This document shows positions 1 through 52,767 of a stretch of 52,767 nt of DNA, piece after piece. The stretch spans positions 1 to 52,767 of IMG/VR virus record IMGVR_UViG_3300034524_000183, one strand, 5' to 3'. The DNA comes from a virus. The notes under the pieces were generated by a model. That model saw nothing but the letters and a program-made list of their open reading frames with translations, was not told where the DNA came from and searched no databases. The first letter of the stretch is position 1, and each line of letters begins with the position of its first letter. A program made the position numbers and the translations under genes.

Positions 1-726
1 TTCGACATGCTGCTTACGGCGTACATCGAAGAATATCAGGATAAACATGGCAAGATGCCTTCGTATGCTCTTCTCACCAAGGAGGCGTATGCGATTCAGG
101 CTGACATCATGAATAACCTCGACAGATACGGGAATGGCTCCATACGCGCTCCTGAGACGCTTGACCAGAACATGCCCGGAGCTTCCGAGTATGCGCGTAG
201 CCTCGCAAGTGGCGAGTTCAACTGGCAGGACACTCCGGTCGTTGATTCACCTGCCAAGTTCAACGCTGCTTACAAACAATGGCGTACTGACGGCTCTGGA
301 CCGCTTGCAGACTGGGCAGGAAGACTTGGCTTGGAAGGCGACGATGCGGTCCGCTTCGTAGCGCGTCAAGCAGAACTCCACGGCTACAAGCCCGTTCTCA
401 AGAGTGCTGAAGAGGAAGCTGCGCCTGTTGTCGCTCCGGTCGCTGAGGATGTAGCCGCTGAGATACCTGACGACGGTGAAGTCCATGACTTCCAGTCGTT
501 CAACGATCTTGCTGCATACATTGCCAGCGCAACCGGAAGGAACATGCGAGACGCTCTCATGGAACGAGGACAAATGGCGCGAGAAGCGTTGCGGTATAAC
601 ATGGTCGGACAGTACGAACAGTACGATGACTACGATTGGAGCTGGCTTACCGACTACTTCTCTGACCCCAACGCTCTTGCCGCACTGCTTGGAATCAGGA
701 CGGTAAAGAGGAAACAAGATGAGTAA
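1..726 (+). CDS. C-terminal part of a podovirus internal virion protein
   Basis: The reading frame is open from the first base, so this is the C-terminal end of a longer gene cut by the window; the first ATG at position 7 is probably internal. The visible 240 or so residues are acidic, with an Ala/Val/Pro/Glu-rich linker near the middle and no recognisable catalytic motif. It lies 9 bases upstream of a very large internal virion protein that precedes a T7-type tail fibre, which is the position of T7 gene 15 or the end of gene 14/15. The assignment rests on gene order rather than on a motif. A large virion-associated enzyme whose catalytic domain lies off the window is also possible. Confidence 0.55.
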   Translation, partial: FDMLLTAYIEEYQDKHGKMPSYALLTKEAYAIQADIMNNLDRYGNGSIRAPETLDQNMPGASEYARSLASGEFNWQDTPVVDSPAKFNAAYKQWRTDGSGPLADWAGRLGLEGDDAVRFVARQAELHGYKPVLKSAEEEAAPVVAPVAEDVAAEIPDDGEVHDFQSFNDLAAYIASATGRNMRDALMERGQMAREALRYNMVGQYEQYDDYDWSWLTDYFSDPNALAALLGIRTVKRKQDE

Positions 727-735
727 GGAGGCCGC

Positions 736-3700
736 ATGGCTCTTGAACTGATCGGAATTGAAGGGATCGACATCGGTCCCGAAGCACATATCCCCGGTCA
801 GGAAGAGATTACTGAGGCTGGAGGTGTAACGCCTCCGGCCTCTTCTCTTTCTACCGGACCGGAAGAGGATTCGCCGGGATTCTTTGGAACTGCGGCAGAC
901 ATGGGTAAAGGCGTTGTCGGAGGCGTTCGCGACGCAGCTCAGGAGACTATGGACTTTGGTCTGGATGTTCTCAATCTCGTTGACGACCACACCTTCAACG
1001 TCCTCCCTGAAGAAATCCCTGAAGAATACCGCCTTCCCGACATCGAAACAAACACCACGGCAGGACGCATCACACGAGGCATCTCACAGTTCGCCGCTGG
1101 TTTTGTAGGTGCAGGCAAGTTCCTCAAGGCCGCAAAGGTGCTTCAAGGAGCAGGTAAGGGCGTTGCTCTTGCTCGTGGTATGGCGCAAGGCGCAATCACG
1201 GACACGGTGGCGTTCGATCCTCACGAGGACCGTTTGTCCAACCTGATTGAAGAATATCCTTCACTCTCAAACCCAGTGACTCAATACCTGGCTGCGGACG
1301 AAGACGACTCAAACGCAGAAGGACGTTTCAAGAATGCGCTCGAAGGCGTCCTAGCTGGCGGTGCGGTCGATGTTTTCATGAAGACAGTCAAGGGAGTGAA
1401 GGCTCTCCGCGCAGTCAAAGGCTCCAAAGCTGAAGTGGAAGTGGCTGAACAGGCCGTGAAGGAAGTCGAGGAAGCCGTAGCGAAAGCTAAGGAACCGAAG
1501 ACGACTGTTGATACTGAGCTTCGAGATGCTGACGGTGAAATTGTCGATGGCTCTACCGTTGAGCTTACCGAGATAGCCAAGATTGAGCTGCACGCTGAGA
1601 AGGTGGACGGCAATCGTGCGGCCTTTGACCACGAGAGTTACTTCAAACTCCTGAAGGAAAATCAGGGACTTTCGCGTGAAGAGATCATCGAACAGCATGG
1701 GCGTGACCTCTTCAACCTGAGCAAGTTCGAGGGAACCGATGGTACTCTCAATGCCCTGAAGGAAATGAGTTCGCTCATTCATCCTCAGACCCTCAAAGGA
1801 CGCACCGGACGGGAAACCTTCGAGCAGATCGACGAAAACGCCGTGTCTTACCTCAAGGATGCGTTCGATACCGACGGGACCACCTTGATCGACTCCGTGA
1901 CAAAACTTGCTGGTGATATGGAACAGGCGACAACGCTCATGCACACCGCCAAGATGTACTCGCAGTACCTTGGCAGCGAGATCGAGAAAACCACTGCCAA
2001 AATCGCCGCGAACCTTGAACCGGGCGTGACAATGAAGGACGCCCTGAGCGGGGATCACCCCATGTCCACGGAGATTCTCAGACTCGTCAAACTCAACGAA
2101 CAGCTTGAGAACCTCAGCCTCGGCTTCAGTGGCATCCGCACAGCATCTGCGCGTGTAACCGCCGCTGGTCGAATGGGTGTCCAGAACCTGACGTGGAACG
2201 TCATCAAGCATGGCAACGAAGCGACACATCGGGAAATTATCGAGAAGCTCAACATCAACCCGAAGAAGATGGAACGCTACCTCAAGGCCGTTCAAGCTGC
2301 CGACAAGGGCGATGTACATGCCCTGTACCGTCTTTCCAAGATGGGATGGCAAGGACGCTTTTGGGATTTGCACAACGAGTATTGGATCAATTCCGTCCTC
2401 TCCGGCTTCAGAACACAAACCGTCAACATGACCTCAAACGCATTGAAATCCGCAATCACTCCCGCCTCCAAAATCCTTGGTGGCTGGCGTATGGGTGACA
2501 AGGAACTCATGCGTGAGGGAATGGCAACATATATGGGATTCAGGAAGTTCGCACTGGACTCCGTGAAGATGGCTGCGAAAGCCTTTAAAATGGAAGCGAA
2601 CATCCTTGATCCTGTCTATACGATCATGGACTCCCCGACCCATGCTTGGTCGCGTGAGACGGTCTACCAGATGGCTGAGGCAAAAGGCGTCAAACCTAAC
2701 GAAAAACTGGCAACCGCCTTTGATTGGCTTGGAAAGGCTATTCGTCTTCCTAGCAGGATGCTCCTGACGGGTGACGAACTTTTCAAGCAGTTGAACTACC
2801 GCGCTGACTTGTATGCACGGCTCTACCGTCAAGGGGTTGCCCTTTACGGAGACGACGCAGCAAGGATCGCGCAGCACGTCGAGGACAACTTCGACAAGTG
2901 GTTCACGAAACACGGAGCAGGCAAGGCAGAGCAATCCCTCGCCTACGCACGTGAAACGACGTGGACACAGGAGCTGGTTCGCGGTTCGCTTGGACACACG
3001 ATCCAGACCGTCCCTGCAAAACACCCTTGGCTACGTCCTGTCCTCCCCTTCGTTCGTACTCCTGTGAACATTGTCAACGATATGTTCATGCACACTCCCG
3101 GCATTAACAGGCTGATGAAGCAATACAAAGCTGACATCGCCGCCGGAGGTGAAAGAGCAGCTATGGCGAAGGGCAAGGAAGCCCTTGGCTCCCTCTTTTG
3201 GGGCGCGGCGGTGGTCATGGCCTCGGAAGGCACAATCACCGGAGGTGGCCCCAAGGACAAGAACCTGCGGGATCGTCTCTACGAAACAGGCTGGCAGCCA
3301 TACTCAATCAAAGTGGGTGACAAGTATTACTCGTTCTCCCGCTTCGATCCATACGGCATGTTCCTCGGCCTTGCTGCCGACTTCGCAATGATCGCGAGAG
3401 AGGCTCCTGAGAACGAGGCAAACACCCTTGCCGTTGGGATGATTACGGCGTTGTCGAACAACCTGATGTCCAAGACCTATCTCAAAGGACTTGCGGACAC
3501 TCTCAACGTCATCACCAACCCGGAGATGCACGGAGAGAAGTTCCTTCAGCGTCAGGCTGCGACATACGTTCCGTTCTCAAGTGCGGCTGGACAGCTTCGG
3601 CAGGAGACTGACTCCATGATGCGCGAGGTGCGTTCTGTGGCAGACGCCTTCATGAACAAAATCCCCGGCTTCTCGGATGACCTTCCCGCACGTAGGTCGT

Positions 3701-4188
3701 GGGTTACTGGTGATCCGATCATGTACGCTGATGGCGTTGGCCCTGATCTCTTCAGTCCTATGGCCTACAGGGAGCATAAAGGCGATGTCGTCATGGATGA
3801 ACTTGCCCGTCTCGACTACGGCTTTGAACCTCCAAGCAGGAAGCTCATGAACCTCGTGGAGCTTTCCTCGGCACAGTATTCCAGACTGAACGAGCTGCAT
3901 GGAAAGGTTCGCATCGGGCGGTACACCCTGCATCAACGCCTTGAAAAGCTCTTCAAATCAGACCGTTACGACATTGAACGCAAACGCTTCCTCGACGGAC
4001 CTGACGCCAGTCCACGTCTGGATGCCGTGAAGAAGGTCATCCGTTCCTATCGCAAGGCCGCGACACGTGCGCTGCTTAGTGAGGATCGCGAACTCCTCAT
4101 GGCAGTCGAGCAAGCACGGCGTTCAAAACTGTTACAGAAACGAGGAAAAGCCGCTGAGTTGGATAATCTGCGGCAGATCGGACAATAA
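736..4188 (+). CDS. Large internal virion protein (T7 gp16-position)
   Basis: This 1150-residue protein sits directly before the tail fibre, the position of T7 gp16, the ejected inner-core protein that helps carry DNA across the envelope. It starts at an ATG behind an AAGGAGG-type ribosome binding site. The N-terminal 80 residues are Gly/Pro/Glu-rich. Residues of about 110-150 and 210-225 are small-residue-rich and could contact membrane, and Glu/Lys-rich stretches at about 225-260 look helical. I do not see the lytic transglycosylase motif of T7 gp16, so that activity may be missing or lie in the upstream gene. The call is by position, size and composition. Confidence 0.65.
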   Translation: MALELIGIEGIDIGPEAHIPGQEEITEAGGVTPPASSLSTGPEEDSPGFFGTAADMGKGVVGGVRDAAQETMDFGLDVLNLVDDHTFNVLPEEIPEEYRLPDIETNTTAGRITRGISQFAAGFVGAGKFLKAAKVLQGAGKGVALARGMAQGAITDTVAFDPHEDRLSNLIEEYPSLSNPVTQYLAADEDDSNAEGRFKNALEGVLAGGAVDVFMKTVKGVKALRAVKGSKAEVEVAEQAVKEVEEAVAKAKEPKTTVDTELRDADGEIVDGSTVELTEIAKIELHAEKVDGNRAAFDHESYFKLLKENQGLSREEIIEQHGRDLFNLSKFEGTDGTLNALKEMSSLIHPQTLKGRTGRETFEQIDENAVSYLKDAFDTDGTTLIDSVTKLAGDMEQATTLMHTAKMYSQYLGSEIEKTTAKIAANLEPGVTMKDALSGDHPMSTEILRLVKLNEQLENLSLGFSGIRTASARVTAAGRMGVQNLTWNVIKHGNEATHREIIEKLNINPKKMERYLKAVQAADKGDVHALYRLSKMGWQGRFWDLHNEYWINSVLSGFRTQTVNMTSNALKSAITPASKILGGWRMGDKELMREGMATYMGFRKFALDSVKMAAKAFKMEANILDPVYTIMDSPTHAWSRETVYQMAEAKGVKPNEKLATAFDWLGKAIRLPSRMLLTGDELFKQLNYRADLYARLYRQGVALYGDDAARIAQHVEDNFDKWFTKHGAGKAEQSLAYARETTWTQELVRGSLGHTIQTVPAKHPWLRPVLPFVRTPVNIVNDMFMHTPGINRLMKQYKADIAAGGERAAMAKGKEALGSLFWGAAVVMASEGTITGGGPKDKNLRDRLYETGWQPYSIKVGDKYYSFSRFDPYGMFLGLAADFAMIAREAPENEANTLAVGMITALSNNLMSKTYLKGLADTLNVITNPEMHGEKFLQRQAATYVPFSSAAGQLRQETDSMMREVRSVADAFMNKIPGFSDDLPARRSWVTGDPIMYADGVGPDLFSPMAYREHKGDVVMDELARLDYGFEPPSRKLMNLVELSSAQYSRLNELHGKVRIGRYTLHQRLEKLFKSDRYDIERKRFLDGPDASPRLDAVKKVIRSYRKAATRALLSEDRELLMAVEQARRSKLLQKRGKAAELDNLRQIGQ

Positions 4189-4192
4189 ACTA

Positions 4193-4223
4193 GGAAGCCC
4201 CGGTGGAAACACTGGGGCTTTCC
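4193..4223 (+). terminator. Intergenic hairpin before the tail fibre gene
   Basis: GCCCCGGTG, a GAAA loop and CACTGGGGC form a stem of about 9 bp with one G-T pair, extended by flanking GGAA/TTCC pairing. It lies between the stop of the internal virion protein and the fibre start. No long T run follows, so it may be an attenuator or RNA-processing site rather than a full terminator. Confidence 0.5.
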
Positions 4224-4245
4224 TCATTCTAGGAGAAGTTCACAA

Positions 4246-7200
4246 ATGGCACTGAGTTACGATGTATTCCAGTCCGACGGCTCCAATCCGATCTTCAACC
4301 TCTCCTTCGAGTACATTGACCGTGCTCATGTGAAAGTGAAGATCGACGGCGTGGAGGTCAACGAAGCTGGCTATACTTTCGAGTGGCTTAATAGCCAGTC
4401 TATCAAGCTCTCGCCCACGCCGCCGCAGGGAGCGTCTATCAAACTCTATCGAGAGACGCCTCGTGACGCCCGTCTGATTGACTTCAAAGACGGCACGACG
4501 ATGCAGGAAGAAGACCTCGACACTGCCATCAACCAACAGTTCTTCCTCATGCAGGAAGTGCTGGATGCGTCTGTGGGTGACGCGATCATGGCGGCTTATG
4601 AGGATACAGTTCGACATTACAACCTCACCCTTGGCGTTAAGGCTGACATCGAAGCTCTCAAGCTGGAGATCGAGGGGCATATCGCAACCGAACACCAGCT
4701 TGTCGAAAAGGCTCGTCAGTGGGCTGAGAACCCTGAAGACGCCGCAGTTGAGGAAGGAGCGTATTCTGCCAAGCATTGGGCAGCTAAAGCGAAAGCACAG
4801 ACGGACAAGGCCATCGCCGAACGTGAAGCCGCAGGCTTCCCCTTGTGTGAGGCTTCCAAGGCAGGGAACCTGCTTCGCCTGAAAGATGATGCCAGTGGAT
4901 ACGAGTTCTTCAAACTTGCTCCCAATGGTCCGGGTATTAGGAACACCATCCTCTCCGGGTGCGTAAAAGACGGCTATCCTGCCTTTCTCGTTGGTCCTGA
5001 GTTCCTGAACATGGAACACGAAAACAACGTGAAGCATTCCAAAATCGGCACAGTCTCCGCTTCGGCTATCTACAACGGTACTTACAATGAAGTGAAGCCG
5101 CTTAGGAACCAAGTCGTATGGGAAAGCAATGGATGGCTGACACCCAACGGTCAACGGGCAGGCTGGTGGCAGTACGACTTCACCAGTGCGCATGTTCTCG
5201 TTGGTATGTTCATGATCCCCTACGATAACCAGCAGGGCCAGTGTCCCAAGGACTGGGAGCTTCTCGGTTGGAACGGTGATGGCTGGGACATGATCTACTC
5301 CCGCACGAGCGATCAAGGCCAGCGTGGGTACAATTCCAACGCCAAGACTGATGGGCGCATGTATTGGTTCACAGAGAACACCAAAGCGTACAAGCGTGTT
5401 CGTTTGAACGTAAAGGACGTTATTGGTGATTCAAACAACAGAATCAACATTGCCGCGATCCGCTTCTATGAGGCGGTGATCCCCGGACAACACAAGTACG
5501 ACGTGGCTCTCTACGCCTCGAACGACATCCCGTTCATGGCATCTGTAGCCTGCGGATACGATGAAGAGAAACGTCCTGTGGACAAACCGTACCGCTTCAC
5601 GTCCCCTGTGAACATTGACGGGAACAAGTTCGCGGAGATGTCCCGCAACTACGTCTATCTGGTTCCGGCTGAAAAGGACGGCAGTCTCCCTGCGAATCTC
5701 AATCCCGCAAAGGCTACCAAGATCGCAGGTCATGATGCCTTCCTCTATGTGGACACCCGTCAGGTTCACTACGGCTCCGTGAGCGACATCGAACGTCAGA
5801 ACATTGGGTTGCTGCAAAGTCGGCATGAGGTTGATTACAACCCTGTTCCGAACGGCGATTTTGAGCACAACATGAACTGGTACGGAAATCCCATCGACTT
5901 CACCAACGTCCGTGTGTTCACCTCTGAACCTCATCGAGGAGCACCTTCGTCTTACCACTTTGACGGAGGGAACAACTATATCCATACAGCGAAGCAACTG
6001 GAGGGTGTGTTCAAGAACAAGAGCTACCATCCGTATGGGCAGGACTTTACGATGGAGATTGACTTCAAGTTCGAGGGCAACGCTCCTGAGTCGTCCGACA
6101 GCTACTACATTCTCTTCGACAATGGGTATAACAATAACAAAGGAATGGGCGTCCACTACTGGAACCGGCGAAAAAGTTTCAGTCTGCACTGGAACACAGA
6201 CCAGTTCTACCACATTCCTTTCGATGCTTCAGACAGGCAGTGGCACACGCTGGCTGTGTCGAAGAAGGGTTCTCGCCTGTTCATGCACGTGGACGGGAAG
6301 TGCCTTGGAGCATTTAACGATGTTCCAGACATCAACCAGTATTACCGTGGATGGATGCTTGGGCGGTGGTGGCACAAAGACGGTGGCAGGTGGATCGGGT
6401 GCCTGAACAACTTCCGGTACACCGTAGGCTCGTGCCTGTACCAAGGCGAAGACTATGAGGTAACGCCTACGTTCTCAAGATCACTGATCCCGCACAAGAC
6501 GTTGTGGTACGACGCTGGTGAGGGTGTCGTCAAAGAATGGGACGCTTTCGCTGAAAAGTGGACGGCGACTCCAATGCTACCGCTTGGACACGTGGAGACT
6601 GGTTTCAAGGAGCATCTCCTCACAGACCAACCCCGTGGTACTCATCATATCCGACAGACGAAGTGGATCGTTCCTGACGGCTACGCTGCTTCAAGTAGCT
6701 ACGATGGAAACCACACGCCTGAGAGCCTGTTCAACTTCGGACACGGCGGGGAGTACCCATACAGCACAACGACAACCGCACACACTGAAGATCATTACGT
6801 CCAATTCACGCTTGAGAAGCCAATGGCGTTCGAGCGTTTCGTGCTCTGCAACACGACATGGGACTGGCGGGCGTTCCCTGCGAAGTTCAAAGTGTTCGGA
6901 TCAAACCAGAATGGCGTATGGGAACTTCTTGTGGATCGTCAGGCTCCTAAAGCAGAAGACGGAGGAGCCGCTCACAACTGTCCCAAGTCGCATGGCAACT
7001 CCCATCACGTCACTTTCTACAAGCACTTCCAGATCACGAACACCAAGCCCTACCGGACAATCCGTATAAATCTGCCCAACAAAGGTGATGTTCCATTCTA
7101 CGCGGATTTCGACAGGACGGCCTTCCGCATGACCATGACCTTCGCTGGTGCAAAGCCGGAAGTTGAGAAGATCACGTCCTATGCCATTGGTGGCAGCTTC

Positions 7201-7524
7201 TCCATAGGGCCGATCCCTATCGACGTGAACCAGAACTACAGATTCGAGGTTCCGTTTGGAGGTGCGCCGTTCAATGTCGTCGGATACGTGGAAGAACAGT
7301 GGGACTTCCAAAGCAAGAGGCGTTTGCTTGGGCAAGCCAGTACACACAACGCAAACGGCTATCAAGGCTATGGGGAGCTTGTATACATTGAGCAGGATGC
7401 CATCACTGTGCAGACTCTCAAAGACTACATCTCCTTCTACACGGGGAACGTGTGGAACTGTCCTTCTGTGAACGTGGCAAGCACGAAAGCGAACCTCTAC
7501 CTCAAAGCTGAAAGGAGGTGGTAA
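4246..7524 (+). CDS. Tail fibre protein with T7 gp17-like head and sugar-binding modules
   Basis: The first 120 or so residues (starting MALSYDVFQSDG and including the NQQFFLMQE segment) match the T7 gp17 tail-attachment domain. A short helical linker follows (about 120-200). The rest is a chain of likely carbohydrate-binding folds. An F5/8-type-C-like beta region lies at about 285-410. A LamG/concanavalin-like jellyroll lies at about 543-740, with SYHFDGGNNYI, QDFTMEIDFKF and WHTLAVSK segments. A second F5/8-type-C-like region lies at about 818-955, and a C-terminal domain follows. At 1092 residues it is about twice T7 gp17. It probably binds a surface polysaccharide on the host; no depolymerase active site is evident. 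Its TAA stop overlaps the next ATG. Confidence 0.85.
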   Translation: MALSYDVFQSDGSNPIFNLSFEYIDRAHVKVKIDGVEVNEAGYTFEWLNSQSIKLSPTPPQGASIKLYRETPRDARLIDFKDGTTMQEEDLDTAINQQFFLMQEVLDASVGDAIMAAYEDTVRHYNLTLGVKADIEALKLEIEGHIATEHQLVEKARQWAENPEDAAVEEGAYSAKHWAAKAKAQTDKAIAEREAAGFPLCEASKAGNLLRLKDDASGYEFFKLAPNGPGIRNTILSGCVKDGYPAFLVGPEFLNMEHENNVKHSKIGTVSASAIYNGTYNEVKPLRNQVVWESNGWLTPNGQRAGWWQYDFTSAHVLVGMFMIPYDNQQGQCPKDWELLGWNGDGWDMIYSRTSDQGQRGYNSNAKTDGRMYWFTENTKAYKRVRLNVKDVIGDSNNRINIAAIRFYEAVIPGQHKYDVALYASNDIPFMASVACGYDEEKRPVDKPYRFTSPVNIDGNKFAEMSRNYVYLVPAEKDGSLPANLNPAKATKIAGHDAFLYVDTRQVHYGSVSDIERQNIGLLQSRHEVDYNPVPNGDFEHNMNWYGNPIDFTNVRVFTSEPHRGAPSSYHFDGGNNYIHTAKQLEGVFKNKSYHPYGQDFTMEIDFKFEGNAPESSDSYYILFDNGYNNNKGMGVHYWNRRKSFSLHWNTDQFYHIPFDASDRQWHTLAVSKKGSRLFMHVDGKCLGAFNDVPDINQYYRGWMLGRWWHKDGGRWIGCLNNFRYTVGSCLYQGEDYEVTPTFSRSLIPHKTLWYDAGEGVVKEWDAFAEKWTATPMLPLGHVETGFKEHLLTDQPRGTHHIRQTKWIVPDGYAASSSYDGNHTPESLFNFGHGGEYPYSTTTTAHTEDHYVQFTLEKPMAFERFVLCNTTWDWRAFPAKFKVFGSNQNGVWELLVDRQAPKAEDGGAAHNCPKSHGNSHHVTFYKHFQITNTKPYRTIRINLPNKGDVPFYADFDRTAFRMTMTFAGAKPEVEKITSYAIGGSFSIGPIPIDVNQNYRFEVPFGGAPFNVVGYVEEQWDFQSKRRLLGQASTHNANGYQGYGELVYIEQDAITVQTLKDYISFYTGNVWNCPSVNVASTKANLYLKAERRW

Positions 7525-7781
7525 TGCGCCAGATCACTTGGCTCAGGCCAGATGGAAAGACCTATGTCTCGCCTACTCAGGCTTCACAGAGTGATGTCGC
7601 CATTCCTGACACCCCCGGCGCGGACTTCAGTTTCAACCGGGAGAGGTGGGAGTGGGAACGTGTCTACGAGGCTCCTGCCCCTAACGACATCACCGTTCCC
7701 GAAGCAGAGGAACTCTGGCGTCTGGCCCACGAAGAAAACAACGCAATGGCCTCAGTGCTGCTCAAGCACCTGAACCTGTAA
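7524..7781 (+). CDS. Small protein downstream of the tail fibre, unknown function
   Basis: I chose the ATG at 7524, which overlaps the fibre stop as TAATG and has AAGGAGG 6 bases upstream. The 85-residue product begins MRQITWLRPDGKTYVS and ends in a helical, Glu/Asn-rich segment. Its coupling to the fibre gene suggests a fibre-associated role, for example an assembly chaperone, or simply a small virion protein. No family was recognised. Confidence 0.6.
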   Translation: MRQITWLRPDGKTYVSPTQASQSDVAIPDTPGADFSFNRERWEWERVYEAPAPNDITVPEAEELWRLAHEENNAMASVLLKHLNL

Positions 7782-7785
7782 ATAC

Positions 7786-7815
7786 AAGGGTGGGAGTGTA
7801 AAAGCTCCTGCCCTT
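7786..7815 (+). terminator. Hairpin between the fibre operon and the lysis gene
   Basis: AAGGGTGGGAG and CTCCTGCCCTT form an 11-bp stem with two wobble pairs around an 8-base loop, followed by a CTTCTTC pyrimidine stretch. It is probably a weak terminator or an RNA-processing hairpin. Confidence 0.5.
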
Positions 7816-7834
7816 CTTCATAGAGGAGAACTAA

Positions 7835-8140
7835 ATGGCAGCACACGAGTGCGTCCAAGGTCCAAAACTTGAGAGTCTTGAGGCTGCTATCGGAGATATT
7901 CGTGAAGGCCAGAAAAAGACTGACGGGAAATTAGATAAGATCACTGAGCTTCTCGTCTCGGATGCGCACACCCAAGAACAGCTCAAGCATATAAAGGAAA
8001 CACAGCGTGACCATGAAGACCGTTTACGATCTGTGGAAACACGCACAAACACGAACTCAGGGTTCACTACACGTGCTGAACGCTTCTTCTGGATCGTGGT
8101 AACGGGCGGCATCGGAACCCTTTGGTATATTGCGAGGTAA
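7835..8140 (+). CDS. Holin-like protein (coiled coil plus C-terminal membrane segment)
   Basis: The first 70 residues are charged and heptad-like, and the last 20 or so (FFWIVVTGGIGTLWYI) form one membrane segment with a short basic end. This XhlA-like architecture, and a location between the fibre and the terminase small subunit, match the T7 gene 17.5 lysis slot. It would permeabilise the inner membrane at lysis. The start is an ATG behind AGAGGAG. The endolysin of this phage is not in the window. Confidence 0.6.
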   Translation: MAAHECVQGPKLESLEAAIGDIREGQKKTDGKLDKITELLVSDAHTQEQLKHIKETQRDHEDRLRSVETRTNTNSGFTTRAERFFWIVVTGGIGTLWYIAR

Positions 8141-8143
8141 ATC

Positions 8144-8401
8144 ATGAGCAAAGCAACCACGAACGATCTTGCTGATCTGCATGGCATGTTCACCGAAGCT
8201 CTCGCCAAGAAACTGAAGAACGGCGATTTCACGTCTGCCGACCTCAGTGTCATTCGCCAGTTCCTGCGTGATAATGGCATCGAGTGTGACGGTGAACGTA
8301 ATGACGGCATCCAAGACCTTGTTGACTCCCTGCCTTCCTACGACTCCGATGAGGATGGAGCAGGTATGTCCTGCGGTCCTGATGGATGCCACCTGAATTA
8401 G
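8144..8401 (+). CDS. Terminase small subunit, DNA maturase A (T7 gp18-like)
   Basis: The 85-residue acidic protein has a helical DLHGMFTEALAKKL...VIRQFLRDNGIE core typical of podovirus DNA maturase A. It sits immediately upstream of the gp19-type large subunit, separated only by a terminator hairpin. It would recognise and present concatemeric DNA to the packaging motor. The C-terminus is Asp/Gly/Cys-rich, with two Cys residues whose role is unknown. Confidence 0.78.
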   Translation: MSKATTNDLADLHGMFTEALAKKLKNGDFTSADLSVIRQFLRDNGIECDGERNDGIQDLVDSLPSYDSDEDGAGMSCGPDGCHLN

Positions 8402-8430
8402 GCCCAAATTCGCCTTCTAAGCCCTTTTGA

Positions 8431-8472
8431 GGAGGAGGATGACTTGTACGTCGTCTTCCTCCTTTTCTTTTG
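8431..8472 (+). terminator. Rho-independent terminator between maturase A and B
   Basis: GGAGGAGGATGAC, a TTGTAC loop and GTCGTCTTCCTCC form a 13-bp stem with two wobble pairs, followed by TTTTCTTTTG. The long reading frame of the next gene runs back into this hairpin, which is one reason to reject a start at 8444. Confidence 0.85.
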
Positions 8473-8533
8473 TCTAACGTCAAATTTAGGCGTCTTTCGA
8501 ACATCTAAAGCTATCCACCAAGGAGATAATCAC

Positions 8534-10267
8534 GTGAGTGTATTAGGTGGCACTATAGAACCCCTCCCGAAGAAGCTCCAAGACTTTCGTGTCTTTCTCA
8601 CAATGGTGTGGCGTCACCTGAACCTTCCTGATCCCACACCCGTCCAGCTCGATATTGCGCACTGGCTCCAGCACGGTCCACGCCGTAAAATCATCGAGGC
8701 ATTCCGAGGCGTCGGTAAGTCGTGGATCACTTCAACCTACGTTGTCTGGAAAGGGCGCATGTATCCCAACAGGAAGTTCCTTGTCGTCTCTGCGTCGAAG
8801 GAGCGCGCCGATAACTTCACCACATTCACCCTTCGTCTCATCAATGAAATCCCTGTGCTCCAGTGTCTTCGACCTCGCACCGACCAGCGTTGCTCCAAGG
8901 TGAGCTTCGACTTTGGCCCTGCGAAAGCCGACCATGCTCCTAGCGTCAAAAGCGTCGGTATCTTCGGACAGCTTGCTGGATCACGTGCAGACGAAATCAT
9001 CCCTGACGATATCGAGGTTCCCAACAACGCCTTCACGCAGTCCATGCGGGACAAGCTCAGTGAGGCCGTGAAGGAGTTCGATGCAATCCTGAAGCCGGGA
9101 GGTTCTATCAACTTCCTCGGCACACCTCAGACAGAGCAGTCGCTCTACAACCTTCTTCAGGATCGAGGGTACCAGACGCGCATCTGGCCTGCCCGTTATC
9201 CTGAACCTAGCGATGGCATCTATACCGACTGTCTGGCTCCGATGATCGCCGAACCGCTTACGGCTGCGGACGGTCACAAGATGGTCGGCAAGCCTACCGA
9301 TCCTCTACGGTTCAATGAGGACGACCTCATAGAGCGAGAACTGTCGTATGGACGCTCTGGCTTCGCCCTTCAGTTCATGCTGGACACCCGGCTGTCCGAC
9401 GCGGATCGCTATCCACTCAAGCTCTCCGACCTGATCGTAATGAACCTTTCGCCCAATGAAGCCCCGGAGAAAGTGGTATGGGCAGCATCCCCTGAGCTGG
9501 TTCATGACGATCTCGCCTGTGTGGGACTGAATGGGGACAGGTACTACCGCCCGATGTGGCTTGCCAACAACTGGATAGACTACAACGGAAGCGTCATGGC
9601 TATCGACCCATCTGGTCGTGGTCAGGACGAAACGTCCTATGCCGTGGTCAAAATGCTCAACGGCTTCCTGTATGTCACAGACGCAGGTGGGATCGCAGGT
9701 GGCTACTCCGATGAAACGCTGGTCAAGCTGGCGAACATCGCGAAGGAGCAGAAAGTGAACAAGCTGGTGATCGAATCGAACTTCGGTGACGGCATGTTCA
9801 CGGAACTTCTCAAACCTCACCTGCGGCGCATTTACCCGGTAGGTATTGAAGAGGTCCGTCACAACATCCAGAAGGAGCGACGCATCATCGACACCCTTGA
9901 ACCTGTCATGAACCAGCATCGTCTTGTGATCGACAAGAAGGTGATCCAGCAGGATTACGCCTCGACAAAGCACCTCCCGCCTGAGAAGGCACTCAAGTAC
10001 CAGCTCTTCTACCAGATGAGCCGCATCACCTTTGAGAGAGGCTCTCTGGCACACGACGACCGCCTCGACGCTCTTGCCATCGCTGTGGGCTACTGGGTGA
10101 ACCAGATGGCTCAGGACGTGGACATCAAGGTCAAGCAGCGTCAGGAAGAGCTACTCGACAAGGAACTTGAGGTCTTCCTCGGTCACGCTGGCGCAGGCAT
10201 GGATATGGCAGTGGTTGTGGGCGTTGATAACTGCCCGGAATCATTGGATGGGCCTACTTGGATATGA
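8534..10267 (+). CDS. Terminase large subunit, DNA maturase B (T7 gp19-like)
   Basis: This is the ATPase/nuclease motor that packages DNA into proheads. The GTG at 8534 has AAGGAGAT upstream and gives MSVLGGTIEPL and 577 residues, close to the 586 of T7 gp19. The Walker A segment FRGVGKSW lies at about residues 57-64, followed by a VVSASKERAD stretch shared with gp19. The C-terminal nuclease region has AIDPSGRGQDET (metal-binding Asp) near residue 360 and AHDDRLDALAIAVGYW near the end. A phage-type promoter motif lies within its first codons. Confidence 0.95.
   Translation: MSVLGGTIEPLPKKLQDFRVFLTMVWRHLNLPDPTPVQLDIAHWLQHGPRRKIIEAFRGVGKSWITSTYVVWKGRMYPNRKFLVVSASKERADNFTTFTLRLINEIPVLQCLRPRTDQRCSKVSFDFGPAKADHAPSVKSVGIFGQLAGSRADEIIPDDIEVPNNAFTQSMRDKLSEAVKEFDAILKPGGSINFLGTPQTEQSLYNLLQDRGYQTRIWPARYPEPSDGIYTDCLAPMIAEPLTAADGHKMVGKPTDPLRFNEDDLIERELSYGRSGFALQFMLDTRLSDADRYPLKLSDLIVMNLSPNEAPEKVVWAASPELVHDDLACVGLNGDRYYRPMWLANNWIDYNGSVMAIDPSGRGQDETSYAVVKMLNGFLYVTDAGGIAGGYSDETLVKLANIAKEQKVNKLVIESNFGDGMFTELLKPHLRRIYPVGIEEVRHNIQKERRIIDTLEPVMNQHRLVIDKKVIQQDYASTKHLPPEKALKYQLFYQMSRITFERGSLAHDDRLDALAIAVGYWVNQMAQDVDIKVKQRQEELLDKELEVFLGHAGAGMDMAVVVGVDNCPESLDGPTWI
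8541..8558 (+). promoter_or_regulatory. T7-RNA-polymerase-like promoter motif
   Basis: TATTAGGTGGCACTATAG matches the T7 consensus TAATACGACTCACTATAG at 13 of 18 positions, including the whole CACTATAG initiation end. It lies just after the GTG of the terminase gene, so it would drive a transcript lacking that start. Related motifs occur at 10300 and 10355, and a weaker one near 11748. Confidence 0.6.
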
Positions 10268-10299
10268 TGGCTGTAACAGCCTGAAATAAAAGAGGATTC

Positions 10300-10317
10300 A
10301 ATTAGGTTGCACTAACA
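10300..10317 (+). promoter_or_regulatory. T7-RNA-polymerase-like promoter motif, degenerate initiation end
   Basis: AATTAGGTTGCACTAACA agrees with the motif at 8541 at 14 of 18 positions, with near-identity in the recognition half ATTAGGT-GCACTA, but lacks the TATAG end. It may be a weakened promoter or a pause/packaging signal near the genome end. Confidence 0.4.
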
Positions 10318-10354
10318 AGGGGGAAGGAAGGAAGGCAAGAAAGAATGAACACTT

Positions 10355-10372
10355 AGTAAAGTTGTACTATAG
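10355..10372 (+). promoter_or_regulatory. T7-RNA-polymerase-like promoter motif
   Basis: AGTAAAGTTGTACTATAG shares 12 of 18 positions with the motif at 8541, including ACTATAG. A perfect 7-bp dyad follows 4 bases downstream. By position it resembles a T7 right-end promoter. Confidence 0.45.
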
Positions 10373-10469
10373 TTAAACTTAGGACAACCTAAGTAGCCTT
10401 CTTCTATGCTCTTCCCTCCATCCTTCTTTCTTATTGCTTCCTCCTTCTTCCTCTTCAACCTGTATCCTT

Positions 10470-10498
10470 GGGTGGCTTACGATTGACGTAGGCTACCC
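10470..10498. terminator. Hairpin downstream of the minus-strand lipoprotein gene
   Basis: GGGTGGCTTACG and CGTAGGCTACCC form a 12-bp stem with two wobble pairs around a 5-base loop, 5 bases beyond the lipoprotein stop. It could end transcription from either side, although neither strand has a good T run. Confidence 0.5.
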
Positions 10499-10503
10499 TT
10501 GGA

Positions 10504-10905
10504 TCATTCCTGAGATGAAGCAGCAGAAAAGAACTCTCTCATCGTATATGGATCATTGCACTCCGATCCCTTGGGGATGATCTTCTCAATGGTCTTTGAA
10601 TCAGAGGCAGTGATGACTGTCACCTTGCACGTACACGTCCAGTTCGCTCCTTCGAGCGTCGAGTAGTCGTTTGTGTGCTCATAATCGAGGACAGTACGTC
10701 CGTCTTCTAGTTTCGATGAACGAATAGGCGTTCCCCAAGTCAACATGAGATCATCCGTGGAACGGCCTATCCACGTGTCGAGGTGCGCCTTCGTTTGCTG
10801 AGGTGTCAGCTTCTGGTAAGTGGCACAGCCTCCAGTGGATAACGCAAGGGTGAGAGCTAGCAGAACAGAGGCAGCTACACCCTTGAATGACGATTTCTGT
10901 GTCAT
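10504..10905 (-). CDS. Putative lipoprotein moron
   Basis: The 133-residue product starts at an ATG with AGGAGGT 6 bases upstream. The first 27 residues form a signal peptide (MTQKSSFKGVAASVLLALTL, then STGGC), so the mature protein would be lipidated at Cys28. The rest resembles small outer-membrane SmpA/OmlA-like lipoproteins in shape (LDTWIGRSTDDLMLTWGTP). It is transcribed against all neighbours, has its own promoter and a downstream hairpin, and lies at the joined genome ends. That suggests a moron expressed in the lysogen, perhaps altering the cell surface or excluding other phages. Function is inferred only from form and position. Confidence 0.75.
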   Translation of the reverse strand: MTQKSSFKGVAASVLLALTLALSTGGCATYQKLTPQQTKAHLDTWIGRSTDDLMLTWGTPIRSSKLEDGRTVLDYEHTNDYSTLEGANWTCTCKVTVITASDSKTIEKIIPKGSECNDPYTMREFFSAASSQE

Positions 10906-10942
10906 GCAGGTACCTCCTGTGGTTGTGATAATGATGTCGGTA

Positions 10943-10971
10943 TGTTTACTGCGGGTGAGGGCGAGGATCAA
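10943..10971 (-). promoter_or_regulatory. Sigma-70-type promoter of the lipoprotein gene
   Basis: On the minus strand TTGATC is followed after exactly 17 bases by TAAACA, about 40 bases before the ATG. Confidence 0.5.
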
Positions 10972-11311
10972 GTCCCGGCTATTTTGGGTGAAAAATGTGA
11001 GACGCTTTCACGCTATGTGAATGAGCGATTTCCCCCCATAGGCTCCGTGGTGTCGCTGTGGCGGTCGATTTGACCAGCTCCAGCCGTCCATGAAAGCACG
11101 TCTTGCAACGTGGATTTGCAACAAAAGCCGCGCAAGCCCTGCCATTCCTACATTCCAAGGAGATAATATATCTCTTCACATTACCTTATAAGGCACGGCA
11201 AGGTGGTATTGTGCCTTCCTTCCTATTGATCCGGCTTATCTGTTCAATCGGCTTTTTCGTTCTTTCCTGTCTTTATCAGTGTTTTCAATGGCTTTACGTC
11301 TTCTTTCGATA

Positions 11312-11335
11312 TTTGCAACAAAATCCCTTGACAAA
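11312..11335 (+). repeat. 24-bp direct repeat, copy 1 (promoter-bearing)
   Basis: The 24 bases begin TTTGCAAC and end CCCTTGACAAA. They recur exactly at 11438-11461, 126 bases downstream. Each copy contains an 8-base TTTGCAAC motif 8 bases ahead of a TTGACA box. Confidence 0.9.
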
Positions 11336-11356
11336 CTATGCGAAGCTGTATAGATT
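11328..11356 (+). promoter_or_regulatory. Early promoter P1
   Basis: TTGACA at 11328-11333 is followed after 17 bases by TAGATT at 11351-11356. TATAGA with 15-base spacing is an alternative. TTTGCAAC lies just upstream and could be an operator or activator site. Confidence 0.6.
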
Positions 11357-11437
11357 AAAAGCCAACGAAGCGAAGGACTGAAAACAAAAGGCTTTCGCTA
11401 GTTCATTGAAAGACAGTCGAAAGAAGTGATTCGAAAG

Positions 11438-11461
11438 TTTGCAACAAAATCCCTTGACAAA
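11438..11461 (+). repeat. 24-bp direct repeat, copy 2 (promoter-bearing)
   Basis: This is an exact copy of 11312-11335, again carrying TTTGCAAC and TTGACA. Confidence 0.9.
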
Positions 11462-11482
11462 GCGAAGAGGGTAAGGCAAGAT
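11454..11482 (+). promoter_or_regulatory. Early promoter P2
   Basis: TTGACA at 11454-11459 lies in the second copy of the repeat. A weak -10 (CAAGAT, 11477-11482) follows after 17 bases. Confidence 0.45.
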
Positions 11483-11600
11483 AAGAATCACGAAAGGCGG
11501 CAAAGGCCAGACGACGACGCAGGAAGTAAGCGCGACTTGAAGACAGTGACAGCCTCTTCCTGCAAGACTACAGGCCACAAGCCGCTAAATTAAAGGCTTC

Positions 11601-11615
11601 AACTATCCACCTACG
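11601..11615 (+). repeat. AACTATCCACC repeat, copy 1 (divergent)
   Basis: AACTATCCACCTACG is the most divergent of three copies of an element found in non-coding DNA ahead of the early genes. Confidence 0.6.
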
Positions 11616-11663
11616 CAAGTAACGCGGAAGTGAAGCCGAAGACTGGAGACAAGACAACGCTCT

Positions 11664-11691
11664 TTGACAATTGAATAGTGATAAATACTAG
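11664..11691 (+). promoter_or_regulatory. Early promoter P3
   Basis: TTGACA at 11664-11669 is followed after 16 bases by TACTAG. It is the third TTGACA box in 340 bases, all pointing toward the early operon, but it lacks the upstream TTTGCAAC motif of P1 and P2. Confidence 0.45.
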
Positions 11692-11804
11692 CGATTCGAG
11701 TAAATGGAACTGTTACGCTACAGGTTGTCCTCTCACGTAAGGTCAACCATAGGTGCCGCTAGTGGGAACGCTAACGGTACCGCTTGGTTGATTTTATTTT
11801 AAAC

Positions 11805-11824
11805 TTAACTATCCACCTTCGTGA
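11805..11824 (+). repeat. TTAACTATCCACCTTCGTGA repeat, copy 2
   Basis: This 20-base element is identical to the copy at 12911-12930. It lies about 40 bases before the first early gene. The CCACCTTC core could pair with purine-rich ribosome binding sites, or the element could be a protein-binding site. Confidence 0.8.
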
Positions 11825-11865
11825 ACAACGCTAGTGTGGACATGCGAAGAAAAGGAGAAAGACAA

Positions 11866-12066
11866 ATGACCAGCTTTGATAGCCTTACAAAGGCAGAATT
11901 ACGTTGCAAACTCCGCGCCTACTTCGGTCCTCGCAACTACCGTATTAGTAATGACGGTGCAGTTTACGGGAATGAAAGCGGGCATGGTTGGTACTACCTC
12001 GGGCGTCTTGAGGTTGTTGATAATGAAATAACACGTGAACACGGAAGCGTGTGGCGTGTCAGATAA
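11866..12066 (+). CDS. Small early protein, unknown
   Basis: The ATG at 11866 follows AAAGGAGAAAGACAA, a better start than the GTG at 11821, which lies inside a repeat. The 66-residue product begins MTSFDSLTKAELRCKLRAYF and has a mixed alpha/beta look. It is the first gene of the early operon, ahead of two further small genes and ardA. No family was recognised. Confidence 0.65.
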   Translation: MTSFDSLTKAELRCKLRAYFGPRNYRISNDGAVYGNESGHGWYYLGRLEVVDNEITREHGSVWRVR

Positions 12067-12083
12067 AGAAGGAGAATACAGAC

Positions 12084-12344
12084 ATGCAGTTTTATCTAGC
12101 GCACGGCTTCGGAATATCAAATATGCCTAAACGCCTTGAATCGGTGCAGCACCGTGTGAAGGCAGTACGTGGGCTGCGTATTCCGGCAAGTGGATACGGC
12201 AAAGACATACCGACGGAATACATGATCAAGTGGGAAGGACGTTGGTACCGTGTTTACGCAATGCAGTATAGCAACTGCCCGACAACCTACATAAAAACTA
12301 AACACGCGGAAAATGGGCGCATAATCGTTGATATTCACAACTAA
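12084..12344 (+). CDS. Small early protein, unknown
   Basis: The 86-residue basic product starts at the ATG at 12084 behind GAAGGAG. It is Tyr- and Lys-rich and contains MIKWEGRWYRVYAMQYSNCP. It lies 17 bases after the previous gene and 13 before ardA, so it is part of the same early operon. No family was recognised. Confidence 0.65.
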   Translation: MQFYLAHGFGISNMPKRLESVQHRVKAVRGLRIPASGYGKDIPTEYMIKWEGRWYRVYAMQYSNCPTTYIKTKHAENGRIIVDIHN

Positions 12345-12357
12345 AGGAGTAACAGCC

Positions 12358-12897
12358 ATGACAAGCGAATACAGAATCTACGTTGCAAGCCTTTCCGACT
12401 ACAACAACGCTGTTCTTCACGGACGTTGGATTGACATAGACGGATCAACAACGGTTGAAGAGGTGTGGGACGAAGTAAACGAAATGCTGAAAGAATCGCC
12501 TACGGCAAAGAAATACGGCGAGAAAGCGGAAGAATGGGCCGTTCATGACTACGAAGGCTTTCACGGCTTAGGCTTAGGTGAATGGGACGGCTTTGAGACA
12601 TTTATCAAACACGCTGAAATGCTCGAAGAATACGGCGAGGCTTGGCGCGTGTATGTCGGCTTCGTTGGAAGTGACTACGCGACGAAAGAGAACTTCGAGG
12701 ATAGTTATCGCGGAACGTACAAAGATGAAGAGGACTTTGCTTACGAGCTGGTTGACGAGCTTGGCTATCTCGACAACGTGCCGGATACCGTCAGGAACTA
12801 CTTCGATTATGAAAAGTTTGCACGAGACTTGTTCATGACGGATATGTACGGCGAACACGGTGAAGATGGCGAGTTCTATGTTTTCTGGCGCAACTAG
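12358..12897 (+). CDS. ardA: Antirestriction protein ArdA
   Basis: ArdA proteins are elongated DNA mimics that block type I restriction-modification enzymes when DNA enters a cell. The 179-residue product has the family's opening segment (YRIYVASLSDYNNAVLHGRW), a GLGLGEWDGFE segment, and the acidic C-terminal part with DSYRGTYKDEEDFAYELV and FDYEKFARDLFMTDMYGE. The protein is strongly acidic, as expected. Its place in the early operon, directly after the tandem promoters, is that of T7 gene 0.3 (Ocr), an unrelated DNA mimic with the same job. The start is the ATG behind AAAGGAG. Confidence 0.93.
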   Translation: MTSEYRIYVASLSDYNNAVLHGRWIDIDGSTTVEEVWDEVNEMLKESPTAKKYGEKAEEWAVHDYEGFHGLGLGEWDGFETFIKHAEMLEEYGEAWRVYVGFVGSDYATKENFEDSYRGTYKDEEDFAYELVDELGYLDNVPDTVRNYFDYEKFARDLFMTDMYGEHGEDGEFYVFWRN

Positions 12898-12910
12898 GAT
12901 ACGTGCGCCA

Positions 12911-12930
12911 TTAACTATCCACCTTCGTGA
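12911..12930 (+). repeat. TTAACTATCCACCTTCGTGA repeat, copy 3
   Basis: This copy lies in the gap between ardA and the next early gene and is identical over 20 bases to the one at 11805. It marks the start of a second block of early genes. Confidence 0.85.
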
Positions 12931-12952
12931 CAAAAGCGGTTGTGTATTCATA

Positions 12953-12979
12953 AGGGCCGGATGAAAGCCGTCCGGTCCT
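12953..12979 (+). other. Hairpin in the early transcript
   Basis: AGGGCCGGA and TCCGGTCCT pair over 9 bp with one wobble around a 9-base loop. No T run follows, so an RNase III-type processing site, as between T7 early genes, is more likely than a terminator. Confidence 0.4.
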
Positions 12980-13017
12980 CATTGAATCCACAACACTTAA
13001 TCAAAGGAGAACAAATC

Positions 13018-13329
13018 ATGGCCATAGAAGGAACAATCATTCACGGAACCATGCGCAATCAAGACTTAATCCCTGCTTTCCTCGACGTAGCGCGGGAAAT
13101 TGCTCCAGCCGAATACACACAAATGGTATCCGCGCCGTTCAGTCCGGTACCGTCCTATGCGCTTGAAGATGATAGCGCGGAATGGTGGACGAGTGACGAA
13201 GCGCACTACCTGCTTGAAGAGTTGTTCGAGCTGCTCAACCTGTACGCTCCAGAAGGCTTCTACTTCGGCGCACATGAAGGCGATGGCAGTGATTACGGTT
13301 TTTGGGAAATGCCTAATAGTGACAACTAA
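13018..13329 (+). CDS. Acidic early protein, unknown
   Basis: The 103-residue product starts at the ATG behind AAAGGAGAACAAATC. It is very acidic (for example SYALEDDSAEWWTSDEA and LLEELFELLNLYAPEG), which resembles DNA-mimic inhibitors, and it follows ardA. An anti-defence role is a guess from charge and neighbourhood; no family was recognised. Confidence 0.65.
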   Translation: MAIEGTIIHGTMRNQDLIPAFLDVAREIAPAEYTQMVSAPFSPVPSYALEDDSAEWWTSDEAHYLLEELFELLNLYAPEGFYFGAHEGDGSDYGFWEMPNSDN

Positions 13330-13343
13330 AGGAGAACGTGACC

Positions 13344-13760
13344 ATGAATCAGGTTTTCGACAACTACGTGTGTGCTGGTGAATATATCGAACGTGAACTG
13401 GATGGCTTCAAATTCCGCGCAACACTCGCCTACGACGACGTAACGACACCAATGGACTATGACGAGGCCGGATGCTGTTTTGACACGTCAGACCCTGAAT
13501 ACGGCGAAGAAAACAAGGAGATAATCGCCTCTTGGAAGCGCGACGAATGGTTCTACGTCGGAATAGTCGTATCGGTTGAGTATAACGGTGTACTCCTCGA
13601 CGATCATATTCACTCCGTATGGGGCTACGAGGCGAACTTTCCCAACGGCGATAATTCCTACCTCACGGAAGAAGCTACTCGCCTGATGGAAGAGGCACTC
13701 GACGACGCGAGAAAGGCACGTGAAGAAATGATCGCAAGACTTATCGGTAAGGCGGCATGA
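13344..13760 (+). CDS. Acidic early protein, unknown
   Basis: I chose the ATG at 13344, 10 bases after GGAG; a GTG two codons upstream is possible. The 138-residue product is acidic, with a beta-rich first half (FYVGIVVSVEYNGVLLDD) and a helical C-terminus (EEATRLMEEALDDARKAREE). Its spacing of 14 bases from the previous acidic gene suggests co-expression. A joint anti-defence function is possible but not shown by any motif. Confidence 0.65.
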   Translation: MNQVFDNYVCAGEYIERELDGFKFRATLAYDDVTTPMDYDEAGCCFDTSDPEYGEENKEIIASWKRDEWFYVGIVVSVEYNGVLLDDHIHSVWGYEANFPNGDNSYLTEEATRLMEEALDDARKAREEMIARLIGKAA

Positions 13761-13769
13761 TTTATCCAA

Positions 13770-13801
13770 GATGGCGGGAGCTTGAACAGGTTCCCGCTAT
13801 C
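13770..13801 (+). other. Hairpin at the end of the first early block
   Basis: GATGGCGGGAG and TTCCCGCTATC form an 11-bp stem with two wobbles around a 10-base loop. It lacks a T run and may be an RNA-processing site or a weak terminator before the next promoter. Confidence 0.45.
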
Positions 13802-13838
13802 GAAAGATAAAATATGACGATTCTATGAAGAAAGTCAG

Positions 13839-13866
13839 TTGACACTTCTTTACGTGTGATTAGCTT
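13839..13866 (+). promoter_or_regulatory. Putative sigma-70 promoter before the regulatory genes
   Basis: TTGACA at 13839-13844 is followed after 16 bases by TAGCTT. It would serve the genes at 13927-15688, including the MarR-like regulator and the integrase. Confidence 0.45.
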
Positions 13867-13926
13867 TGCACTCTCGCGAAGGTAACACTACTGCATACAA
13901 TTTAAACCCTCACAAGGAGGACAACC

Positions 13927-14139
13927 GTGGTTGAACGCGCCGTTGACTGCCTTCGATTTGTGCTTATCAAGTTTGGTCTGATCGAAGAGTTGTGTTACTG
14001 GTTCTCCAGTGATACACCTGCGGGAAAGTTCTTTGAGTGTGAAAAACACGATGGCGAATACTTCGTGTGGATTGGTCGGCATAACCTGATAATCGCCCCG
14101 AAAGATTGGAGCGCATACAGGAGTGCTAAACAGCAATGA
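13927..14139 (+). CDS. Small protein, unknown
   Basis: The gene starts at a GTG behind AAGGAGG and encodes 70 residues (MVERAVDCLRFVLIKFGLIE...). The first 25 residues are fairly hydrophobic. It lies ahead of the MarR-like regulator with 32 bases between. No family was recognised. Confidence 0.55.
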   Translation: MVERAVDCLRFVLIKFGLIEELCYWFSSDTPAGKFFECEKHDGEYFVWIGRHNLIIAPKDWSAYRSAKQQ

Positions 14140-14171
14140 AGTGTGTGTACGTAAACTAGGAGGCTTCGGTA

Positions 14172-14543
14172 ATGAAGAAGATGCAGAACACGTTTAACCT
14201 GCTGATGGAACTCTACAACCTTCCCAAGCCGGGAGACACAAACCCCGACAGAAACCCCGGAATGCCGATCCAGATGGCTGCTGTTTTTCTTTACGTTGCC
14301 ATGCACGACGGCTGCACAATGAAACAAATCGCGGAGGTTTTGGGACTGTCACAGGCCAGTGCATCTCGAAATTGCCAAGCATTAGGAAAGTACCAGAAAC
14401 AAGGCAAGCTCGGCTACGATTTGGTCGAGACGGTCGATGATCCGGCAGAACGACGGCGTAAGATAGTAAAGCTGACGCGAAAAGGTAAGCGTTTGGCGGC
14501 ACGGCTTGCTGAAATGATCGGCGAAGATGGCCTGAAGTTCTAA
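14172..14543 (+). CDS. MarR-like winged-helix transcription regulator
   Basis: The 123-residue protein has a winged-helix layout. Its recognition region reads TMKQIAEVLGLSQASASRNCQAL (about residues 54-76) and is followed by a beta wing rich in charged residues (ERRRKIVKLTRKGKRLAARL). Location 42 bases upstream of the integrase suggests that it controls integration or the lysogeny decision. No S24-type or CI-type repressor is seen in the visible part of this prophage, so this protein is a candidate for that role. Confidence 0.75.
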   Translation: MKKMQNTFNLLMELYNLPKPGDTNPDRNPGMPIQMAAVFLYVAMHDGCTMKQIAEVLGLSQASASRNCQALGKYQKQGKLGYDLVETVDDPAERRRKIVKLTRKGKRLAARLAEMIGEDGLKF

Positions 14544-14584
14544 GGAGGAGACAACCACCAAATACAAAGGAGGAAATTCGTAAA

Positions 14585-15688
14585 ATGGCGAGAAAAGCAA
14601 CAACGACGAAAAACACTCAAACATTACCGAGAGGTATCCGGCTTCGCAACGGTCGGTTCTTTGTGGACGTAATGGTTAAGGGGAAGCGCAAGACAGCAAC
14701 TTGCGCAACCCTTGAAGAAGCAATCACTCGACGGACAGAACTCAAGGAGGCTCTCAAGCGCGGCCTCGACGGGAAGAACGAGGAAAAGGCGGTAACTGGC
14801 GGCTGGACGCTCAACCAAGCCCTTCAGTACACCATACGGCACCACTGGGCTGGTACTGGTGGAGAAGAAAAAGCTGTCATCAACGCAAACTATGCGGTCC
14901 GCTTCTTTGGCCCTGACAAGCCTCTTGATAAAATCGACAGCCTTGCACTGGATGAATACAAGGAATGGTTGATTGAAGAGCACAACAACTCAAACGCTAC
15001 GATCAATCGCAAGATGTCGGCGTTGTCCAAGTTGTTTACGATGGCAATCGAACGCGGAAAGCTCAAGGCGAAACCCAAGTTCCCGCGCTTGAAAGAAACA
15101 GGTGGCAGAATCCGCTTCTTGAGCGAGGACGAAGAGCGTGTATGCGTAAACCTGCTCAAGCAGTGGAGCCTCGACGACCATGCTGATGCGTTCGTGATAC
15201 TGATAGACACAGGAATGCGTCCTTCGGAGCTGTGGCGGTTGAAACTCAATGACATTGACTTCAACACTGGCCTCATCTCAATATGGGAGAACAAGACCGA
15301 CAATCCGCGCTCTATTGCAATGACCAAAAGAGTGGTGGAAACAATCCGCACACGCCTAGATGAACTCCCTACGCGTATTGTTGGCGACGAAGACCATCTT
15401 GTATGGGACGGGGTTACACTCTTCCCCAACGCTACGAACTATTGGTTTGAACGTGTCTGGAACAAGGTGAAGCACGTGATGAAACTGGACGACGACGAAC
15501 AGTTCGTTCCATATGCACTGCGACACACTTGCTGTTCGCGGTTGATACAGCGTGGTGTGCCTCTCAAACACGTCAAGGATTGGATGGGACACAAAGCCAT
15601 CCAAACCACAATGAGGTATGCCCATCTCGCGCCCCAAGACATGAAGTCTTTGGCGTCGGTTTTAGAGTCGAAGGAGGCGCGGTGGTAA
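14585..15688 (+). CDS. int: Tyrosine-family site-specific integrase
   Basis: The 367-residue recombinase has an N-terminal arm-binding region (RNGRFFVDVMVKGKRKTA), a SAM-like core-binding domain (about 74-170) and a catalytic domain. Catalytic residues visible are Arg in DTGMRPSEL (about 211), HxxR replaced by the usual ALRHTCCSRL context (about 311-318), MGHKAIQTTMRYAH (second His, about 335) and the Tyr nucleophile in MRYAH (about 344). It ends just before arm-like repeats and a tRNA-Leu, so it is the enzyme that integrated this prophage. AAAGGAGG lies a little far (about 12 bases) from the ATG. Confidence 0.95.
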   Translation: MARKATTTKNTQTLPRGIRLRNGRFFVDVMVKGKRKTATCATLEEAITRRTELKEALKRGLDGKNEEKAVTGGWTLNQALQYTIRHHWAGTGGEEKAVINANYAVRFFGPDKPLDKIDSLALDEYKEWLIEEHNNSNATINRKMSALSKLFTMAIERGKLKAKPKFPRLKETGGRIRFLSEDEERVCVNLLKQWSLDDHADAFVILIDTGMRPSELWRLKLNDIDFNTGLISIWENKTDNPRSIAMTKRVVETIRTRLDELPTRIVGDEDHLVWDGVTLFPNATNYWFERVWNKVKHVMKLDDDEQFVPYALRHTCCSRLIQRGVPLKHVKDWMGHKAIQTTMRYAHLAPQDMKSLASVLESKEARW

Positions 15689-15749
15689 AACTGGACTTGC
15701 GTTGTGTAGGGATTTAAAGTAACCGTCAATCCCGGTTTTTCCGGCAGTG

Positions 15750-15796
15750 GTTGCGAACTGTTGCGAAAAACGTCGTTTGTTGCGAATTGTTGCAAA
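15750..15796 (+). repeat. Four GTTGCRAA repeats, candidate integrase arm sites
   Basis: GTTGCGAA occurs at 15750, 15760 and 15779, and GTTGCAAA at 15789. The starts are 10, 19 and 10 bases apart, so all lie on nearly the same helix face. Position between the int stop and the attachment tRNA is where integrase arm-type sites are expected. The reverse complement TTTGCAAC is the motif found upstream of early promoters P1 and P2. Confidence 0.7.
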
Positions 15797-15798
15797 GG

Positions 15799-15887
15799 GC
15801 CGGAGTGGTGAAACTGGTATACACATCGGACTTAAAATCCGAAGATCATTAATGATCGTGCGGGTTCGATTCCCGCCTCCGGTACCA
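15799..15887 (+). tRNA. tRNA-Leu (anticodon UAA), phage-borne
   Basis: An 89-base cloverleaf with long variable arm can be folded. The acceptor stem is GCCGGAG/CTCCGGT, the anticodon stem TCGGA/TCCGA with loop CTTAAAA (anticodon TAA at its centre), and the T-arm GCGGGTTCGATTCCCGC; CCA is encoded. It lies inside the prophage, between int and the attachment junction. Its sequence differs from that of the neighbouring tRNA-Leu fragment, so it is not simply the host gene. Confidence 0.92.
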
Positions 15888-15916
15888 GCAAAAACAAATT
15901 TCTGGAATTTAAAATC

Positions 15917-15972
15917 ACTTAAAATCTCTCGGCCTTCGGGCTGTACGGGTTCAAGTCCCGTCCTGGGTACCA
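15917..15972 (+). other. tRNA-Leu(UAA) 3' half, attachment junction
   Basis: From ACTTAAAATC onward this is the 3' part of a second tRNA-Leu(UAA): anticodon loop, variable arm CGGCC-TTCG-GGCTG, T-arm ACGGGTTCAAGTCCCGT, acceptor CCTGGGT and ACCA. No matching 5' half lies before it. ACTTAAAATC is also in the complete tRNA at 15830-15839, and TTAAAATC is repeated in tandem here (15909 and 15919). The simplest reading is attR, with the crossover in the anticodon loop; the host 5' half should be at the left end outside the window. Confidence 0.75.
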
Positions 15973-16429
15973 CTTATTTACCACGTACTTATGCAAGTTC
16001 CGACACTTGCAATGCTCTACGGCGATCCCCTTGTGTAGCCTTTCAGGGTCACTATGGGGTCACTCTTTGTGGGCGCTTTCGCCCTCTCCCCCTCTGGACT
16101 GCATCAAATCATGACGCCGACGCGATAGCGACGGCTTCCTTTCTCTCTTCCCCCAGCGCCGCGCACTGCGCGGTGCTGGGGGCCTACACGCTTTCCCCCG
16201 CCTCCCCCCGCCTGAAGAAGCACGCCAGATCATCCTATGGGCCAGATCCGTCGCCCAGAGCCCTCCCGTACTCCATGGGTCCTTCTGCGGCACTCGGCTC
16301 TACGGGTGCTGCGAGGCTCGGGTTTCGGGCGCGAGTGATGGAAAACTTTGCTCGGAAAAATGGAAATTATCCAATCGTGACACGCAATTGGTGCACGAAA
16401 GCTTCCATTCGTAACACGCGGGGGCAGGC
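15973..16429. other. Inter-prophage region
   Basis: No convincing gene lies in these 457 bases. Two copies of GGGTCACT (16046 and 16057) are 11 bases apart, and one strong hairpin is listed separately. CTTGCAAT near 16006 resembles the integrase-arm-like motif. A longer open frame runs through, but its composition (Arg/Ser/Pro-rich, crossing the tRNA) is not protein-like. Confidence 0.5.
16150..16182. terminator. GC-rich 15-bp hairpin
   Basis: CCCCCAGCGCCGCGC, an ACT loop and GCGCGGTGCTGGGGG form a 15-bp stem with one wobble pair. It could end read-through from the tRNA side, although there is no T run. Confidence 0.55.
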
Positions 16430-18088
16430 ATGAGCGAGCTCGGCAATCCCCCTGAAAATCAGGAAGATATTGATAATCCTGATAGCTCTTCCACGCCACA
16501 TGACGAGCTCGCAGAAATGCGGGCGAAGGTTGCCGGGCGGCGTGCCGAAGAAGTTGTTGTGCCACCAGCTGATCCGGAGCCGCTTGACGACGACTTCATC
16601 TATCGCTGTGCCCAGAACAAGGACATCGGCCATGGCATGCTCTACGCAGCACTCAACAAGGACCGGAAAGTATACAACCACCAAGCTGGTTGCTGGATGA
16701 TCTGGCGCGGTCACCATTGGGATTTCGACCTGACCGAAGGCGCTAATATCGATGTCGAGGATCTGGTTGATCAGTACATGGGCCTGCGAGACCGGATCGC
16801 CGACCAGAAGAAACGTGCCGAGGAAGATGGCGCTAACCAGTCCCACTTGGACTTTCTGGAAGGCAAACGCGAAACTTTGCTCAAGGCGTGTCGTTATCTG
16901 CACTCGATTAACGGTGTTACCAACTGCCTGAAAGGAGCTCGAGCAAACCGTGAGGCCATCGCCATTGCTGGTGATGAGATCGACCGGGAGCCGTGGTTGC
17001 TGCCAGTCGCGAACGGAGTTTTGGACCTTCGTTCTGGACTGTTGAAACCGGGGGTACCGGGGGACTACCTCGTACTCGCATCCCCTGTTGAATGGCGCGG
17101 CATCGATGAACCCTGCCCTACATGGGAAGCAGCGCTGCTGGCCATCATGAACGACGATCCCGAAATGGTCGCATATCTACGCCGCCTTTTCGGCTACGCC
17201 ATCACGGGCCAGACCTACGAGCATGTGTTCGTGGTTCTCTTTGGTGATGAGGGCCGTAACGGCAAGGATACCATGACCGGAACGTTGGAAAAGGTGCTCG
17301 GTCCATTGGTAGGAACAGTCCCTGCCGAAATGCTGCTTGACCAGAAGGGAGCTCGCTCGAGCGCCGGTCCTTCTCCAGACATCATGCAGCTACGAGGCCT
17401 GCGCATGGCGCTGGCCTCTGAGACGGATAAGGATGCTCGCTTTTCGCCCAGCCGTGTGAAGTGGCTCTCTGGTGGCGGCAGCCTCACAGGGCGTTATCCT
17501 CATGACAAGCGCCTCGTCACCTTTGAACCGACACATCAACTTTTCCTGCTCACAAACGAGAAACCCTACGCCAACGCCGATGACATGGCCTTCTGGACCC
17601 GTCTACATCTGGTGGACTTTGCCGTGCGCTTTGTCAAAGGCACACCCACAAAGCCCAACGAACGCCCTGTGGATCTGCGCATGAAGGAGAAGCTGCAGGC
17701 CGAGTACCCCGGCATTCTCGCATGGTTGGTTCGCGGTTGCCTTGAGTGGCAGCAGCAGGGGCTCAACCCGCCCGCCAAGGTGCTTGAGGCCACAAACGAA
17801 TATAGAAGTGATGAAGACCTCATGCAGCAGTTCTTCGTTGAATGTCTCATTACGGAGAACGTTCCTGAAACAGATTTCATTCTGTCCACCCCCCTGCACC
17901 AGTTCTTCTCCGTCTGGTGGGAAAAGAACATCAACAAAAAGCCATACTCACAAAAGGCCTTCGGCGGTCGAATGAAAAAGAAGGGGTATCCCAGCGAGAA
18001 GATCCCGGCGGCCGGGAACCTCATGGGCTATCGCGGTCTGCGGATCAACCGTGCCGCTTACAAGGATCTCACGGGCAAGGAGTTCTAG
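16430..18088 (+). CDS. P4-family phage primase/SF3 helicase
   Basis: The 552-residue protein has the D5/P4-alpha type C-terminal layout. A D5-like region (about 190-260: EPWLLPVANGVLDLRSG) is followed by an SF3 ATPase. The Walker A is GDEGRNGKDT at about 270-279, then ASETDKDARF and a Sensor-like FLLTNEKP segment. The N-terminal 60 residues are acidic and probably disordered. It would unwind the phage origin, presumably the AT-rich region just downstream, together with the separate CHC2 primase gene. The start is the ATG at 16430. Confidence 0.88.
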   Translation: MSELGNPPENQEDIDNPDSSSTPHDELAEMRAKVAGRRAEEVVVPPADPEPLDDDFIYRCAQNKDIGHGMLYAALNKDRKVYNHQAGCWMIWRGHHWDFDLTEGANIDVEDLVDQYMGLRDRIADQKKRAEEDGANQSHLDFLEGKRETLLKACRYLHSINGVTNCLKGARANREAIAIAGDEIDREPWLLPVANGVLDLRSGLLKPGVPGDYLVLASPVEWRGIDEPCPTWEAALLAIMNDDPEMVAYLRRLFGYAITGQTYEHVFVVLFGDEGRNGKDTMTGTLEKVLGPLVGTVPAEMLLDQKGARSSAGPSPDIMQLRGLRMALASETDKDARFSPSRVKWLSGGGSLTGRYPHDKRLVTFEPTHQLFLLTNEKPYANADDMAFWTRLHLVDFAVRFVKGTPTKPNERPVDLRMKEKLQAEYPGILAWLVRGCLEWQQQGLNPPAKVLEATNEYRSDEDLMQQFFVECLITENVPETDFILSTPLHQFFSVWWEKNINKKPYSQKAFGGRMKKKGYPSEKIPAAGNLMGYRGLRINRAAYKDLTGKEF

Positions 18089-18368
18089 GGATGATTGAGA
18101 CGATAGCGGATGATGCCTAGGGATGATCATCACAATCGTAACCATCTAAAATTACGAGATATGGAGTGGTGCGTCGGAGCTTAGGACCATAGGTCCGGCA
18201 ATAGTTGGGAGATTAGAAATCTCGGATTTTGACGACCATGTTTTTACACACTTATCTTCTCATCCTCCATTTTTAAAAAAAATATAATAAAAATATAATG
18301 ATAAGAATCAGGACAATTAGCAGGATGATTGTTTTACACGGTCTCATCCTCCAAGAGGAGAAGAGAAA
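18089..18368. other. Candidate replication origin with iterons and AT-rich stretch
   Basis: The gap between the helicase and primase genes contains GGATGAT at 18089, 18108, 18121 and 18324, the palindrome GATGATCATC (18122-18131), and TCTCATCCTCCA twice (18258 and 18342), each preceded by TTTTACAC. Between the two blocks lies an AT-rich stretch (about 18269-18307, with ATATAATAAAAATATAATG). Small dyads GGACC-ATA-GGTCC and GAGATT-AGA-AATCTC also occur. This is the classic look of an iteron origin, placed next to its own helicase and primase. Confidence 0.65.
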
Positions 18369-19778
18369 ATGAACGTGCTTGATCTGGTGCGACAAGATGT
18401 AGGCGACAGCAATGTGCGGCTGCAGGCGAGAGGAGAGTGGGGTTCCCCCTGTCCATCCTGCGGCGGTGATGATCGCTTCCGCATCTTTCCGGAGCAGAAC
18501 GACGGTCGTGGATCCTACTGGTGCCGCGTTGAGCAGGTGGGGGGCGATGCCATCCAATACCTTCGCGATTATCGAGGCATGGGATATCGCGAGGCGTGCG
18601 AAGCAGCTGGGGTGGAGCCCCGAGCAAACTACAAGCCGCTCTCCGCTCCGAAATCAAGAAAAGCTGCATCCGTGCCGTCATTCAAGACGCATGCAGATCC
18701 CAAACAGCTCTGGCAGGAAAAGGCTCAATCCTTCATCACGACTGCCCATCAGCGCCTGCTGGCCCATCCTTCCATGCTTGCATACCTCGCAGGACGCGGG
18801 ATTCCGCTTGATGCGGTCAAGCGCTGTCGCCTTGGCTACAACCCGCAGCATGAATATCGCCCGCGTACATCGTGGGGGCTGGAAGAAGAGACTGGCGAAA
18901 ACGGCAAGTCCAAACGTCTCTGGCTACCCAAGGGCATTGTCATTCCATATTGGCGTGCAGGAGTGCTCCAGCGCATCAAGATCCGGCAGGACAACGGTTT
19001 TGAGTTCGGCCCCCGATACTACATGGTGCCGGGTTCCAGTAGTGCCCCAATGTGTCTCAACCCTGAAGCTAGAGCTTTTGTAGCTATAGAGGCGGAACTG
19101 GATGCCATTGCCTGCTGGTGGGCAGCCGTTGATGGTGGCCTGAAAGACGTTGGAACGCTGGGCATGGGGACGCTTGGCGGCAAGCCTGATGAATGGCTTC
19201 ACGCCATCCTCTCAGCTTGCCTATGTATTCTCAACGCACTGGACGTTGAGCGGATCTCGCCGAAGGACGACACGCCCGAGGCCATAGAAGAGGCGCAAAA
19301 GAAAGAGCTGATGCAGGCAAGGCAACGAGACTGGTGGCAGAAAACCTATCCGCATGCAGAGCGGTGGCCAGTGCCTGCGGGAAAGGATCCCGGCGAAGCC
19401 TTCGCCGCTGGCGTGGATTTGAAAACATGGATTGTCGCGGGCTTGCCGCCCGCGTTGACCTTGCCAGTCGCTTCCACCCCTGCTTCAGCCATGGTTCCTG
19501 CCGAGCCGCCTGCGCAGGCTGCGGAATTGCCATCACTCCACCCAGACGTGCTGCGCCTCCATGATGTGCTCTGCGCCGGTCCGATGTGGATTGAGAAGGA
19601 CGCAGCAAGGGTAGCGCTCGGCATCAAGTGGGATTGGAGTTGGCGGAGGGCAGCGCCGGAGCATGCGGCTCTGTGCAGCGAGCTTTCGAGGCTAGTGTTC
19701 CATACGGATGCAGCATTCGGGTGGGTAGTTGCGCACCCGGCGTCATTTATCGACAGCAGCAATTTGTTGCGCCCTTAA
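18369..19778 (+). CDS. DNA primase with CHC2 zinc finger and TOPRIM domain
   Basis: The 469-residue protein has a CHC2-type zinc-binding region at residues of about 10-65 (CPSCGGDDRFRIF, then YWCRVEQVGGDAIQYL) and a TOPRIM-like region near 230-300 (AFVAIEAELDAIACWW, with the acidic Glu). It would make primers at the phage origin. The C-terminal 100 residues are Ala/Pro-rich and end in a domain I do not recognise. An AAGAGGAG site precedes the ATG, and the iteron block ends just upstream. Confidence 0.88.
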   Translation: MNVLDLVRQDVGDSNVRLQARGEWGSPCPSCGGDDRFRIFPEQNDGRGSYWCRVEQVGGDAIQYLRDYRGMGYREACEAAGVEPRANYKPLSAPKSRKAASVPSFKTHADPKQLWQEKAQSFITTAHQRLLAHPSMLAYLAGRGIPLDAVKRCRLGYNPQHEYRPRTSWGLEEETGENGKSKRLWLPKGIVIPYWRAGVLQRIKIRQDNGFEFGPRYYMVPGSSSAPMCLNPEARAFVAIEAELDAIACWWAAVDGGLKDVGTLGMGTLGGKPDEWLHAILSACLCILNALDVERISPKDDTPEAIEEAQKKELMQARQRDWWQKTYPHAERWPVPAGKDPGEAFAAGVDLKTWIVAGLPPALTLPVASTPASAMVPAEPPAQAAELPSLHPDVLRLHDVLCAGPMWIEKDAARVALGIKWDWSWRRAAPEHAALCSELSRLVFHTDAAFGWVVAHPASFIDSSNLLRP

Positions 19779-19837
19779 TTTTCCCCCGCAGGAGGGGGAA
19801 CGCGAAAACAGTTTTTTACCCGCTGAGAGGGGGAAAA

Positions 19838-20287
19838 ATGAAAGAACAGCGTCCGAGATTAGCCCGCATAACAGTCAAGCTTGCCGATGGATCCGTCCGC
19901 GCCTTTTCTGTTTACGATGCAGAAGAATGGCCTGAGCGTAACGGACCTGCGGGGTTAGTTCGGGTGCAGGACGGTGAAACATGGGTCAGCAGAGATGGTA
20001 ACAAATACGATTGGCATAATCCAGAAGCAGTGGGCCATCTGTTAGCCACCCTATTGCGGGAGCAAATGGGTACCGTTGAGCCTGAACCGCACATACCACC
20101 AGACACTCCGGCGGGAACACCGGTGTGCGTCAAAACTGCATCCGAAGTAGGTCGACAGTTCTCAACACGTACCCGATCCGCTCCATTTGAACGCGGGGGA
20201 CAATGGAAGGTCTTTGTGTCCGGGCACCGCTATCCGTTGCCACTGGAGTGTGTGGAACGAGCGAGAGACGGGCCGGAAGATAAATAG
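19838..20287 (+). CDS. Hypothetical protein
   Basis: The 149-residue product starts at the ATG at 19838 behind GAGAGGGGGAAAA. It begins MKEQRPRLARITVKLADGS, contains RVQDGETWVSRDGNKYDW, and ends with a basic region. It lies between the primase and the methyltransferase. The frame is open farther upstream but runs through the primase gene, so I use the internal ATG. No family was recognised. Confidence 0.65.
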   Translation: MKEQRPRLARITVKLADGSVRAFSVYDAEEWPERNGPAGLVRVQDGETWVSRDGNKYDWHNPEAVGHLLATLLREQMGTVEPEPHIPPDTPAGTPVCVKTASEVGRQFSTRTRSAPFERGGQWKVFVSGHRYPLPLECVERARDGPEDK

Positions 20288-20427
20288 CGGAACTGAGAGA
20301 GGGCTGCCGCATGCAGCTCGTACCTCCATGCGGCGACCGGATACGTGCATATCCGACCAGAAACTCCAGCCCTCCTGCCGAAACGCGATACGCATCGGTG
20401 AAGGAGGCCTACCACAGGATTTGTCGG

Positions 20428-21774
20428 ATGAAAACGATCTCTCTTGAATACTGGCCACTGGAACGATTGAAACCATACGAACGCCAACTGCGAAAGAATG
20501 ATCGCCATGTCGAAAGAATGATGGATTGCATTACAGAGTTCGGATTCCGACTTCCCATTCTGGCAAAGGCTGATGGCGTTGTTGTGGATGGCCACCTTCG
20601 CTTGAAAGCTGCCCTGCGTATGGGGCTTGCAGAAATCCCAGTTATCCTCGCTGATGGTATGACGGAGGCGCAAGTGCGGGCCTTCCGCATTCTCGCCAAC
20701 AGTTCCGTCGCCTGGTCAAAATGGGATGAAGAGGCGCTTGCTGCCGAGCTGGATGCGCTGCAGCAAGAGTCCTTCCAGCTCGAGCTCACGGGCCTTGCGC
20801 TTTCCGAGATTGAGGATCTGCTGGATTCTCTGGACCGCGAAGATGCTGGGCCGGATCCTGACAAGCTTCCTCCTGACGGGCCATGCGTCACCATGCCCGG
20901 AGATATCTGGTTGCTGGGGGCTCATCGGCTTCTGTGCGGGGACTCCACCTGCAAAGATGCAATGGCGAACCTCATGCAAGGCGCGGAAGCTGACCTGATC
21001 TGGACTGATCCGCCGTACAACGTGAACTACAAAGGAAAGGCCGGCAGCATCAAGAACGACAACATGAAGGCTGCAGAGTTCCGTCAATTCCTGCTTGCTG
21101 CCTATTCGGCCATGTTTGGTGTGCTCGGAAAGGGGTGCCCTATCTATGTCGCTCATGCGGACACTGAAGGCGTCAACTTTCGAGGCGCCTTTCAGGAAGC
21201 TGGGTTCAAGCTGGCATCCTGCCTTATCTGGCGCAAAGATCATTTTGTGCTCGGTCGGGCAGACTATCAGTGTCAGCATGAGCCTATCCTTTATGGCTGG
21301 AAGCCGGGCAGCGCTCATCGATGGTACGGCGGCCGGAAACGGAAAACCATTCAGGAGCTGGGTAGCTTCGGCTCCATAGAGCAGCTTGCTGACGGCTCCA
21401 TTATCCTGTGCCATGAGGGTACCTCCACGGTTATCACCGGGCGAGATCTGGCGGTAGAGCAATTCGACAGCACTATCATTCTGGAGCGTAAACCGCTCCG
21501 AAGTGAACTCCATCCCACCATGAAGCCGGTGGGATTGGTAGAGCGCTTCATCCGTAACAGCAGTAGGGCGGGCAATATGGTTCTTGATCCCTTCGGCGGC
21601 TCGGGCACTACGCTTATTGCGTGTGAGCGCACTAACCGAACCTGCCGAACAATGGAACTGGATCCCAAGTATGCAGATGCCATCGTCAGACGTTGGCAGG
21701 CCTATACGGGGAAAAGCGCCGTGCATGAGCGCACCGGCTCAACTTTCGATGACAGGGAACAGCTCAATGGATGA
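20428..21774 (+). CDS. ParB-like domain/DNA adenine or cytosine-N4 methyltransferase fusion
   Basis: Residues 1-90 are ParB/Srx-like (LERLKPYERQLRKNDRHVER, then GVVVDGHLRLKAAL). The rest is a beta-class DNA methyltransferase: DPPY motif IV at about 194-197 comes before the S-adenosylmethionine motif (LDPFGGSGTTL) near residue 386. No restriction endonuclease gene is adjacent, so this is an orphan modification enzyme, probably protecting phage DNA or marking it for packaging or replication. The start is uncertain: the ATG at 20428 matches the ParB domain, but the best Shine-Dalgarno (AAGGAGG, about 20400) is 21 bases away. The last 8 bases overlap the next gene. Confidence 0.9.
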   Translation: MKTISLEYWPLERLKPYERQLRKNDRHVERMMDCITEFGFRLPILAKADGVVVDGHLRLKAALRMGLAEIPVILADGMTEAQVRAFRILANSSVAWSKWDEEALAAELDALQQESFQLELTGLALSEIEDLLDSLDREDAGPDPDKLPPDGPCVTMPGDIWLLGAHRLLCGDSTCKDAMANLMQGAEADLIWTDPPYNVNYKGKAGSIKNDNMKAAEFRQFLLAAYSAMFGVLGKGCPIYVAHADTEGVNFRGAFQEAGFKLASCLIWRKDHFVLGRADYQCQHEPILYGWKPGSAHRWYGGRKRKTIQELGSFGSIEQLADGSIILCHEGTSTVITGRDLAVEQFDSTIILERKPLRSELHPTMKPVGLVERFIRNSSRAGNMVLDPFGGSGTTLIACERTNRTCRTMELDPKYADAIVRRWQAYTGKSAVHERTGSTFDDREQLNG

Positions 21775-22525
21775 ACTGAAACTTGAAGAACTACTTGAAC
21801 GCAGTGCGTCCAGTGACGTTGCCTCGTTGCTCAAAGCGAAAGAAGAAGCTAAGCGCGTTATGCGTGACGATCCCTCCCCAGCGGCCATATCCGCGTTTGA
21901 ACGAGCATCGCGCCTTCTGGAGGCTCGCATGCAATCGACAAAGACCGGAGAAAACACCTTCTCCACCCCAGCTCAGGTCATAGAGTACCTGACCTCGCAA
22001 CACCGCAAAGTCGCCAAAAGCAAGCTCTATGCAGACATTAAGGCCGGACGGCTGCGCAAACGTGATGGAACATTCACGGTGGCGGATGTAGAAGCCTACT
22101 CCCGCACCCTGCCGCTCACGTCAACACCGGATGCACAGGCCAAGGCTGCAGATGATGTTGCCCGCCGCAAGCAGGAAGCGGAGGCCATGCGAATAGAAGA
22201 GCAGGCCAGACGAGAGAAGATCAAGCGCCTGCGGGAGGAAGGCAAGCTCATTCCGAGAGAGGATGTTGAAATGGAGCTGTCAACGCGTGCAGTCACTCTT
22301 GAAACGTCTTTGAAATCCGCTATCGAAGTACATGTACTTGAGCTGATCAATGCCGTCGAGGGCAACCCCAACCACTCGCACACGCTGATCAACTCCCTTG
22401 AGGCTTTGTTTGACAAGATTCTGAATGAATATGCGCGGGAGATGGAGATCGAGGTGGAGTTCTCATGTGATGATGCTGAAGAACCCGACGAATACCCCTC
22501 AGAAGAAAGCGACTCGGAAGCCTGA
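21767..22525 (+). CDS. Terminase small subunit (lambda Nu1-like)
   Basis: The 252-residue protein starts in the ATGGATGA overlap with the methyltransferase stop. Residues of about 65-110 hold a DNA-binding-like segment (VIEYLTSQHRKVAKSKLYADIKAGRLRKRDGTFTVADVEAY). A long charged helix follows (about 125-165), and the C-terminus is very acidic. Its place directly before the GpA-type large subunit identifies it as the partner that binds the packaging site. Confidence 0.82.
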   Translation: MDELKLEELLERSASSDVASLLKAKEEAKRVMRDDPSPAAISAFERASRLLEARMQSTKTGENTFSTPAQVIEYLTSQHRKVAKSKLYADIKAGRLRKRDGTFTVADVEAYSRTLPLTSTPDAQAKAADDVARRKQEAEAMRIEEQARREKIKRLREEGKLIPREDVEMELSTRAVTLETSLKSAIEVHVLELINAVEGNPNHSHTLINSLEALFDKILNEYAREMEIEVEFSCDDAEEPDEYPSEESDSEA

Positions 22526-24509
22526 CCGAGTTAGCATAGCATCCGGCCTGCCTCTCTGGCTGCCGGAAAAAGTGCGAAACCGACTTCGCCGGAAGCTCAG
22601 AGCTTCCGGCGGTCGGCTCGCCTATTCCTTCCGCTTTTCCCGTGGGGAACGTGCCGCCCTTCGCCATCGTGCTCCGGTTCCGGTGAGCGAGTGGTCCACC
22701 CGCCATCGCGTGTTACATATGAGCGCCATCCCGGGGCGCTGGCATAACGACATCACTCCCTATCTTGCAGGCATCATGGATGCCAGCTTCTTTCCCGGCG
22801 TTGAAGAAATCGTCCAATGCAAGGGGCCACAAGGCGGCGGGACAGAAGCCGTGCACAACTGCATCGGTTATGCTGCAGACAGGCGTCCCGGTCCCACGCT
22901 CTACGTCTTTCCCGACGAAATCACCGCCCGTGAAAACTGCACTGATCGCATCATTCCCATGTTCGAGGAATCGCCGCGGCTGCGCGAACTGTTCACGGGA
23001 AAAGGGGAAGATCGTAGCGCCATTCGCGTCAACCTTTCCAATATGCCTGTATACATGGCGTGGTCAGGATCCGCGACCAAGCTTGCCAACAAGCCCATCT
23101 GCTATTTGGTGCTAGATGAGCTGGACAAGTTCCAGAATCCCAAGAAGGAAGCCAGCTCGGAAAGCCTTGCCGAGGCCCGCACCATCACCTTTGCCCGCCG
23201 CCGGAAGATCTGGAAAATTTCTTCGCCTTCAGATGCCGAAAGCCCCATTTGGCGAAACTTCCAGAAGGCGCAGGCCAAGTTCGACTATTGGGTCCGCTGT
23301 CCGGACTGTGGCGGCGAGCAGCTCATGGAGTTCGACCGCATCCGCTGGGAAGGTGGCACCAAGGCCAACCCCGAAGAGCTGAAGGCCCGCAATCAGGCCA
23401 CCTACGTCTGCGAACACTGCGGCAGTTGCTGGACAGATCAGGGACGAAATGAGGCGGTGAAGCGCGGATACTGGAAGGCTCGCGGCTCCGGCCTTGAACT
23501 CTTTGCCCATCTGAAGGCGTACAGGCCACGCTCGATAGGCTTTCATGTTCCGTCGTGGATCTCGCGCTTCGTGAGCCTTTCTGAAATCGCCGCTGACTTC
23601 GTGGAGTTCAAGCAGGCCAAGGCGCTGGGCAAGTCGGAGTGGAAGTCCAAGATGAAGGACTTCATGAACAAGCGCAAAGCCGAACCGTGGTATGACTACG
23701 AAGAGCAGCGCACTGAGGATGTTCTGCGACAGCACTGTGATGACCGGCCGCGCGGCGTTGTGCCGAGCCCGTTTGGAGATGGGATGTCCAGAGTCTGCTC
23801 ACTGTTGGCAGGCGTGGATACGCAGAAGGGCTATTTCCGGTACGTGGTCCGCGCCTTCGGCTGGGGCGATGAGCAGGAAAGCTGGCTGGTGCAGTGTGGG
23901 AGCCTGCCCACGCTGGAAGCAGTGGAGCGTCAGATCTTGCAGCAGACGTTCCGCGATGTGCAGGGGAATGAATACTCCGTGGAGCGACTCCTGATTGATG
24001 CCATGGGGCACCGTACCACGGAGGTCTATAACTTCGCCCGGAGGTATCGAGCCCGAGTGTTGGCCACAAAAGGTGAACAGAAGTATAAGGCCCCCGTTTC
24101 GTACGGCCAGATCGACTACTTTCCACAGTCAAAAAAGCCCATCCCCGGAGGGCTGAAGCTAGGGCATATTGATACAACCGTCTTTAAGGATGCCCTTGCC
24201 GCCAAGCTGGAAGTGCAGCCGGGTGATCCCGGTGCGTTTTGGCTTCACTCAGCGCAGGGCATGCCCAAGGCTTACTTTGATGAAATGACCATTGAGTATT
24301 GGGATAATGATGCCAAGGCATGGATATGCCCGAAAGGCAAGGATAACCACTTCTGGGACTGCGAGGTACTTTGCCAAGCTGGTGCTTGGGAATTGGATAT
24401 ACGCCGCCGTCGACCACAGAAAGAGCAAAAGAAATCAAGTCCACGTCCACAGCCCATTCCACAATCTTCAAAAGGCGTGGGCATTGGTTCACGGCCTCTA
24501 TGGTTCTAG
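22470..24509 (+). CDS. Terminase large subunit (lambda GpA family)
   Basis: This is the packaging ATPase and cos-cleaving nuclease. About 679 residues follow the ATG at 22470, which overlaps the small-subunit gene in another frame. Features are the GpA-type nucleotide-binding loop KGPQGGGTEAVHN, the Walker B YLVLDELDKF, a CxxC-CxxC zinc site (CPDCGG and CEHCG), and a C-terminal nuclease region with GVDTQKGYFRYVV and LLIDAMGHRTTEVYNFA. Its family relation implies cos-type packaging for this prophage. A second ATG one codon on and a GTG one codon earlier are alternative starts. Confidence 0.93.
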   Translation: MMLKNPTNTPQKKATRKPDRVSIASGLPLWLPEKVRNRLRRKLRASGGRLAYSFRFSRGERAALRHRAPVPVSEWSTRHRVLHMSAIPGRWHNDITPYLAGIMDASFFPGVEEIVQCKGPQGGGTEAVHNCIGYAADRRPGPTLYVFPDEITARENCTDRIIPMFEESPRLRELFTGKGEDRSAIRVNLSNMPVYMAWSGSATKLANKPICYLVLDELDKFQNPKKEASSESLAEARTITFARRRKIWKISSPSDAESPIWRNFQKAQAKFDYWVRCPDCGGEQLMEFDRIRWEGGTKANPEELKARNQATYVCEHCGSCWTDQGRNEAVKRGYWKARGSGLELFAHLKAYRPRSIGFHVPSWISRFVSLSEIAADFVEFKQAKALGKSEWKSKMKDFMNKRKAEPWYDYEEQRTEDVLRQHCDDRPRGVVPSPFGDGMSRVCSLLAGVDTQKGYFRYVVRAFGWGDEQESWLVQCGSLPTLEAVERQILQQTFRDVQGNEYSVERLLIDAMGHRTTEVYNFARRYRARVLATKGEQKYKAPVSYGQIDYFPQSKKPIPGGLKLGHIDTTVFKDALAAKLEVQPGDPGAFWLHSAQGMPKAYFDEMTIEYWDNDAKAWICPKGKDNHFWDCEVLCQAGAWELDIRRRRPQKEQKKSSPRPQPIPQSSKGVGIGSRPLWF

Positions 24510-24517
24510 GAGGTAAG

Positions 24518-24739
24518 ATGAGTAACGCAGTTGAGGCAGAAGTCAGAAACTTCGGCATGGGGGTCAAGAAGGCCTGCATCTATCTTGGAATTGGACGCAC
24601 CAAGTTCTACGATCTGATGGAGGACGGTGCATTTCCTAATGCCTATAAGTGTGGGACAACAACACGGGTGCCTCTGGGTGACCTGATGGACTATCGTTCA
24701 AAGAATAAGGTTGTGATCGAGTATGAGAATTTTGGATAA
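24518..24739 (+). CDS. AlpA-like helix-turn-helix protein inside the head operon
   Basis: The 73-residue protein starts at the ATG behind AGGAGG and has an AlpA/Xis-like MerR-type HTH: KACIYLGIGRTKFYDLMEDGAFPNAYKCGTTTRVPLGDLMDYRS. Such proteins usually regulate excision or bind short direct repeats. Its place between terminase and the head-completion gene is unusual; a set of three 10-bp repeats follows 21 bases downstream and is a natural candidate for its target. It could also be a packaging accessory factor. Confidence 0.8.
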   Translation: MSNAVEAEVRNFGMGVKKACIYLGIGRTKFYDLMEDGAFPNAYKCGTTTRVPLGDLMDYRSKNKVVIEYENFG

Positions 24740-24747
24740 AAATTCTC
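24725..24747. other. 9-bp perfect hairpin at the AlpA-like stop
   Basis: GAGAATTTT, a GGATA loop and AAAATTCTC form a perfect stem spanning the stop codon. A run of A follows on the plus strand, so it is not a normal rightward terminator. Confidence 0.5.
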
Positions 24748-24759
24748 AAAAAAGATTCC

Positions 24760-24789
24760 GTAGCTGTTCGTAGTTGTTCGTAGCTGTTC
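24760..24789 (+). repeat. Three 10-bp tandem repeats
   Basis: GTAGCTGTTC, GTAGTTGTTC and GTAGCTGTTC follow each other without gaps, at one repeat per helical turn. They lie in the gap between the AlpA-like gene and the head-completion gene. Confidence 0.85.
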
Positions 24790-24824
24790 GTGCATCACTC
24801 ATTTGAATCCTTCATTATGGGGGC

Positions 24825-25052
24825 ATGACAATATGGACACGCGACGAACTGGTAGCACAGCTTGCTGAATGGAAGAAAGCCCTCCTTCTTTGTGCTTCAG
24901 GCAAGTCATACGGCATAGCGGGCAGAACCCTCACTCGTTCCGATGTAGCTGACATCCGGAAGATGCTTTCCTATCTGGAACGCGAACTCAACAAAATCGA
25001 CGGTACCCCGGTCGGCCCTGTGTTCGTGCAAGGGGTTACCCGCCGTGGCTAG
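24825..25052 (+). CDS. Head-completion/connector protein (gpW position, DUF6148-like)
   Basis: The 75-residue product (MTIWTRDELVAQLAEWKKALLLCASGKSY...) ends with GPVFVQGVTRRG and has the small helical layout of lambda gpW-type or DUF6148 proteins found between terminase and portal. It would close the head connector. The portal gene overlaps its last 8 bases. Confidence 0.72.
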   Translation: MTIWTRDELVAQLAEWKKALLLCASGKSYGIAGRTLTRSDVADIRKMLSYLERELNKIDGTPVGPVFVQGVTRRG

Positions 25053-26517
25053 TATCTTGCGCCGCCAGTCCGGTCTTCAGCGCCGCTATCCCGGTGTCCG
25101 CCGCTCGGCTGGCTCGCATTCCGGTCGCCTCGGCGGTTGGCACACCCACCGCACCCCCGCATCCTCCGCTCGCTTTGAGCGGGACACGCTGCAACTACGT
25201 GGCGAGGATCTGGTCGCAAACGATTGGGCTCCTCGCTCCGTAGTCGATTCCATGACTGTGAACGTGGTCGGCACCGGCCTCAAGCCACAGGCAAAACCTC
25301 TTGCCGAGATGCTCGGCATTACACCAGAGCAGGCTCGCCTTGTTGCCCGCCAGCAGGAATTTGCATGGCAGATGTGGCAGGGGGAAGCCCACCCCAGTGG
25401 GAAGCTCACCTTTGACGATCTCTGCTTTCTCGGCTTGCGCAGCACATTGACGCTCGGCGAGCTACTCTATCTTCCTGTCATGCTGCCGGATGCTGGCCGC
25501 CGCTTTTCTCTCGCCATTCAGGATGTCCACCCCGGACGACTGCGCACCCCGCTGGATCTTGCCTCCAATCCCGCCATCCGCGAAGGCATCGAATTTACCG
25601 AATGGGGTGCCCCTTCGTGGTACTGGATCTCCGATCCGCCTGCAGGCCTGTTGCAGGATTGGAGTTGCGGCAATGAAGCCCTCAGCTCCGCCCATTTCGT
25701 CCGCAAGCCCGCCTTCGTCGCCCACCGCCCGTGTGTGCTCCACCTCTTCCGTGTTGAAGAGGTGGAGCAGGTGCGAGGTGTCTCTCCGCTTGCGCCCGGC
25801 ATGAAGCTGTTCCGCCATCTGGATGATTCACTTGATTACGAACTGATGGCCCAGATCGTCACCGCCAGCATCCCCATGTTCATCGAGACAGAGGATGCGC
25901 AAGGCATAATCCGGATGCAGGATGACAGGCGAGAAGACGAATACTACCAGCAGATCCGGCCCGGACAGATCATGTACGGCAACCCCGGCGAGCGCCCGCA
26001 CGTTCTTGAATCCAGCCGCCCCGGAAACAATTTTGTCCCGTTCACTGAACTTATCCTCCGTGCTGCATCCGCCTCCATGGGCATGCCCTACGAAGTGCTC
26101 TCCAAGGACTTCTCCAAGAGCAATTACTCCTCCACCCGTGCAGCCCTGCTCGAAGCATGGCGTGTCTTTCTGCTTTACCGCACATGGATGGTGAACCACC
26201 TGTGCCGCGCCGTGTGGTGCATGGTGCAGGAGGAGGCCATTCTGCGCGGGTATGTGCAGCTGCCGAAGAACGCCCCCGGATTCTATGATGCCTACCATGC
26301 GTGGACCAACTCCAAATGGATAGGCCCGGCTCGCGGCTACGTGGATCCCGTCAAGGAAGTTCTGGGCGCTGTCAAGGCGCTGGAGAACCGCCTGACCACC
26401 CATGCCGACGTCATCGCGGAAAGGGGCGAAGACTGGGAAGACGTCTGGGCCCAGCGTACATTGGAGGATTCCATACTGCTCTCCCAAAATCAGCAAGGAG
26501 CTTCCGCCCATGTATGA
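25045..26517 (+). CDS. Portal protein, lambda family
   Basis: The dodecameric portal forms the DNA channel of the head. The 490-residue protein begins at a GTG with AAGGGG upstream. It has the lambda-family pattern: an Arg-rich N-terminus, RDTLQLRGEDLVANDWAPRSVVDSMTVNVVGTGL, then FVPFTELILRAASASMGMPYEVLSKDFSKSNYSS near residue 330-365. It is followed, with overlap ATGTATGA, by the maturation protease as in lambda. Confidence 0.92.
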   Translation: MASILRRQSGLQRRYPGVRRSAGSHSGRLGGWHTHRTPASSARFERDTLQLRGEDLVANDWAPRSVVDSMTVNVVGTGLKPQAKPLAEMLGITPEQARLVARQQEFAWQMWQGEAHPSGKLTFDDLCFLGLRSTLTLGELLYLPVMLPDAGRRFSLAIQDVHPGRLRTPLDLASNPAIREGIEFTEWGAPSWYWISDPPAGLLQDWSCGNEALSSAHFVRKPAFVAHRPCVLHLFRVEEVEQVRGVSPLAPGMKLFRHLDDSLDYELMAQIVTASIPMFIETEDAQGIIRMQDDRREDEYYQQIRPGQIMYGNPGERPHVLESSRPGNNFVPFTELILRAASASMGMPYEVLSKDFSKSNYSSTRAALLEAWRVFLLYRTWMVNHLCRAVWCMVQEEAILRGYVQLPKNAPGFYDAYHAWTNSKWIGPARGYVDPVKEVLGAVKALENRLTTHADVIAERGEDWEDVWAQRTLEDSILLSQNQQGASAHV

Positions 26518-27796
26518 CCTTTTAAAGAGCCCTATCCTGTTCGTTGCTGCCGAGGCATTGCCTCAGCTGGCCAGCGAAGTGCGGCACCCCTCCGCAGGAA
26601 TGTTCCTTTTCGGTGGACGTAGGGAGGATGGTGAACGCAAGCCGTACACGCTGCAGAGCGGAATAGCCACCATCACCATACGCGGCGCACTTTCTCAGTA
26701 CGGTGGCTTCTGGACTACCGGCTATGAGCAGATCCGCGAGAACATCCGCACGGCGCTCGCGGATAGTGCCGTCAAAGCCATCCTGCTGAACATCAACTCC
26801 CCGGGCGGAGCAGAGGCAGGCTTGTTTGAGTTGGCGGACTGGATTCACGCCGTCCATGAGCAAAAGCCCATGTACGCCTATGCGGATGCCATGATGTGCA
26901 GTGCAGCATACTGCATTGCCAGTTCCACCGGCACCATTCTCGCGCCACGCATGGCGACTGTGGGCAGCGTTGGCGTGGTGATGATGCACACGGACTGGAG
27001 CAAATGGAACGAGAAAACCGGCATCACATACACCTACCTGCATGCCGGGGAATTCAAGATAGCAGGAAATCAGGAGCAGCCCCTCAGTGACAGAGACCGC
27101 TCCTATTTTCAGGCTCGGCTCAACCAGTCCTACAGCGTGTTCCTACAGTCTTGCCAACGCGGTATGGGGCTGGATCCCGCAAAAGCCACCGAATGGGCCG
27201 ACGGCAAGATTTTCCATGGCGACGAAGCTCAGTCGTTGGGCCTTGTTTCCGCCATTGTCAGAGACCGGGATGATGCCATGGCGCACATCCTCTCCCACAT
27301 TTCCACAACGGAGAAAGACATGAACCTGAAAGAGATCGATCTGGATACGCTGCAGAAGGAGAACCCCGAGCTCCACGCGCAGCTGATCGCTCAGGCTCAG
27401 GCGTCTGCGGGAAAGGGTACTCAGGAAGACGGCAAGGGCACCGAGCTCTCCGCGCCTGCCAATCCCGCAGCCACCGTAACGAGCCCCGAGGATGCCGCGT
27501 TCGAGGCCTCCTGCGCCATGTTGGAGGCCACCGGCGCAAAGGCGCAGGCAGAGGCGATGCGCAAGATGAAGGCCGCAGGGCTCTCCTGCCAGCAGATGGC
27601 CGCAGTTGCCCCCATGCTGGCAGATGCCCAGCTTCCCGACACGTCCGATGCTCCCGCCATGCAGAAACAGTTGCTTACCGCACTGAACAATTCCGAAAGC
27701 CTGAAGCCCGTGGGTCAGCAGCCCGGCCAGAAGGCCAAAACCACCGCACAGGCTCAGACGGATCTGGTCTCCGAGCTTTCCGGACTGGAGGTGTAA
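26510..27796 (+). CDS. S49 head-maturation protease with fused scaffold (lambda gpC-like)
   Basis: The 428-residue protein starts at the ATG overlapping the portal stop. Residues of about 45-255 form an SppA/S49 serine peptidase fold, with INSPGG (about 98-103), the Ser-bearing MMCSAAYCIASS (about 128-139) and MATVGSVGVVMMH. The catalytic Ser and Lys would clear the scaffold during head assembly. After residue 270 the sequence becomes Gln/Ala/Glu-rich, as in assembly scaffolds. A nested start within the gene is listed separately. Confidence 0.92.
   Translation: MYDLLKSPILFVAAEALPQLASEVRHPSAGMFLFGGRREDGERKPYTLQSGIATITIRGALSQYGGFWTTGYEQIRENIRTALADSAVKAILLNINSPGGAEAGLFELADWIHAVHEQKPMYAYADAMMCSAAYCIASSTGTILAPRMATVGSVGVVMMHTDWSKWNEKTGITYTYLHAGEFKIAGNQEQPLSDRDRSYFQARLNQSYSVFLQSCQRGMGLDPAKATEWADGKIFHGDEAQSLGLVSAIVRDRDDAMAHILSHISTTEKDMNLKEIDLDTLQKENPELHAQLIAQAQASAGKGTQEDGKGTELSAPANPAATVTSPEDAAFEASCAMLEATGAKAQAEAMRKMKAAGLSCQQMAAVAPMLADAQLPDTSDAPAMQKQLLTALNNSESLKPVGQQPGQKAKTTAQAQTDLVSELSGLEV
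27320..27796 (+). CDS. Nested in-frame scaffold protein (lambda Nu3-like)
   Basis: Inside the protease gene an ATG at codon 271 has its own CGGAGAAAG ribosome binding site. The product would be 158 residues beginning MNLKEIDLDTLQKENPELH, entirely the Ala/Gln-rich helical scaffold part. In lambda, Nu3 is made exactly in this way from within gene C. The internal start is inferred from sequence and family precedent. Confidence 0.7.
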   Translation: MNLKEIDLDTLQKENPELHAQLIAQAQASAGKGTQEDGKGTELSAPANPAATVTSPEDAAFEASCAMLEATGAKAQAEAMRKMKAAGLSCQQMAAVAPMLADAQLPDTSDAPAMQKQLLTALNNSESLKPVGQQPGQKAKTTAQAQTDLVSELSGLEV

Positions 27797-27799
27797 TCC

Positions 27800-28156
27800 A
27801 TGGTTACCGCAGAACTTTCCAGCAACACTCTGCTGGCCGGGCATGACGTCATCACCATGCAGGTGGTGCTCGCCTCCACCGGCTCGGAAGTCGCGCTGCA
27901 GCGCGGCGCTCCTCTCGGTCGCGTGACCGCCACCCGCAAGTTCAAGGCATGGAATCCCGCAGCCAGTGACGGCAGCGAGGTCATTGTCGCTCTGCTCACC
28001 GAAGCCAAGACCGTGCCCGCTGCTGGCGATGCCAAGAGCGACGGCTATGTGCACGGCGAGTTCCATAAAAACGCCATTCCGTGGGGTGCCGCAACAGCCG
28101 ACCAGATCAGCGATGCTGTCTGGGCAATGGCCGGTCGTGGCATCTACGTCCGCTAA
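27800..28156 (+). CDS. Head decoration protein (lambda gpD-like)
   Basis: The 118-residue product has the gpD family pattern: a flexible N-terminus, GHDVITMQVVLASTGSEVALQRGAPLGRVT, and a C-terminal AIPWGAATADQISDAV segment. Trimers would cap and stabilise the capsid lattice. It lies between protease/scaffold and major capsid genes, as in lambda, with a GGAGG site upstream. Confidence 0.88.
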   Translation: MVTAELSSNTLLAGHDVITMQVVLASTGSEVALQRGAPLGRVTATRKFKAWNPAASDGSEVIVALLTEAKTVPAAGDAKSDGYVHGEFHKNAIPWGAATADQISDAVWAMAGRGIYVR

Positions 28157-28168
28157 AGGGAGTATTGT

Positions 28169-29200
28169 ATGCCTGAAGCCAACATTCTCGACCTGCTCTT
28201 CAGCCCTCGCACGCTGACCGAAACAGCGATCAAGCGCAAGGCGGTTCCCCGCCTGATGCAGTATCTGTTCTTCAAGCGCCGCCATACACACCTGACCAGA
28301 GATATCGACCTGCGCAATGTCGCCTATCCCCTCAAGGTGCTGCCCATGGTGGGCGAACGATCTGGTGCCGTGGTTATTGAAGGCACCAAGAGAGCCCTCA
28401 AGATCGTGCCCTCTGCCCGTTTCCGGCCCAAGCGTGTATCCGGTGCTAACGAATTGCTCTACGTAACCGCTCCGGGTGAGCCCGTGGAGTTGAAACAGGG
28501 GATGGGCAATGTTGAAGAACGCCTGAAATCCGCCATCGTCAGCGATATCGACATCCTGAACGATTCACTTGAGCTGTCCATCGAGCTCTTGTGTTCGGAA
28601 CTGCTCCGCACTGGCAAGGTCGTAGCACACGATGATGACGGCGTGGATTACGAAGTGGACTTCGGCCTGCCCGCCGCGCACACCGTTGTGCTTACCGGCA
28701 CCGATCTCTGGACGGATGCAGCTTCCGACCCCATTGAAATTCTGGAAGAGTGCTCGAGTGCTGTGCAGGATGCCTGTGGCAGACGGCCCAATGTGGTTGT
28801 GCATGGCACAGGCGCATGGCAGGCCTTCCGCAAGAATAAGGCAGTGAAGGACGAGCTGAATAACCGCAATATCGACAGCGGCACCATGCGCACTGCCATT
28901 GGCGAGCTCTTCAAAGGTAACATCGGTAACGTCGGACATTATGTGTACGGCGGTAGTTATGATGATACGCACGGCAACTCTCGTGAACTCTTCCCCTCTG
29001 ATTATATCCTGATGGGCTGCACGGATGCTCCCTGCTCCGTGGAGTTTGGCCTGCCCGCAGACCTCGCCAATACCGGCCCCGTCGAAAAGTTCGTGAAGAC
29101 GGTCATCGAAGATGATCCGTCCCATCTCGCCATCATCGAGGAGAGCCGCCCCCTGCCCGTTGCGGATCTGGATTACTTCTGCTTCGTCAAGGTCCGCTAG
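28169..29200 (+). CDS. Major capsid protein (lambda gpE family)
   Basis: The 343-residue protein matches the gpE family in length and pattern, with YLFFKRRHTHLTRDIDLRN near the start, the TAPGEPVELKQGMG segment and a YVYGGSYDD stretch in the second half. It forms the HK97-fold shell. AAGGGAG lies ahead of the ATG. The gene follows decoration and precedes a small acidic gene. Confidence 0.93.
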   Translation: MPEANILDLLFSPRTLTETAIKRKAVPRLMQYLFFKRRHTHLTRDIDLRNVAYPLKVLPMVGERSGAVVIEGTKRALKIVPSARFRPKRVSGANELLYVTAPGEPVELKQGMGNVEERLKSAIVSDIDILNDSLELSIELLCSELLRTGKVVAHDDDGVDYEVDFGLPAAHTVVLTGTDLWTDAASDPIEILEECSSAVQDACGRRPNVVVHGTGAWQAFRKNKAVKDELNNRNIDSGTMRTAIGELFKGNIGNVGHYVYGGSYDDTHGNSRELFPSDYILMGCTDAPCSVEFGLPADLANTGPVEKFVKTVIEDDPSHLAIIEESRPLPVADLDYFCFVKVR

Positions 29201-29210
29201 GAGGTGCACC

Positions 29211-29567
29211 ATGGCTAGTAAGAAAAACTCTAAGAAAATTGATGTGCTGCTCAAGTGCGCCCTCGGACGCGGCGGCAAGGATGGCAAGCCCGGCGAGATC
29301 AAAGCCTTGTCTGAGGAAGACGCCCTCGAACTGATCAAGGCAGGCCACGCCGTGGAATACACTGGCGTTCAGCCCGTTGATGGTGCCGCCTCCGAGCGCA
29401 TCATGGAACTGGAGCAGACCGTGGCGGATCTGCGTGGTGATCTAGCTGCGGTGCAGGAAGACTGCGCAGCCAAACTCGACCAGGCAAAGGCCTATGCATC
29501 CGCACTGGAAGATCGCTGCAAGGCTGCAGGTGTGGACATTGCCGATCTGACCGGCACCGGAAAGTAA
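29211..29567 (+). CDS. Small head-module protein, unknown
   Basis: I chose the ATG at 29211, preceded by GGAGGTGCACC, rather than in-frame starts inside the capsid gene. The 118-residue product has a basic N-terminus, a small beta-rich region (LSEEDALELIKAGHAVEYTG), and a C-terminal coiled coil (ERIMELEQTVADLRGDLAAVQ). In position it matches small proteins between capsid and connector genes, such as lambda FI. No function can be assigned. Confidence 0.7.
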   Translation: MASKKNSKKIDVLLKCALGRGGKDGKPGEIKALSEEDALELIKAGHAVEYTGVQPVDGAASERIMELEQTVADLRGDLAAVQEDCAAKLDQAKAYASALEDRCKAAGVDIADLTGTGK

Positions 29568-29572
29568 CCGAC

Positions 29573-29599
29573 GGGGTCGGGAAACCGACCCCGCCCTTT
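29573..29599 (+). terminator. Terminator after the capsid genes
   Basis: CGGGGTCGG and CCGACCCCG form a perfect 9-bp stem with an AAA loop, followed by CCCTTTT. It separates highly expressed capsid genes from the lysis genes. Confidence 0.7.
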
Positions 29600-29615
29600 T
29601 CAAGGCAGGCACCTC

Positions 29616-29855
29616 ATGACGTTATCTCCGCTCGAACTGCTTCTGCTCACAGCGCTCGTCTCCATGGTCACAGCAGTGGCTGTCCGCCTGCTGTTCTCGG
29701 AAAAGTATGTACGCAAAATCGAGTGCGAAGGAAGCATTGTCGAAATCAAGCGAAGGCTGGACATCCAGTTTCGCATGCTACGTGCCATCGTGCCGTGTCT
29801 GCCTATTGATCCTGCCACGATGCGCGAGATCCTTAACGAAAGAGGGACTGACTGA
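29616..29855 (+). CDS. Small membrane protein of the lysis cassette
   Basis: The 79-residue protein has an N-terminal membrane segment (LELLLLTALVSMVTAVAVRLLF) and a basic cytoplasmic part. It overlaps the endolysin start by one base (ATGA-type junction), so it may be a holin, spanin or other lysis factor. Confidence 0.65.
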   Translation: MTLSPLELLLLTALVSMVTAVAVRLLFSEKYVRKIECEGSIVEIKRRLDIQFRMLRAIVPCLPIDPATMREILNERGTD

Positions 29856-30442
29856 TGACACCTGCATTAAAACTGGCTCTTGATTTCACCCTCCGCTGGG
29901 AAGGCGGATTCGTGGACCACCCGGACGATCCCGGCGGGGCCACCAACCATGGCGTGAGCCTGCGTTGGCTGAAAGGGCTTGAAGTATCCATCGCGGACAT
30001 CGACGGAGATGGAGATGTTGACGCTGAAGATATCCGGGCGCTCACCATTGATCAGGCCCGCGATTTGTTTGCGGATCGTTTCTGGCATGGGCTTTCGCTC
30101 GACGAGTTCCCTCCTGCTGTCTCCATAGCTGTCTTTGATGCCGCAGTTAACTCCGGCCCACGCCCTGCGTTTCGCTTCCTGCAGCGGGCTCTCAACCTCT
30201 GCGGGTCGACTCTTGAAGAGGATGGCATCTTCGGTCCCGCCTCGCGGGCGGAACTGGTTCGCCATGCAATGCCTCCGAATGGCCCTCTGCTGCTGGTTAA
30301 CGGTGCCAATTGGGCAAGAATCAAGCTCATGACAACGCTTGCCCAGCGTAAGAATGAAGCAGGTCGACAGCCTATGCAGGTGTTCCTGCCTGGCTGGACG
30401 AACCGCGTTCACGCCCTGACTGAAGAGATCTGGAGGATGTAA
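29855..30442 (+). CDS. GH108-type endolysin with embedded EF-hand loop
   Basis: The 195-residue enzyme shows the glycoside hydrolase 108 pattern: RWEGGFVDHPDDPGGATNHGVS with the catalytic Glu at residue 16, then FDAAVNSGPRPAFRFLQRAL. It would cut peptidoglycan during lysis. Residues 48-59 form a perfect dockerin-like calcium loop (Asp at 48, 50, 52, 56 and 59, Gly53, Val55) between catalytic and helical parts. No signal peptide is seen, so release would need a holin. Both neighbours overlap it, consistent with one lysis cassette. Confidence 0.9.
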   Translation: MTPALKLALDFTLRWEGGFVDHPDDPGGATNHGVSLRWLKGLEVSIADIDGDGDVDAEDIRALTIDQARDLFADRFWHGLSLDEFPPAVSIAVFDAAVNSGPRPAFRFLQRALNLCGSTLEEDGIFGPASRAELVRHAMPPNGPLLLVNGANWARIKLMTTLAQRKNEAGRQPMQVFLPGWTNRVHALTEEIWRM

Positions 30443-31002
30443 TGGACTGGCTCAAAACTATCGCTAGTGCCGCCCCCATTCTCGGAACCGTTGTTGGGGG
30501 GCCTGTGGGCGGCATCGTCGGCAAGGGCCTGTCTCTCATTGCTGAGGCCTTCAGCTGTGAACCCACAGAAGATGCAGTTGCTTCCGCAATTAAGGCGGAT
30601 CCGCAGGCAGCCATCAAGTTGAAAGAGCTTGAGCTTCAGCACCAGGCTGTTTTGATCGAATGGCAGCGCGTCCAGCTGCAGGCCGAGCTGGAGAACACCA
30701 AAAGCGCCAGAGACCGTGAGGTTGCAATGACCAAAGCGGGCACCAGTATGGGCTGGTTCCCCCCGGCCATGATCAGCTTGGTGGTGACGGTTGGTTTTTT
30801 CATCATGCTCTACCATGTGCTCACCATGCAGAGTGAGCCCTCGCAGGCAGCTGTCCTTCTTCTCGGCTCTCTCGCAACCGCCTTCGCCGCAGTGGTGAAC
30901 TACTACCTCGGTTCTTCCCTCGGAAGTTACCGGAAGAACAATGCCCTCGAACAGCAAGTGTCTGGTGCCATCCGTAGCACAGGAAAAGCGGGAGGCATCT
31001 GA
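30442..31002 (+). CDS. Holin-like membrane protein
   Basis: The 186-residue protein has a Gly-rich hydrophobic N-terminus (about 7-38), a charged helical middle (about 50-100) and two C-terminal membrane segments (about 106-126 and 134-154), then a basic tail. This layout and its one-base overlap with the endolysin make it the likely holin. It resembles the holin_3TMs type in form. Confidence 0.7.
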   Translation: MDWLKTIASAAPILGTVVGGPVGGIVGKGLSLIAEAFSCEPTEDAVASAIKADPQAAIKLKELELQHQAVLIEWQRVQLQAELENTKSARDREVAMTKAGTSMGWFPPAMISLVVTVGFFIMLYHVLTMQSEPSQAAVLLLGSLATAFAAVVNYYLGSSLGSYRKNNALEQQVSGAIRSTGKAGGI

Positions 31003-31307
31003 TGACTCTTCGTGACCACATGCAGGCCGATCTTGCCATGATGATGAGTACCAATGAGTTCGGCGAAGAAATCACCTTCTGCGGAGTCTCGCTCGTAGCC
31101 ATTGTGGACCTGTCCAGAGAGCCTGCCAGCTATGATGACCGGCAATCCGTCTTTGTGGAAAGTGCCACCCTGCGCATTGCTGAAGGAGCCGTTTTGCTTC
31201 CTGACGTTGGCCGCCGGGTGGAGTTCAACGGTGAAGAGTGGATCGTGGGACAGACCGAAGATGAGGATGGCCTGCAAGTTGTCCACCTCTGGAGGGATCT
31301 CGCATGA
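31002..31307 (+). CDS. Head-tail joining protein (lambda FII-like position)
   Basis: The 101-residue, acidic, beta-rich product (GRRVEFNGEEWIVGQTEDEDGLQVVHLWRDL) resembles small phage joining proteins that cap the connector. It overlaps both neighbours by a few bases. The call relies on size, position and the C-terminal pattern. Confidence 0.6.
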   Translation: MTLRDHMQADLAMMMSTNEFGEEITFCGVSLVAIVDLSREPASYDDRQSVFVESATLRIAEGAVLLPDVGRRVEFNGEEWIVGQTEDEDGLQVVHLWRDLA

Positions 31308-31936
31308 GTAAAGCCGGACAGACCCTTGTGCTCATCGACAAGGACCGCATTGACCGGCAGATGCAGGCAATGCGCGGAGCCCTTGAACACATCAAGGACG
31401 GCTACAAGACCGTGGCCATGCGTGCCGTGAACAAGACCCTTGATGGCATGCGCACCGATGTGGTGCGGCTGATCCGCTCCACCTATGCCGTTCCGGCGCG
31501 GGATCTGCGCGAAAAGCTCTCCGTTATCAAGGCCAAGAAATCGTATCTGCGAGGCTCTCTTTCGGCAAAGGGGCCTATCTCCGTGCCGCTCATGCGGTAC
31601 GGGGCTTACCCCCGCGCCCCCTTTATCAGTGCTCCGAAAGGCCCCAGAGGAAAGCGCCACAAGGGCGTAACCGTAAAGGTGCGTGCCGATGCTGGGCACA
31701 AGGGCGTGCGTCATGCCTTCGTGCTCAACTCGCCGTCCACAGGAAGGCCGGAAGTCGTGAAGAAGGTGCATGCTGATCGCCGTTACCCCATTCGCATCCT
31801 CTACGGCCCCGGCCATCTTGCCGCCCTGCGGGAAGAAGAGAACCTCGGCAGCCTGCAGGAGCAGGCCATGGAACGCTTCAGCAAGGCCGTGGATCATGAA
31901 GCCCGGTACCTTATCGAAAAGGCGGGCTTGCGATGA
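31304..31936 (+). CDS. Minor tail protein Z family (lambda gpZ-like)
   Basis: The 210-residue protein is basic and has the gpZ-family pattern: AMRAVNKTLDGMRTDVVRLIRSTYAVPARDLREKLSV, PFISAPKGPRGKRHKGVTVKV and a C-terminal QAMERFSKAVDHEARYL helix. In long-tailed phages it helps the tail end join the head. It overlaps the next gene by 4 bases. Confidence 0.8.
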   Translation: MSKAGQTLVLIDKDRIDRQMQAMRGALEHIKDGYKTVAMRAVNKTLDGMRTDVVRLIRSTYAVPARDLREKLSVIKAKKSYLRGSLSAKGPISVPLMRYGAYPRAPFISAPKGPRGKRHKGVTVKVRADAGHKGVRHAFVLNSPSTGRPEVVKKVHADRRYPIRILYGPGHLAALREEENLGSLQEQAMERFSKAVDHEARYLIEKAGLR

Positions 31937-32394
31937 TTCTGGAACTGCTGACAGAGCTGGAAGTCTTTCTGCAACAGGCGCTGGCAACCGTGCCGCTTCC
32001 TTCACCCGAAAAAGGTGCGGGAGAACTGGCACCGGCCCGCGTGTTTCTGGGTGCCATCCCGCGCACCACAGAAGAACACAAGGCTTTCCCCTGCGCTGTA
32101 CTGCGCTGGCAGAAAGGCGAGGACACTGAAGAGGACAGCAGCGAGACCGTGGATATCCTGCTCGGCGTGTATTCTCCTGCAGGGCTCGACATTGCCGAGA
32201 CATGGATTGCCGTGCTCGTGGGCAGACTGCGCCGCCTGCTGCTGGAACACCGTCGCCTCGGCAAGTGGGAGATGGTGCTGCCGCTTACCTCGGGCAAGCC
32301 CGATCCCGAGAAACAGCAGGAACGATTTCACATCGCCACCATCAGCACTCAGTGGCGAAGAACCTTACCCTCTGACCCCGTCATGGAGGCTTAA
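31933..32394 (+). CDS. Putative tail terminator protein
   Basis: The 153-residue acidic protein (ETVDILLGVYSPAGLDIAETWIAVLVGRLRRLLLEHR, then FHIATISTQWRRTLP) has the layout of lambda gpU-like tail terminators. Between the gpZ-like gene and the sheath, a ring that stops tail growth is expected. The match is by pattern and position. Confidence 0.65.
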   Translation: MILELLTELEVFLQQALATVPLPSPEKGAGELAPARVFLGAIPRTTEEHKAFPCAVLRWQKGEDTEEDSSETVDILLGVYSPAGLDIAETWIAVLVGRLRRLLLEHRRLGKWEMVLPLTSGKPDPEKQQERFHIATISTQWRRTLPSDPVMEA

Positions 32395-32652
32395 ATGGCA
32401 AAAGAAAAGACCCCGACCGCTACCGGCACTGTAATGTACCTCGGCCCGACATTGCGGGGAGCCCGCCATGTTGTGAACGGGACTATCTTTAAAGGCGGCG
32501 TGCCTCGCCATCTGGAAAAGGAACTGACTGCGGATCCTGACTATGCGGCATTGTTCGTGCCTGTCGCAGATGTCGGTGCCGCCCGCAAGGAACTGAAAAA
32601 CGCAACCTCCGTGCTGGCACACTGCGCCCGCCGCGTTGCTGAAAAGGGGTAA
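32395..32652 (+). CDS. Small protein upstream of the sheath, unknown
   Basis: The 85-residue product has an N-terminal beta-like part (YLGPTLRGARHVVNGTIFKG) and a C-terminal helix. It starts immediately after the previous stop (TAAATGG) and lies 3 bases before the sheath gene. Similar small proteins with a target like HVVNGTIFKGG occur before contractile-tail sheath genes, but their function is unknown to me. Confidence 0.65.
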   Translation: MAKEKTPTATGTVMYLGPTLRGARHVVNGTIFKGGVPRHLEKELTADPDYAALFVPVADVGAARKELKNATSVLAHCARRVAEKG

Positions 32653-32655
32653 GCC

Positions 32656-33915
32656 ATGTCTTACAGACACCGCGTTTCCTACAGCGAAAAGCCCACCGGC
32701 ATTGTGCCGCCGCGCCGTATCTCCGCAGGCATCCCTGTGGTTGTCGGCACGGCTCCGGTGCACACCATGTCGGGCGCAAAGCCCATCAATGAGCCCGTGC
32801 TCTGCTATACCTATGGCGAGTTCGCCGCCGCCTTCGCCGGAACCGACGAAGCTGCGCAGACAGCGCTTGAGGCCATTGGTTCCTACACCCTGTGCGAATT
32901 CGCCAAGAGCCACTACGGGCTCTACAACATGGCCCCGGTTGTCTTCATCAACGTGTTCGACCCGGCGCAGCACAAGGCTGTGGACGAGACCCCGGATGTG
33001 ACCAAGGTTACCAGCGAGGATATTGTTGGTGGCATCGATGTTGCCACCAACGCCCGCACCGGTCTTGAGCTCATCGCGGACATCTTCCCCACCTTCCGCA
33101 TCATTCCCGGCCTGATCTGCGCCCCCGGTTTCTCGCAGGATCCTGCCGTGGGTGTGGTGATGGCTGCTAAGGCTGCAAGCATCAACGGCCTGTTCAAGGC
33201 CATGGCCGTGGTGGACGTGCCGGACACCGTATGCACCAAGTACACCGACGTGCCTTCGTGGAAGGAAACCAACAACTACACCGACGAGCACATGATCGTG
33301 TGCTGGCCCAAGGTGAAGCTTGGCGACGATGTGTACCACATGTCCACGCACGTGGCCGGGCTCATCCCGCAGACCGATGCCGAGTATGGCGACATTCCCT
33401 ATGTCTCTCCCTCCAACCGCAGGCTCATGATCGATTCTGCCGTAGCAAACGGCAAGCCGGTTCGTCTGGGTCTTGATCAGGCCGAATACCTGAACGGGCA
33501 GGGCGTGATTGTACCGCTGAACTTTGATGGCGGCTGGAAGGCCTTCGGCAACCGCACGGGCTGTTACCCCTCCAATACCGACCCCAAGGATGCCTTCATC
33601 CCTGTGCGCCGGTTCTTCAACTGGCACGGCAACACCTTTGTGCTCACCTACTTCCAGAAGCTGGACGGGCCTGTCACCCGCCGATGGGTTGAAACCATCG
33701 TGGACAGCGAGAACATCCGCCTGAATGGCTTCCGCCAGATGGAGATCATCCTCGGCGGCGAGATGAAGTTCCTTCAGGACGAGAACCCCACAACCGACCT
33801 CATAGACGGCATCGTGCGCTTCCACACGTGGATGACCCCGCCGGTCCCGGGACGGCAGATCGAGAACATTCTCGAGTTTGACCCCAATAACTTCAGCACC
33901 CTGTTCGGAGGCTAG
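32656..33915 (+). CDS. Contractile tail sheath protein (P2 FI-like)
   Basis: The 419-residue protein has the sheath-family pattern, with an N-terminal VGTAPVHT segment, a Rossmann-like middle domain and a C-terminal domain including YFQKLDGPVTRRWVETIVDSENIRL. It contracts to drive the tube through the cell envelope, which makes this prophage a myovirus. It is followed 2 bases later by the tube gene. Confidence 0.92.
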   Translation: MSYRHRVSYSEKPTGIVPPRRISAGIPVVVGTAPVHTMSGAKPINEPVLCYTYGEFAAAFAGTDEAAQTALEAIGSYTLCEFAKSHYGLYNMAPVVFINVFDPAQHKAVDETPDVTKVTSEDIVGGIDVATNARTGLELIADIFPTFRIIPGLICAPGFSQDPAVGVVMAAKAASINGLFKAMAVVDVPDTVCTKYTDVPSWKETNNYTDEHMIVCWPKVKLGDDVYHMSTHVAGLIPQTDAEYGDIPYVSPSNRRLMIDSAVANGKPVRLGLDQAEYLNGQGVIVPLNFDGGWKAFGNRTGCYPSNTDPKDAFIPVRRFFNWHGNTFVLTYFQKLDGPVTRRWVETIVDSENIRLNGFRQMEIILGGEMKFLQDENPTTDLIDGIVRFHTWMTPPVPGRQIENILEFDPNNFSTLFGG

Positions 33916-33917
33916 CC

Positions 33918-34442
33918 ATGAATGCACCTGAAAAGGTCATCTCCTTTAATGCCTACGGTGAAGGCAAGGTCTTTCTGGGGCTGGTTGATATTGAGCTGCC
34001 CGGCATCGAGTTCATGACAGACACCATCACCGGCGCGGGCATTGCCGGTGAAGTTGAGTCTCCTGTAATCGGCCACACCAAGGCACTGGGCGTAAAGCTC
34101 AAGTTCCGCACCAAGACCCGCCAGACCCTCGGTCTGCTCTCCCAGAAACGCCACCTGCTCGATCTTCGCGCCTCTGTGCAGTCTCGTGCTCTCGACAAGG
34201 GCGGCTCTCTGGTCACCACCCCTGAAAAGATCGTGGTGGGCGGTCTGGTCAAAAAGCATAGCCTCGGCAAGCTGGAAAGCGCCAAGGCGCAGGATTGCGA
34301 AGTGGAACTGGACGCGGATTATCTGAAGGTCACGTTGGACGGTGAAGACGTGCTGGAAGTGGACAAGTTCGCCATGGTCTTCAAAGTAAACGGTACGGAC
34401 CACCTCGCCTCGGTCCGGTCCGATCTGGGAATGGAGGGCTAA
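33918..34442 (+). CDS. Tail tube protein (P2 FII-like)
   Basis: The 174-residue product is beta-rich and matches the P2 major tail tube pattern: DIELPGIEFMTDTITGAGIAGEVE, then GLVKKHSLGKLESAKAQDCE and a C-terminal VNGTDHLASVRSDLGMEG. It forms the inner tube enclosed by the sheath. Confidence 0.9.
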   Translation: MNAPEKVISFNAYGEGKVFLGLVDIELPGIEFMTDTITGAGIAGEVESPVIGHTKALGVKLKFRTKTRQTLGLLSQKRHLLDLRASVQSRALDKGGSLVTTPEKIVVGGLVKKHSLGKLESAKAQDCEVELDADYLKVTLDGEDVLEVDKFAMVFKVNGTDHLASVRSDLGMEG

Positions 34443-34445
34443 CCG

Positions 34446-34784
34446 ATGGAAGTGCGCACCAAGGTCATCATTCTGGGCACGCCGCTCAAGGTGAAGGAAA
34501 AAGAAGTGCTCGAGCTCACCATGCGGGAGCCGCTGGTGGAAGATATGCTGGAAGCTGCCGAGCTGGCGGGAGACATGTCCACAGCCGCCCGGCTCGAGGT
34601 CTGCACTTTCGCTCACCTGTGCGATGTGCCCTTGGCCGACCTGCTACGGATGCGGCAGGCAGACTATACGAAACTGCAGGAGGCATACGGTTTTTTGGCG
34701 CGTTCCGCCCCCCGCGAGGAAGCGACCTGCGAAAAACAGTGCTTGTCTTCGGAAAACGCTCCGGATGGGGACGGCGGGAAATAG
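34446..34784 (+). CDS. Tail assembly chaperone E (P2 gpE-like)
   Basis: The 112-residue acidic, helical protein (KEKEVLELTMREPLVEDMLEAAELAG...) lies between the tube and tape-measure genes, the place of P2 gpE. Such chaperones coat the tape measure during tail assembly. A slippery heptamer near codon 83 leads to the extended E+E' form. Confidence 0.85.
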   Translation: MEVRTKVIILGTPLKVKEKEVLELTMREPLVEDMLEAAELAGDMSTAARLEVCTFAHLCDVPLADLLRMRQADYTKLQEAYGFLARSAPREEATCEKQCLSSENAPDGDGGK

Positions 34785-34849
34785 GAAGCCTGAAGGCGCG
34801 GGAGTTCAGTGCGTGGCTGGAAGCCTTGCCCCCTGATCAGGAGGCCTGA
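34446..34849 (+). CDS. Frameshifted chaperone E+E'
   Basis: The heptamer T TTT TTG at 34691-34697 is read in frame as GGT TTT TTG. A -1 slip there fuses the first 83 or so codons to a second frame ending at 34849 (GAFRPPRGSDLRKTVLVF...AREFSAWLEALPPDQEA). The product is about 134 residues. P2 uses the same T6G slip in gene E. The last bases overlap a minus-strand gene. Confidence 0.85.
34691..34697 (+). promoter_or_regulatory. Programmed -1 frameshift site TTTTTTG
   Basis: The X XXY YYZ slippery site lies in exact register with the E frame and upstream of the overlapping E' frame. Confidence 0.85.
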
Positions 34850-35064
34850 GCAATCCAGTTACGGAAGCGGTCCGTAAAGCGGTCAACGCCTTCCACCAGC
34901 GGTGAGGCGACCAGCTTGTAGATGATGCCGCCAAAGAAAATACCAGGCATCAGAGACTGCGAAAGACTGAGATCATTGCCGTCCAGCAGCTCATACCCGA
35001 GCACCACAACAATGCTCGTTTTGAACAAGAACTTGATGAACGTGTGAAGCGGTTCTTCCTGCAT
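34837..35064 (-). CDS. Small minus-strand membrane protein
   Basis: The 75-residue product (MQEEPLHTFIKFLFKTSIVVV...) starts at an ATG with CGGAG 7 bases upstream on the minus strand. It has two hydrophobic segments (about 16-24 and 39-50) and a polar end. It sits between E' and the tape measure and points against the tail operon; its last bases overlap E'. Its start and ribosome binding site lie in one arm of a perfect inverted repeat. A moron function is likely but unknown. Confidence 0.65.
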   Translation of the reverse strand: MQEEPLHTFIKFLFKTSIVVVLGYELLDGNDLSLSQSLMPGIFFGGIIYKLVASPLVEGVDRFTDRFRNWIAQAS

Positions 35065-35112
35065 GGCGATCTCCGATAGTTTGTACGCTATTACAATAGA
35101 TCGCCATGCAGG
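35058..35112. repeat. 15-bp perfect inverted repeat with 25-bp spacer
   Basis: CCTGCATGGCGATCT at 35058-35072 and AGATCGCCATGCAGG at 35098-35112 are exact complements. The left arm contains the start of the minus-strand gene, and the right arm an equivalent but non-productive ATG on the plus strand. The AT-rich spacer contains TTGTAC and TACAAT. Confidence 0.9.
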
Positions 35113-35133
35113 ACCAGTCAACCGAGGTAGTGC

Positions 35134-37449
35134 ATGGCAGACATGAAGACAATGGGCCTCAGCTTTGTCATCGGCTCTACGCTGGCAGCAGGATTCGATG
35201 GCAATCTCACCAAGGCGGAAAAGCATCTCAAGCGTATGGGAGACGCTGTTTCCGGTCTGGAGAGCCAAGCGCCGGTCAAGCTCGGCCAGTCTTTCGATAC
35301 CTTGCGCGGCAAGCTGGTATCTTCCCGCCGAGCCCTCTCTGAAGCCGAAAGGGAACTGGAATCCCTGAACGCAGAGGCAGAGCGCTCGGGGGGCATGCAC
35401 GGTCTTTTGGCCCACCGGATAGCCTCCACGGAAAAGCGCATAGGCACCCTGTCACGAGATGTGGACAAGAACCGCCGTGCCTTCCGGAACAACCTTGTGG
35501 AGATGGACCGGCAGGGTTTTTCCGTCAAAAGCCTGCGTAGCGAATATGACAAGCTTGGTGATGCGCTGGACAAGTCGCGTATCAAATATGACCGCTTTGC
35601 CGCCAGCATGGCAAAGAGCAAGGCCTATGCGGATCGGCGTGCCGAGCTACGGGCAGGTGCCATGGACGTGGTTGCCATGGGGGCAAGCGTTGCTGCCCCG
35701 TTCATGCTGGCTGCGCGTGAAGAAGACTCGCAGATCCGGCTTGAGGACGCGTTGAACGCCGATAATAAGCCCGCCGCTATGATGGAAGCGCAAAAGCACG
35801 CCCGTGGCCTTGCCCGCACCGGCCTTGTTGATCTTACCGGAGCCTATGATATTCAGTATGCGCTGAACTCCGCAGGGCTGGATGCTCAGGCCGCACGGGC
35901 AGGCTCCACGGTTGTGGCGAAAGTGGCAAAGATCACCAATGGTGCTGCCGAAGGTGTGGGTGAAGTCATCGCCACCGCCTACAACAACCTCGGCAAGTCG
36001 CTGGGCGGCACTGCCGATGAGAACATGCAGCGCATTGGTGACCTGCTTACCAAGACGCAGCTCAAGTTCCAGTTCCGCGATTTCAGCCAGCTTGGCGAAT
36101 CGCTGAACGAGGCAGCATCCGGCTTCGCTTCCTACAAGGTGAACCTTGAACAGGGCCTTACCCTGCTGGGCCAGCTGAACACTGCAGGCGTGAAGGGCAG
36201 CAGCGCCGGTACCGCGTTCAACGCTGTGCTGCGGCAGCTTGGCAAGGCACAGCAGAAGTGGGGCATTGAGATCGTCCGCACCAAGAACGGCGAACTCGAC
36301 ATGCTCGCCACACTGAAGCAGGTAAACGATGCTGTCGGCGGCATGGATACCGATGCACGGGCGCAGGCCCTGCAGGAAGTCTTCGGCGATGAAGGCCGCA
36401 AGGGTATCGCCCCCCTGCTGGATGCCCTCAAGGATTTGCCTGCCGCGCTGCAGGATGTAAGGGACAATTCTCGTGGCATCATGGATGCCCGCATGGAACG
36501 CCACCTTGCCGCCTCTTCCACACAATGGAAGGCCATGACAAACAATGCCATGATGCTGGGTGCCACCATGGGCTCGGTGCTCCTGCCCTCCCTGAATATG
36601 GGCATTCAGGCAATCAACTCCATTCTGGTACCCATAGCCGAGTTTGCCGCCGGGCATGAAACCCTGACCACCGTAATCGGTGGCACGGTGGCCGGTTTCA
36701 TAGCCTTCAGGCTCGCCGTGTTTGCGGCCCGCTACATCAGTCTTTCCTGCAAAGACACCTACGAGATATTAAACAGGACCACCATGCGCCTCGGCATGGG
36801 CCAGAAGTCCGCTGCAGCGAGCACAACCGCACTCAGTTTTGCCCAGCGCCGGGCTGCCATCACCTCCAGCATCATGGGCAGGGCACAGCGGGGTGCCGCC
36901 ATGGGTTCCACCTTCCTTGCCGGAGGCATCCGCATGGTGGGTACAGCCATCAAGGCTGCCTTCATGGCAAACCCCATCGGCGTGGGCATTATGGCCGTTA
37001 CCACCCTCTGGCAACTCGGCACGGCGCTCTATGAAAGCTGGACTCCCTTCCGTCAGCTTATCGACTGGATATGGGAAGGCCTCGGCAAGATGGGGGACAC
37101 CATCAAGGGCATGCCCATCATCGGCGATGTGATCGGCTTCTTCTCCGGCGACAGCAAGTCTGCTGCACCTTCTGGCAAGGTAGCCGCCCCCCGCATGGGC
37201 GAAACCCTGCCGGATGCGCCGGAGCTCGACCCAATGCCCGGTATGGAAGCTGCCATCAATCAGGCCCCTGCAGCACTCAGCGCCAATGCCCCTGTCACCA
37301 TATCCATTCAGCAGGATTTCACCATTGCCAGCGGCGACGCCGGAACCGTGAAGACGGCGCTGGATTCCGGAAGGCGCGAGCTCGAGGCCACGGTCACTCG
37401 CATCATCGACGACTACTTCAGAAAACAGCGGAGAGTTTCCCTTGCCTAG
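35134..37449 (+). CDS. Tail tape-measure protein (P2 gpT-like)
   Basis: The 771-residue protein sets tail length. It begins with a coiled-coil region (about 20-190), continues with the phage tape-measure core (EDSQIRLEDALNADNKPAAMM... SAGTAFNAVLRQLGKAQ), and has hydrophobic stretches near 490-540 and 590-640 that may enter the membrane during DNA delivery. It follows E/E', as in P2. Confidence 0.92.
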   Translation: MADMKTMGLSFVIGSTLAAGFDGNLTKAEKHLKRMGDAVSGLESQAPVKLGQSFDTLRGKLVSSRRALSEAERELESLNAEAERSGGMHGLLAHRIASTEKRIGTLSRDVDKNRRAFRNNLVEMDRQGFSVKSLRSEYDKLGDALDKSRIKYDRFAASMAKSKAYADRRAELRAGAMDVVAMGASVAAPFMLAAREEDSQIRLEDALNADNKPAAMMEAQKHARGLARTGLVDLTGAYDIQYALNSAGLDAQAARAGSTVVAKVAKITNGAAEGVGEVIATAYNNLGKSLGGTADENMQRIGDLLTKTQLKFQFRDFSQLGESLNEAASGFASYKVNLEQGLTLLGQLNTAGVKGSSAGTAFNAVLRQLGKAQQKWGIEIVRTKNGELDMLATLKQVNDAVGGMDTDARAQALQEVFGDEGRKGIAPLLDALKDLPAALQDVRDNSRGIMDARMERHLAASSTQWKAMTNNAMMLGATMGSVLLPSLNMGIQAINSILVPIAEFAAGHETLTTVIGGTVAGFIAFRLAVFAARYISLSCKDTYEILNRTTMRLGMGQKSAAASTTALSFAQRRAAITSSIMGRAQRGAAMGSTFLAGGIRMVGTAIKAAFMANPIGVGIMAVTTLWQLGTALYESWTPFRQLIDWIWEGLGKMGDTIKGMPIIGDVIGFFSGDSKSAAPSGKVAAPRMGETLPDAPELDPMPGMEAAINQAPAALSANAPVTISIQQDFTIASGDAGTVKTALDSGRRELEATVTRIIDDYFRKQRRVSLA

Positions 37450-37645
37450 TGCCTACATCTGCCAGTCCGGTGAAACGCTGGATTCCATAGCCCGTGCCAT
37501 ATGGGGGGATGAACGCCTGTTCGAGCGCCTGACGGATGCCAACCCGCAGTATCGCGGCACGGCCATCTTTGAGGGCGGCGAACGGCTTACCGTTCCGGAC
37601 CTGCCTGCCGTGGCAACCACGGTCAAGGCTCCGTGGGAGGAATAG
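37442..37645 (+). CDS. Tail protein X (P2 gpX-like, LysM-like)
   Basis: The 67-residue protein (AYICQSGETLDSIARAIWGDERLFERL) has the gpX/LysM-like fold pattern and links tail parts near the baseplate. It starts at a TTG overlapping the tape-measure stop, with GGAG 9 or so bases upstream. Confidence 0.88.
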   Translation: MPSAYICQSGETLDSIARAIWGDERLFERLTDANPQYRGTAIFEGGERLTVPDLPAVATTVKAPWEE

Positions 37646-37647
37646 CC

Positions 37648-38670
37648 ATGCGTACCCGTACCGCCCGATTCGAGATCCTCTGCCGGGGAAAAAACGTGAG
37701 CGCGGCCCTTGCGCCCTACCTTGAATCCGTCACGTGGGAGGACAACGCGCAATCCTCGCAGTCAGACAGCATTGAGCTCCGGCTTGAGGACAGGGACGGC
37801 CTGTTTCGCGGCCCATGGAAATTGAGCAAGGGCGACAAGCTCGAGGCCACGCTCATTGTGGAAGATTGGCAGCGCGAGGGCGACAGCGTCCGCCTGCGGT
37901 GCGGCACCTTTGAGGTCGACGAACTGGAGTACGAATATGGCGAGGGAGGCGACAAGCTCTCCCTCAAGGGTATTTCCAGCATGGTGACCAGCACCCTGCG
38001 CCGGGAAAAGAAAACCCGTGCATGGGAAGCCACAACCCTTTCCCGCGTGCTCTCTGAGATTGCAGCAGCGCAGGGCTTCAGCCCCCGATTCGGTGGCGAC
38101 GATGTTTCCCTTGCCCGGCTGGATCAGCGCGAGGAATCAGACGCGGCCCTGCTCACCCGGCTCGCCAAAGCACACGGCAAGGCCTTCAAGGTCTACTCCG
38201 GCCAGCTGGTGATGATGGATGAAAAGGCGCAGGACGCAAAGCCCGCTGCTGGCAACATCTCGCGGGATGGCGGGGAGCTTAAACGCCTCAGCCTGCGGGA
38301 CAGCCTTGCGGACATCTACAGCGCCTGCACGGTCACTTATCATGATGCCGCCGCCAATGTGACGCAGGAATACACCTACGCCCCGCCTGATGCGCCGGAA
38401 TCAGGCCAGACGCTCAAGATCTCCGACCGCGTGGAGAGCCGTGCTGCGGCAGAAGAACGCGCAAAGACCGAACTGCGCCGCAAGAACAAGCTGGAGACAA
38501 GCGGCAATATCGAGATCATGGGCAACCCGCGTTTCATCGGCGGCGCTGTCTGCGGGGTTGCCGGTTTCGGCTGGTTGGATGGCACATATTTCATAGAGCA
38601 GTCGCGGCACACCGTGGACGACAGCGGCTACTCTACCGCGCTTTCCGTGCGCAGAACCATGGACTGGTAG
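37648..38670 (+). CDS. Baseplate hub protein D (P2 gpD-like)
   Basis: The 340-residue protein starts at the ATG at 37648 behind GGGAGGA. It has the gpD/gp27-like pattern: ARFEILCRGKNVSAALAPYLESVTWEDNAQSSQSDS and a C-terminal FIEQSRHTVDDSGYSTALSVRR. It forms the hub from which tube and spike extend. Confidence 0.9.
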   Translation: MRTRTARFEILCRGKNVSAALAPYLESVTWEDNAQSSQSDSIELRLEDRDGLFRGPWKLSKGDKLEATLIVEDWQREGDSVRLRCGTFEVDELEYEYGEGGDKLSLKGISSMVTSTLRREKKTRAWEATTLSRVLSEIAAAQGFSPRFGGDDVSLARLDQREESDAALLTRLAKAHGKAFKVYSGQLVMMDEKAQDAKPAAGNISRDGGELKRLSLRDSLADIYSACTVTYHDAAANVTQEYTYAPPDAPESGQTLKISDRVESRAAAEERAKTELRRKNKLETSGNIEIMGNPRFIGGAVCGVAGFGWLDGTYFIEQSRHTVDDSGYSTALSVRRTMDW

Positions 38671-38679
38671 GGGGGCGCT

Positions 38680-39351
38680 ATGGTGCAGGAATTTCTGGAA
38701 CGGCTCGGAGGGCTGGAAGCACTTGTCCGCCAGCTGGTGCGCGTGGGCACGGTGGCGAGCGTGAACGATGCGGCAGGCACCTGCCGCGTCACGCTGCCGG
38801 ATGCCGACAACATGCAGACCTATGATCTGCGCGTGATCCAGCGCAAGACGCACAAGGACAAGAACTCTGTGCTGCCCGATGTGGGTGAGCATGTGCTCTG
38901 CCTCTTCCTGCCATACGGACAGGAGCAGGGCTTTGTGCTGGGAGCTTTCTATTCGGCAACGGACCTGCCCCCGGTATCCACACGCGATAAGGCGCACTGG
39001 ACCTTCGCAGACGGCACCGTGCTCGAATATGACCGCAAGCTCCACAGGCTCTCGGGCAAGGTGCAGGGCTCCGTGGAGATAACGGCCACGGGCGACATCT
39101 CGGCCACTTCCGAAACCAGTGTGCACCTGCAAGCGCCGGAGATAACCGTGCAGGGAGGCCAGATAAACTACCTTGGCCCCATGACTGCCGGCAGCGCGGA
39201 TGCTCCCAACACATGGCAGCTGAACGGCCCCATGGAACATAGATCCGGAGACTATACCAATCCGCAGAATGACGTTGTGGCCAGTGGCGTTTCGCTGGTG
39301 AACCACACGCACACATGCCCGACCTGCGGCGAGACGGGGAAGCCTAAATGA
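38680..39351 (+). CDS. Baseplate spike protein V (P2 gpV-like)
   Basis: The 223-residue protein has the phage_base_V OB-like domain (GTVASVNDAAGTCRVTLPDADN) and a beta-helical spike. The tip contains NHTHTCPTCG: the HxH motif that binds iron at the P2 spike apex, here followed by a CxxC pair. This forms the membrane-piercing needle. Confidence 0.9.
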   Translation: MVQEFLERLGGLEALVRQLVRVGTVASVNDAAGTCRVTLPDADNMQTYDLRVIQRKTHKDKNSVLPDVGEHVLCLFLPYGQEQGFVLGAFYSATDLPPVSTRDKAHWTFADGTVLEYDRKLHRLSGKVQGSVEITATGDISATSETSVHLQAPEITVQGGQINYLGPMTAGSADAPNTWQLNGPMEHRSGDYTNPQNDVVASGVSLVNHTHTCPTCGETGKPK

Positions 39352-40214
39352 GCCTGCGCACCACACTGATTAATGAACTCTTTTCCAACGGGCGCTGCCG
39401 CAACGGTGTGCTCAGCGTCTGCGAGGCCATTGCGGATGAAGAGAACACCACCCTGCAGGCGGCAGGGCTGGACACCTTTTCCCGCCAGATGGATAGGGAG
39501 TACCGCTCCTTTTCCGGTGATGCCGCAGAGGTGGCCGGACTGCAGGGGAGCAGCTCTAAGGCCGAACGCGTGGTGCAGCTTGCCCTGCGCAACCGGTATG
39601 CGGACGGGATAGGTCCGCAGGCATGGGCGCTATGGCAGGACACTGACCTGCGTAACGCACTGAAGGACTGTATTGCCCGTGGCATAGCGGCAGAAAAGCC
39701 CGATGCGGCCATTGCCGACGATGTGACCGAAGTGCTGGCGGAGAACACCGAGCAGGCAACGCCTCCAGCACTTCCGATGCCGGAAGTGCCCACGCGGACA
39801 ACCGCAGAGATCCCCAAGTTTTCCGGCGGCAATGTGGGCAGCTTCGGGCCTGTGGGCTTCTCTGTCTCCCGCGAAACGGTGCATACCATGCACGACATTT
39901 CCCGCAAGCGCAGTGCCCGCTTTGCCGAGCACGGCATCATGAACGCACCGCCCAAGCTGCAATTTCAGGGCATGGGGCTGTGGGAAGCCAGTTTTCGCAT
40001 CCGGCTTACTTCCGCGCTCTGTGCCGATCCTGCAAAGCGCATTGCAACACTTGTGGCAGTGCACGAATCCGGCAAGGCCCATCCGCTTGTGATCGGCGGG
40101 CGCAACCTCGGCACCTTTGTGCTGGTTGATATGGATATCACCGAGCGGACGCACGGCCCCAAGGGGGTGCTCATGTCGGCTGATCTATCCCTCTCTCTGA
40201 AGGAGTATCGCTGA
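39348..40214 (+). CDS. Tail protein U with long N-terminal extension (P2 gpU-like)
   Basis: Residues of about 160-288 match P2 gpU (VGSFGPVGFSVSRETVHTMHDISRKRSARFAEHG and a C-terminal VDMDITERTHGPKGVLMSADLSLSLKEYR). The first 160 or so residues are an additional helical domain not found in the usual gpU of about 159 residues. The extension (FSNGRCRNGVLSVCEAIADEEN...) may carry an additional baseplate role; I do not recognise it. The gene overlaps spike V by 4 bases. Confidence 0.8.
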   Translation: MSLRTTLINELFSNGRCRNGVLSVCEAIADEENTTLQAAGLDTFSRQMDREYRSFSGDAAEVAGLQGSSSKAERVVQLALRNRYADGIGPQAWALWQDTDLRNALKDCIARGIAAEKPDAAIADDVTEVLAENTEQATPPALPMPEVPTRTTAEIPKFSGGNVGSFGPVGFSVSRETVHTMHDISRKRSARFAEHGIMNAPPKLQFQGMGLWEASFRIRLTSALCADPAKRIATLVAVHESGKAHPLVIGGRNLGTFVLVDMDITERTHGPKGVLMSADLSLSLKEYR

Positions 40215-40534
40215 TGTACCTCGTCGACATGCGCGAAACCACGCGCCAGATCATAGGAGCCACCGGCATTACGGAGATTGTCCAGAATGCCCGCAACATC
40301 CTTGGCACCACAAAGGGCACCGTGCCGCTCGACCGCACCTTCGGTGTGCGCCTGCGCTTTCTGGACAGGCCCCTGCCGGAGGCTATGGCAGAATACACCG
40401 GCGAGATCGTTGCCGAGCTGCAGGCACAGGAGCCCCGCCTCAAGGTGGAGTCCGTCACCTTTGCCGCAAAGCCGGACGATGCCGTTGACGGGCGGTTGTA
40501 TCCCATTGTGACCATCAGCATTGAGGGAGCCTAG
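40214..40534 (+). CDS. Baseplate wedge protein W (P2 gpW/gp25-like)
   Basis: The 106-residue protein has the gp25-like pattern: RNILGTTKGTVPLDRTFGVRL (with the typical PLD-FG) and EAMAEYTGEIVAELQAQEPR. It seeds sheath assembly on the baseplate. It overlaps gene U by one base. Confidence 0.9.
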   Translation: MYLVDMRETTRQIIGATGITEIVQNARNILGTTKGTVPLDRTFGVRLRFLDRPLPEAMAEYTGEIVAELQAQEPRLKVESVTFAAKPDDAVDGRLYPIVTISIEGA

Positions 40535-40537
40535 ACC

Positions 40538-41638
40538 ATGTCGCAGACCATCCGATTTGTCGAAACCGATCCCGCCGCCATCGAGGCGCGGATGATTTCC
40601 ACCTACGAGGCCATAACCGGCAACAAGCTTTATCCCGGTGCGCCGGAGCGGCTCTTTGTGGAGAGCGTTGCCATGGAACATGCCCTGCTGCGGCAGGAGC
40701 AGGACCACGCTGCCCGCATGAATCTGGTGCAATATGCGGAAGGTGAGTTTCTCGAATGCCTCGGTGCCTTTGTGGATACCCATCGCCTGCCTCCGGAAGC
40801 AGCCGGGGTTACCCTGCGCTTTGCCGTGGATCCCGATGCCGGAGGCATTGTCATCCCCGCCGGAACCCGCGCCACACCAGATGGCACGTTGCTCTTTGCC
40901 ACCGATGCCGATGCCGCCGTGCCTGCCGGAACCACCTACATGGATGTGGCCGCAACCTGCACGGTTACGGGAACCAAGGGCAACGGCTTCACGGCAGGCC
41001 AGATAGCCCGCCTGAGCGATCCGGTATCCGGCGTAACGGGCGTGAGCAACACAACCACCAGCATGGCCGGAGCTGATGCGGAGGATGATGAACATCTGCG
41101 CAGCCGCATCCTGCTGGCTCCGGGGCGTTTTTCCTCCGCCGGTCCTGCCGATGCCTACACCTATTGGGCCATGACCGCGCATAGAGACATCATCGATGTG
41201 GCAGTGCTCTCACCCGCGCCCTGCGAAATAGAGGTGTACCCGCTCATGCGCGGAGGGCAGTTGCCGCAGGCTGCCGTGCTGGAGCTGGTCGAGACCATTC
41301 TCACCGACAAGAAGCACCGGCCCATGGGTGACCGGGTCACTGTGGCAGCGCCGGTGGAGCAGCCCTATGCCATCTCTGTTGTCTGGTATGCGGACGATCC
41401 TGTCACACAGGCGCAGACGGAAGAGGCCGTTACCAAGGCTGTGGACGCTTTCATCGCGTGGCAGCGTGCCAAGCTGGGACGGGATGTGAACCCTTCCGAA
41501 CTGATCTATCGGCTGCGTGCCGCCGGGGCCAAGCGCGTGGAGCTCGCAAGCCCGGCCTTTGCCGTGGTGGCCGAGCATGCGCTTGCCGTGCCTGACGGTG
41601 CGCCCGTTATCACCTTCGGCGGGCTGGAGTCGGCATAA
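40538..41638 (+). CDS. Baseplate wedge protein J (P2 gpJ-like)
   Basis: The 366-residue protein has the baseplate-J pattern: NLVQYAEGEFLECLGAF, GTRATPDGTLLFATDADAAV, ADAEDDEHLRSRILLAP and a C-terminal helical part. It bridges wedge and sheath and is followed by gene I with a one-base overlap. Confidence 0.92.
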   Translation: MSQTIRFVETDPAAIEARMISTYEAITGNKLYPGAPERLFVESVAMEHALLRQEQDHAARMNLVQYAEGEFLECLGAFVDTHRLPPEAAGVTLRFAVDPDAGGIVIPAGTRATPDGTLLFATDADAAVPAGTTYMDVAATCTVTGTKGNGFTAGQIARLSDPVSGVTGVSNTTTSMAGADAEDDEHLRSRILLAPGRFSSAGPADAYTYWAMTAHRDIIDVAVLSPAPCEIEVYPLMRGGQLPQAAVLELVETILTDKKHRPMGDRVTVAAPVEQPYAISVVWYADDPVTQAQTEEAVTKAVDAFIAWQRAKLGRDVNPSELIYRLRAAGAKRVELASPAFAVVAEHALAVPDGAPVITFGGLESA

Positions 41639-42291
41639 TGGCAAAGGTCACCGACATACACCTTTCGCAACTGCTACCGGATTCCATCGACAAGGATCCG
41701 GTCATGCTGGCCTGTGCCGAGGCTGCGGACATGGAATGTGCCCGCATCATTGCAGACATTCCCGTACCTGCCGTTCTTTCCCGCGTGGACGAGCTGCAGG
41801 AGCCCATGCTCTCCCTGCTCGCCAAGCAGTTCCGCGTGCTGTTCTGGGCGGACACCCTGCCCGTTGCCAAGAAACGCGATCTCATCCGCAAGGCGCTGAT
41901 CTGGCGCATGCATCACGGCACTGTGTACTGCGTGGAAGATGCACTTGCCACGCTCTACGGCAACGGCACCGTGCGCCAGTGGTTTGAATACGGCGGCACA
42001 CCCGGCACCTTCCGCATCGAGGTGGAAGTCACCGACATGGGACTGGATCAGGAGCTCTACGGCCAGATCGACACAGTTGTGGAGGCCACCAAACGCAAGA
42101 GCCAGCATCCGGACGGCATCACCGTGTTTCTCACCGGCTATGGCAGCCCCTATGTCGGGGCGCAGCTCTCCGGCGGCGAGCTCATCACCGTGTATCCGTG
42201 GGAACCAGCTACACCGGATGTTCCCCCTGCTGATATCCGCTTCGGTGTCGGCTATCAGAGCGCAGAAATTTCCTACATCAACCCCCTGTAG
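41638..42291 (+). CDS. Tail protein I (P2 gpI-like)
   Basis: The 217-residue protein has the gpI pattern: LLPDSIDKDPVMLACAEAAD, LLAKQFRVLFWADTLPVAKKRDLI and GTVYCVEDALATLYGNG. It forms the outer wedge of the baseplate to which fibres attach. Confidence 0.9.
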   Translation: MAKVTDIHLSQLLPDSIDKDPVMLACAEAADMECARIIADIPVPAVLSRVDELQEPMLSLLAKQFRVLFWADTLPVAKKRDLIRKALIWRMHHGTVYCVEDALATLYGNGTVRQWFEYGGTPGTFRIEVEVTDMGLDQELYGQIDTVVEATKRKSQHPDGITVFLTGYGSPYVGAQLSGGELITVYPWEPATPDVPPADIRFGVGYQSAEISYINPL

Positions 42292-42305
42292 CCACGGAGG
42301 AAACC

Positions 42306-43868
42306 GTGCCCAACTATTACACTCTTCTGACCAACAAAGGGAAAGCCAAGCTTGCTGCAGCCCAGAACGGCACGCCGGTGCAGATTACCGAGTTCGCGCT
42401 GGGCGACGGCAACGGCAGCGACATTGTACCCAGCGAGGCTATGATAGCGCTGGTTCGCGAAGTGCACCGCCGCCCTGTGAACTCCATCTACATCCATCCG
42501 CAGAACCCCAACTGGACCGTTGCCGAAGTCGTGGTGCCGCAGGACGTGGGCGGCTTCACCGTGCGCGAGGTGGGCCTGTATGATGCCGATGGCGACCTCT
42601 TCGCCATTGGTGGCTACCCCACCACCTACAAGCCCCTGCTTGATAGCGGCGTGGGCAAAGAGCTGTGCCTTCGCGCCGTGCTTGCCATCAGCAATGCTTC
42701 CACCATCAAGCTGACCATTGATCCTTCCGTGGTTACGGCCACGCGGGAGTTCGTGGATCGGGCCATGGCGATGCATAACGATAGCCCGGATGCCCACGGC
42801 GAAGCCTTTCAAGCCCTTGCCGGGCATATTCAGGATAAGGACGACCCGCATGCAACGCTGCCTCCCGGTGGCGAGACGGGACAGGTGATCATCAAACAGG
42901 CAGACGGCTCCCTTGCGTGGGGTTCCGTGGCTGGTATGCCTGTTGGCACCTTGCACTTCCCGAGCACCGGCAAGCCGGATCCCGGCTCCGTGGCCGTGAA
43001 CGTGAAGCAGAAGTTCCTGCGCACCGTCTATCCTCAGCTCGTGGCCCGTGTACTTGCCGATGGGGGCTACCTTGCCACCGAAGAGGCATGGGATGCCGCT
43101 GCAGCAACGAATGAAGGCAGCTGCGGGCGTTACGCGTTAACAGACACGCACATCATCCTACCGTGCTACCGGCATTATTGGGCTGCAGCTCAGCCGGGTG
43201 TAACGGGTAAAGAGGCGGGGGATTGGGCTGAAGACGCTATCCGGAATATTATGGGTGAGGTAGGGCTGACTGATAATATTGGATTTTTGACTAACGCTTC
43301 AGGAAGTTCTGGTGCTCTGACAACCGGGGCGTTCCGCAATATTGGCCTAACTGCATCAGGAGGGACTGCATATAATGTAGCATTTGATGCATCCCGCGTT
43401 GTCCCTACAGCCGATGAAAACCGCCCCAAGACATCCTACTTGCTGCCCTGTATCAAAGTCGCTGATGTTGTGATCAACGCCTCTCAGGTTGATATGCTGG
43501 CGCTGGCTGGGCAGGTGGCCCAGATTAACGGGGGCAAAGTCGACAAAGGCGATGCCGAATATCGCAGCATAGTAGAACTGAAAGGCTCGCGTGGCGCTGC
43601 CGGAACGTGGACCATACCGGACTTGATTGTTGGGAAACCGCTGATTGTTTCCTTGACGGGCACATCTGATGATGGGGTGCTTTACAGAGTAGTCAGTGGC
43701 ACGCTGGATGCTGTGACAACATCTACCAGTCGCTATCACGGCATGGCCTCGCGAGCCAACTTTACCTCTGTCACTCCGTCATCGTTCGTGTTGATCCCGA
43801 CCGCCACCGTTGTTGAAATCTATATCCAAAACATTCAAACAGGGGCGACCCTGCGAGCCTATCAGTAG
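42306..43868 (+). CDS. Tail fibre protein (P2 gpH-like)
   Basis: The gene starts at a GTG with GGAGG upstream. The 520-residue product has the DUF3751/gpH N-terminal attachment domain (YYTLLTNKGKAKLAAAQNGTPVQITEFALGDGNG), a middle domain with TAPS-like linker (MHNDSPDAHGEAFQALAGHI), a phage-collar-like GTLHFPSTGKPDPG segment, and a C-terminal receptor-binding part. Base composition becomes clearly more AT-rich from about 43,190, which suggests that the tip domain was exchanged by recombination. Confidence 0.9.
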   Translation: MPNYYTLLTNKGKAKLAAAQNGTPVQITEFALGDGNGSDIVPSEAMIALVREVHRRPVNSIYIHPQNPNWTVAEVVVPQDVGGFTVREVGLYDADGDLFAIGGYPTTYKPLLDSGVGKELCLRAVLAISNASTIKLTIDPSVVTATREFVDRAMAMHNDSPDAHGEAFQALAGHIQDKDDPHATLPPGGETGQVIIKQADGSLAWGSVAGMPVGTLHFPSTGKPDPGSVAVNVKQKFLRTVYPQLVARVLADGGYLATEEAWDAAAATNEGSCGRYALTDTHIILPCYRHYWAAAQPGVTGKEAGDWAEDAIRNIMGEVGLTDNIGFLTNASGSSGALTTGAFRNIGLTASGGTAYNVAFDASRVVPTADENRPKTSYLLPCIKVADVVINASQVDMLALAGQVAQINGGKVDKGDAEYRSIVELKGSRGAAGTWTIPDLIVGKPLIVSLTGTSDDGVLYRVVSGTLDAVTTSTSRYHGMASRANFTSVTPSSFVLIPTATVVEIYIQNIQTGATLRAYQ

Positions 43869-43880
43869 GAGAACCTCTCC

Positions 43881-44351
43881 ATGCCTAGTACAATTCGTGT
43901 GTTTATTCTGGACAGCCGGGTGGTCAACACTGACAACGATGAAGATGCTGCCCTGTGGTTAAAGCGTGGTGCTCGTGAGCTTTCTGCTGATGAAATTGAC
44001 ACGACCTTCGGCGAACAGGCCCACCTTGCAGGCCCGCACAACTCCGTGGTGCATGCAGACGGCAGCATCACCTTTACCCCGGCTCCCTCCAGTCTCGAGG
44101 AACTGGCAGTGCTGGCCCGTGCAGAACGCAACCGGCTCATGCGTGAGGTCTATGACCCCGCCATGATGCAGCTGCTGCGCAGACACCGCACTGCTGTAAC
44201 CGCCGGAACCGATACCGCCGAAATCAACGCCAGCATTGCCGCGTGGGATGCCTACGCCGGTGCACTGGAAGGCGTGCCGGAACAGGCAGGCTTCCCGAAT
44301 GAAATCGTGTGGCCGCAGGCACCTGCAGCCAATGCGGAGCCTTCCGCGTAA
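43881..44351 (+). CDS. Tail fibre assembly protein
   Basis: The 156-residue acidic protein directly follows the fibre gene and has a helical part LAVLARAERNRLMREVYDPAMMQLL like those of fibre chaperones. It would help fold or attach the preceding fibre. Its last part is Ala/Pro-rich. Confidence 0.75.
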   Translation: MPSTIRVFILDSRVVNTDNDEDAALWLKRGARELSADEIDTTFGEQAHLAGPHNSVVHADGSITFTPAPSSLEELAVLARAERNRLMREVYDPAMMQLLRRHRTAVTAGTDTAEINASIAAWDAYAGALEGVPEQAGFPNEIVWPQAPAANAEPSA

Positions 44352-44374
44352 ACCCCACCTCCCCCCGACAACAT

Positions 44375-44426
44375 AAAAGGCTATAGCGGACCTCAACTTG
44401 CGTTGAGATGCGCTATAGCCTTTTTC
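44375..44426 (+). terminator. Strong terminator of the late operon
   Basis: AAAGGCTATAGCG (44376-44388) pairs perfectly with CGCTATAGCCTTT (44411-44423), with an inner CTCAAC-TTGC-GTTGAG stem, followed by T residues. The A run on the left also makes it usable from the minus strand. Confidence 0.92.
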
Positions 44427-44441
44427 TGCTAGATTGGGTCA

Positions 44442-44777
44442 ATGCGCGACTCAGTCTTCTGGGATCCGGTCCGGCACCTGCAACGGCACGGCATCTCCAT
44501 CCGCAAAGGCCTTCAAGGCCACGGCGAGCCCGAATTCATGCTTGAGTTCGAGCGCACACGCCCATGGCCTCCCGCCAAGATCCAGCGGGCTATTCAGCTT
44601 CTGGACCAGTACCGCAACCTCATCCGCCTGCAGCTGGATGTTCCCCCCGGCATGCCCTACCGCTCATGCGAATCGCTCCGCGCCAAGGGCTACATCAAGA
44701 TCGTGGAGCTCGGGCCACGGCAGCACAGGTATGTGCTGACGGAGTTGGGAAAGAGGGTGTTGGGGGGGAAGCAATAA
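44442..44777 (+). CDS. Hypothetical protein with winged-helix-like C-terminus
   Basis: The 111-residue product lies directly downstream of the late terminator. Residues of about 40-65 are helical (AKIQRAIQLLDQYRNLIRLQ), and the end (YRSCESLRAKGYIKIVELGPRQHRYVLTELGKRVL) looks like a winged-helix. No strong ribosome binding site precedes the ATG. It may be a regulator; it converges with the minus-strand moron genes. Confidence 0.6.
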   Translation: MRDSVFWDPVRHLQRHGISIRKGLQGHGEPEFMLEFERTRPWPPAKIQRAIQLLDQYRNLIRLQLDVPPGMPYRSCESLRAKGYIKIVELGPRQHRYVLTELGKRVLGGKQ

Positions 44778-44796
44778 CTGGAGGGGCTACGCCTCT

Positions 44797-45033
44797 TCAC
44801 CCCAAATAGTACCGAATCACATCGGAAACTATATCAATTAGCTCGTCACGTAGAAAGCACAGCACTCCGGGGACAACAATTCCAAAAAAGAAGTAATCCA
44901 ACAGCGAGCCTGCAACTAAAAGAAAAAAAACAAGCCTACGCCCAGAATACCACTCAAACCAAGTTCCTTGAGATATGGGCAAAGCCTGAAGGGCCCTTTC
45001 CCAAAGCGGGACTCCGTCCGTACATCTCGCCAT
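44797..45033 (-). CDS. Small membrane protein, moron
   Basis: The 78-residue product starts at an ATG behind AGAGGTAGCC. It has a hydrophobic region (RRLVFFLLVAGSLLDYFFFGIVVPGVLCFL), probably two membrane segments, and an amphipathic C-terminus. It is 9 bases downstream of the zinc-ribbon gene and probably expressed with it. Confidence 0.7.
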   Translation of the reverse strand: MARCTDGVPLWERALQALPISQGTWFEWYSGRRLVFFLLVAGSLLDYFFFGIVVPGVLCFLRDELIDIVSDVIRYYLG

Positions 45034-45042
45034 GGCTACCTC

Positions 45043-45744
45043 TTATTCCGCAGGACTTCCGCCAAACCAGAGTCCCACCTCTTTTGACATCGACGCCCAG
45101 AACTTAACGCCGTTGTGCACATAGCTGCGCGTGCCGCTACCTACAGTCAGTTCTCCTGTGGTCAGGCCAAGCCCTTTGAGTATCTTGCCGCGATCATCTG
45201 GCTGGATGCCGGGTAAGCACCCGTCCATGATTCCGCCCATAGCGAAGATCATGTCCGTTGAGGACTTGGTCGTCCCATCAGAGGTGGCGATCATCAGAGC
45301 TTCCTTCATCAGGTGGGTGCTTGTGTCTTCTGTCAGTAGCACGCCAATATTGTCGTTTACCTTATATTGAATTGAAATGCCGCCTTGCCCGCTTTGTTCT
45401 TTGACGTAGTGCATGGAAAGCGGGAGTTTGGCATCATTGCTCATGAACTGGTCAAATCGCAGCACAAAGTCATCCGTCCTGAAGGGAAACGTCTTCACTG
45501 CGCTTTGGCTCTGGGCTTGAGCCACCGGAGCGGGAGCTTCTGCAACCTTATCCTTGTTGCCTCCGCTGAAGAGATAGAGAAGCAGCAAGGCTACAAAAAT
45601 GGTCAGGCAGCCAACGTTCAACTTCTTGTTGAACTTTTTCCCGGCAGCGCGATCTTCATCCGTTATCGGGTGCCCGCATTTGGGGCAGGCTTCCGCTTGT
45701 AGCGAAACTTGCTTCTTGCAGGCAGGGCAGGGCATGGTCTTCAT
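45043..45744 (-). CDS. Zinc-ribbon membrane protein, moron
   Basis: The 233-residue protein begins with a zinc ribbon (CPACKKQVSLQAEACPKCG, Cys at 6, 9, 21 and 24). A single membrane segment follows at about 44-60 (VGCLTIFVALLLLYLF), then a long extracytoplasmic domain of unknown fold. Its start has AGGAGA upstream. It is transcribed against the late genes, in the lysogeny region, so expression from the prophage is likely. A role in surface change or phage exclusion is possible but unproven. Confidence 0.75.
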   Translation of the reverse strand: MKTMPCPACKKQVSLQAEACPKCGHPITDEDRAAGKKFNKKLNVGCLTIFVALLLLYLFSGGNKDKVAEAPAPVAQAQSQSAVKTFPFRTDDFVLRFDQFMSNDAKLPLSMHYVKEQSGQGGISIQYKVNDNIGVLLTEDTSTHLMKEALMIATSDGTTKSSTDMIFAMGGIMDGCLPGIQPDDRGKILKGLGLTTGELTVGSGTRSYVHNGVKFWASMSKEVGLWFGGSPAE

Positions 45745-45852
45745 CGCTTGTCTCCTCTCTGGTTAGGCAGTGCATACTCTCGCCAAGGCGAGCCCCTTTT
45801 GTATACACCTGCCTATAACGCCTCTTTCAACTCGTCAACATCTTGTCGGTAT

Positions 45853-46731
45853 TCAATATGTGTTAGGTTTGCCGTGTCCCGTGAGCAGCCAGTCGGTGGA
45901 TGTTCCTGTCTTTTTCCAGCAGTCCACAATCCAGTTTGCAGGCACATCGTCTGCACGGGAATGCCGAGATATGGCACTACGGTCGACCCCGATGCTCTTT
46001 GCCAGTTCGGTCTGGCTGGCCGCGCCATAGGCCATCATAAGCCGATCACAAATCTGTCCGCCGATAGGGCTGAGCAGGCGAGTTGCTATATACCAGCGTC
46101 CGCCGCCGTATCTGTTTTGATGATACTGTATCCTGAGCGTAACTTTTCTCATTCCGTCTGACCTTCGGACAATGGTTTCGCCTTTGATCACTTCTCCATC
46201 ATGGGACTTGGCCAGCTCCATCAGTTCTTGCATCCGCTGCTGTTGTAGAGGGTGAATAAGCTCTAGGAAATCAATACCGGGTGTTGACTGACTGGCGAGG
46301 GAGCCGAGGTCTGCCTTCGCTGCCAGCACAAGCCACTGATCCGAAATAATCAGCAGGTTGTCCACAGGTGTCTCGGCAAGCTGTCTGGCAATCGCTATAT
46401 CCAACTTCAGCCTTAAATCGTTTGGGCGGATAGTTGTCAGCAGAGCCGATAGCGTGCCCCCGATAACAATGGGGAGAGTTTCCCACCATACTGCATGTGG
46501 CCCTGCACTTCCTCCGTCCAGTATAACATCGCCTGCGGCTTCGGTGCCGGTGCGCATTGCTCCCGTGTCTATGTTTATACTTCCGCCTTGTATGGCAGGG
46601 GGGATTTCGTTTCCGTATTGTGCTTGGAATGCGGTGTTCATGGATGTGATACGCAGTGATGTATCCCGCAAAACAGCCGGGGATTCTATGGCACTGCACA
46701 GCGCAGAAAGTGTGGTGATAACGTCTTGCAT
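45853..46731 (-). CDS. PAS-like sensor fused to phage CI-type HTH
   Basis: The 292-residue protein has a C-terminal bacteriophage CI-type HTH (LMMAYGAASQTELAKSIGVDRSAISRHSRADDVPANWIVDCWKKTG, about residues 233-280, ending DWLLTGHGKPNTY). The N-terminal 120 residues and the middle look PAS-like (ITSMNTAFQAQYGNEIPPA; LLIISDQWLVLAAKADLG; TIVRRSDGMRKVTLRIQY). The combination suggests a signal-responsive phage regulator. It starts behind GAGGT and faces a small plus-strand gene across a 128-base control region. Confidence 0.8.
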   Translation of the reverse strand: MQDVITTLSALCSAIESPAVLRDTSLRITSMNTAFQAQYGNEIPPAIQGGSINIDTGAMRTGTEAAGDVILDGGSAGPHAVWWETLPIVIGGTLSALLTTIRPNDLRLKLDIAIARQLAETPVDNLLIISDQWLVLAAKADLGSLASQSTPGIDFLELIHPLQQQRMQELMELAKSHDGEVIKGETIVRRSDGMRKVTLRIQYHQNRYGGGRWYIATRLLSPIGGQICDRLMMAYGAASQTELAKSIGVDRSAISRHSRADDVPANWIVDCWKKTGTSTDWLLTGHGKPNTY

Positions 46732-46859
46732 GTTGACCTCAGAGCAATTTGTTGACGTAAAGTCACGTTAAACACTAAACGCGCAGCTTGGTCTTGACCA
46801 ATCCATAATCAAACGGGATACATATATCGCACAGACGCACTGCAATAGATTGGAGGAAC
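46732..46859. promoter_or_regulatory. Divergent control region of the PAS-CI gene
   Basis: TGAC-N5-GTCA (46753-46765) lies next to the PAS-CI start and may be its operator. On the plus strand TTGACC near 46793 with GATACA after 17 bases is a promoter candidate for the gene at 46860. Confidence 0.5.
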
Positions 46860-47078
46860 ATGATGTCTGATCCGGTATTCAGTTCTGAAGAACGTATCGA
46901 TTTGGTCGTGGAGGTGCAGGGGGTAGCTGACGGAGTGAGTGATATGCGCGGGAACGTCTTAGGCGTAGGCAACCAGCATATCATGCTGCTGATGGCGAGA
47001 CAGTTGGAGTGCATTGCCAGAATAATGGCAACACGATGCTCAGATTGCCCGATTTGCACAGGGCAATCGAAGAATTAA
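46860..47078 (+). CDS. Small protein divergent from PAS-CI, unknown
   Basis: The 72-residue product starts ATGATG behind GGAGG. It begins MMSDPVFSSEERIDLVVEVQG and ends with CSDCPICTGQSKN, a CxxCxxC cluster that could bind metal. It is transcribed away from the PAS-CI gene and ends at a strong terminator. No family was recognised. Confidence 0.65.
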   Translation: MMSDPVFSSEERIDLVVEVQGVADGVSDMRGNVLGVGNQHIMLLMARQLECIARIMATRCSDCPICTGQSKN

Positions 47079-47080
47079 AT

Positions 47081-47113
47081 CAGGGCGGGAAAGCGGATTG
47101 CCTTCCCGCCCTG
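47081..47113. terminator. Bidirectional terminator
   Basis: CAGGGCGGGAA and TTCCCGCCCTG form an 11-bp perfect stem, extended by AG/CT pairing, between two convergent genes. CTT follows on the right and ATTTAATT on the left, which could serve the minus strand. Confidence 0.75.
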
Positions 47114-47122
47114 CTTAACTTG

Positions 47123-47500
47123 CTAGCCAATAGTCCATAAGTCGTCGTAGTGGATGCCGTTGGACACCAGCACCCGTTTTGCTAACTCTTGGGACGATGC
47201 CGGAACAACCGGAATAAAGCGGCCATTGTTCTGTTTTGCATATGCCGAAAACAGCTCCCATTGACTTAGAGTGTGGCTGTCTTCAATGGAGTCAGCAGTC
47301 TCGACTTCAAACACGTAAATCGTCCCTGACAATTTTGCGGTCACGTCAGGGATATGCCCGCTACTCTGTCCCTTCCAAGTAATGACGCCAGGCTGTGCCC
47401 CGCCAATATGGTCGGCCAATATGTTTGAGTAGCCGTGGGCCTTCAAGTGATCATAGACAGTCTGTACCATCGATTTGTGTGTGGCTTCAGATTTGCGCAT
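47123..47500 (-). CDS. Putative PD-(D/E)xK-like nuclease-fold protein
   Basis: The 125-residue product has the look of a restriction-endonuclease fold: HIPDVTAKLSGTIYVFEVETADSIEDSHTLSQWELFSAYAKQNNGRFIPVVPA. The Asp of PDV and Glu-x-Glu (EVE) lie in place of D...ExK, but the final Lys is not evident, so activity is uncertain. It lies alone between two terminators, with two AGATTTGCGC palindromes at its start. It may be an anti-phage or immunity moron carried by the prophage. Confidence 0.7.
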   Translation of the reverse strand: MRKSEATHKSMVQTVYDHLKAHGYSNILADHIGGAQPGVITWKGQSSGHIPDVTAKLSGTIYVFEVETADSIEDSHTLSQWELFSAYAKQNNGRFIPVVPASSQELAKRVLVSNGIHYDDLWTIG

Positions 47501-47535
47501 CTACCCTCCAATTAATAAGATTTGCGCGCGAATCT
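47489..47535. promoter_or_regulatory. Double palindromic operator over the nuclease-like gene
   Basis: AGATTTGCGCATCT (47489-47502) spans the start codon; AGATTTGCGCGCGAATCT (47518-47535), near-perfect palindrome, lies 29 bases upstream. Both share AGATTTGCGC and flank the ribosome binding site, an arrangement suited to tight repression. Confidence 0.65.
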
Positions 47536-47538
47536 ATC

Positions 47539-47573
47539 AAAAAAGGAAATCCTATACTACGAGATTTTTTCCT
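47539..47573 (-). terminator. Terminator of the S24 repressor gene
   Basis: On the minus strand AGGAAAAAATC pairs with GATTTCCT (two-base bulge), followed by a run of six T. Confidence 0.65.
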
Positions 47574-47582
47574 AGAATAGAC

Positions 47583-48533
47583 CTACATCCTTCGCTTCAC
47601 GTACACCACGGGGGCAACACGTTTAATGTGCTCCTGTGCGATCTCAAGATCAAAAGGCTGCTGTATTCCGCCGTTTCGACGCGGGAGCCAGCCCTGCAGC
47701 CTGACGAACCCCTTCCTCTCTGCCGGGCCATGCCAGAGCTTGATGGTTGCAGAACCATCGGCCTGTTCCACATAGACGGCATCTCCGGCCTCCGGCTCTC
47801 TGGACGGGTCGCAGTAGCAGACAAACCCTTCCCTGATCCCTTCCGGCAGCATCGAATCTCCCACCGGCAGCACTGCAACGGCATCCGGCCCAAGGCCCGG
47901 TAGACGCTCTGTGGTCACCGCCATGCGGCGGGTACATTCCCAGCCTTCCACGCCGCACTGAGCAAGGCCAGTCACCTGCATTGCCTCTGGCGGGACGGGA
48001 AGCGCCGGAACCACCGGGGGGATAGACTCCGACTCCGCTCTATCCTCAAACGGTTCACCAATGCCGAGCAGGAGCCAGTCCGGCGAAATGTGCAGACGGC
48101 GGGAAAGCAGCTCAAGATCGTCCGCGTTGGGCAACTGCCCCTTCTCCCATCCTTGGGCCCTTCCATAGCTCAATCCGAGGTCGCGTCCAAAGGCTGTTAC
48201 TGAAACGGGCATCTTGTCTCGAACTGCTCTCGTGCTCCATTGTCTGTAAATAACTTGAAACTGAGATTTCCAGTCTGGTGGTGTGGCATTTTCAGACAAT
48301 CTTTGCCCCAAGAAGGGATTCCCCTCTCTTAGTATGAGCCATTGTGGGGACAGGCCTAGCTTATGTGTCAGCATACGCATGTCTTCGACGTTTGGCCTTT
48401 GTCCTCGGCCCCACGCTTCCACTTTTCCCGGAGTTATCTCTAGGAATTGGGCGATGCTGCGAAGCGTAACTCCGCCTCGTTTGCCTGACATTTCAGATGA
48501 AAATTTATTCTTAATAATATCTAGTAGTTGCAT
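47583..48533 (-). CDS. S24 (LexA/CI-like) repressor with tandem HTH domains
   Basis: The 316-residue protein has two CI/XRE HTH domains, at about 3-72 (TLRSIAQFLEITPGKVEAWGRGQRPNVEDMRML...SPQWLILREGNPF) and 86-162 (SVTAFGRDLGLSYGRAQGWEKGQLPNADDLELL...SPDWLLLGIGEPF). The C-terminal S24 peptidase has a possible QCG cleavage site (about 192-194), catalytic Ser in VGDSMLPEG (about 228) and Lys in ATIKLW (about 264). It is the likely SOS-sensitive master repressor of the second prophage. A poor Shine-Dalgarno (AAAAGAC) precedes the ATG. The two HTH units per chain are unusual. Confidence 0.9.
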   Translation of the reverse strand: MQLLDIIKNKFSSEMSGKRGGVTLRSIAQFLEITPGKVEAWGRGQRPNVEDMRMLTHKLGLSPQWLILREGNPFLGQRLSENATPPDWKSQFQVIYRQWSTRAVRDKMPVSVTAFGRDLGLSYGRAQGWEKGQLPNADDLELLSRRLHISPDWLLLGIGEPFEDRAESESIPPVVPALPVPPEAMQVTGLAQCGVEGWECTRRMAVTTERLPGLGPDAVAVLPVGDSMLPEGIREGFVCYCDPSREPEAGDAVYVEQADGSATIKLWHGPAERKGFVRLQGWLPRRNGGIQQPFDLEIAQEHIKRVAPVVYVKRRM

Positions 48534-48666
48534 TGTCTTTTATTAAAAACCCATCTTTGTCGTCTGAAATTTCTTTGACAATATGAATTTTTAGACTAAA
48601 CATTAACCCCACACAGCAAGAACACCACGAACGACTGCCATCGTTCAATACAACACGGGGGTGTTA
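48534..48666. promoter_or_regulatory. Divergent operator/promoter region of the early operon
   Basis: On the plus strand TTGACA (48575-48580) is followed by TAAACA or AAACAT after 16 or 17 bases. On the minus strand TTGTCA (48576-48581) and AAAGAT after 17 bases would serve the repressor gene, so the two -35 boxes overlap. GTCTGAAAT and ATTTTTAGAC form an imperfect dyad around them. This is the likely genetic switch. Confidence 0.7.
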
Positions 48667-48942
48667 ATGTTTAACCCATCAGAAACCAACGCGCAACACG
48701 ATCAATCGTCGGCAATCGTTCCCTCTGTCGGGGATCTGCGTCGCATCTGGATGCGCAGACAGAAGCCGCCTGTCACTCTGACTTATCTTGCAAAGCTTTC
48801 CCGCGTATCAGTTCCGCGCATGTTGGCCGTTCTTCACCAAGAGGCTGCGTCTGAACATCACATTGCGGCAATGCGGCAAGTCGGCATGCCTGAAGATCTC
48901 CTGCCCTCTTTGCCTGGTCACGCCAGCTCAGGAGCAGAGTAG
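48667..48942 (+). CDS. HTH protein, first gene of the early operon
   Basis: I chose the ATG at 48667, two codons after a GTG; GGGGGTG upstream can act as ribosome binding site for either. The 91-residue product has an HTH-like region (PPVTLTYLAKLSRVSVPRMLAVLHQEAASEHHIAAMRQVGM). First place after the repressor suggests a Cro/Ner-like regulator. Confidence 0.7.
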   Translation: MFNPSETNAQHDQSSAIVPSVGDLRRIWMRRQKPPVTLTYLAKLSRVSVPRMLAVLHQEAASEHHIAAMRQVGMPEDLLPSLPGHASSGAE

Positions 48943-48944
48943 TC

Positions 48945-49403
48945 ATGAGCAAGGCAACCCTGCTTCCCCTCTGTCCTCAATCTACCCCGGCTATTTCCGG
49001 GCACGCGCAGTGGCTAATATTTCATGCTCCTTACGAGCCGCATCGCCCCTCCACAGCTCCCATTGCGTACCGGTACCGGATTGAAACGCCGGTACGCATG
49101 GGAGAACCTACGAAAATTTCATGTCCGGCGCTCGGTCTGAGGTTGGTTGGCTCCGGAGGCATCCTGTCTGACTTTGTGCGCATAGCCAGAGCAGACGCTG
49201 AAATGCGGACAGGGCAATCATTCCCGATTCCCGCACCGGAACAGCGGACCCAGCCTGATGCATGGCGATTCTATACGTCCAGCTGCACTCCTGTGTCGGC
49301 TATTGATCAGCGCGACATGCTTACCGGCATTCCCATCCTCTACGGTTATAACCCCAGATTCCATCGGCGTTATGACGTTTCCGCCGCTCAGAACATTTCC
49401 TGA
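48945..49403 (+). CDS. Hypothetical early protein
   Basis: The 152-residue product starts 2 bases after the previous stop. It is basic and Pro-rich with no recognised domain (YRYRIETPVRMGEPTKISC; DFVRIARADAEMRTGQ). It probably belongs to the early operon. A 72-base gap with no visible element, apart from the AAGGAG of the next gene, follows. Confidence 0.55.
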   Translation: MSKATLLPLCPQSTPAISGHAQWLIFHAPYEPHRPSTAPIAYRYRIETPVRMGEPTKISCPALGLRLVGSGGILSDFVRIARADAEMRTGQSFPIPAPEQRTQPDAWRFYTSSCTPVSAIDQRDMLTGIPILYGYNPRFHRRYDVSAAQNIS

Positions 49404-49475
49404 AACACGGTCCATTCTCAAGACATTATCGCACCGCAGTAAGCCTGACTACGAGAATTACAAGGAGCTTTTCTC

Positions 49476-49946
49476 ATGGCGAGCCCGCACAACCAACGCA
49501 AATATGACAGCCTGCTTGACCTGATTCAGGACTTGGTGAAGCACGCCCCCAACGGCTTGCCTGCAGAGAAGGTGGCCGAGCAGTTGGGCAAGGCCTACTC
49601 CACACTGATGAATGAGCTGAATTCCGAGCTGCCCAATCACAAGTTCGGCCTGATTTCTCTCATTCCCCTCATGAACGCCGTCGACTCTGACCTACCTGCC
49701 CACTACATTGCGGGCGCTCGCCATGGCGTGTTCGTCAAGCTGCCCCGTGGCGGCAAGCTGGTGGAGAAGACCGAGCGGCAGGCGCTGGCCTGCGTGAAAG
49801 AATTCGGCGAGCTCATGGGCGAAGTGCACGATGCACTGCAAAGCGATTCCATTGAGCCGCATGAGCGCAAGCGCATTGCAAAGGAAGGCTACGAGGCCTT
49901 GCAGGCCATCCTCACCCTGCTCAAGTGCATTGAGGAGGAGGCCTAG
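49476..49946 (+). CDS. Phage regulatory protein CII-like (CP76 family)
   Basis: The 156-residue protein resembles the Phage_CP76/CII family: QRKYDSLLDLIQDLVKHAPNGLPAEKVAEQLGKAYSTLMNELN, a helical HTH-like N-terminus, and a helical C-terminus. It may help decide between lysis and lysogeny. AAGGAG precedes the ATG. Confidence 0.82.
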   Translation: MASPHNQRKYDSLLDLIQDLVKHAPNGLPAEKVAEQLGKAYSTLMNELNSELPNHKFGLISLIPLMNAVDSDLPAHYIAGARHGVFVKLPRGGKLVEKTERQALACVKEFGELMGEVHDALQSDSIEPHERKRIAKEGYEALQAILTLLKCIEEEA

Positions 49947-49948
49947 CC

Positions 49949-50254
49949 ATGTCTGAGCGTCCCTTCAGCATTAACGGCCAGCAGTTCGTGGCAATCGCGG
50001 ACAGTGACTTCTTCAAGCCCGACTATGGGCTGAAGCCCTTCAGCGAAGACGCTTTCTTCGCCCGCCACGTCGGTACCGGCTGCCTTGCCGTTATTTCCGA
50101 CGACCACTTCAGCTTCCAGCTTCTGCCCGAGTGCATCGCCAGCATTGAAGATGCTCATCAAATTTTCGCCTTTGCAGCTCGTTGGTACCAGCGAGGCAAG
50201 TTCCATGGTGCCGACGAGCAAAAGAGCAATATACGCCGCGCTCTGGGCGTATGA
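49949..50254 (+). CDS. Hypothetical early protein
   Basis: The 101-residue product (MSERPFSINGQQFVAIADSD...) lies 2 bases after the CII-like gene, so it is translated with it. It is acidic in its first half with no motif I can name. Confidence 0.65.
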   Translation: MSERPFSINGQQFVAIADSDFFKPDYGLKPFSEDAFFARHVGTGCLAVISDDHFSFQLLPECIASIEDAHQIFAFAARWYQRGKFHGADEQKSNIRRALGV

Positions 50255-50279
50255 CCCATAACACACAGGAGGTTCCCGC

Positions 50280-50750
50280 ATGCCTACCGAGTTCAGCTTT
50301 GACGAGTGTTTCAACCGTATTCGCACCGGAGTTCTTACCGCCACTGCAGGCGCAGTTGATCCGCGCACGCAGGTGGTGCTGGCGGATATTCTCGACATCC
50401 GCCAGTCCAGCATTTCTGACGCCAAGCGCCGGAACACCTTGCCCCCCGAATGGCTTCTCAAGCTGCAGCGCGCCTATGGCTTGAATCCTGACTGGATCGA
50501 GTTCGGCACCGGCGGGCAGTTCGTCATCGCCAGCGACGATCCGCAGGACATGGTTCTCGGCTCCGAAAAGGAACGCCTGCTGGAAGCCGCCACCGTGAAG
50601 GCCCGCGAGCAGCTTCTGGAAAGCATGACGCTGGAAGAGGCCAAGGCCCTGATTCTGGATCTGCTGCCTGAAGGCGCAACTGTTGATGTGCATTTCAATC
50701 AGAGCTGGACCAAGGTTGCAGCCGCCGCTCCTGCGCACAGGGAGCAATAG
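50280..50750 (+). CDS. CI-type HTH regulator
   Basis: The 156-residue protein has the bacteriophage CI HTH pattern at about 10-80: DECFNRIRTGVLTATAGAVDPRTQVVLADILDIRQSSISDAKRRNTLPPEWLLKLQRAYGLNPDWI. The rest is helical, with no S24 peptidase domain. It is one of at least three CI-family HTH proteins in this prophage. AGGAGG lies ahead of the ATG. Confidence 0.82.
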   Translation: MPTEFSFDECFNRIRTGVLTATAGAVDPRTQVVLADILDIRQSSISDAKRRNTLPPEWLLKLQRAYGLNPDWIEFGTGGQFVIASDDPQDMVLGSEKERLLEAATVKAREQLLESMTLEEAKALILDLLPEGATVDVHFNQSWTKVAAAAPAHREQ

Positions 50751-50752
50751 CC

Positions 50753-50980
50753 ATGCAGCAATCCACCATCACCATTATTCCCATGGGCCAGCGCTCGCCC
50801 AACCCCTTCGAGCTGAAGCTTATCGCCTTGGCTCTGGCCGACATGACCCGCACCAACGATCTGAATTCCGCATGGGTCGAAGCTCAGCGCTCCGGCGCTG
50901 TGATCGAAGTATCTCCTGACGGCCATGCTCGGGTGATCCGGGCCGAAGACCTCCGTCCCGAGGTAGCCCATGCGCAGTAG
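50753..50980 (+). CDS. Small early protein, unknown
   Basis: The 75-residue product (MQQSTITIIPMGQRSPNPFELK...) starts 2 bases after the previous stop, so it is part of the same operon. No family was recognised. Confidence 0.6.
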   Translation: MQQSTITIIPMGQRSPNPFELKLIALALADMTRTNDLNSAWVEAQRSGAVIEVSPDGHARVIRAEDLRPEVAHAQ

Positions 50981-51029
50981 CATCCTGCATCCCCATCCGG
51001 ATCATCCCCCCTGATCCTCGCGCCCTGTG

Positions 51030-51048
51030 GAGCCGGTTCCCGGCTCCC
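51030..51048. other. 8-bp perfect hairpin
   Basis: GGAGCCGG, a TTC loop and CCGGCTCC; first of two hairpins in the 188-base gap of the early operon. Confidence 0.6.
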
Positions 51049-51107
51049 GTCGATGCCGCGTCGAACTGACTCCACCGCACGCTGCATCGTAGGTGACGGG
51101 AACACCT

Positions 51108-51137
51108 AGCCGGGGGGAGGCACACCTTCCCCCGGCT
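51108..51137. other. 13-bp GC-rich hairpin
   Basis: AGCCGGGGGGAGG, CACA and CCTTCCCCCGGCT pair with one wobble. There is no T run, so an attenuator, antiterminator-like element or small RNA is possible. Confidence 0.6.
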
Positions 51138-51168
51138 CCCCCCGCACAAACGGAAACGGGAGGTCGCC

Positions 51169-51378
51169 ATGGACGATTCAGCAGCAATTCGCCGACTGGC
51201 AGACGAGATCGAAAGCAAGCTCGCACGACTGACGAAAATGCAGGGCCTTACAGGCTCGGACCACTGCGACTTGATTGTTGCCAAGGGCAAGATCTCGGCA
51301 ATCCGCGACCGCCACAGGGCCAAGCTGGGGTTTATCCCCAAAGGAGAAACAGATGCACGCATTGACCAGAATCATTGA
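51169..51378 (+). CDS. Small early protein, unknown
   Basis: The 69-residue product is helical and charged (AIRRLADEIESKLARLTKMQG). GGGAGG lies 8 or so bases before the ATG. It overlaps the next gene by 26 bases. Confidence 0.6.
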   Translation: MDDSAAIRRLADEIESKLARLTKMQGLTGSDHCDLIVAKGKISAIRDRHRAKLGFIPKGETDARIDQNH

Positions 51379-51514
51379 GAAGGTTCCGCATGATCCGCTG
51401 ATGATCGCGTTCCTCGGCGGCATGGCTGTGCTCATTGTCAGCGTTATCGCCATGTGGATTGTAACCACGGTGTGGAGCCGTGCAGAGCGGAGGGGCATAT
51501 GGCCGCTGAATTAA
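51353..51514 (+). CDS. Small single-pass membrane protein
   Basis: I chose the ATG at 51353 behind AAAGGAGAAACAG. The 53-residue product has one membrane segment (LMIAFLGGMAVLIVSVIAMWIV). Its function is unknown. Confidence 0.6.
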   Translation: MHALTRIIEKVPHDPLMIAFLGGMAVLIVSVIAMWIVTTVWSRAERRGIWPLN

Positions 51515-51702
51515 CCGTGCAGGCGCAGTTGCCGCTGGTGTGGGCACAGCTTGTTGAGCTGGCAGCCATTAACACCACATGGATGGACCAGGGCCTGCCG
51601 CTTTCTGATCCGCAGCAGTTGCTTGATGTCGCTGCCAAGATGGATGCGATGGCCGGAGAGATCCGGATTCTCGCTCAGCTCGTGGAGGCAGGCCATGCCT
51701 AA
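51499..51702 (+). CDS. Small early protein, unknown
   Basis: The 67-residue product starts at the ATG at 51499, behind GGAGGGG, and overlaps both neighbours by 16 and 8 bases. It is helical (PQQLLDVAAKMDAMAGEIRILAQ). Confidence 0.6.
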   Translation: MAAELTVQAQLPLVWAQLVELAAINTTWMDQGLPLSDPQQLLDVAAKMDAMAGEIRILAQLVEAGHA

Positions 51703-52072
51703 CGTGCCATGCGATCAATGCGGCAAGGAATTCCACGCCTCCCCCAGCAGGCTTGCTGCCGGTGCACGCTACTGCTCCCGCGCCTGCTATCAGGAGGCGA
51801 ATAAGCGCATGGCGGACGGCGAGTGCGCATGGTGCGGCAAGGTGTTTAAGAAGCAGAACTCACGCCAGAAACACTGCTCCACCGATTGTGCCCGATCCGC
51901 CCAGCAGGATGCTGCACGGAACACCGTTCTGGCAAAGCAGATAGCCGCTGCCAAGGGCCGTTCCAGTTCCGGTTTCGGGCTCTTTGACGACCCGTGGACC
52001 ACCGGAGATGTGAAGCCCGACCGCTACGGCAGAGACCTGTACCGGACGCCTGACTTCGGGCTCGGTTTCTAG
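51695..52072 (+). CDS. Protein with two C4 zinc fingers
   Basis: The 125-residue product has two treble-clef-like fingers: Cys 6, 9, 27, 31 and Cys 44, 47, 61, 65. No nuclease motif is present. The C-terminal half is flexible and ends YRTPDFGLGF. The next, unrelated protein ends in the same seven residues. It probably binds DNA or a protein partner. Confidence 0.75.
   Translation: MPNVPCDQCGKEFHASPSRLAAGARYCSRACYQEANKRMADGECAWCGKVFKKQNSRQKHCSTDCARSAQQDAARNTVLAKQIAAAKGRSSSGFGLFDDPWTTGDVKPDRYGRDLYRTPDFGLGF
52052..52071 (+). repeat. 20-bp repeat at a gene end, copy 1
   Basis: The 20 bases encoding the DFGLGF tail and first bases of the stop codon recur exactly at 52431-52450. Confidence 0.9.
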
Positions 52073-52082
52073 GGAGGCGCGA

Positions 52083-52451
52083 ATGGCCGAATCAAAAGCA
52101 GAAGGCTGGCGGCGCATTCCGGGCTTTGAGCAATACGAAATCAACATACACGGCGTTATCCGCGCTCTGCCTGCCCGGCACAAGATGGTTCGCAAGGGCA
52201 ACTTTATCGTGCTTTGGGCAGGTGGGGAGAGGGTGAAGTGCTGCATCGGCGAGATGCTGGTGCGTGCATGGGCTCCGGAGCTGGACCGCACCGGGCTGCA
52301 GATAGAGGCCCTGACGCTGGAACGCGACAAGTACAAGCGCCGCGTAGTGGAGCTGAAGGAAGAGCTGGAACGCCATGTAACGGGAGTGGCCAGCCGAAAT
52401 TTTTCTGACGGGGATTATCACAGAGAGCCGGACTTCGGGCTCGGTTTCTAA
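52083..52451 (+). CDS. NUMOD4-like protein without HNH nuclease
   Basis: Residues 5-65 resemble the NUMOD4 DNA-binding module of homing endonucleases (GWRRIPGFEQYEINIHGVIRAL...GERVKCCIGEMLVRAWAPE), but no HNH catalytic motif follows. A coiled coil lies at about 75-100, and the end reads HREPDFGLGF, shared with the upstream zinc-finger protein. It may be a nuclease relict that became a DNA-binding factor. Confidence 0.75.
   Translation: MAESKAEGWRRIPGFEQYEINIHGVIRALPARHKMVRKGNFIVLWAGGERVKCCIGEMLVRAWAPELDRTGLQIEALTLERDKYKRRVVELKEELERHVTGVASRNFSDGDYHREPDFGLGF
52431..52450 (+). repeat. 20-bp repeat at a gene end, copy 2
   Basis: This is an exact match to 52052-52071, in the same frame and position relative to the stop. 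Confidence 0.9.
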
Positions 52452-52473
52452 CAGGGATAAGGGAGGAACAACC

Positions 52474-52767
52474 ATGACCAGAAAAGCACTTATTGAAGCG
52501 ATTCAGGACCAGCTTGCCCTCAAAAAAGAGTGGGTAACCGAAGAAACCGTTGCCTCTGTGCTTCGGGCCACCCTTGATGCCATGTCGCTGCAGCTTGCTG
52601 AGGGCGATGGGCTACAGATTCATGGCTTCGGATCATTCCGCGTTGTGGACCGCGCCGAGCGCATTGGTCGCCATCCCGGTACCGGCGAGATGATGCAGAT
52701 CCCGTTCTCGCGCACGGTGAAGTTCATCCCCAGCGCCGCGCTGAAAGACGCGGTCAACGTGATGTAG
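52474..52767 (+). CDS. HU/IHF-family DNA-binding protein
   Basis: The 97-residue protein has the HU/IHF pattern: TRKALIEAIQDQL, a GLQIHGFGSFRVVDRAERIGRHPGTGEMMQIPFSRTVKFIPS region and a C-terminal helix. It bends DNA and could assist replication, recombination or packaging. GGGAGG precedes the ATG. The stop codon ends exactly at the window edge. Confidence 0.92.
   Translation: MTRKALIEAIQDQLALKKEWVTEETVASVLRATLDAMSLQLAEGDGLQIHGFGSFRVVDRAERIGRHPGTGEMMQIPFSRTVKFIPSAALKDAVNVM

Follow-up and report, generated by a model that had tools for sequence, protein, structure and literature searches.

A C-terminal tail shared by two adjacent phage proteins is a conserved motif of a Desulfovibrionaceae zinc-finger family and a putative docking peptide

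C-terminal docking peptides, of which SSB-Ct and the clamp motifs are examples, point to the central hubs of DNA metabolism. It is typical of such a peptide to be the best-conserved segment of its protein while having no structure. The consensus for sliding-clamp binding is QLxLF or QLxLxL (PMC4564189). In the window analyzed here (IMG/VR virus record IMGVR_UViG_3300034524_000183, 52,767 bp), two neighboring genes encode a zinc-finger protein and a NUMOD4-like protein. The original prediction held that both share a C-terminal tail, that this tail resembles SSB or clamp-binding peptides, and that both proteins may be recruited through it to one partner, for example the replication machinery. 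The tail is like SSB-Ct in being a short, conserved, extreme C-terminal peptide that follows a flexible linker on a DNA-metabolism protein, and in ending with Phe preceded by an aliphatic residue two positions earlier (Leu at −3 and Phe at −1 in all tails). However, the acidic residues expected before the hydrophobic end of SSB-Ct are absent (position −4 is G, V, Y, N, W, A or H; position −5 is F, M, P, I, A, V or T, with a single E), and membership in that family was rejected. Moreover, the tail has an invariant Gly at −2 where SSB-Ct has Pro, its conserved Arg (−9) and Pro (−7) are foreign to SSB-Ct, and its carriers are not OB-fold SSBs. With the clamp motif it has in common a hydrophobic six-residue end with Leu as the fourth residue (D-x-x-L-G-F), as in the hexameric form. 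Unlike the clamp motif, it is strictly C-terminal and lacks a conserved Leu at the second position; sliding-clamp membership was rejected because every tail copy has Asp at the Gln position. The tail would work like a docking peptide, but these features do not place it in the SSB-Ct or the clamp family.

The bodies of the two proteins were likewise compared with described families. The zinc-finger units matched PHROG 1271 (HNH endonuclease) at 1.4e-13 over profile positions 178-248 of 361, and their similarity to the N-terminal zinc fingers of NinG was weak (0.004-0.11). An HNH endonuclease was rejected because the match covers the zinc fingers only and the 125 residues contain no HNH stretch, and NinG/Rap whole-family membership was rejected at 12.7 bits against a cut-off of 25.4. 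Unlike PHROG 1271 and NinG, the zinc-finger carrier has no HNH or NinG catalytic part, and its tail lies outside the matches. The N-terminal half of the second protein corresponds to NUMOD4 (PF07463). The window protein itself had no Pfam NUMOD4 match, its homologue L099 scored above the Pfam cut-off (24.1 vs 23.4 bits), and a profile of Desulfovibrionaceae NUMOD4 proteins, which included the window sequence, placed the window protein in this family at 1.6e-28. It differs from NUMOD4 proteins in having no HNH nuclease domain, and the tail is missing in the other members found. We also observed a Desulfovibrionaceae family of NUMOD4-like proteins without a nuclease domain, in which a coiled coil or zinc ribbon follows (L099-L111). 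The tail had no match in Pfam, NCBIfam, PADLOC or PDB, the PHROG matches being to the zinc fingers only, and the literal tail peptide did not occur in the papers searched. In the proposed search of phage proteins for the C-terminal tail, annotated phages yielded only noise (E > 1), and viral contigs scanned for DFGLGF contained nine matches, of which not one ended a convincing gene.

The window and its relatives are Desulfovibrionaceae phages. Relatives of a CII-like gene located 2 kb upstream occur in genomes of Desulfovibrionaceae and of other proteobacteria. Zinc-finger and NUMOD4 searches of viral contigs and a zinc-finger search of GTDB contigs revealed no close relative of the window phage. 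When HU was used to look for the locus in relatives, two distant HUs were obtained, neither with a tail next door. The record seems to be joined from two different phages: a podovirus-type part (1-15700) with internal virion protein, tail fibre, terminase and an integrase adjoining tRNA-Leu (15799-15887), and a second tailed phage (16430-52767) that carries a separate set of terminase, head, baseplate and early genes. The podovirus-type part holds two more exact direct repeats, of 24 bp (11312-11335/11438-11461) and 20 bp (11805-11824/12911-12930); the 24-mer contains TTGACA and may be promoter-related.

Both window proteins end in PDFGLGF, and the DNA identity was present as described. The exact repeat, GACTTCGGGCTCGGTTTCTA, ends within the stop codons, covering the first two bases of TAG in the zinc-finger gene and of TAA in the NUMOD4-like gene (Table 1), while the differing Pro codons, CCT and CCG respectively, lie outside the 20 bp. 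The window has two occurrences of a degenerate PDFGLGF pattern, which none of 100 dinucleotide shuffles contained. Given the amino acids, all six codons would agree by chance with a probability of ~0.006. The shuffle test and the codon agreement together rule out a chance origin of the common end. Outside the repeat, the two proteins have in common an Asp at −12 (GAC/GAT), an Arg at −9 (CGG/AGA) and the Pro at −7 (CCT/CCG), counted from the C-terminus. Furthermore, the six residues upstream of DFGLGF, which include the Pro whose CC adjoins the repeat, showed gapless similarity above that of shuffles (p ~1e-4).

Table 1. Features of the tail locus and of related loci (window positions unless a locus is named).
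Feature	Position	Strand	Details
Zinc-finger ORF	51695-52072	+	125 aa; ends ...YRTPDFGLGF
Zinc-finger protein layout	51695-52072	+	two C-x2-C...C-x3-C units, long helix, unstructured tail
Conserved C-terminal segment, zinc-finger protein	51971-52069	+	aa 93-125, ..FDDPWTTGDVKPDRYGRDLYRTPDFGLGF; predicted unstructured
Tail motif R-x-P-D-x-x-L-G-F, zinc-finger protein	52043-52069	+	RTPDFGLGF
20-bp direct repeat, copy 1	52052-52071	+	DFGLGF and TA of stop
NUMOD4-like ORF	52083-52451	+	122 aa; ends ...HREPDFGLGF; probable coiled coil (judged by eye)
Tail motif, NUMOD4-like protein	52422-52448	+	REPDFGLGF; tail in 0/14 homologous ORFs of relatives
20-bp direct repeat, copy 2	52431-52450	+	
HU-family protein gene	52474-52767	+	directly downstream of NUMOD4-like ORF
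Tail peptide			DLYRTPDFGLGF
Divergent SSB-like protein	L086 8351-8935		
Divergent SSB-like protein	L087 7027-7506		
Divergent SSB-like protein	L088 7282-7842		
Divergent SSB-like protein	L089 7978-8571		

Homologues of the zinc-finger protein were found in 23 of 288 genomes of Desulfovibrionaceae, and in many of them the best-matching part was the C-terminal 30-40 residues (60-69% identity). To avoid circularity, a profile of the body alone was built; some of the profiled loci had been fetched with the motif itself, whereas those of the first homologue search (288 genomes) had not. All 28 distinct Desulfovibrionaceae homologues matched by this profile ended in D-x-x-L-G-F-COOH, and 26 of the 28 in R-x-P-D-x-x-L-G-F; the two deviating tails, RAADPVLGF and HYADFNLGF, differ near the Arg or the Pro. 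The sole match without a tail was an unrelated HNH protein. Most homologues have the long form F-E-D-P-W-x-x-G-x-I-x-P-D-x-Y-x-x-D-L-x-R-x-P-D-x-x-L-G-F-COOH, and the others carry a shortened version. When R.PD..LGF followed by a stop was sought in the 288 genomes, 30 matches were obtained against 5 with a reversed control, and 29 of the 30 were ends of zinc-finger ORFs. No further R.PD..LGF match at an ORF end was found in a 247-genome sample of the phylum.

Mean pairwise identity was 31% in the body, 52% in the last ~30 residues and 76% in the last 9, the last value being raised by picking sequences through the motif. Codon use at the invariant tail positions varied freely (four codons each for Pro, Gly and Leu, five for Arg), so the constraint on the tail acts on the protein. 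In the synonymous-site comparison in relatives that had been proposed, the zinc-finger tail peptide was thus kept while synonymous codons varied. A pure DNA repeat, promoter or terminator element was rejected for this family, as the tail DNA differs among relatives and the peptide is kept. Within this family, the tail is thus a motif conserved at the level of the protein, and a repeat artefact does not account for it. The AlphaFold model of the zinc-finger protein, a prediction that rests on five sequences only (pTM 0.36), showed two folded zinc-finger units and a long helix, with a pLDDT of 75-87 in the body; the last 37 residues had a pLDDT of 51-57 and no secondary structure.

The NUMOD4-like protein gave a different result. 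None of 14 NUMOD4-family ORFs from Desulfovibrionaceae relatives (one prophage counted once) had the tail; their ends were SGSVAL, EWNAL, YAVDL and so on. The expectation that homologues would retain the tail held for the zinc-finger protein and failed for the NUMOD4-like protein. The DNA of the NUMOD4 tail is nearer to that of the neighboring zinc-finger gene than to any other tail. Because of this closeness and the low chance of codon identity, the NUMOD4-like protein likely gained its tail by recent DNA copying within the phage, most simply from the adjacent zinc-finger gene. The fit of D(−12), R(−9) and P(−7) outside the repeat suggests either copying of a longer stretch, followed by divergence under constraint, or selection for the fit. 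Recent local duplication, raised at the outset as a counter-explanation, best accounts for the 20-bp identity, and the NUMOD4 homologues are tailless; it does not account for the zinc-finger tail, which is a conserved motif.

The NUMOD4 tail is known from one genome and may have arisen passively by DNA copying. In the most probable alternative, which we nevertheless consider rather unlikely, the tail would be functional in the zinc-finger family, and the NUMOD4 copy would be a passive by-product of the entry of that gene into the operon: 20 bp would have been duplicated by an insertion next to the 3′ end of the zinc-finger gene, and the incoming ORF would by chance have run in frame into the duplicated end. 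It is consistent with the absence of the tail from NUMOD4 homologues, with the nearness of the copy to the neighbor's DNA and with the position of the repeats, which bracket the NUMOD4 ORF exactly like an insertion-made duplication. However, the frame is correct, D(−12), R(−9) and P(−7), which lie outside the repeat and use different codons, match the family consensus, and the Mu-like phage L118 (described below) offers a comparable case in which the body was swapped and the tail kept, all of which argue against a passive origin. A tailed zinc-finger gene of the Mu-like prophage G028:C15 is overlapped at its start by a NUMOD4-like gene, in the reverse order of the window (L076 7361-8456). The combination of NUMOD4 and zinc finger thus recurs in two different phages. 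The NUMOD4 protein of G028:C15 has no tail.

Scans of the viral collection with the R.PD..LGF pattern returned zinc-finger genes, short chance ORFs and one real other gene, encoding a CI-type HTH protein of L118 that ends in RRPDFHLGF. The L118 transposase shows ~50% identity over its length to prophages of the genomes G028 and G033, and its identity to known phages does not exceed 26%; going by this protein, L118 is a phage of the Desulfovibrionaceae host group. Its tailed HTH gene lies between a Gam-like gene and a 'KF.ICVK' gene, with an HU gene between HTH and 'KF.ICVK'; HU thus directly follows the tailed HTH gene, as HU follows the NUMOD4-like ORF in the window. In G028:C15, a tailed zinc-finger gene is located directly before the same 'KF.ICVK' gene, and in G033 the HTH gene at the syntenic position is tailless. 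Because the L118 HTH gene holds the slot of the tailed zinc-finger gene of G028:C15 and its G033 relative is tailless, the tail appears to stay while the body is exchanged. L118 is a single case among 15 non-zinc-finger matches in two whole-collection scans; by our estimate, one real gene end among those 15 has an a priori chance of perhaps 15-25%, before its Desulfovibrionaceae origin and its synteny are taken into account. Beyond the zinc finger, the tail is carried by at least one unrelated DNA-binding scaffold and probably by two, namely NUMOD4 in the window and the CI-type HTH protein in L118.

Members of the tailed zinc-finger family are encoded in the early regions of phages and at a single conserved chromosomal locus, which contains an S24 repressor and an AlpA-like gene. 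Elsewhere, the tailed genes adjoin CI/S24 repressors and CII in three loci (L075, L079 and L081) and replication-initiator and DnaB-type genes in three others (L077, L078 and L080), and one follows HU and dUTPase (L091). Genes near the zinc-finger gene include those for primase, HU, dUTPase, DnaB-type helicase and a replication-initiator-like protein, several of the neighbor-gene assignments having been made by eye from translations. The prophage at L091 (1712-2769) has a D5-type primase, HU and dUTPase, and its one-finger zinc protein still ends in DFNLGF. In several species, the tailed zinc-finger gene of the chromosomal locus has near it a gene for a divergent SSB-like protein that lacks the C-terminal tip of SSB. 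From gene context we infer that replication or recombination proteins are favored over transcription proteins as the recruiting partner; recruitment to the replication machinery, as originally predicted, is a guess from the same context.

Taken together, we consider it probable that R-x-P-D-x-x-L-G-F-COOH is a C-terminal docking peptide (short linear motif) of the Desulfovibrionaceae small zinc-finger family, with a putative binding function. The free carboxylate, Phe(−1), Leu(−3) and Asp(−6) would be seated in a pocket of one partner common in Desulfovibrionaceae, and different phage DNA-binding proteins would thereby be brought to the same machine. The predicted likeness to docking peptides is borne out in general character, as the tail is the best-conserved part, has fixed C-terminal spacing, is predicted to be unstructured and occurs on unrelated scaffolds; it is not borne out in the specific form of SSB-Ct or the clamp motif. 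A C-terminal degron, by which a host protease (ClpXP, Lon or a tail-specific protease) would keep early phage regulators short-lived, would fit a hydrophobic, unstructured C-terminus on regulatory DNA-binding proteins. We regard it as improbable: the tail, with R, P and D strictly conserved as far as nine residues from its end, is more specific than the known small hydrophobic ends of ssrA-like degrons, and a conserved chromosomal locus also retains the zinc-finger family. A little less probable still is that the tail acts within the molecule or in a homo-oligomer by binding the zinc-finger domain itself, in which case the tailed NUMOD4 protein would join a zinc-finger complex. The NUMOD4 and zinc-finger genes do adjoin in two different phages (window and L076), but the tail has no structure and low confidence in the AlphaFold model, and it is kept when the body is one finger (L091) or is replaced (L118). 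A strict SSB-Ct mimic (aliphatic at −3, Phe at −1) or a sliding-clamp motif (Leu at the fourth of six positions, as in hexameric QLxLxL) is very improbable, as 0 of 27 distinct tails has an acidic cluster at −4/−5 or Gln at −6, and the host SSB of these genomes ends in MDDVPF.

Beyond the docking peptide itself, we tentatively propose a broader reading, of which we are less than evenly confident: RxPDxxLGF-COOH may be an undescribed C-terminal docking code common to Desulfovibrionaceae phages and their hosts and read by a host hub protein, with the phages keeping the code and exchanging the DNA-binding body (zinc finger, NUMOD4 or CI-type HTH) in the same operon slot. Within the genomes searched, the tail is confined to a single bacterial family, and it would have moved between unrelated phage proteins. 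The window may then capture a docking tail shortly after its transfer to an adjacent gene, with the donor still beside it. If true, a new docking peptide would point to a hub that phages exploit and could be used as bait to find that hub.
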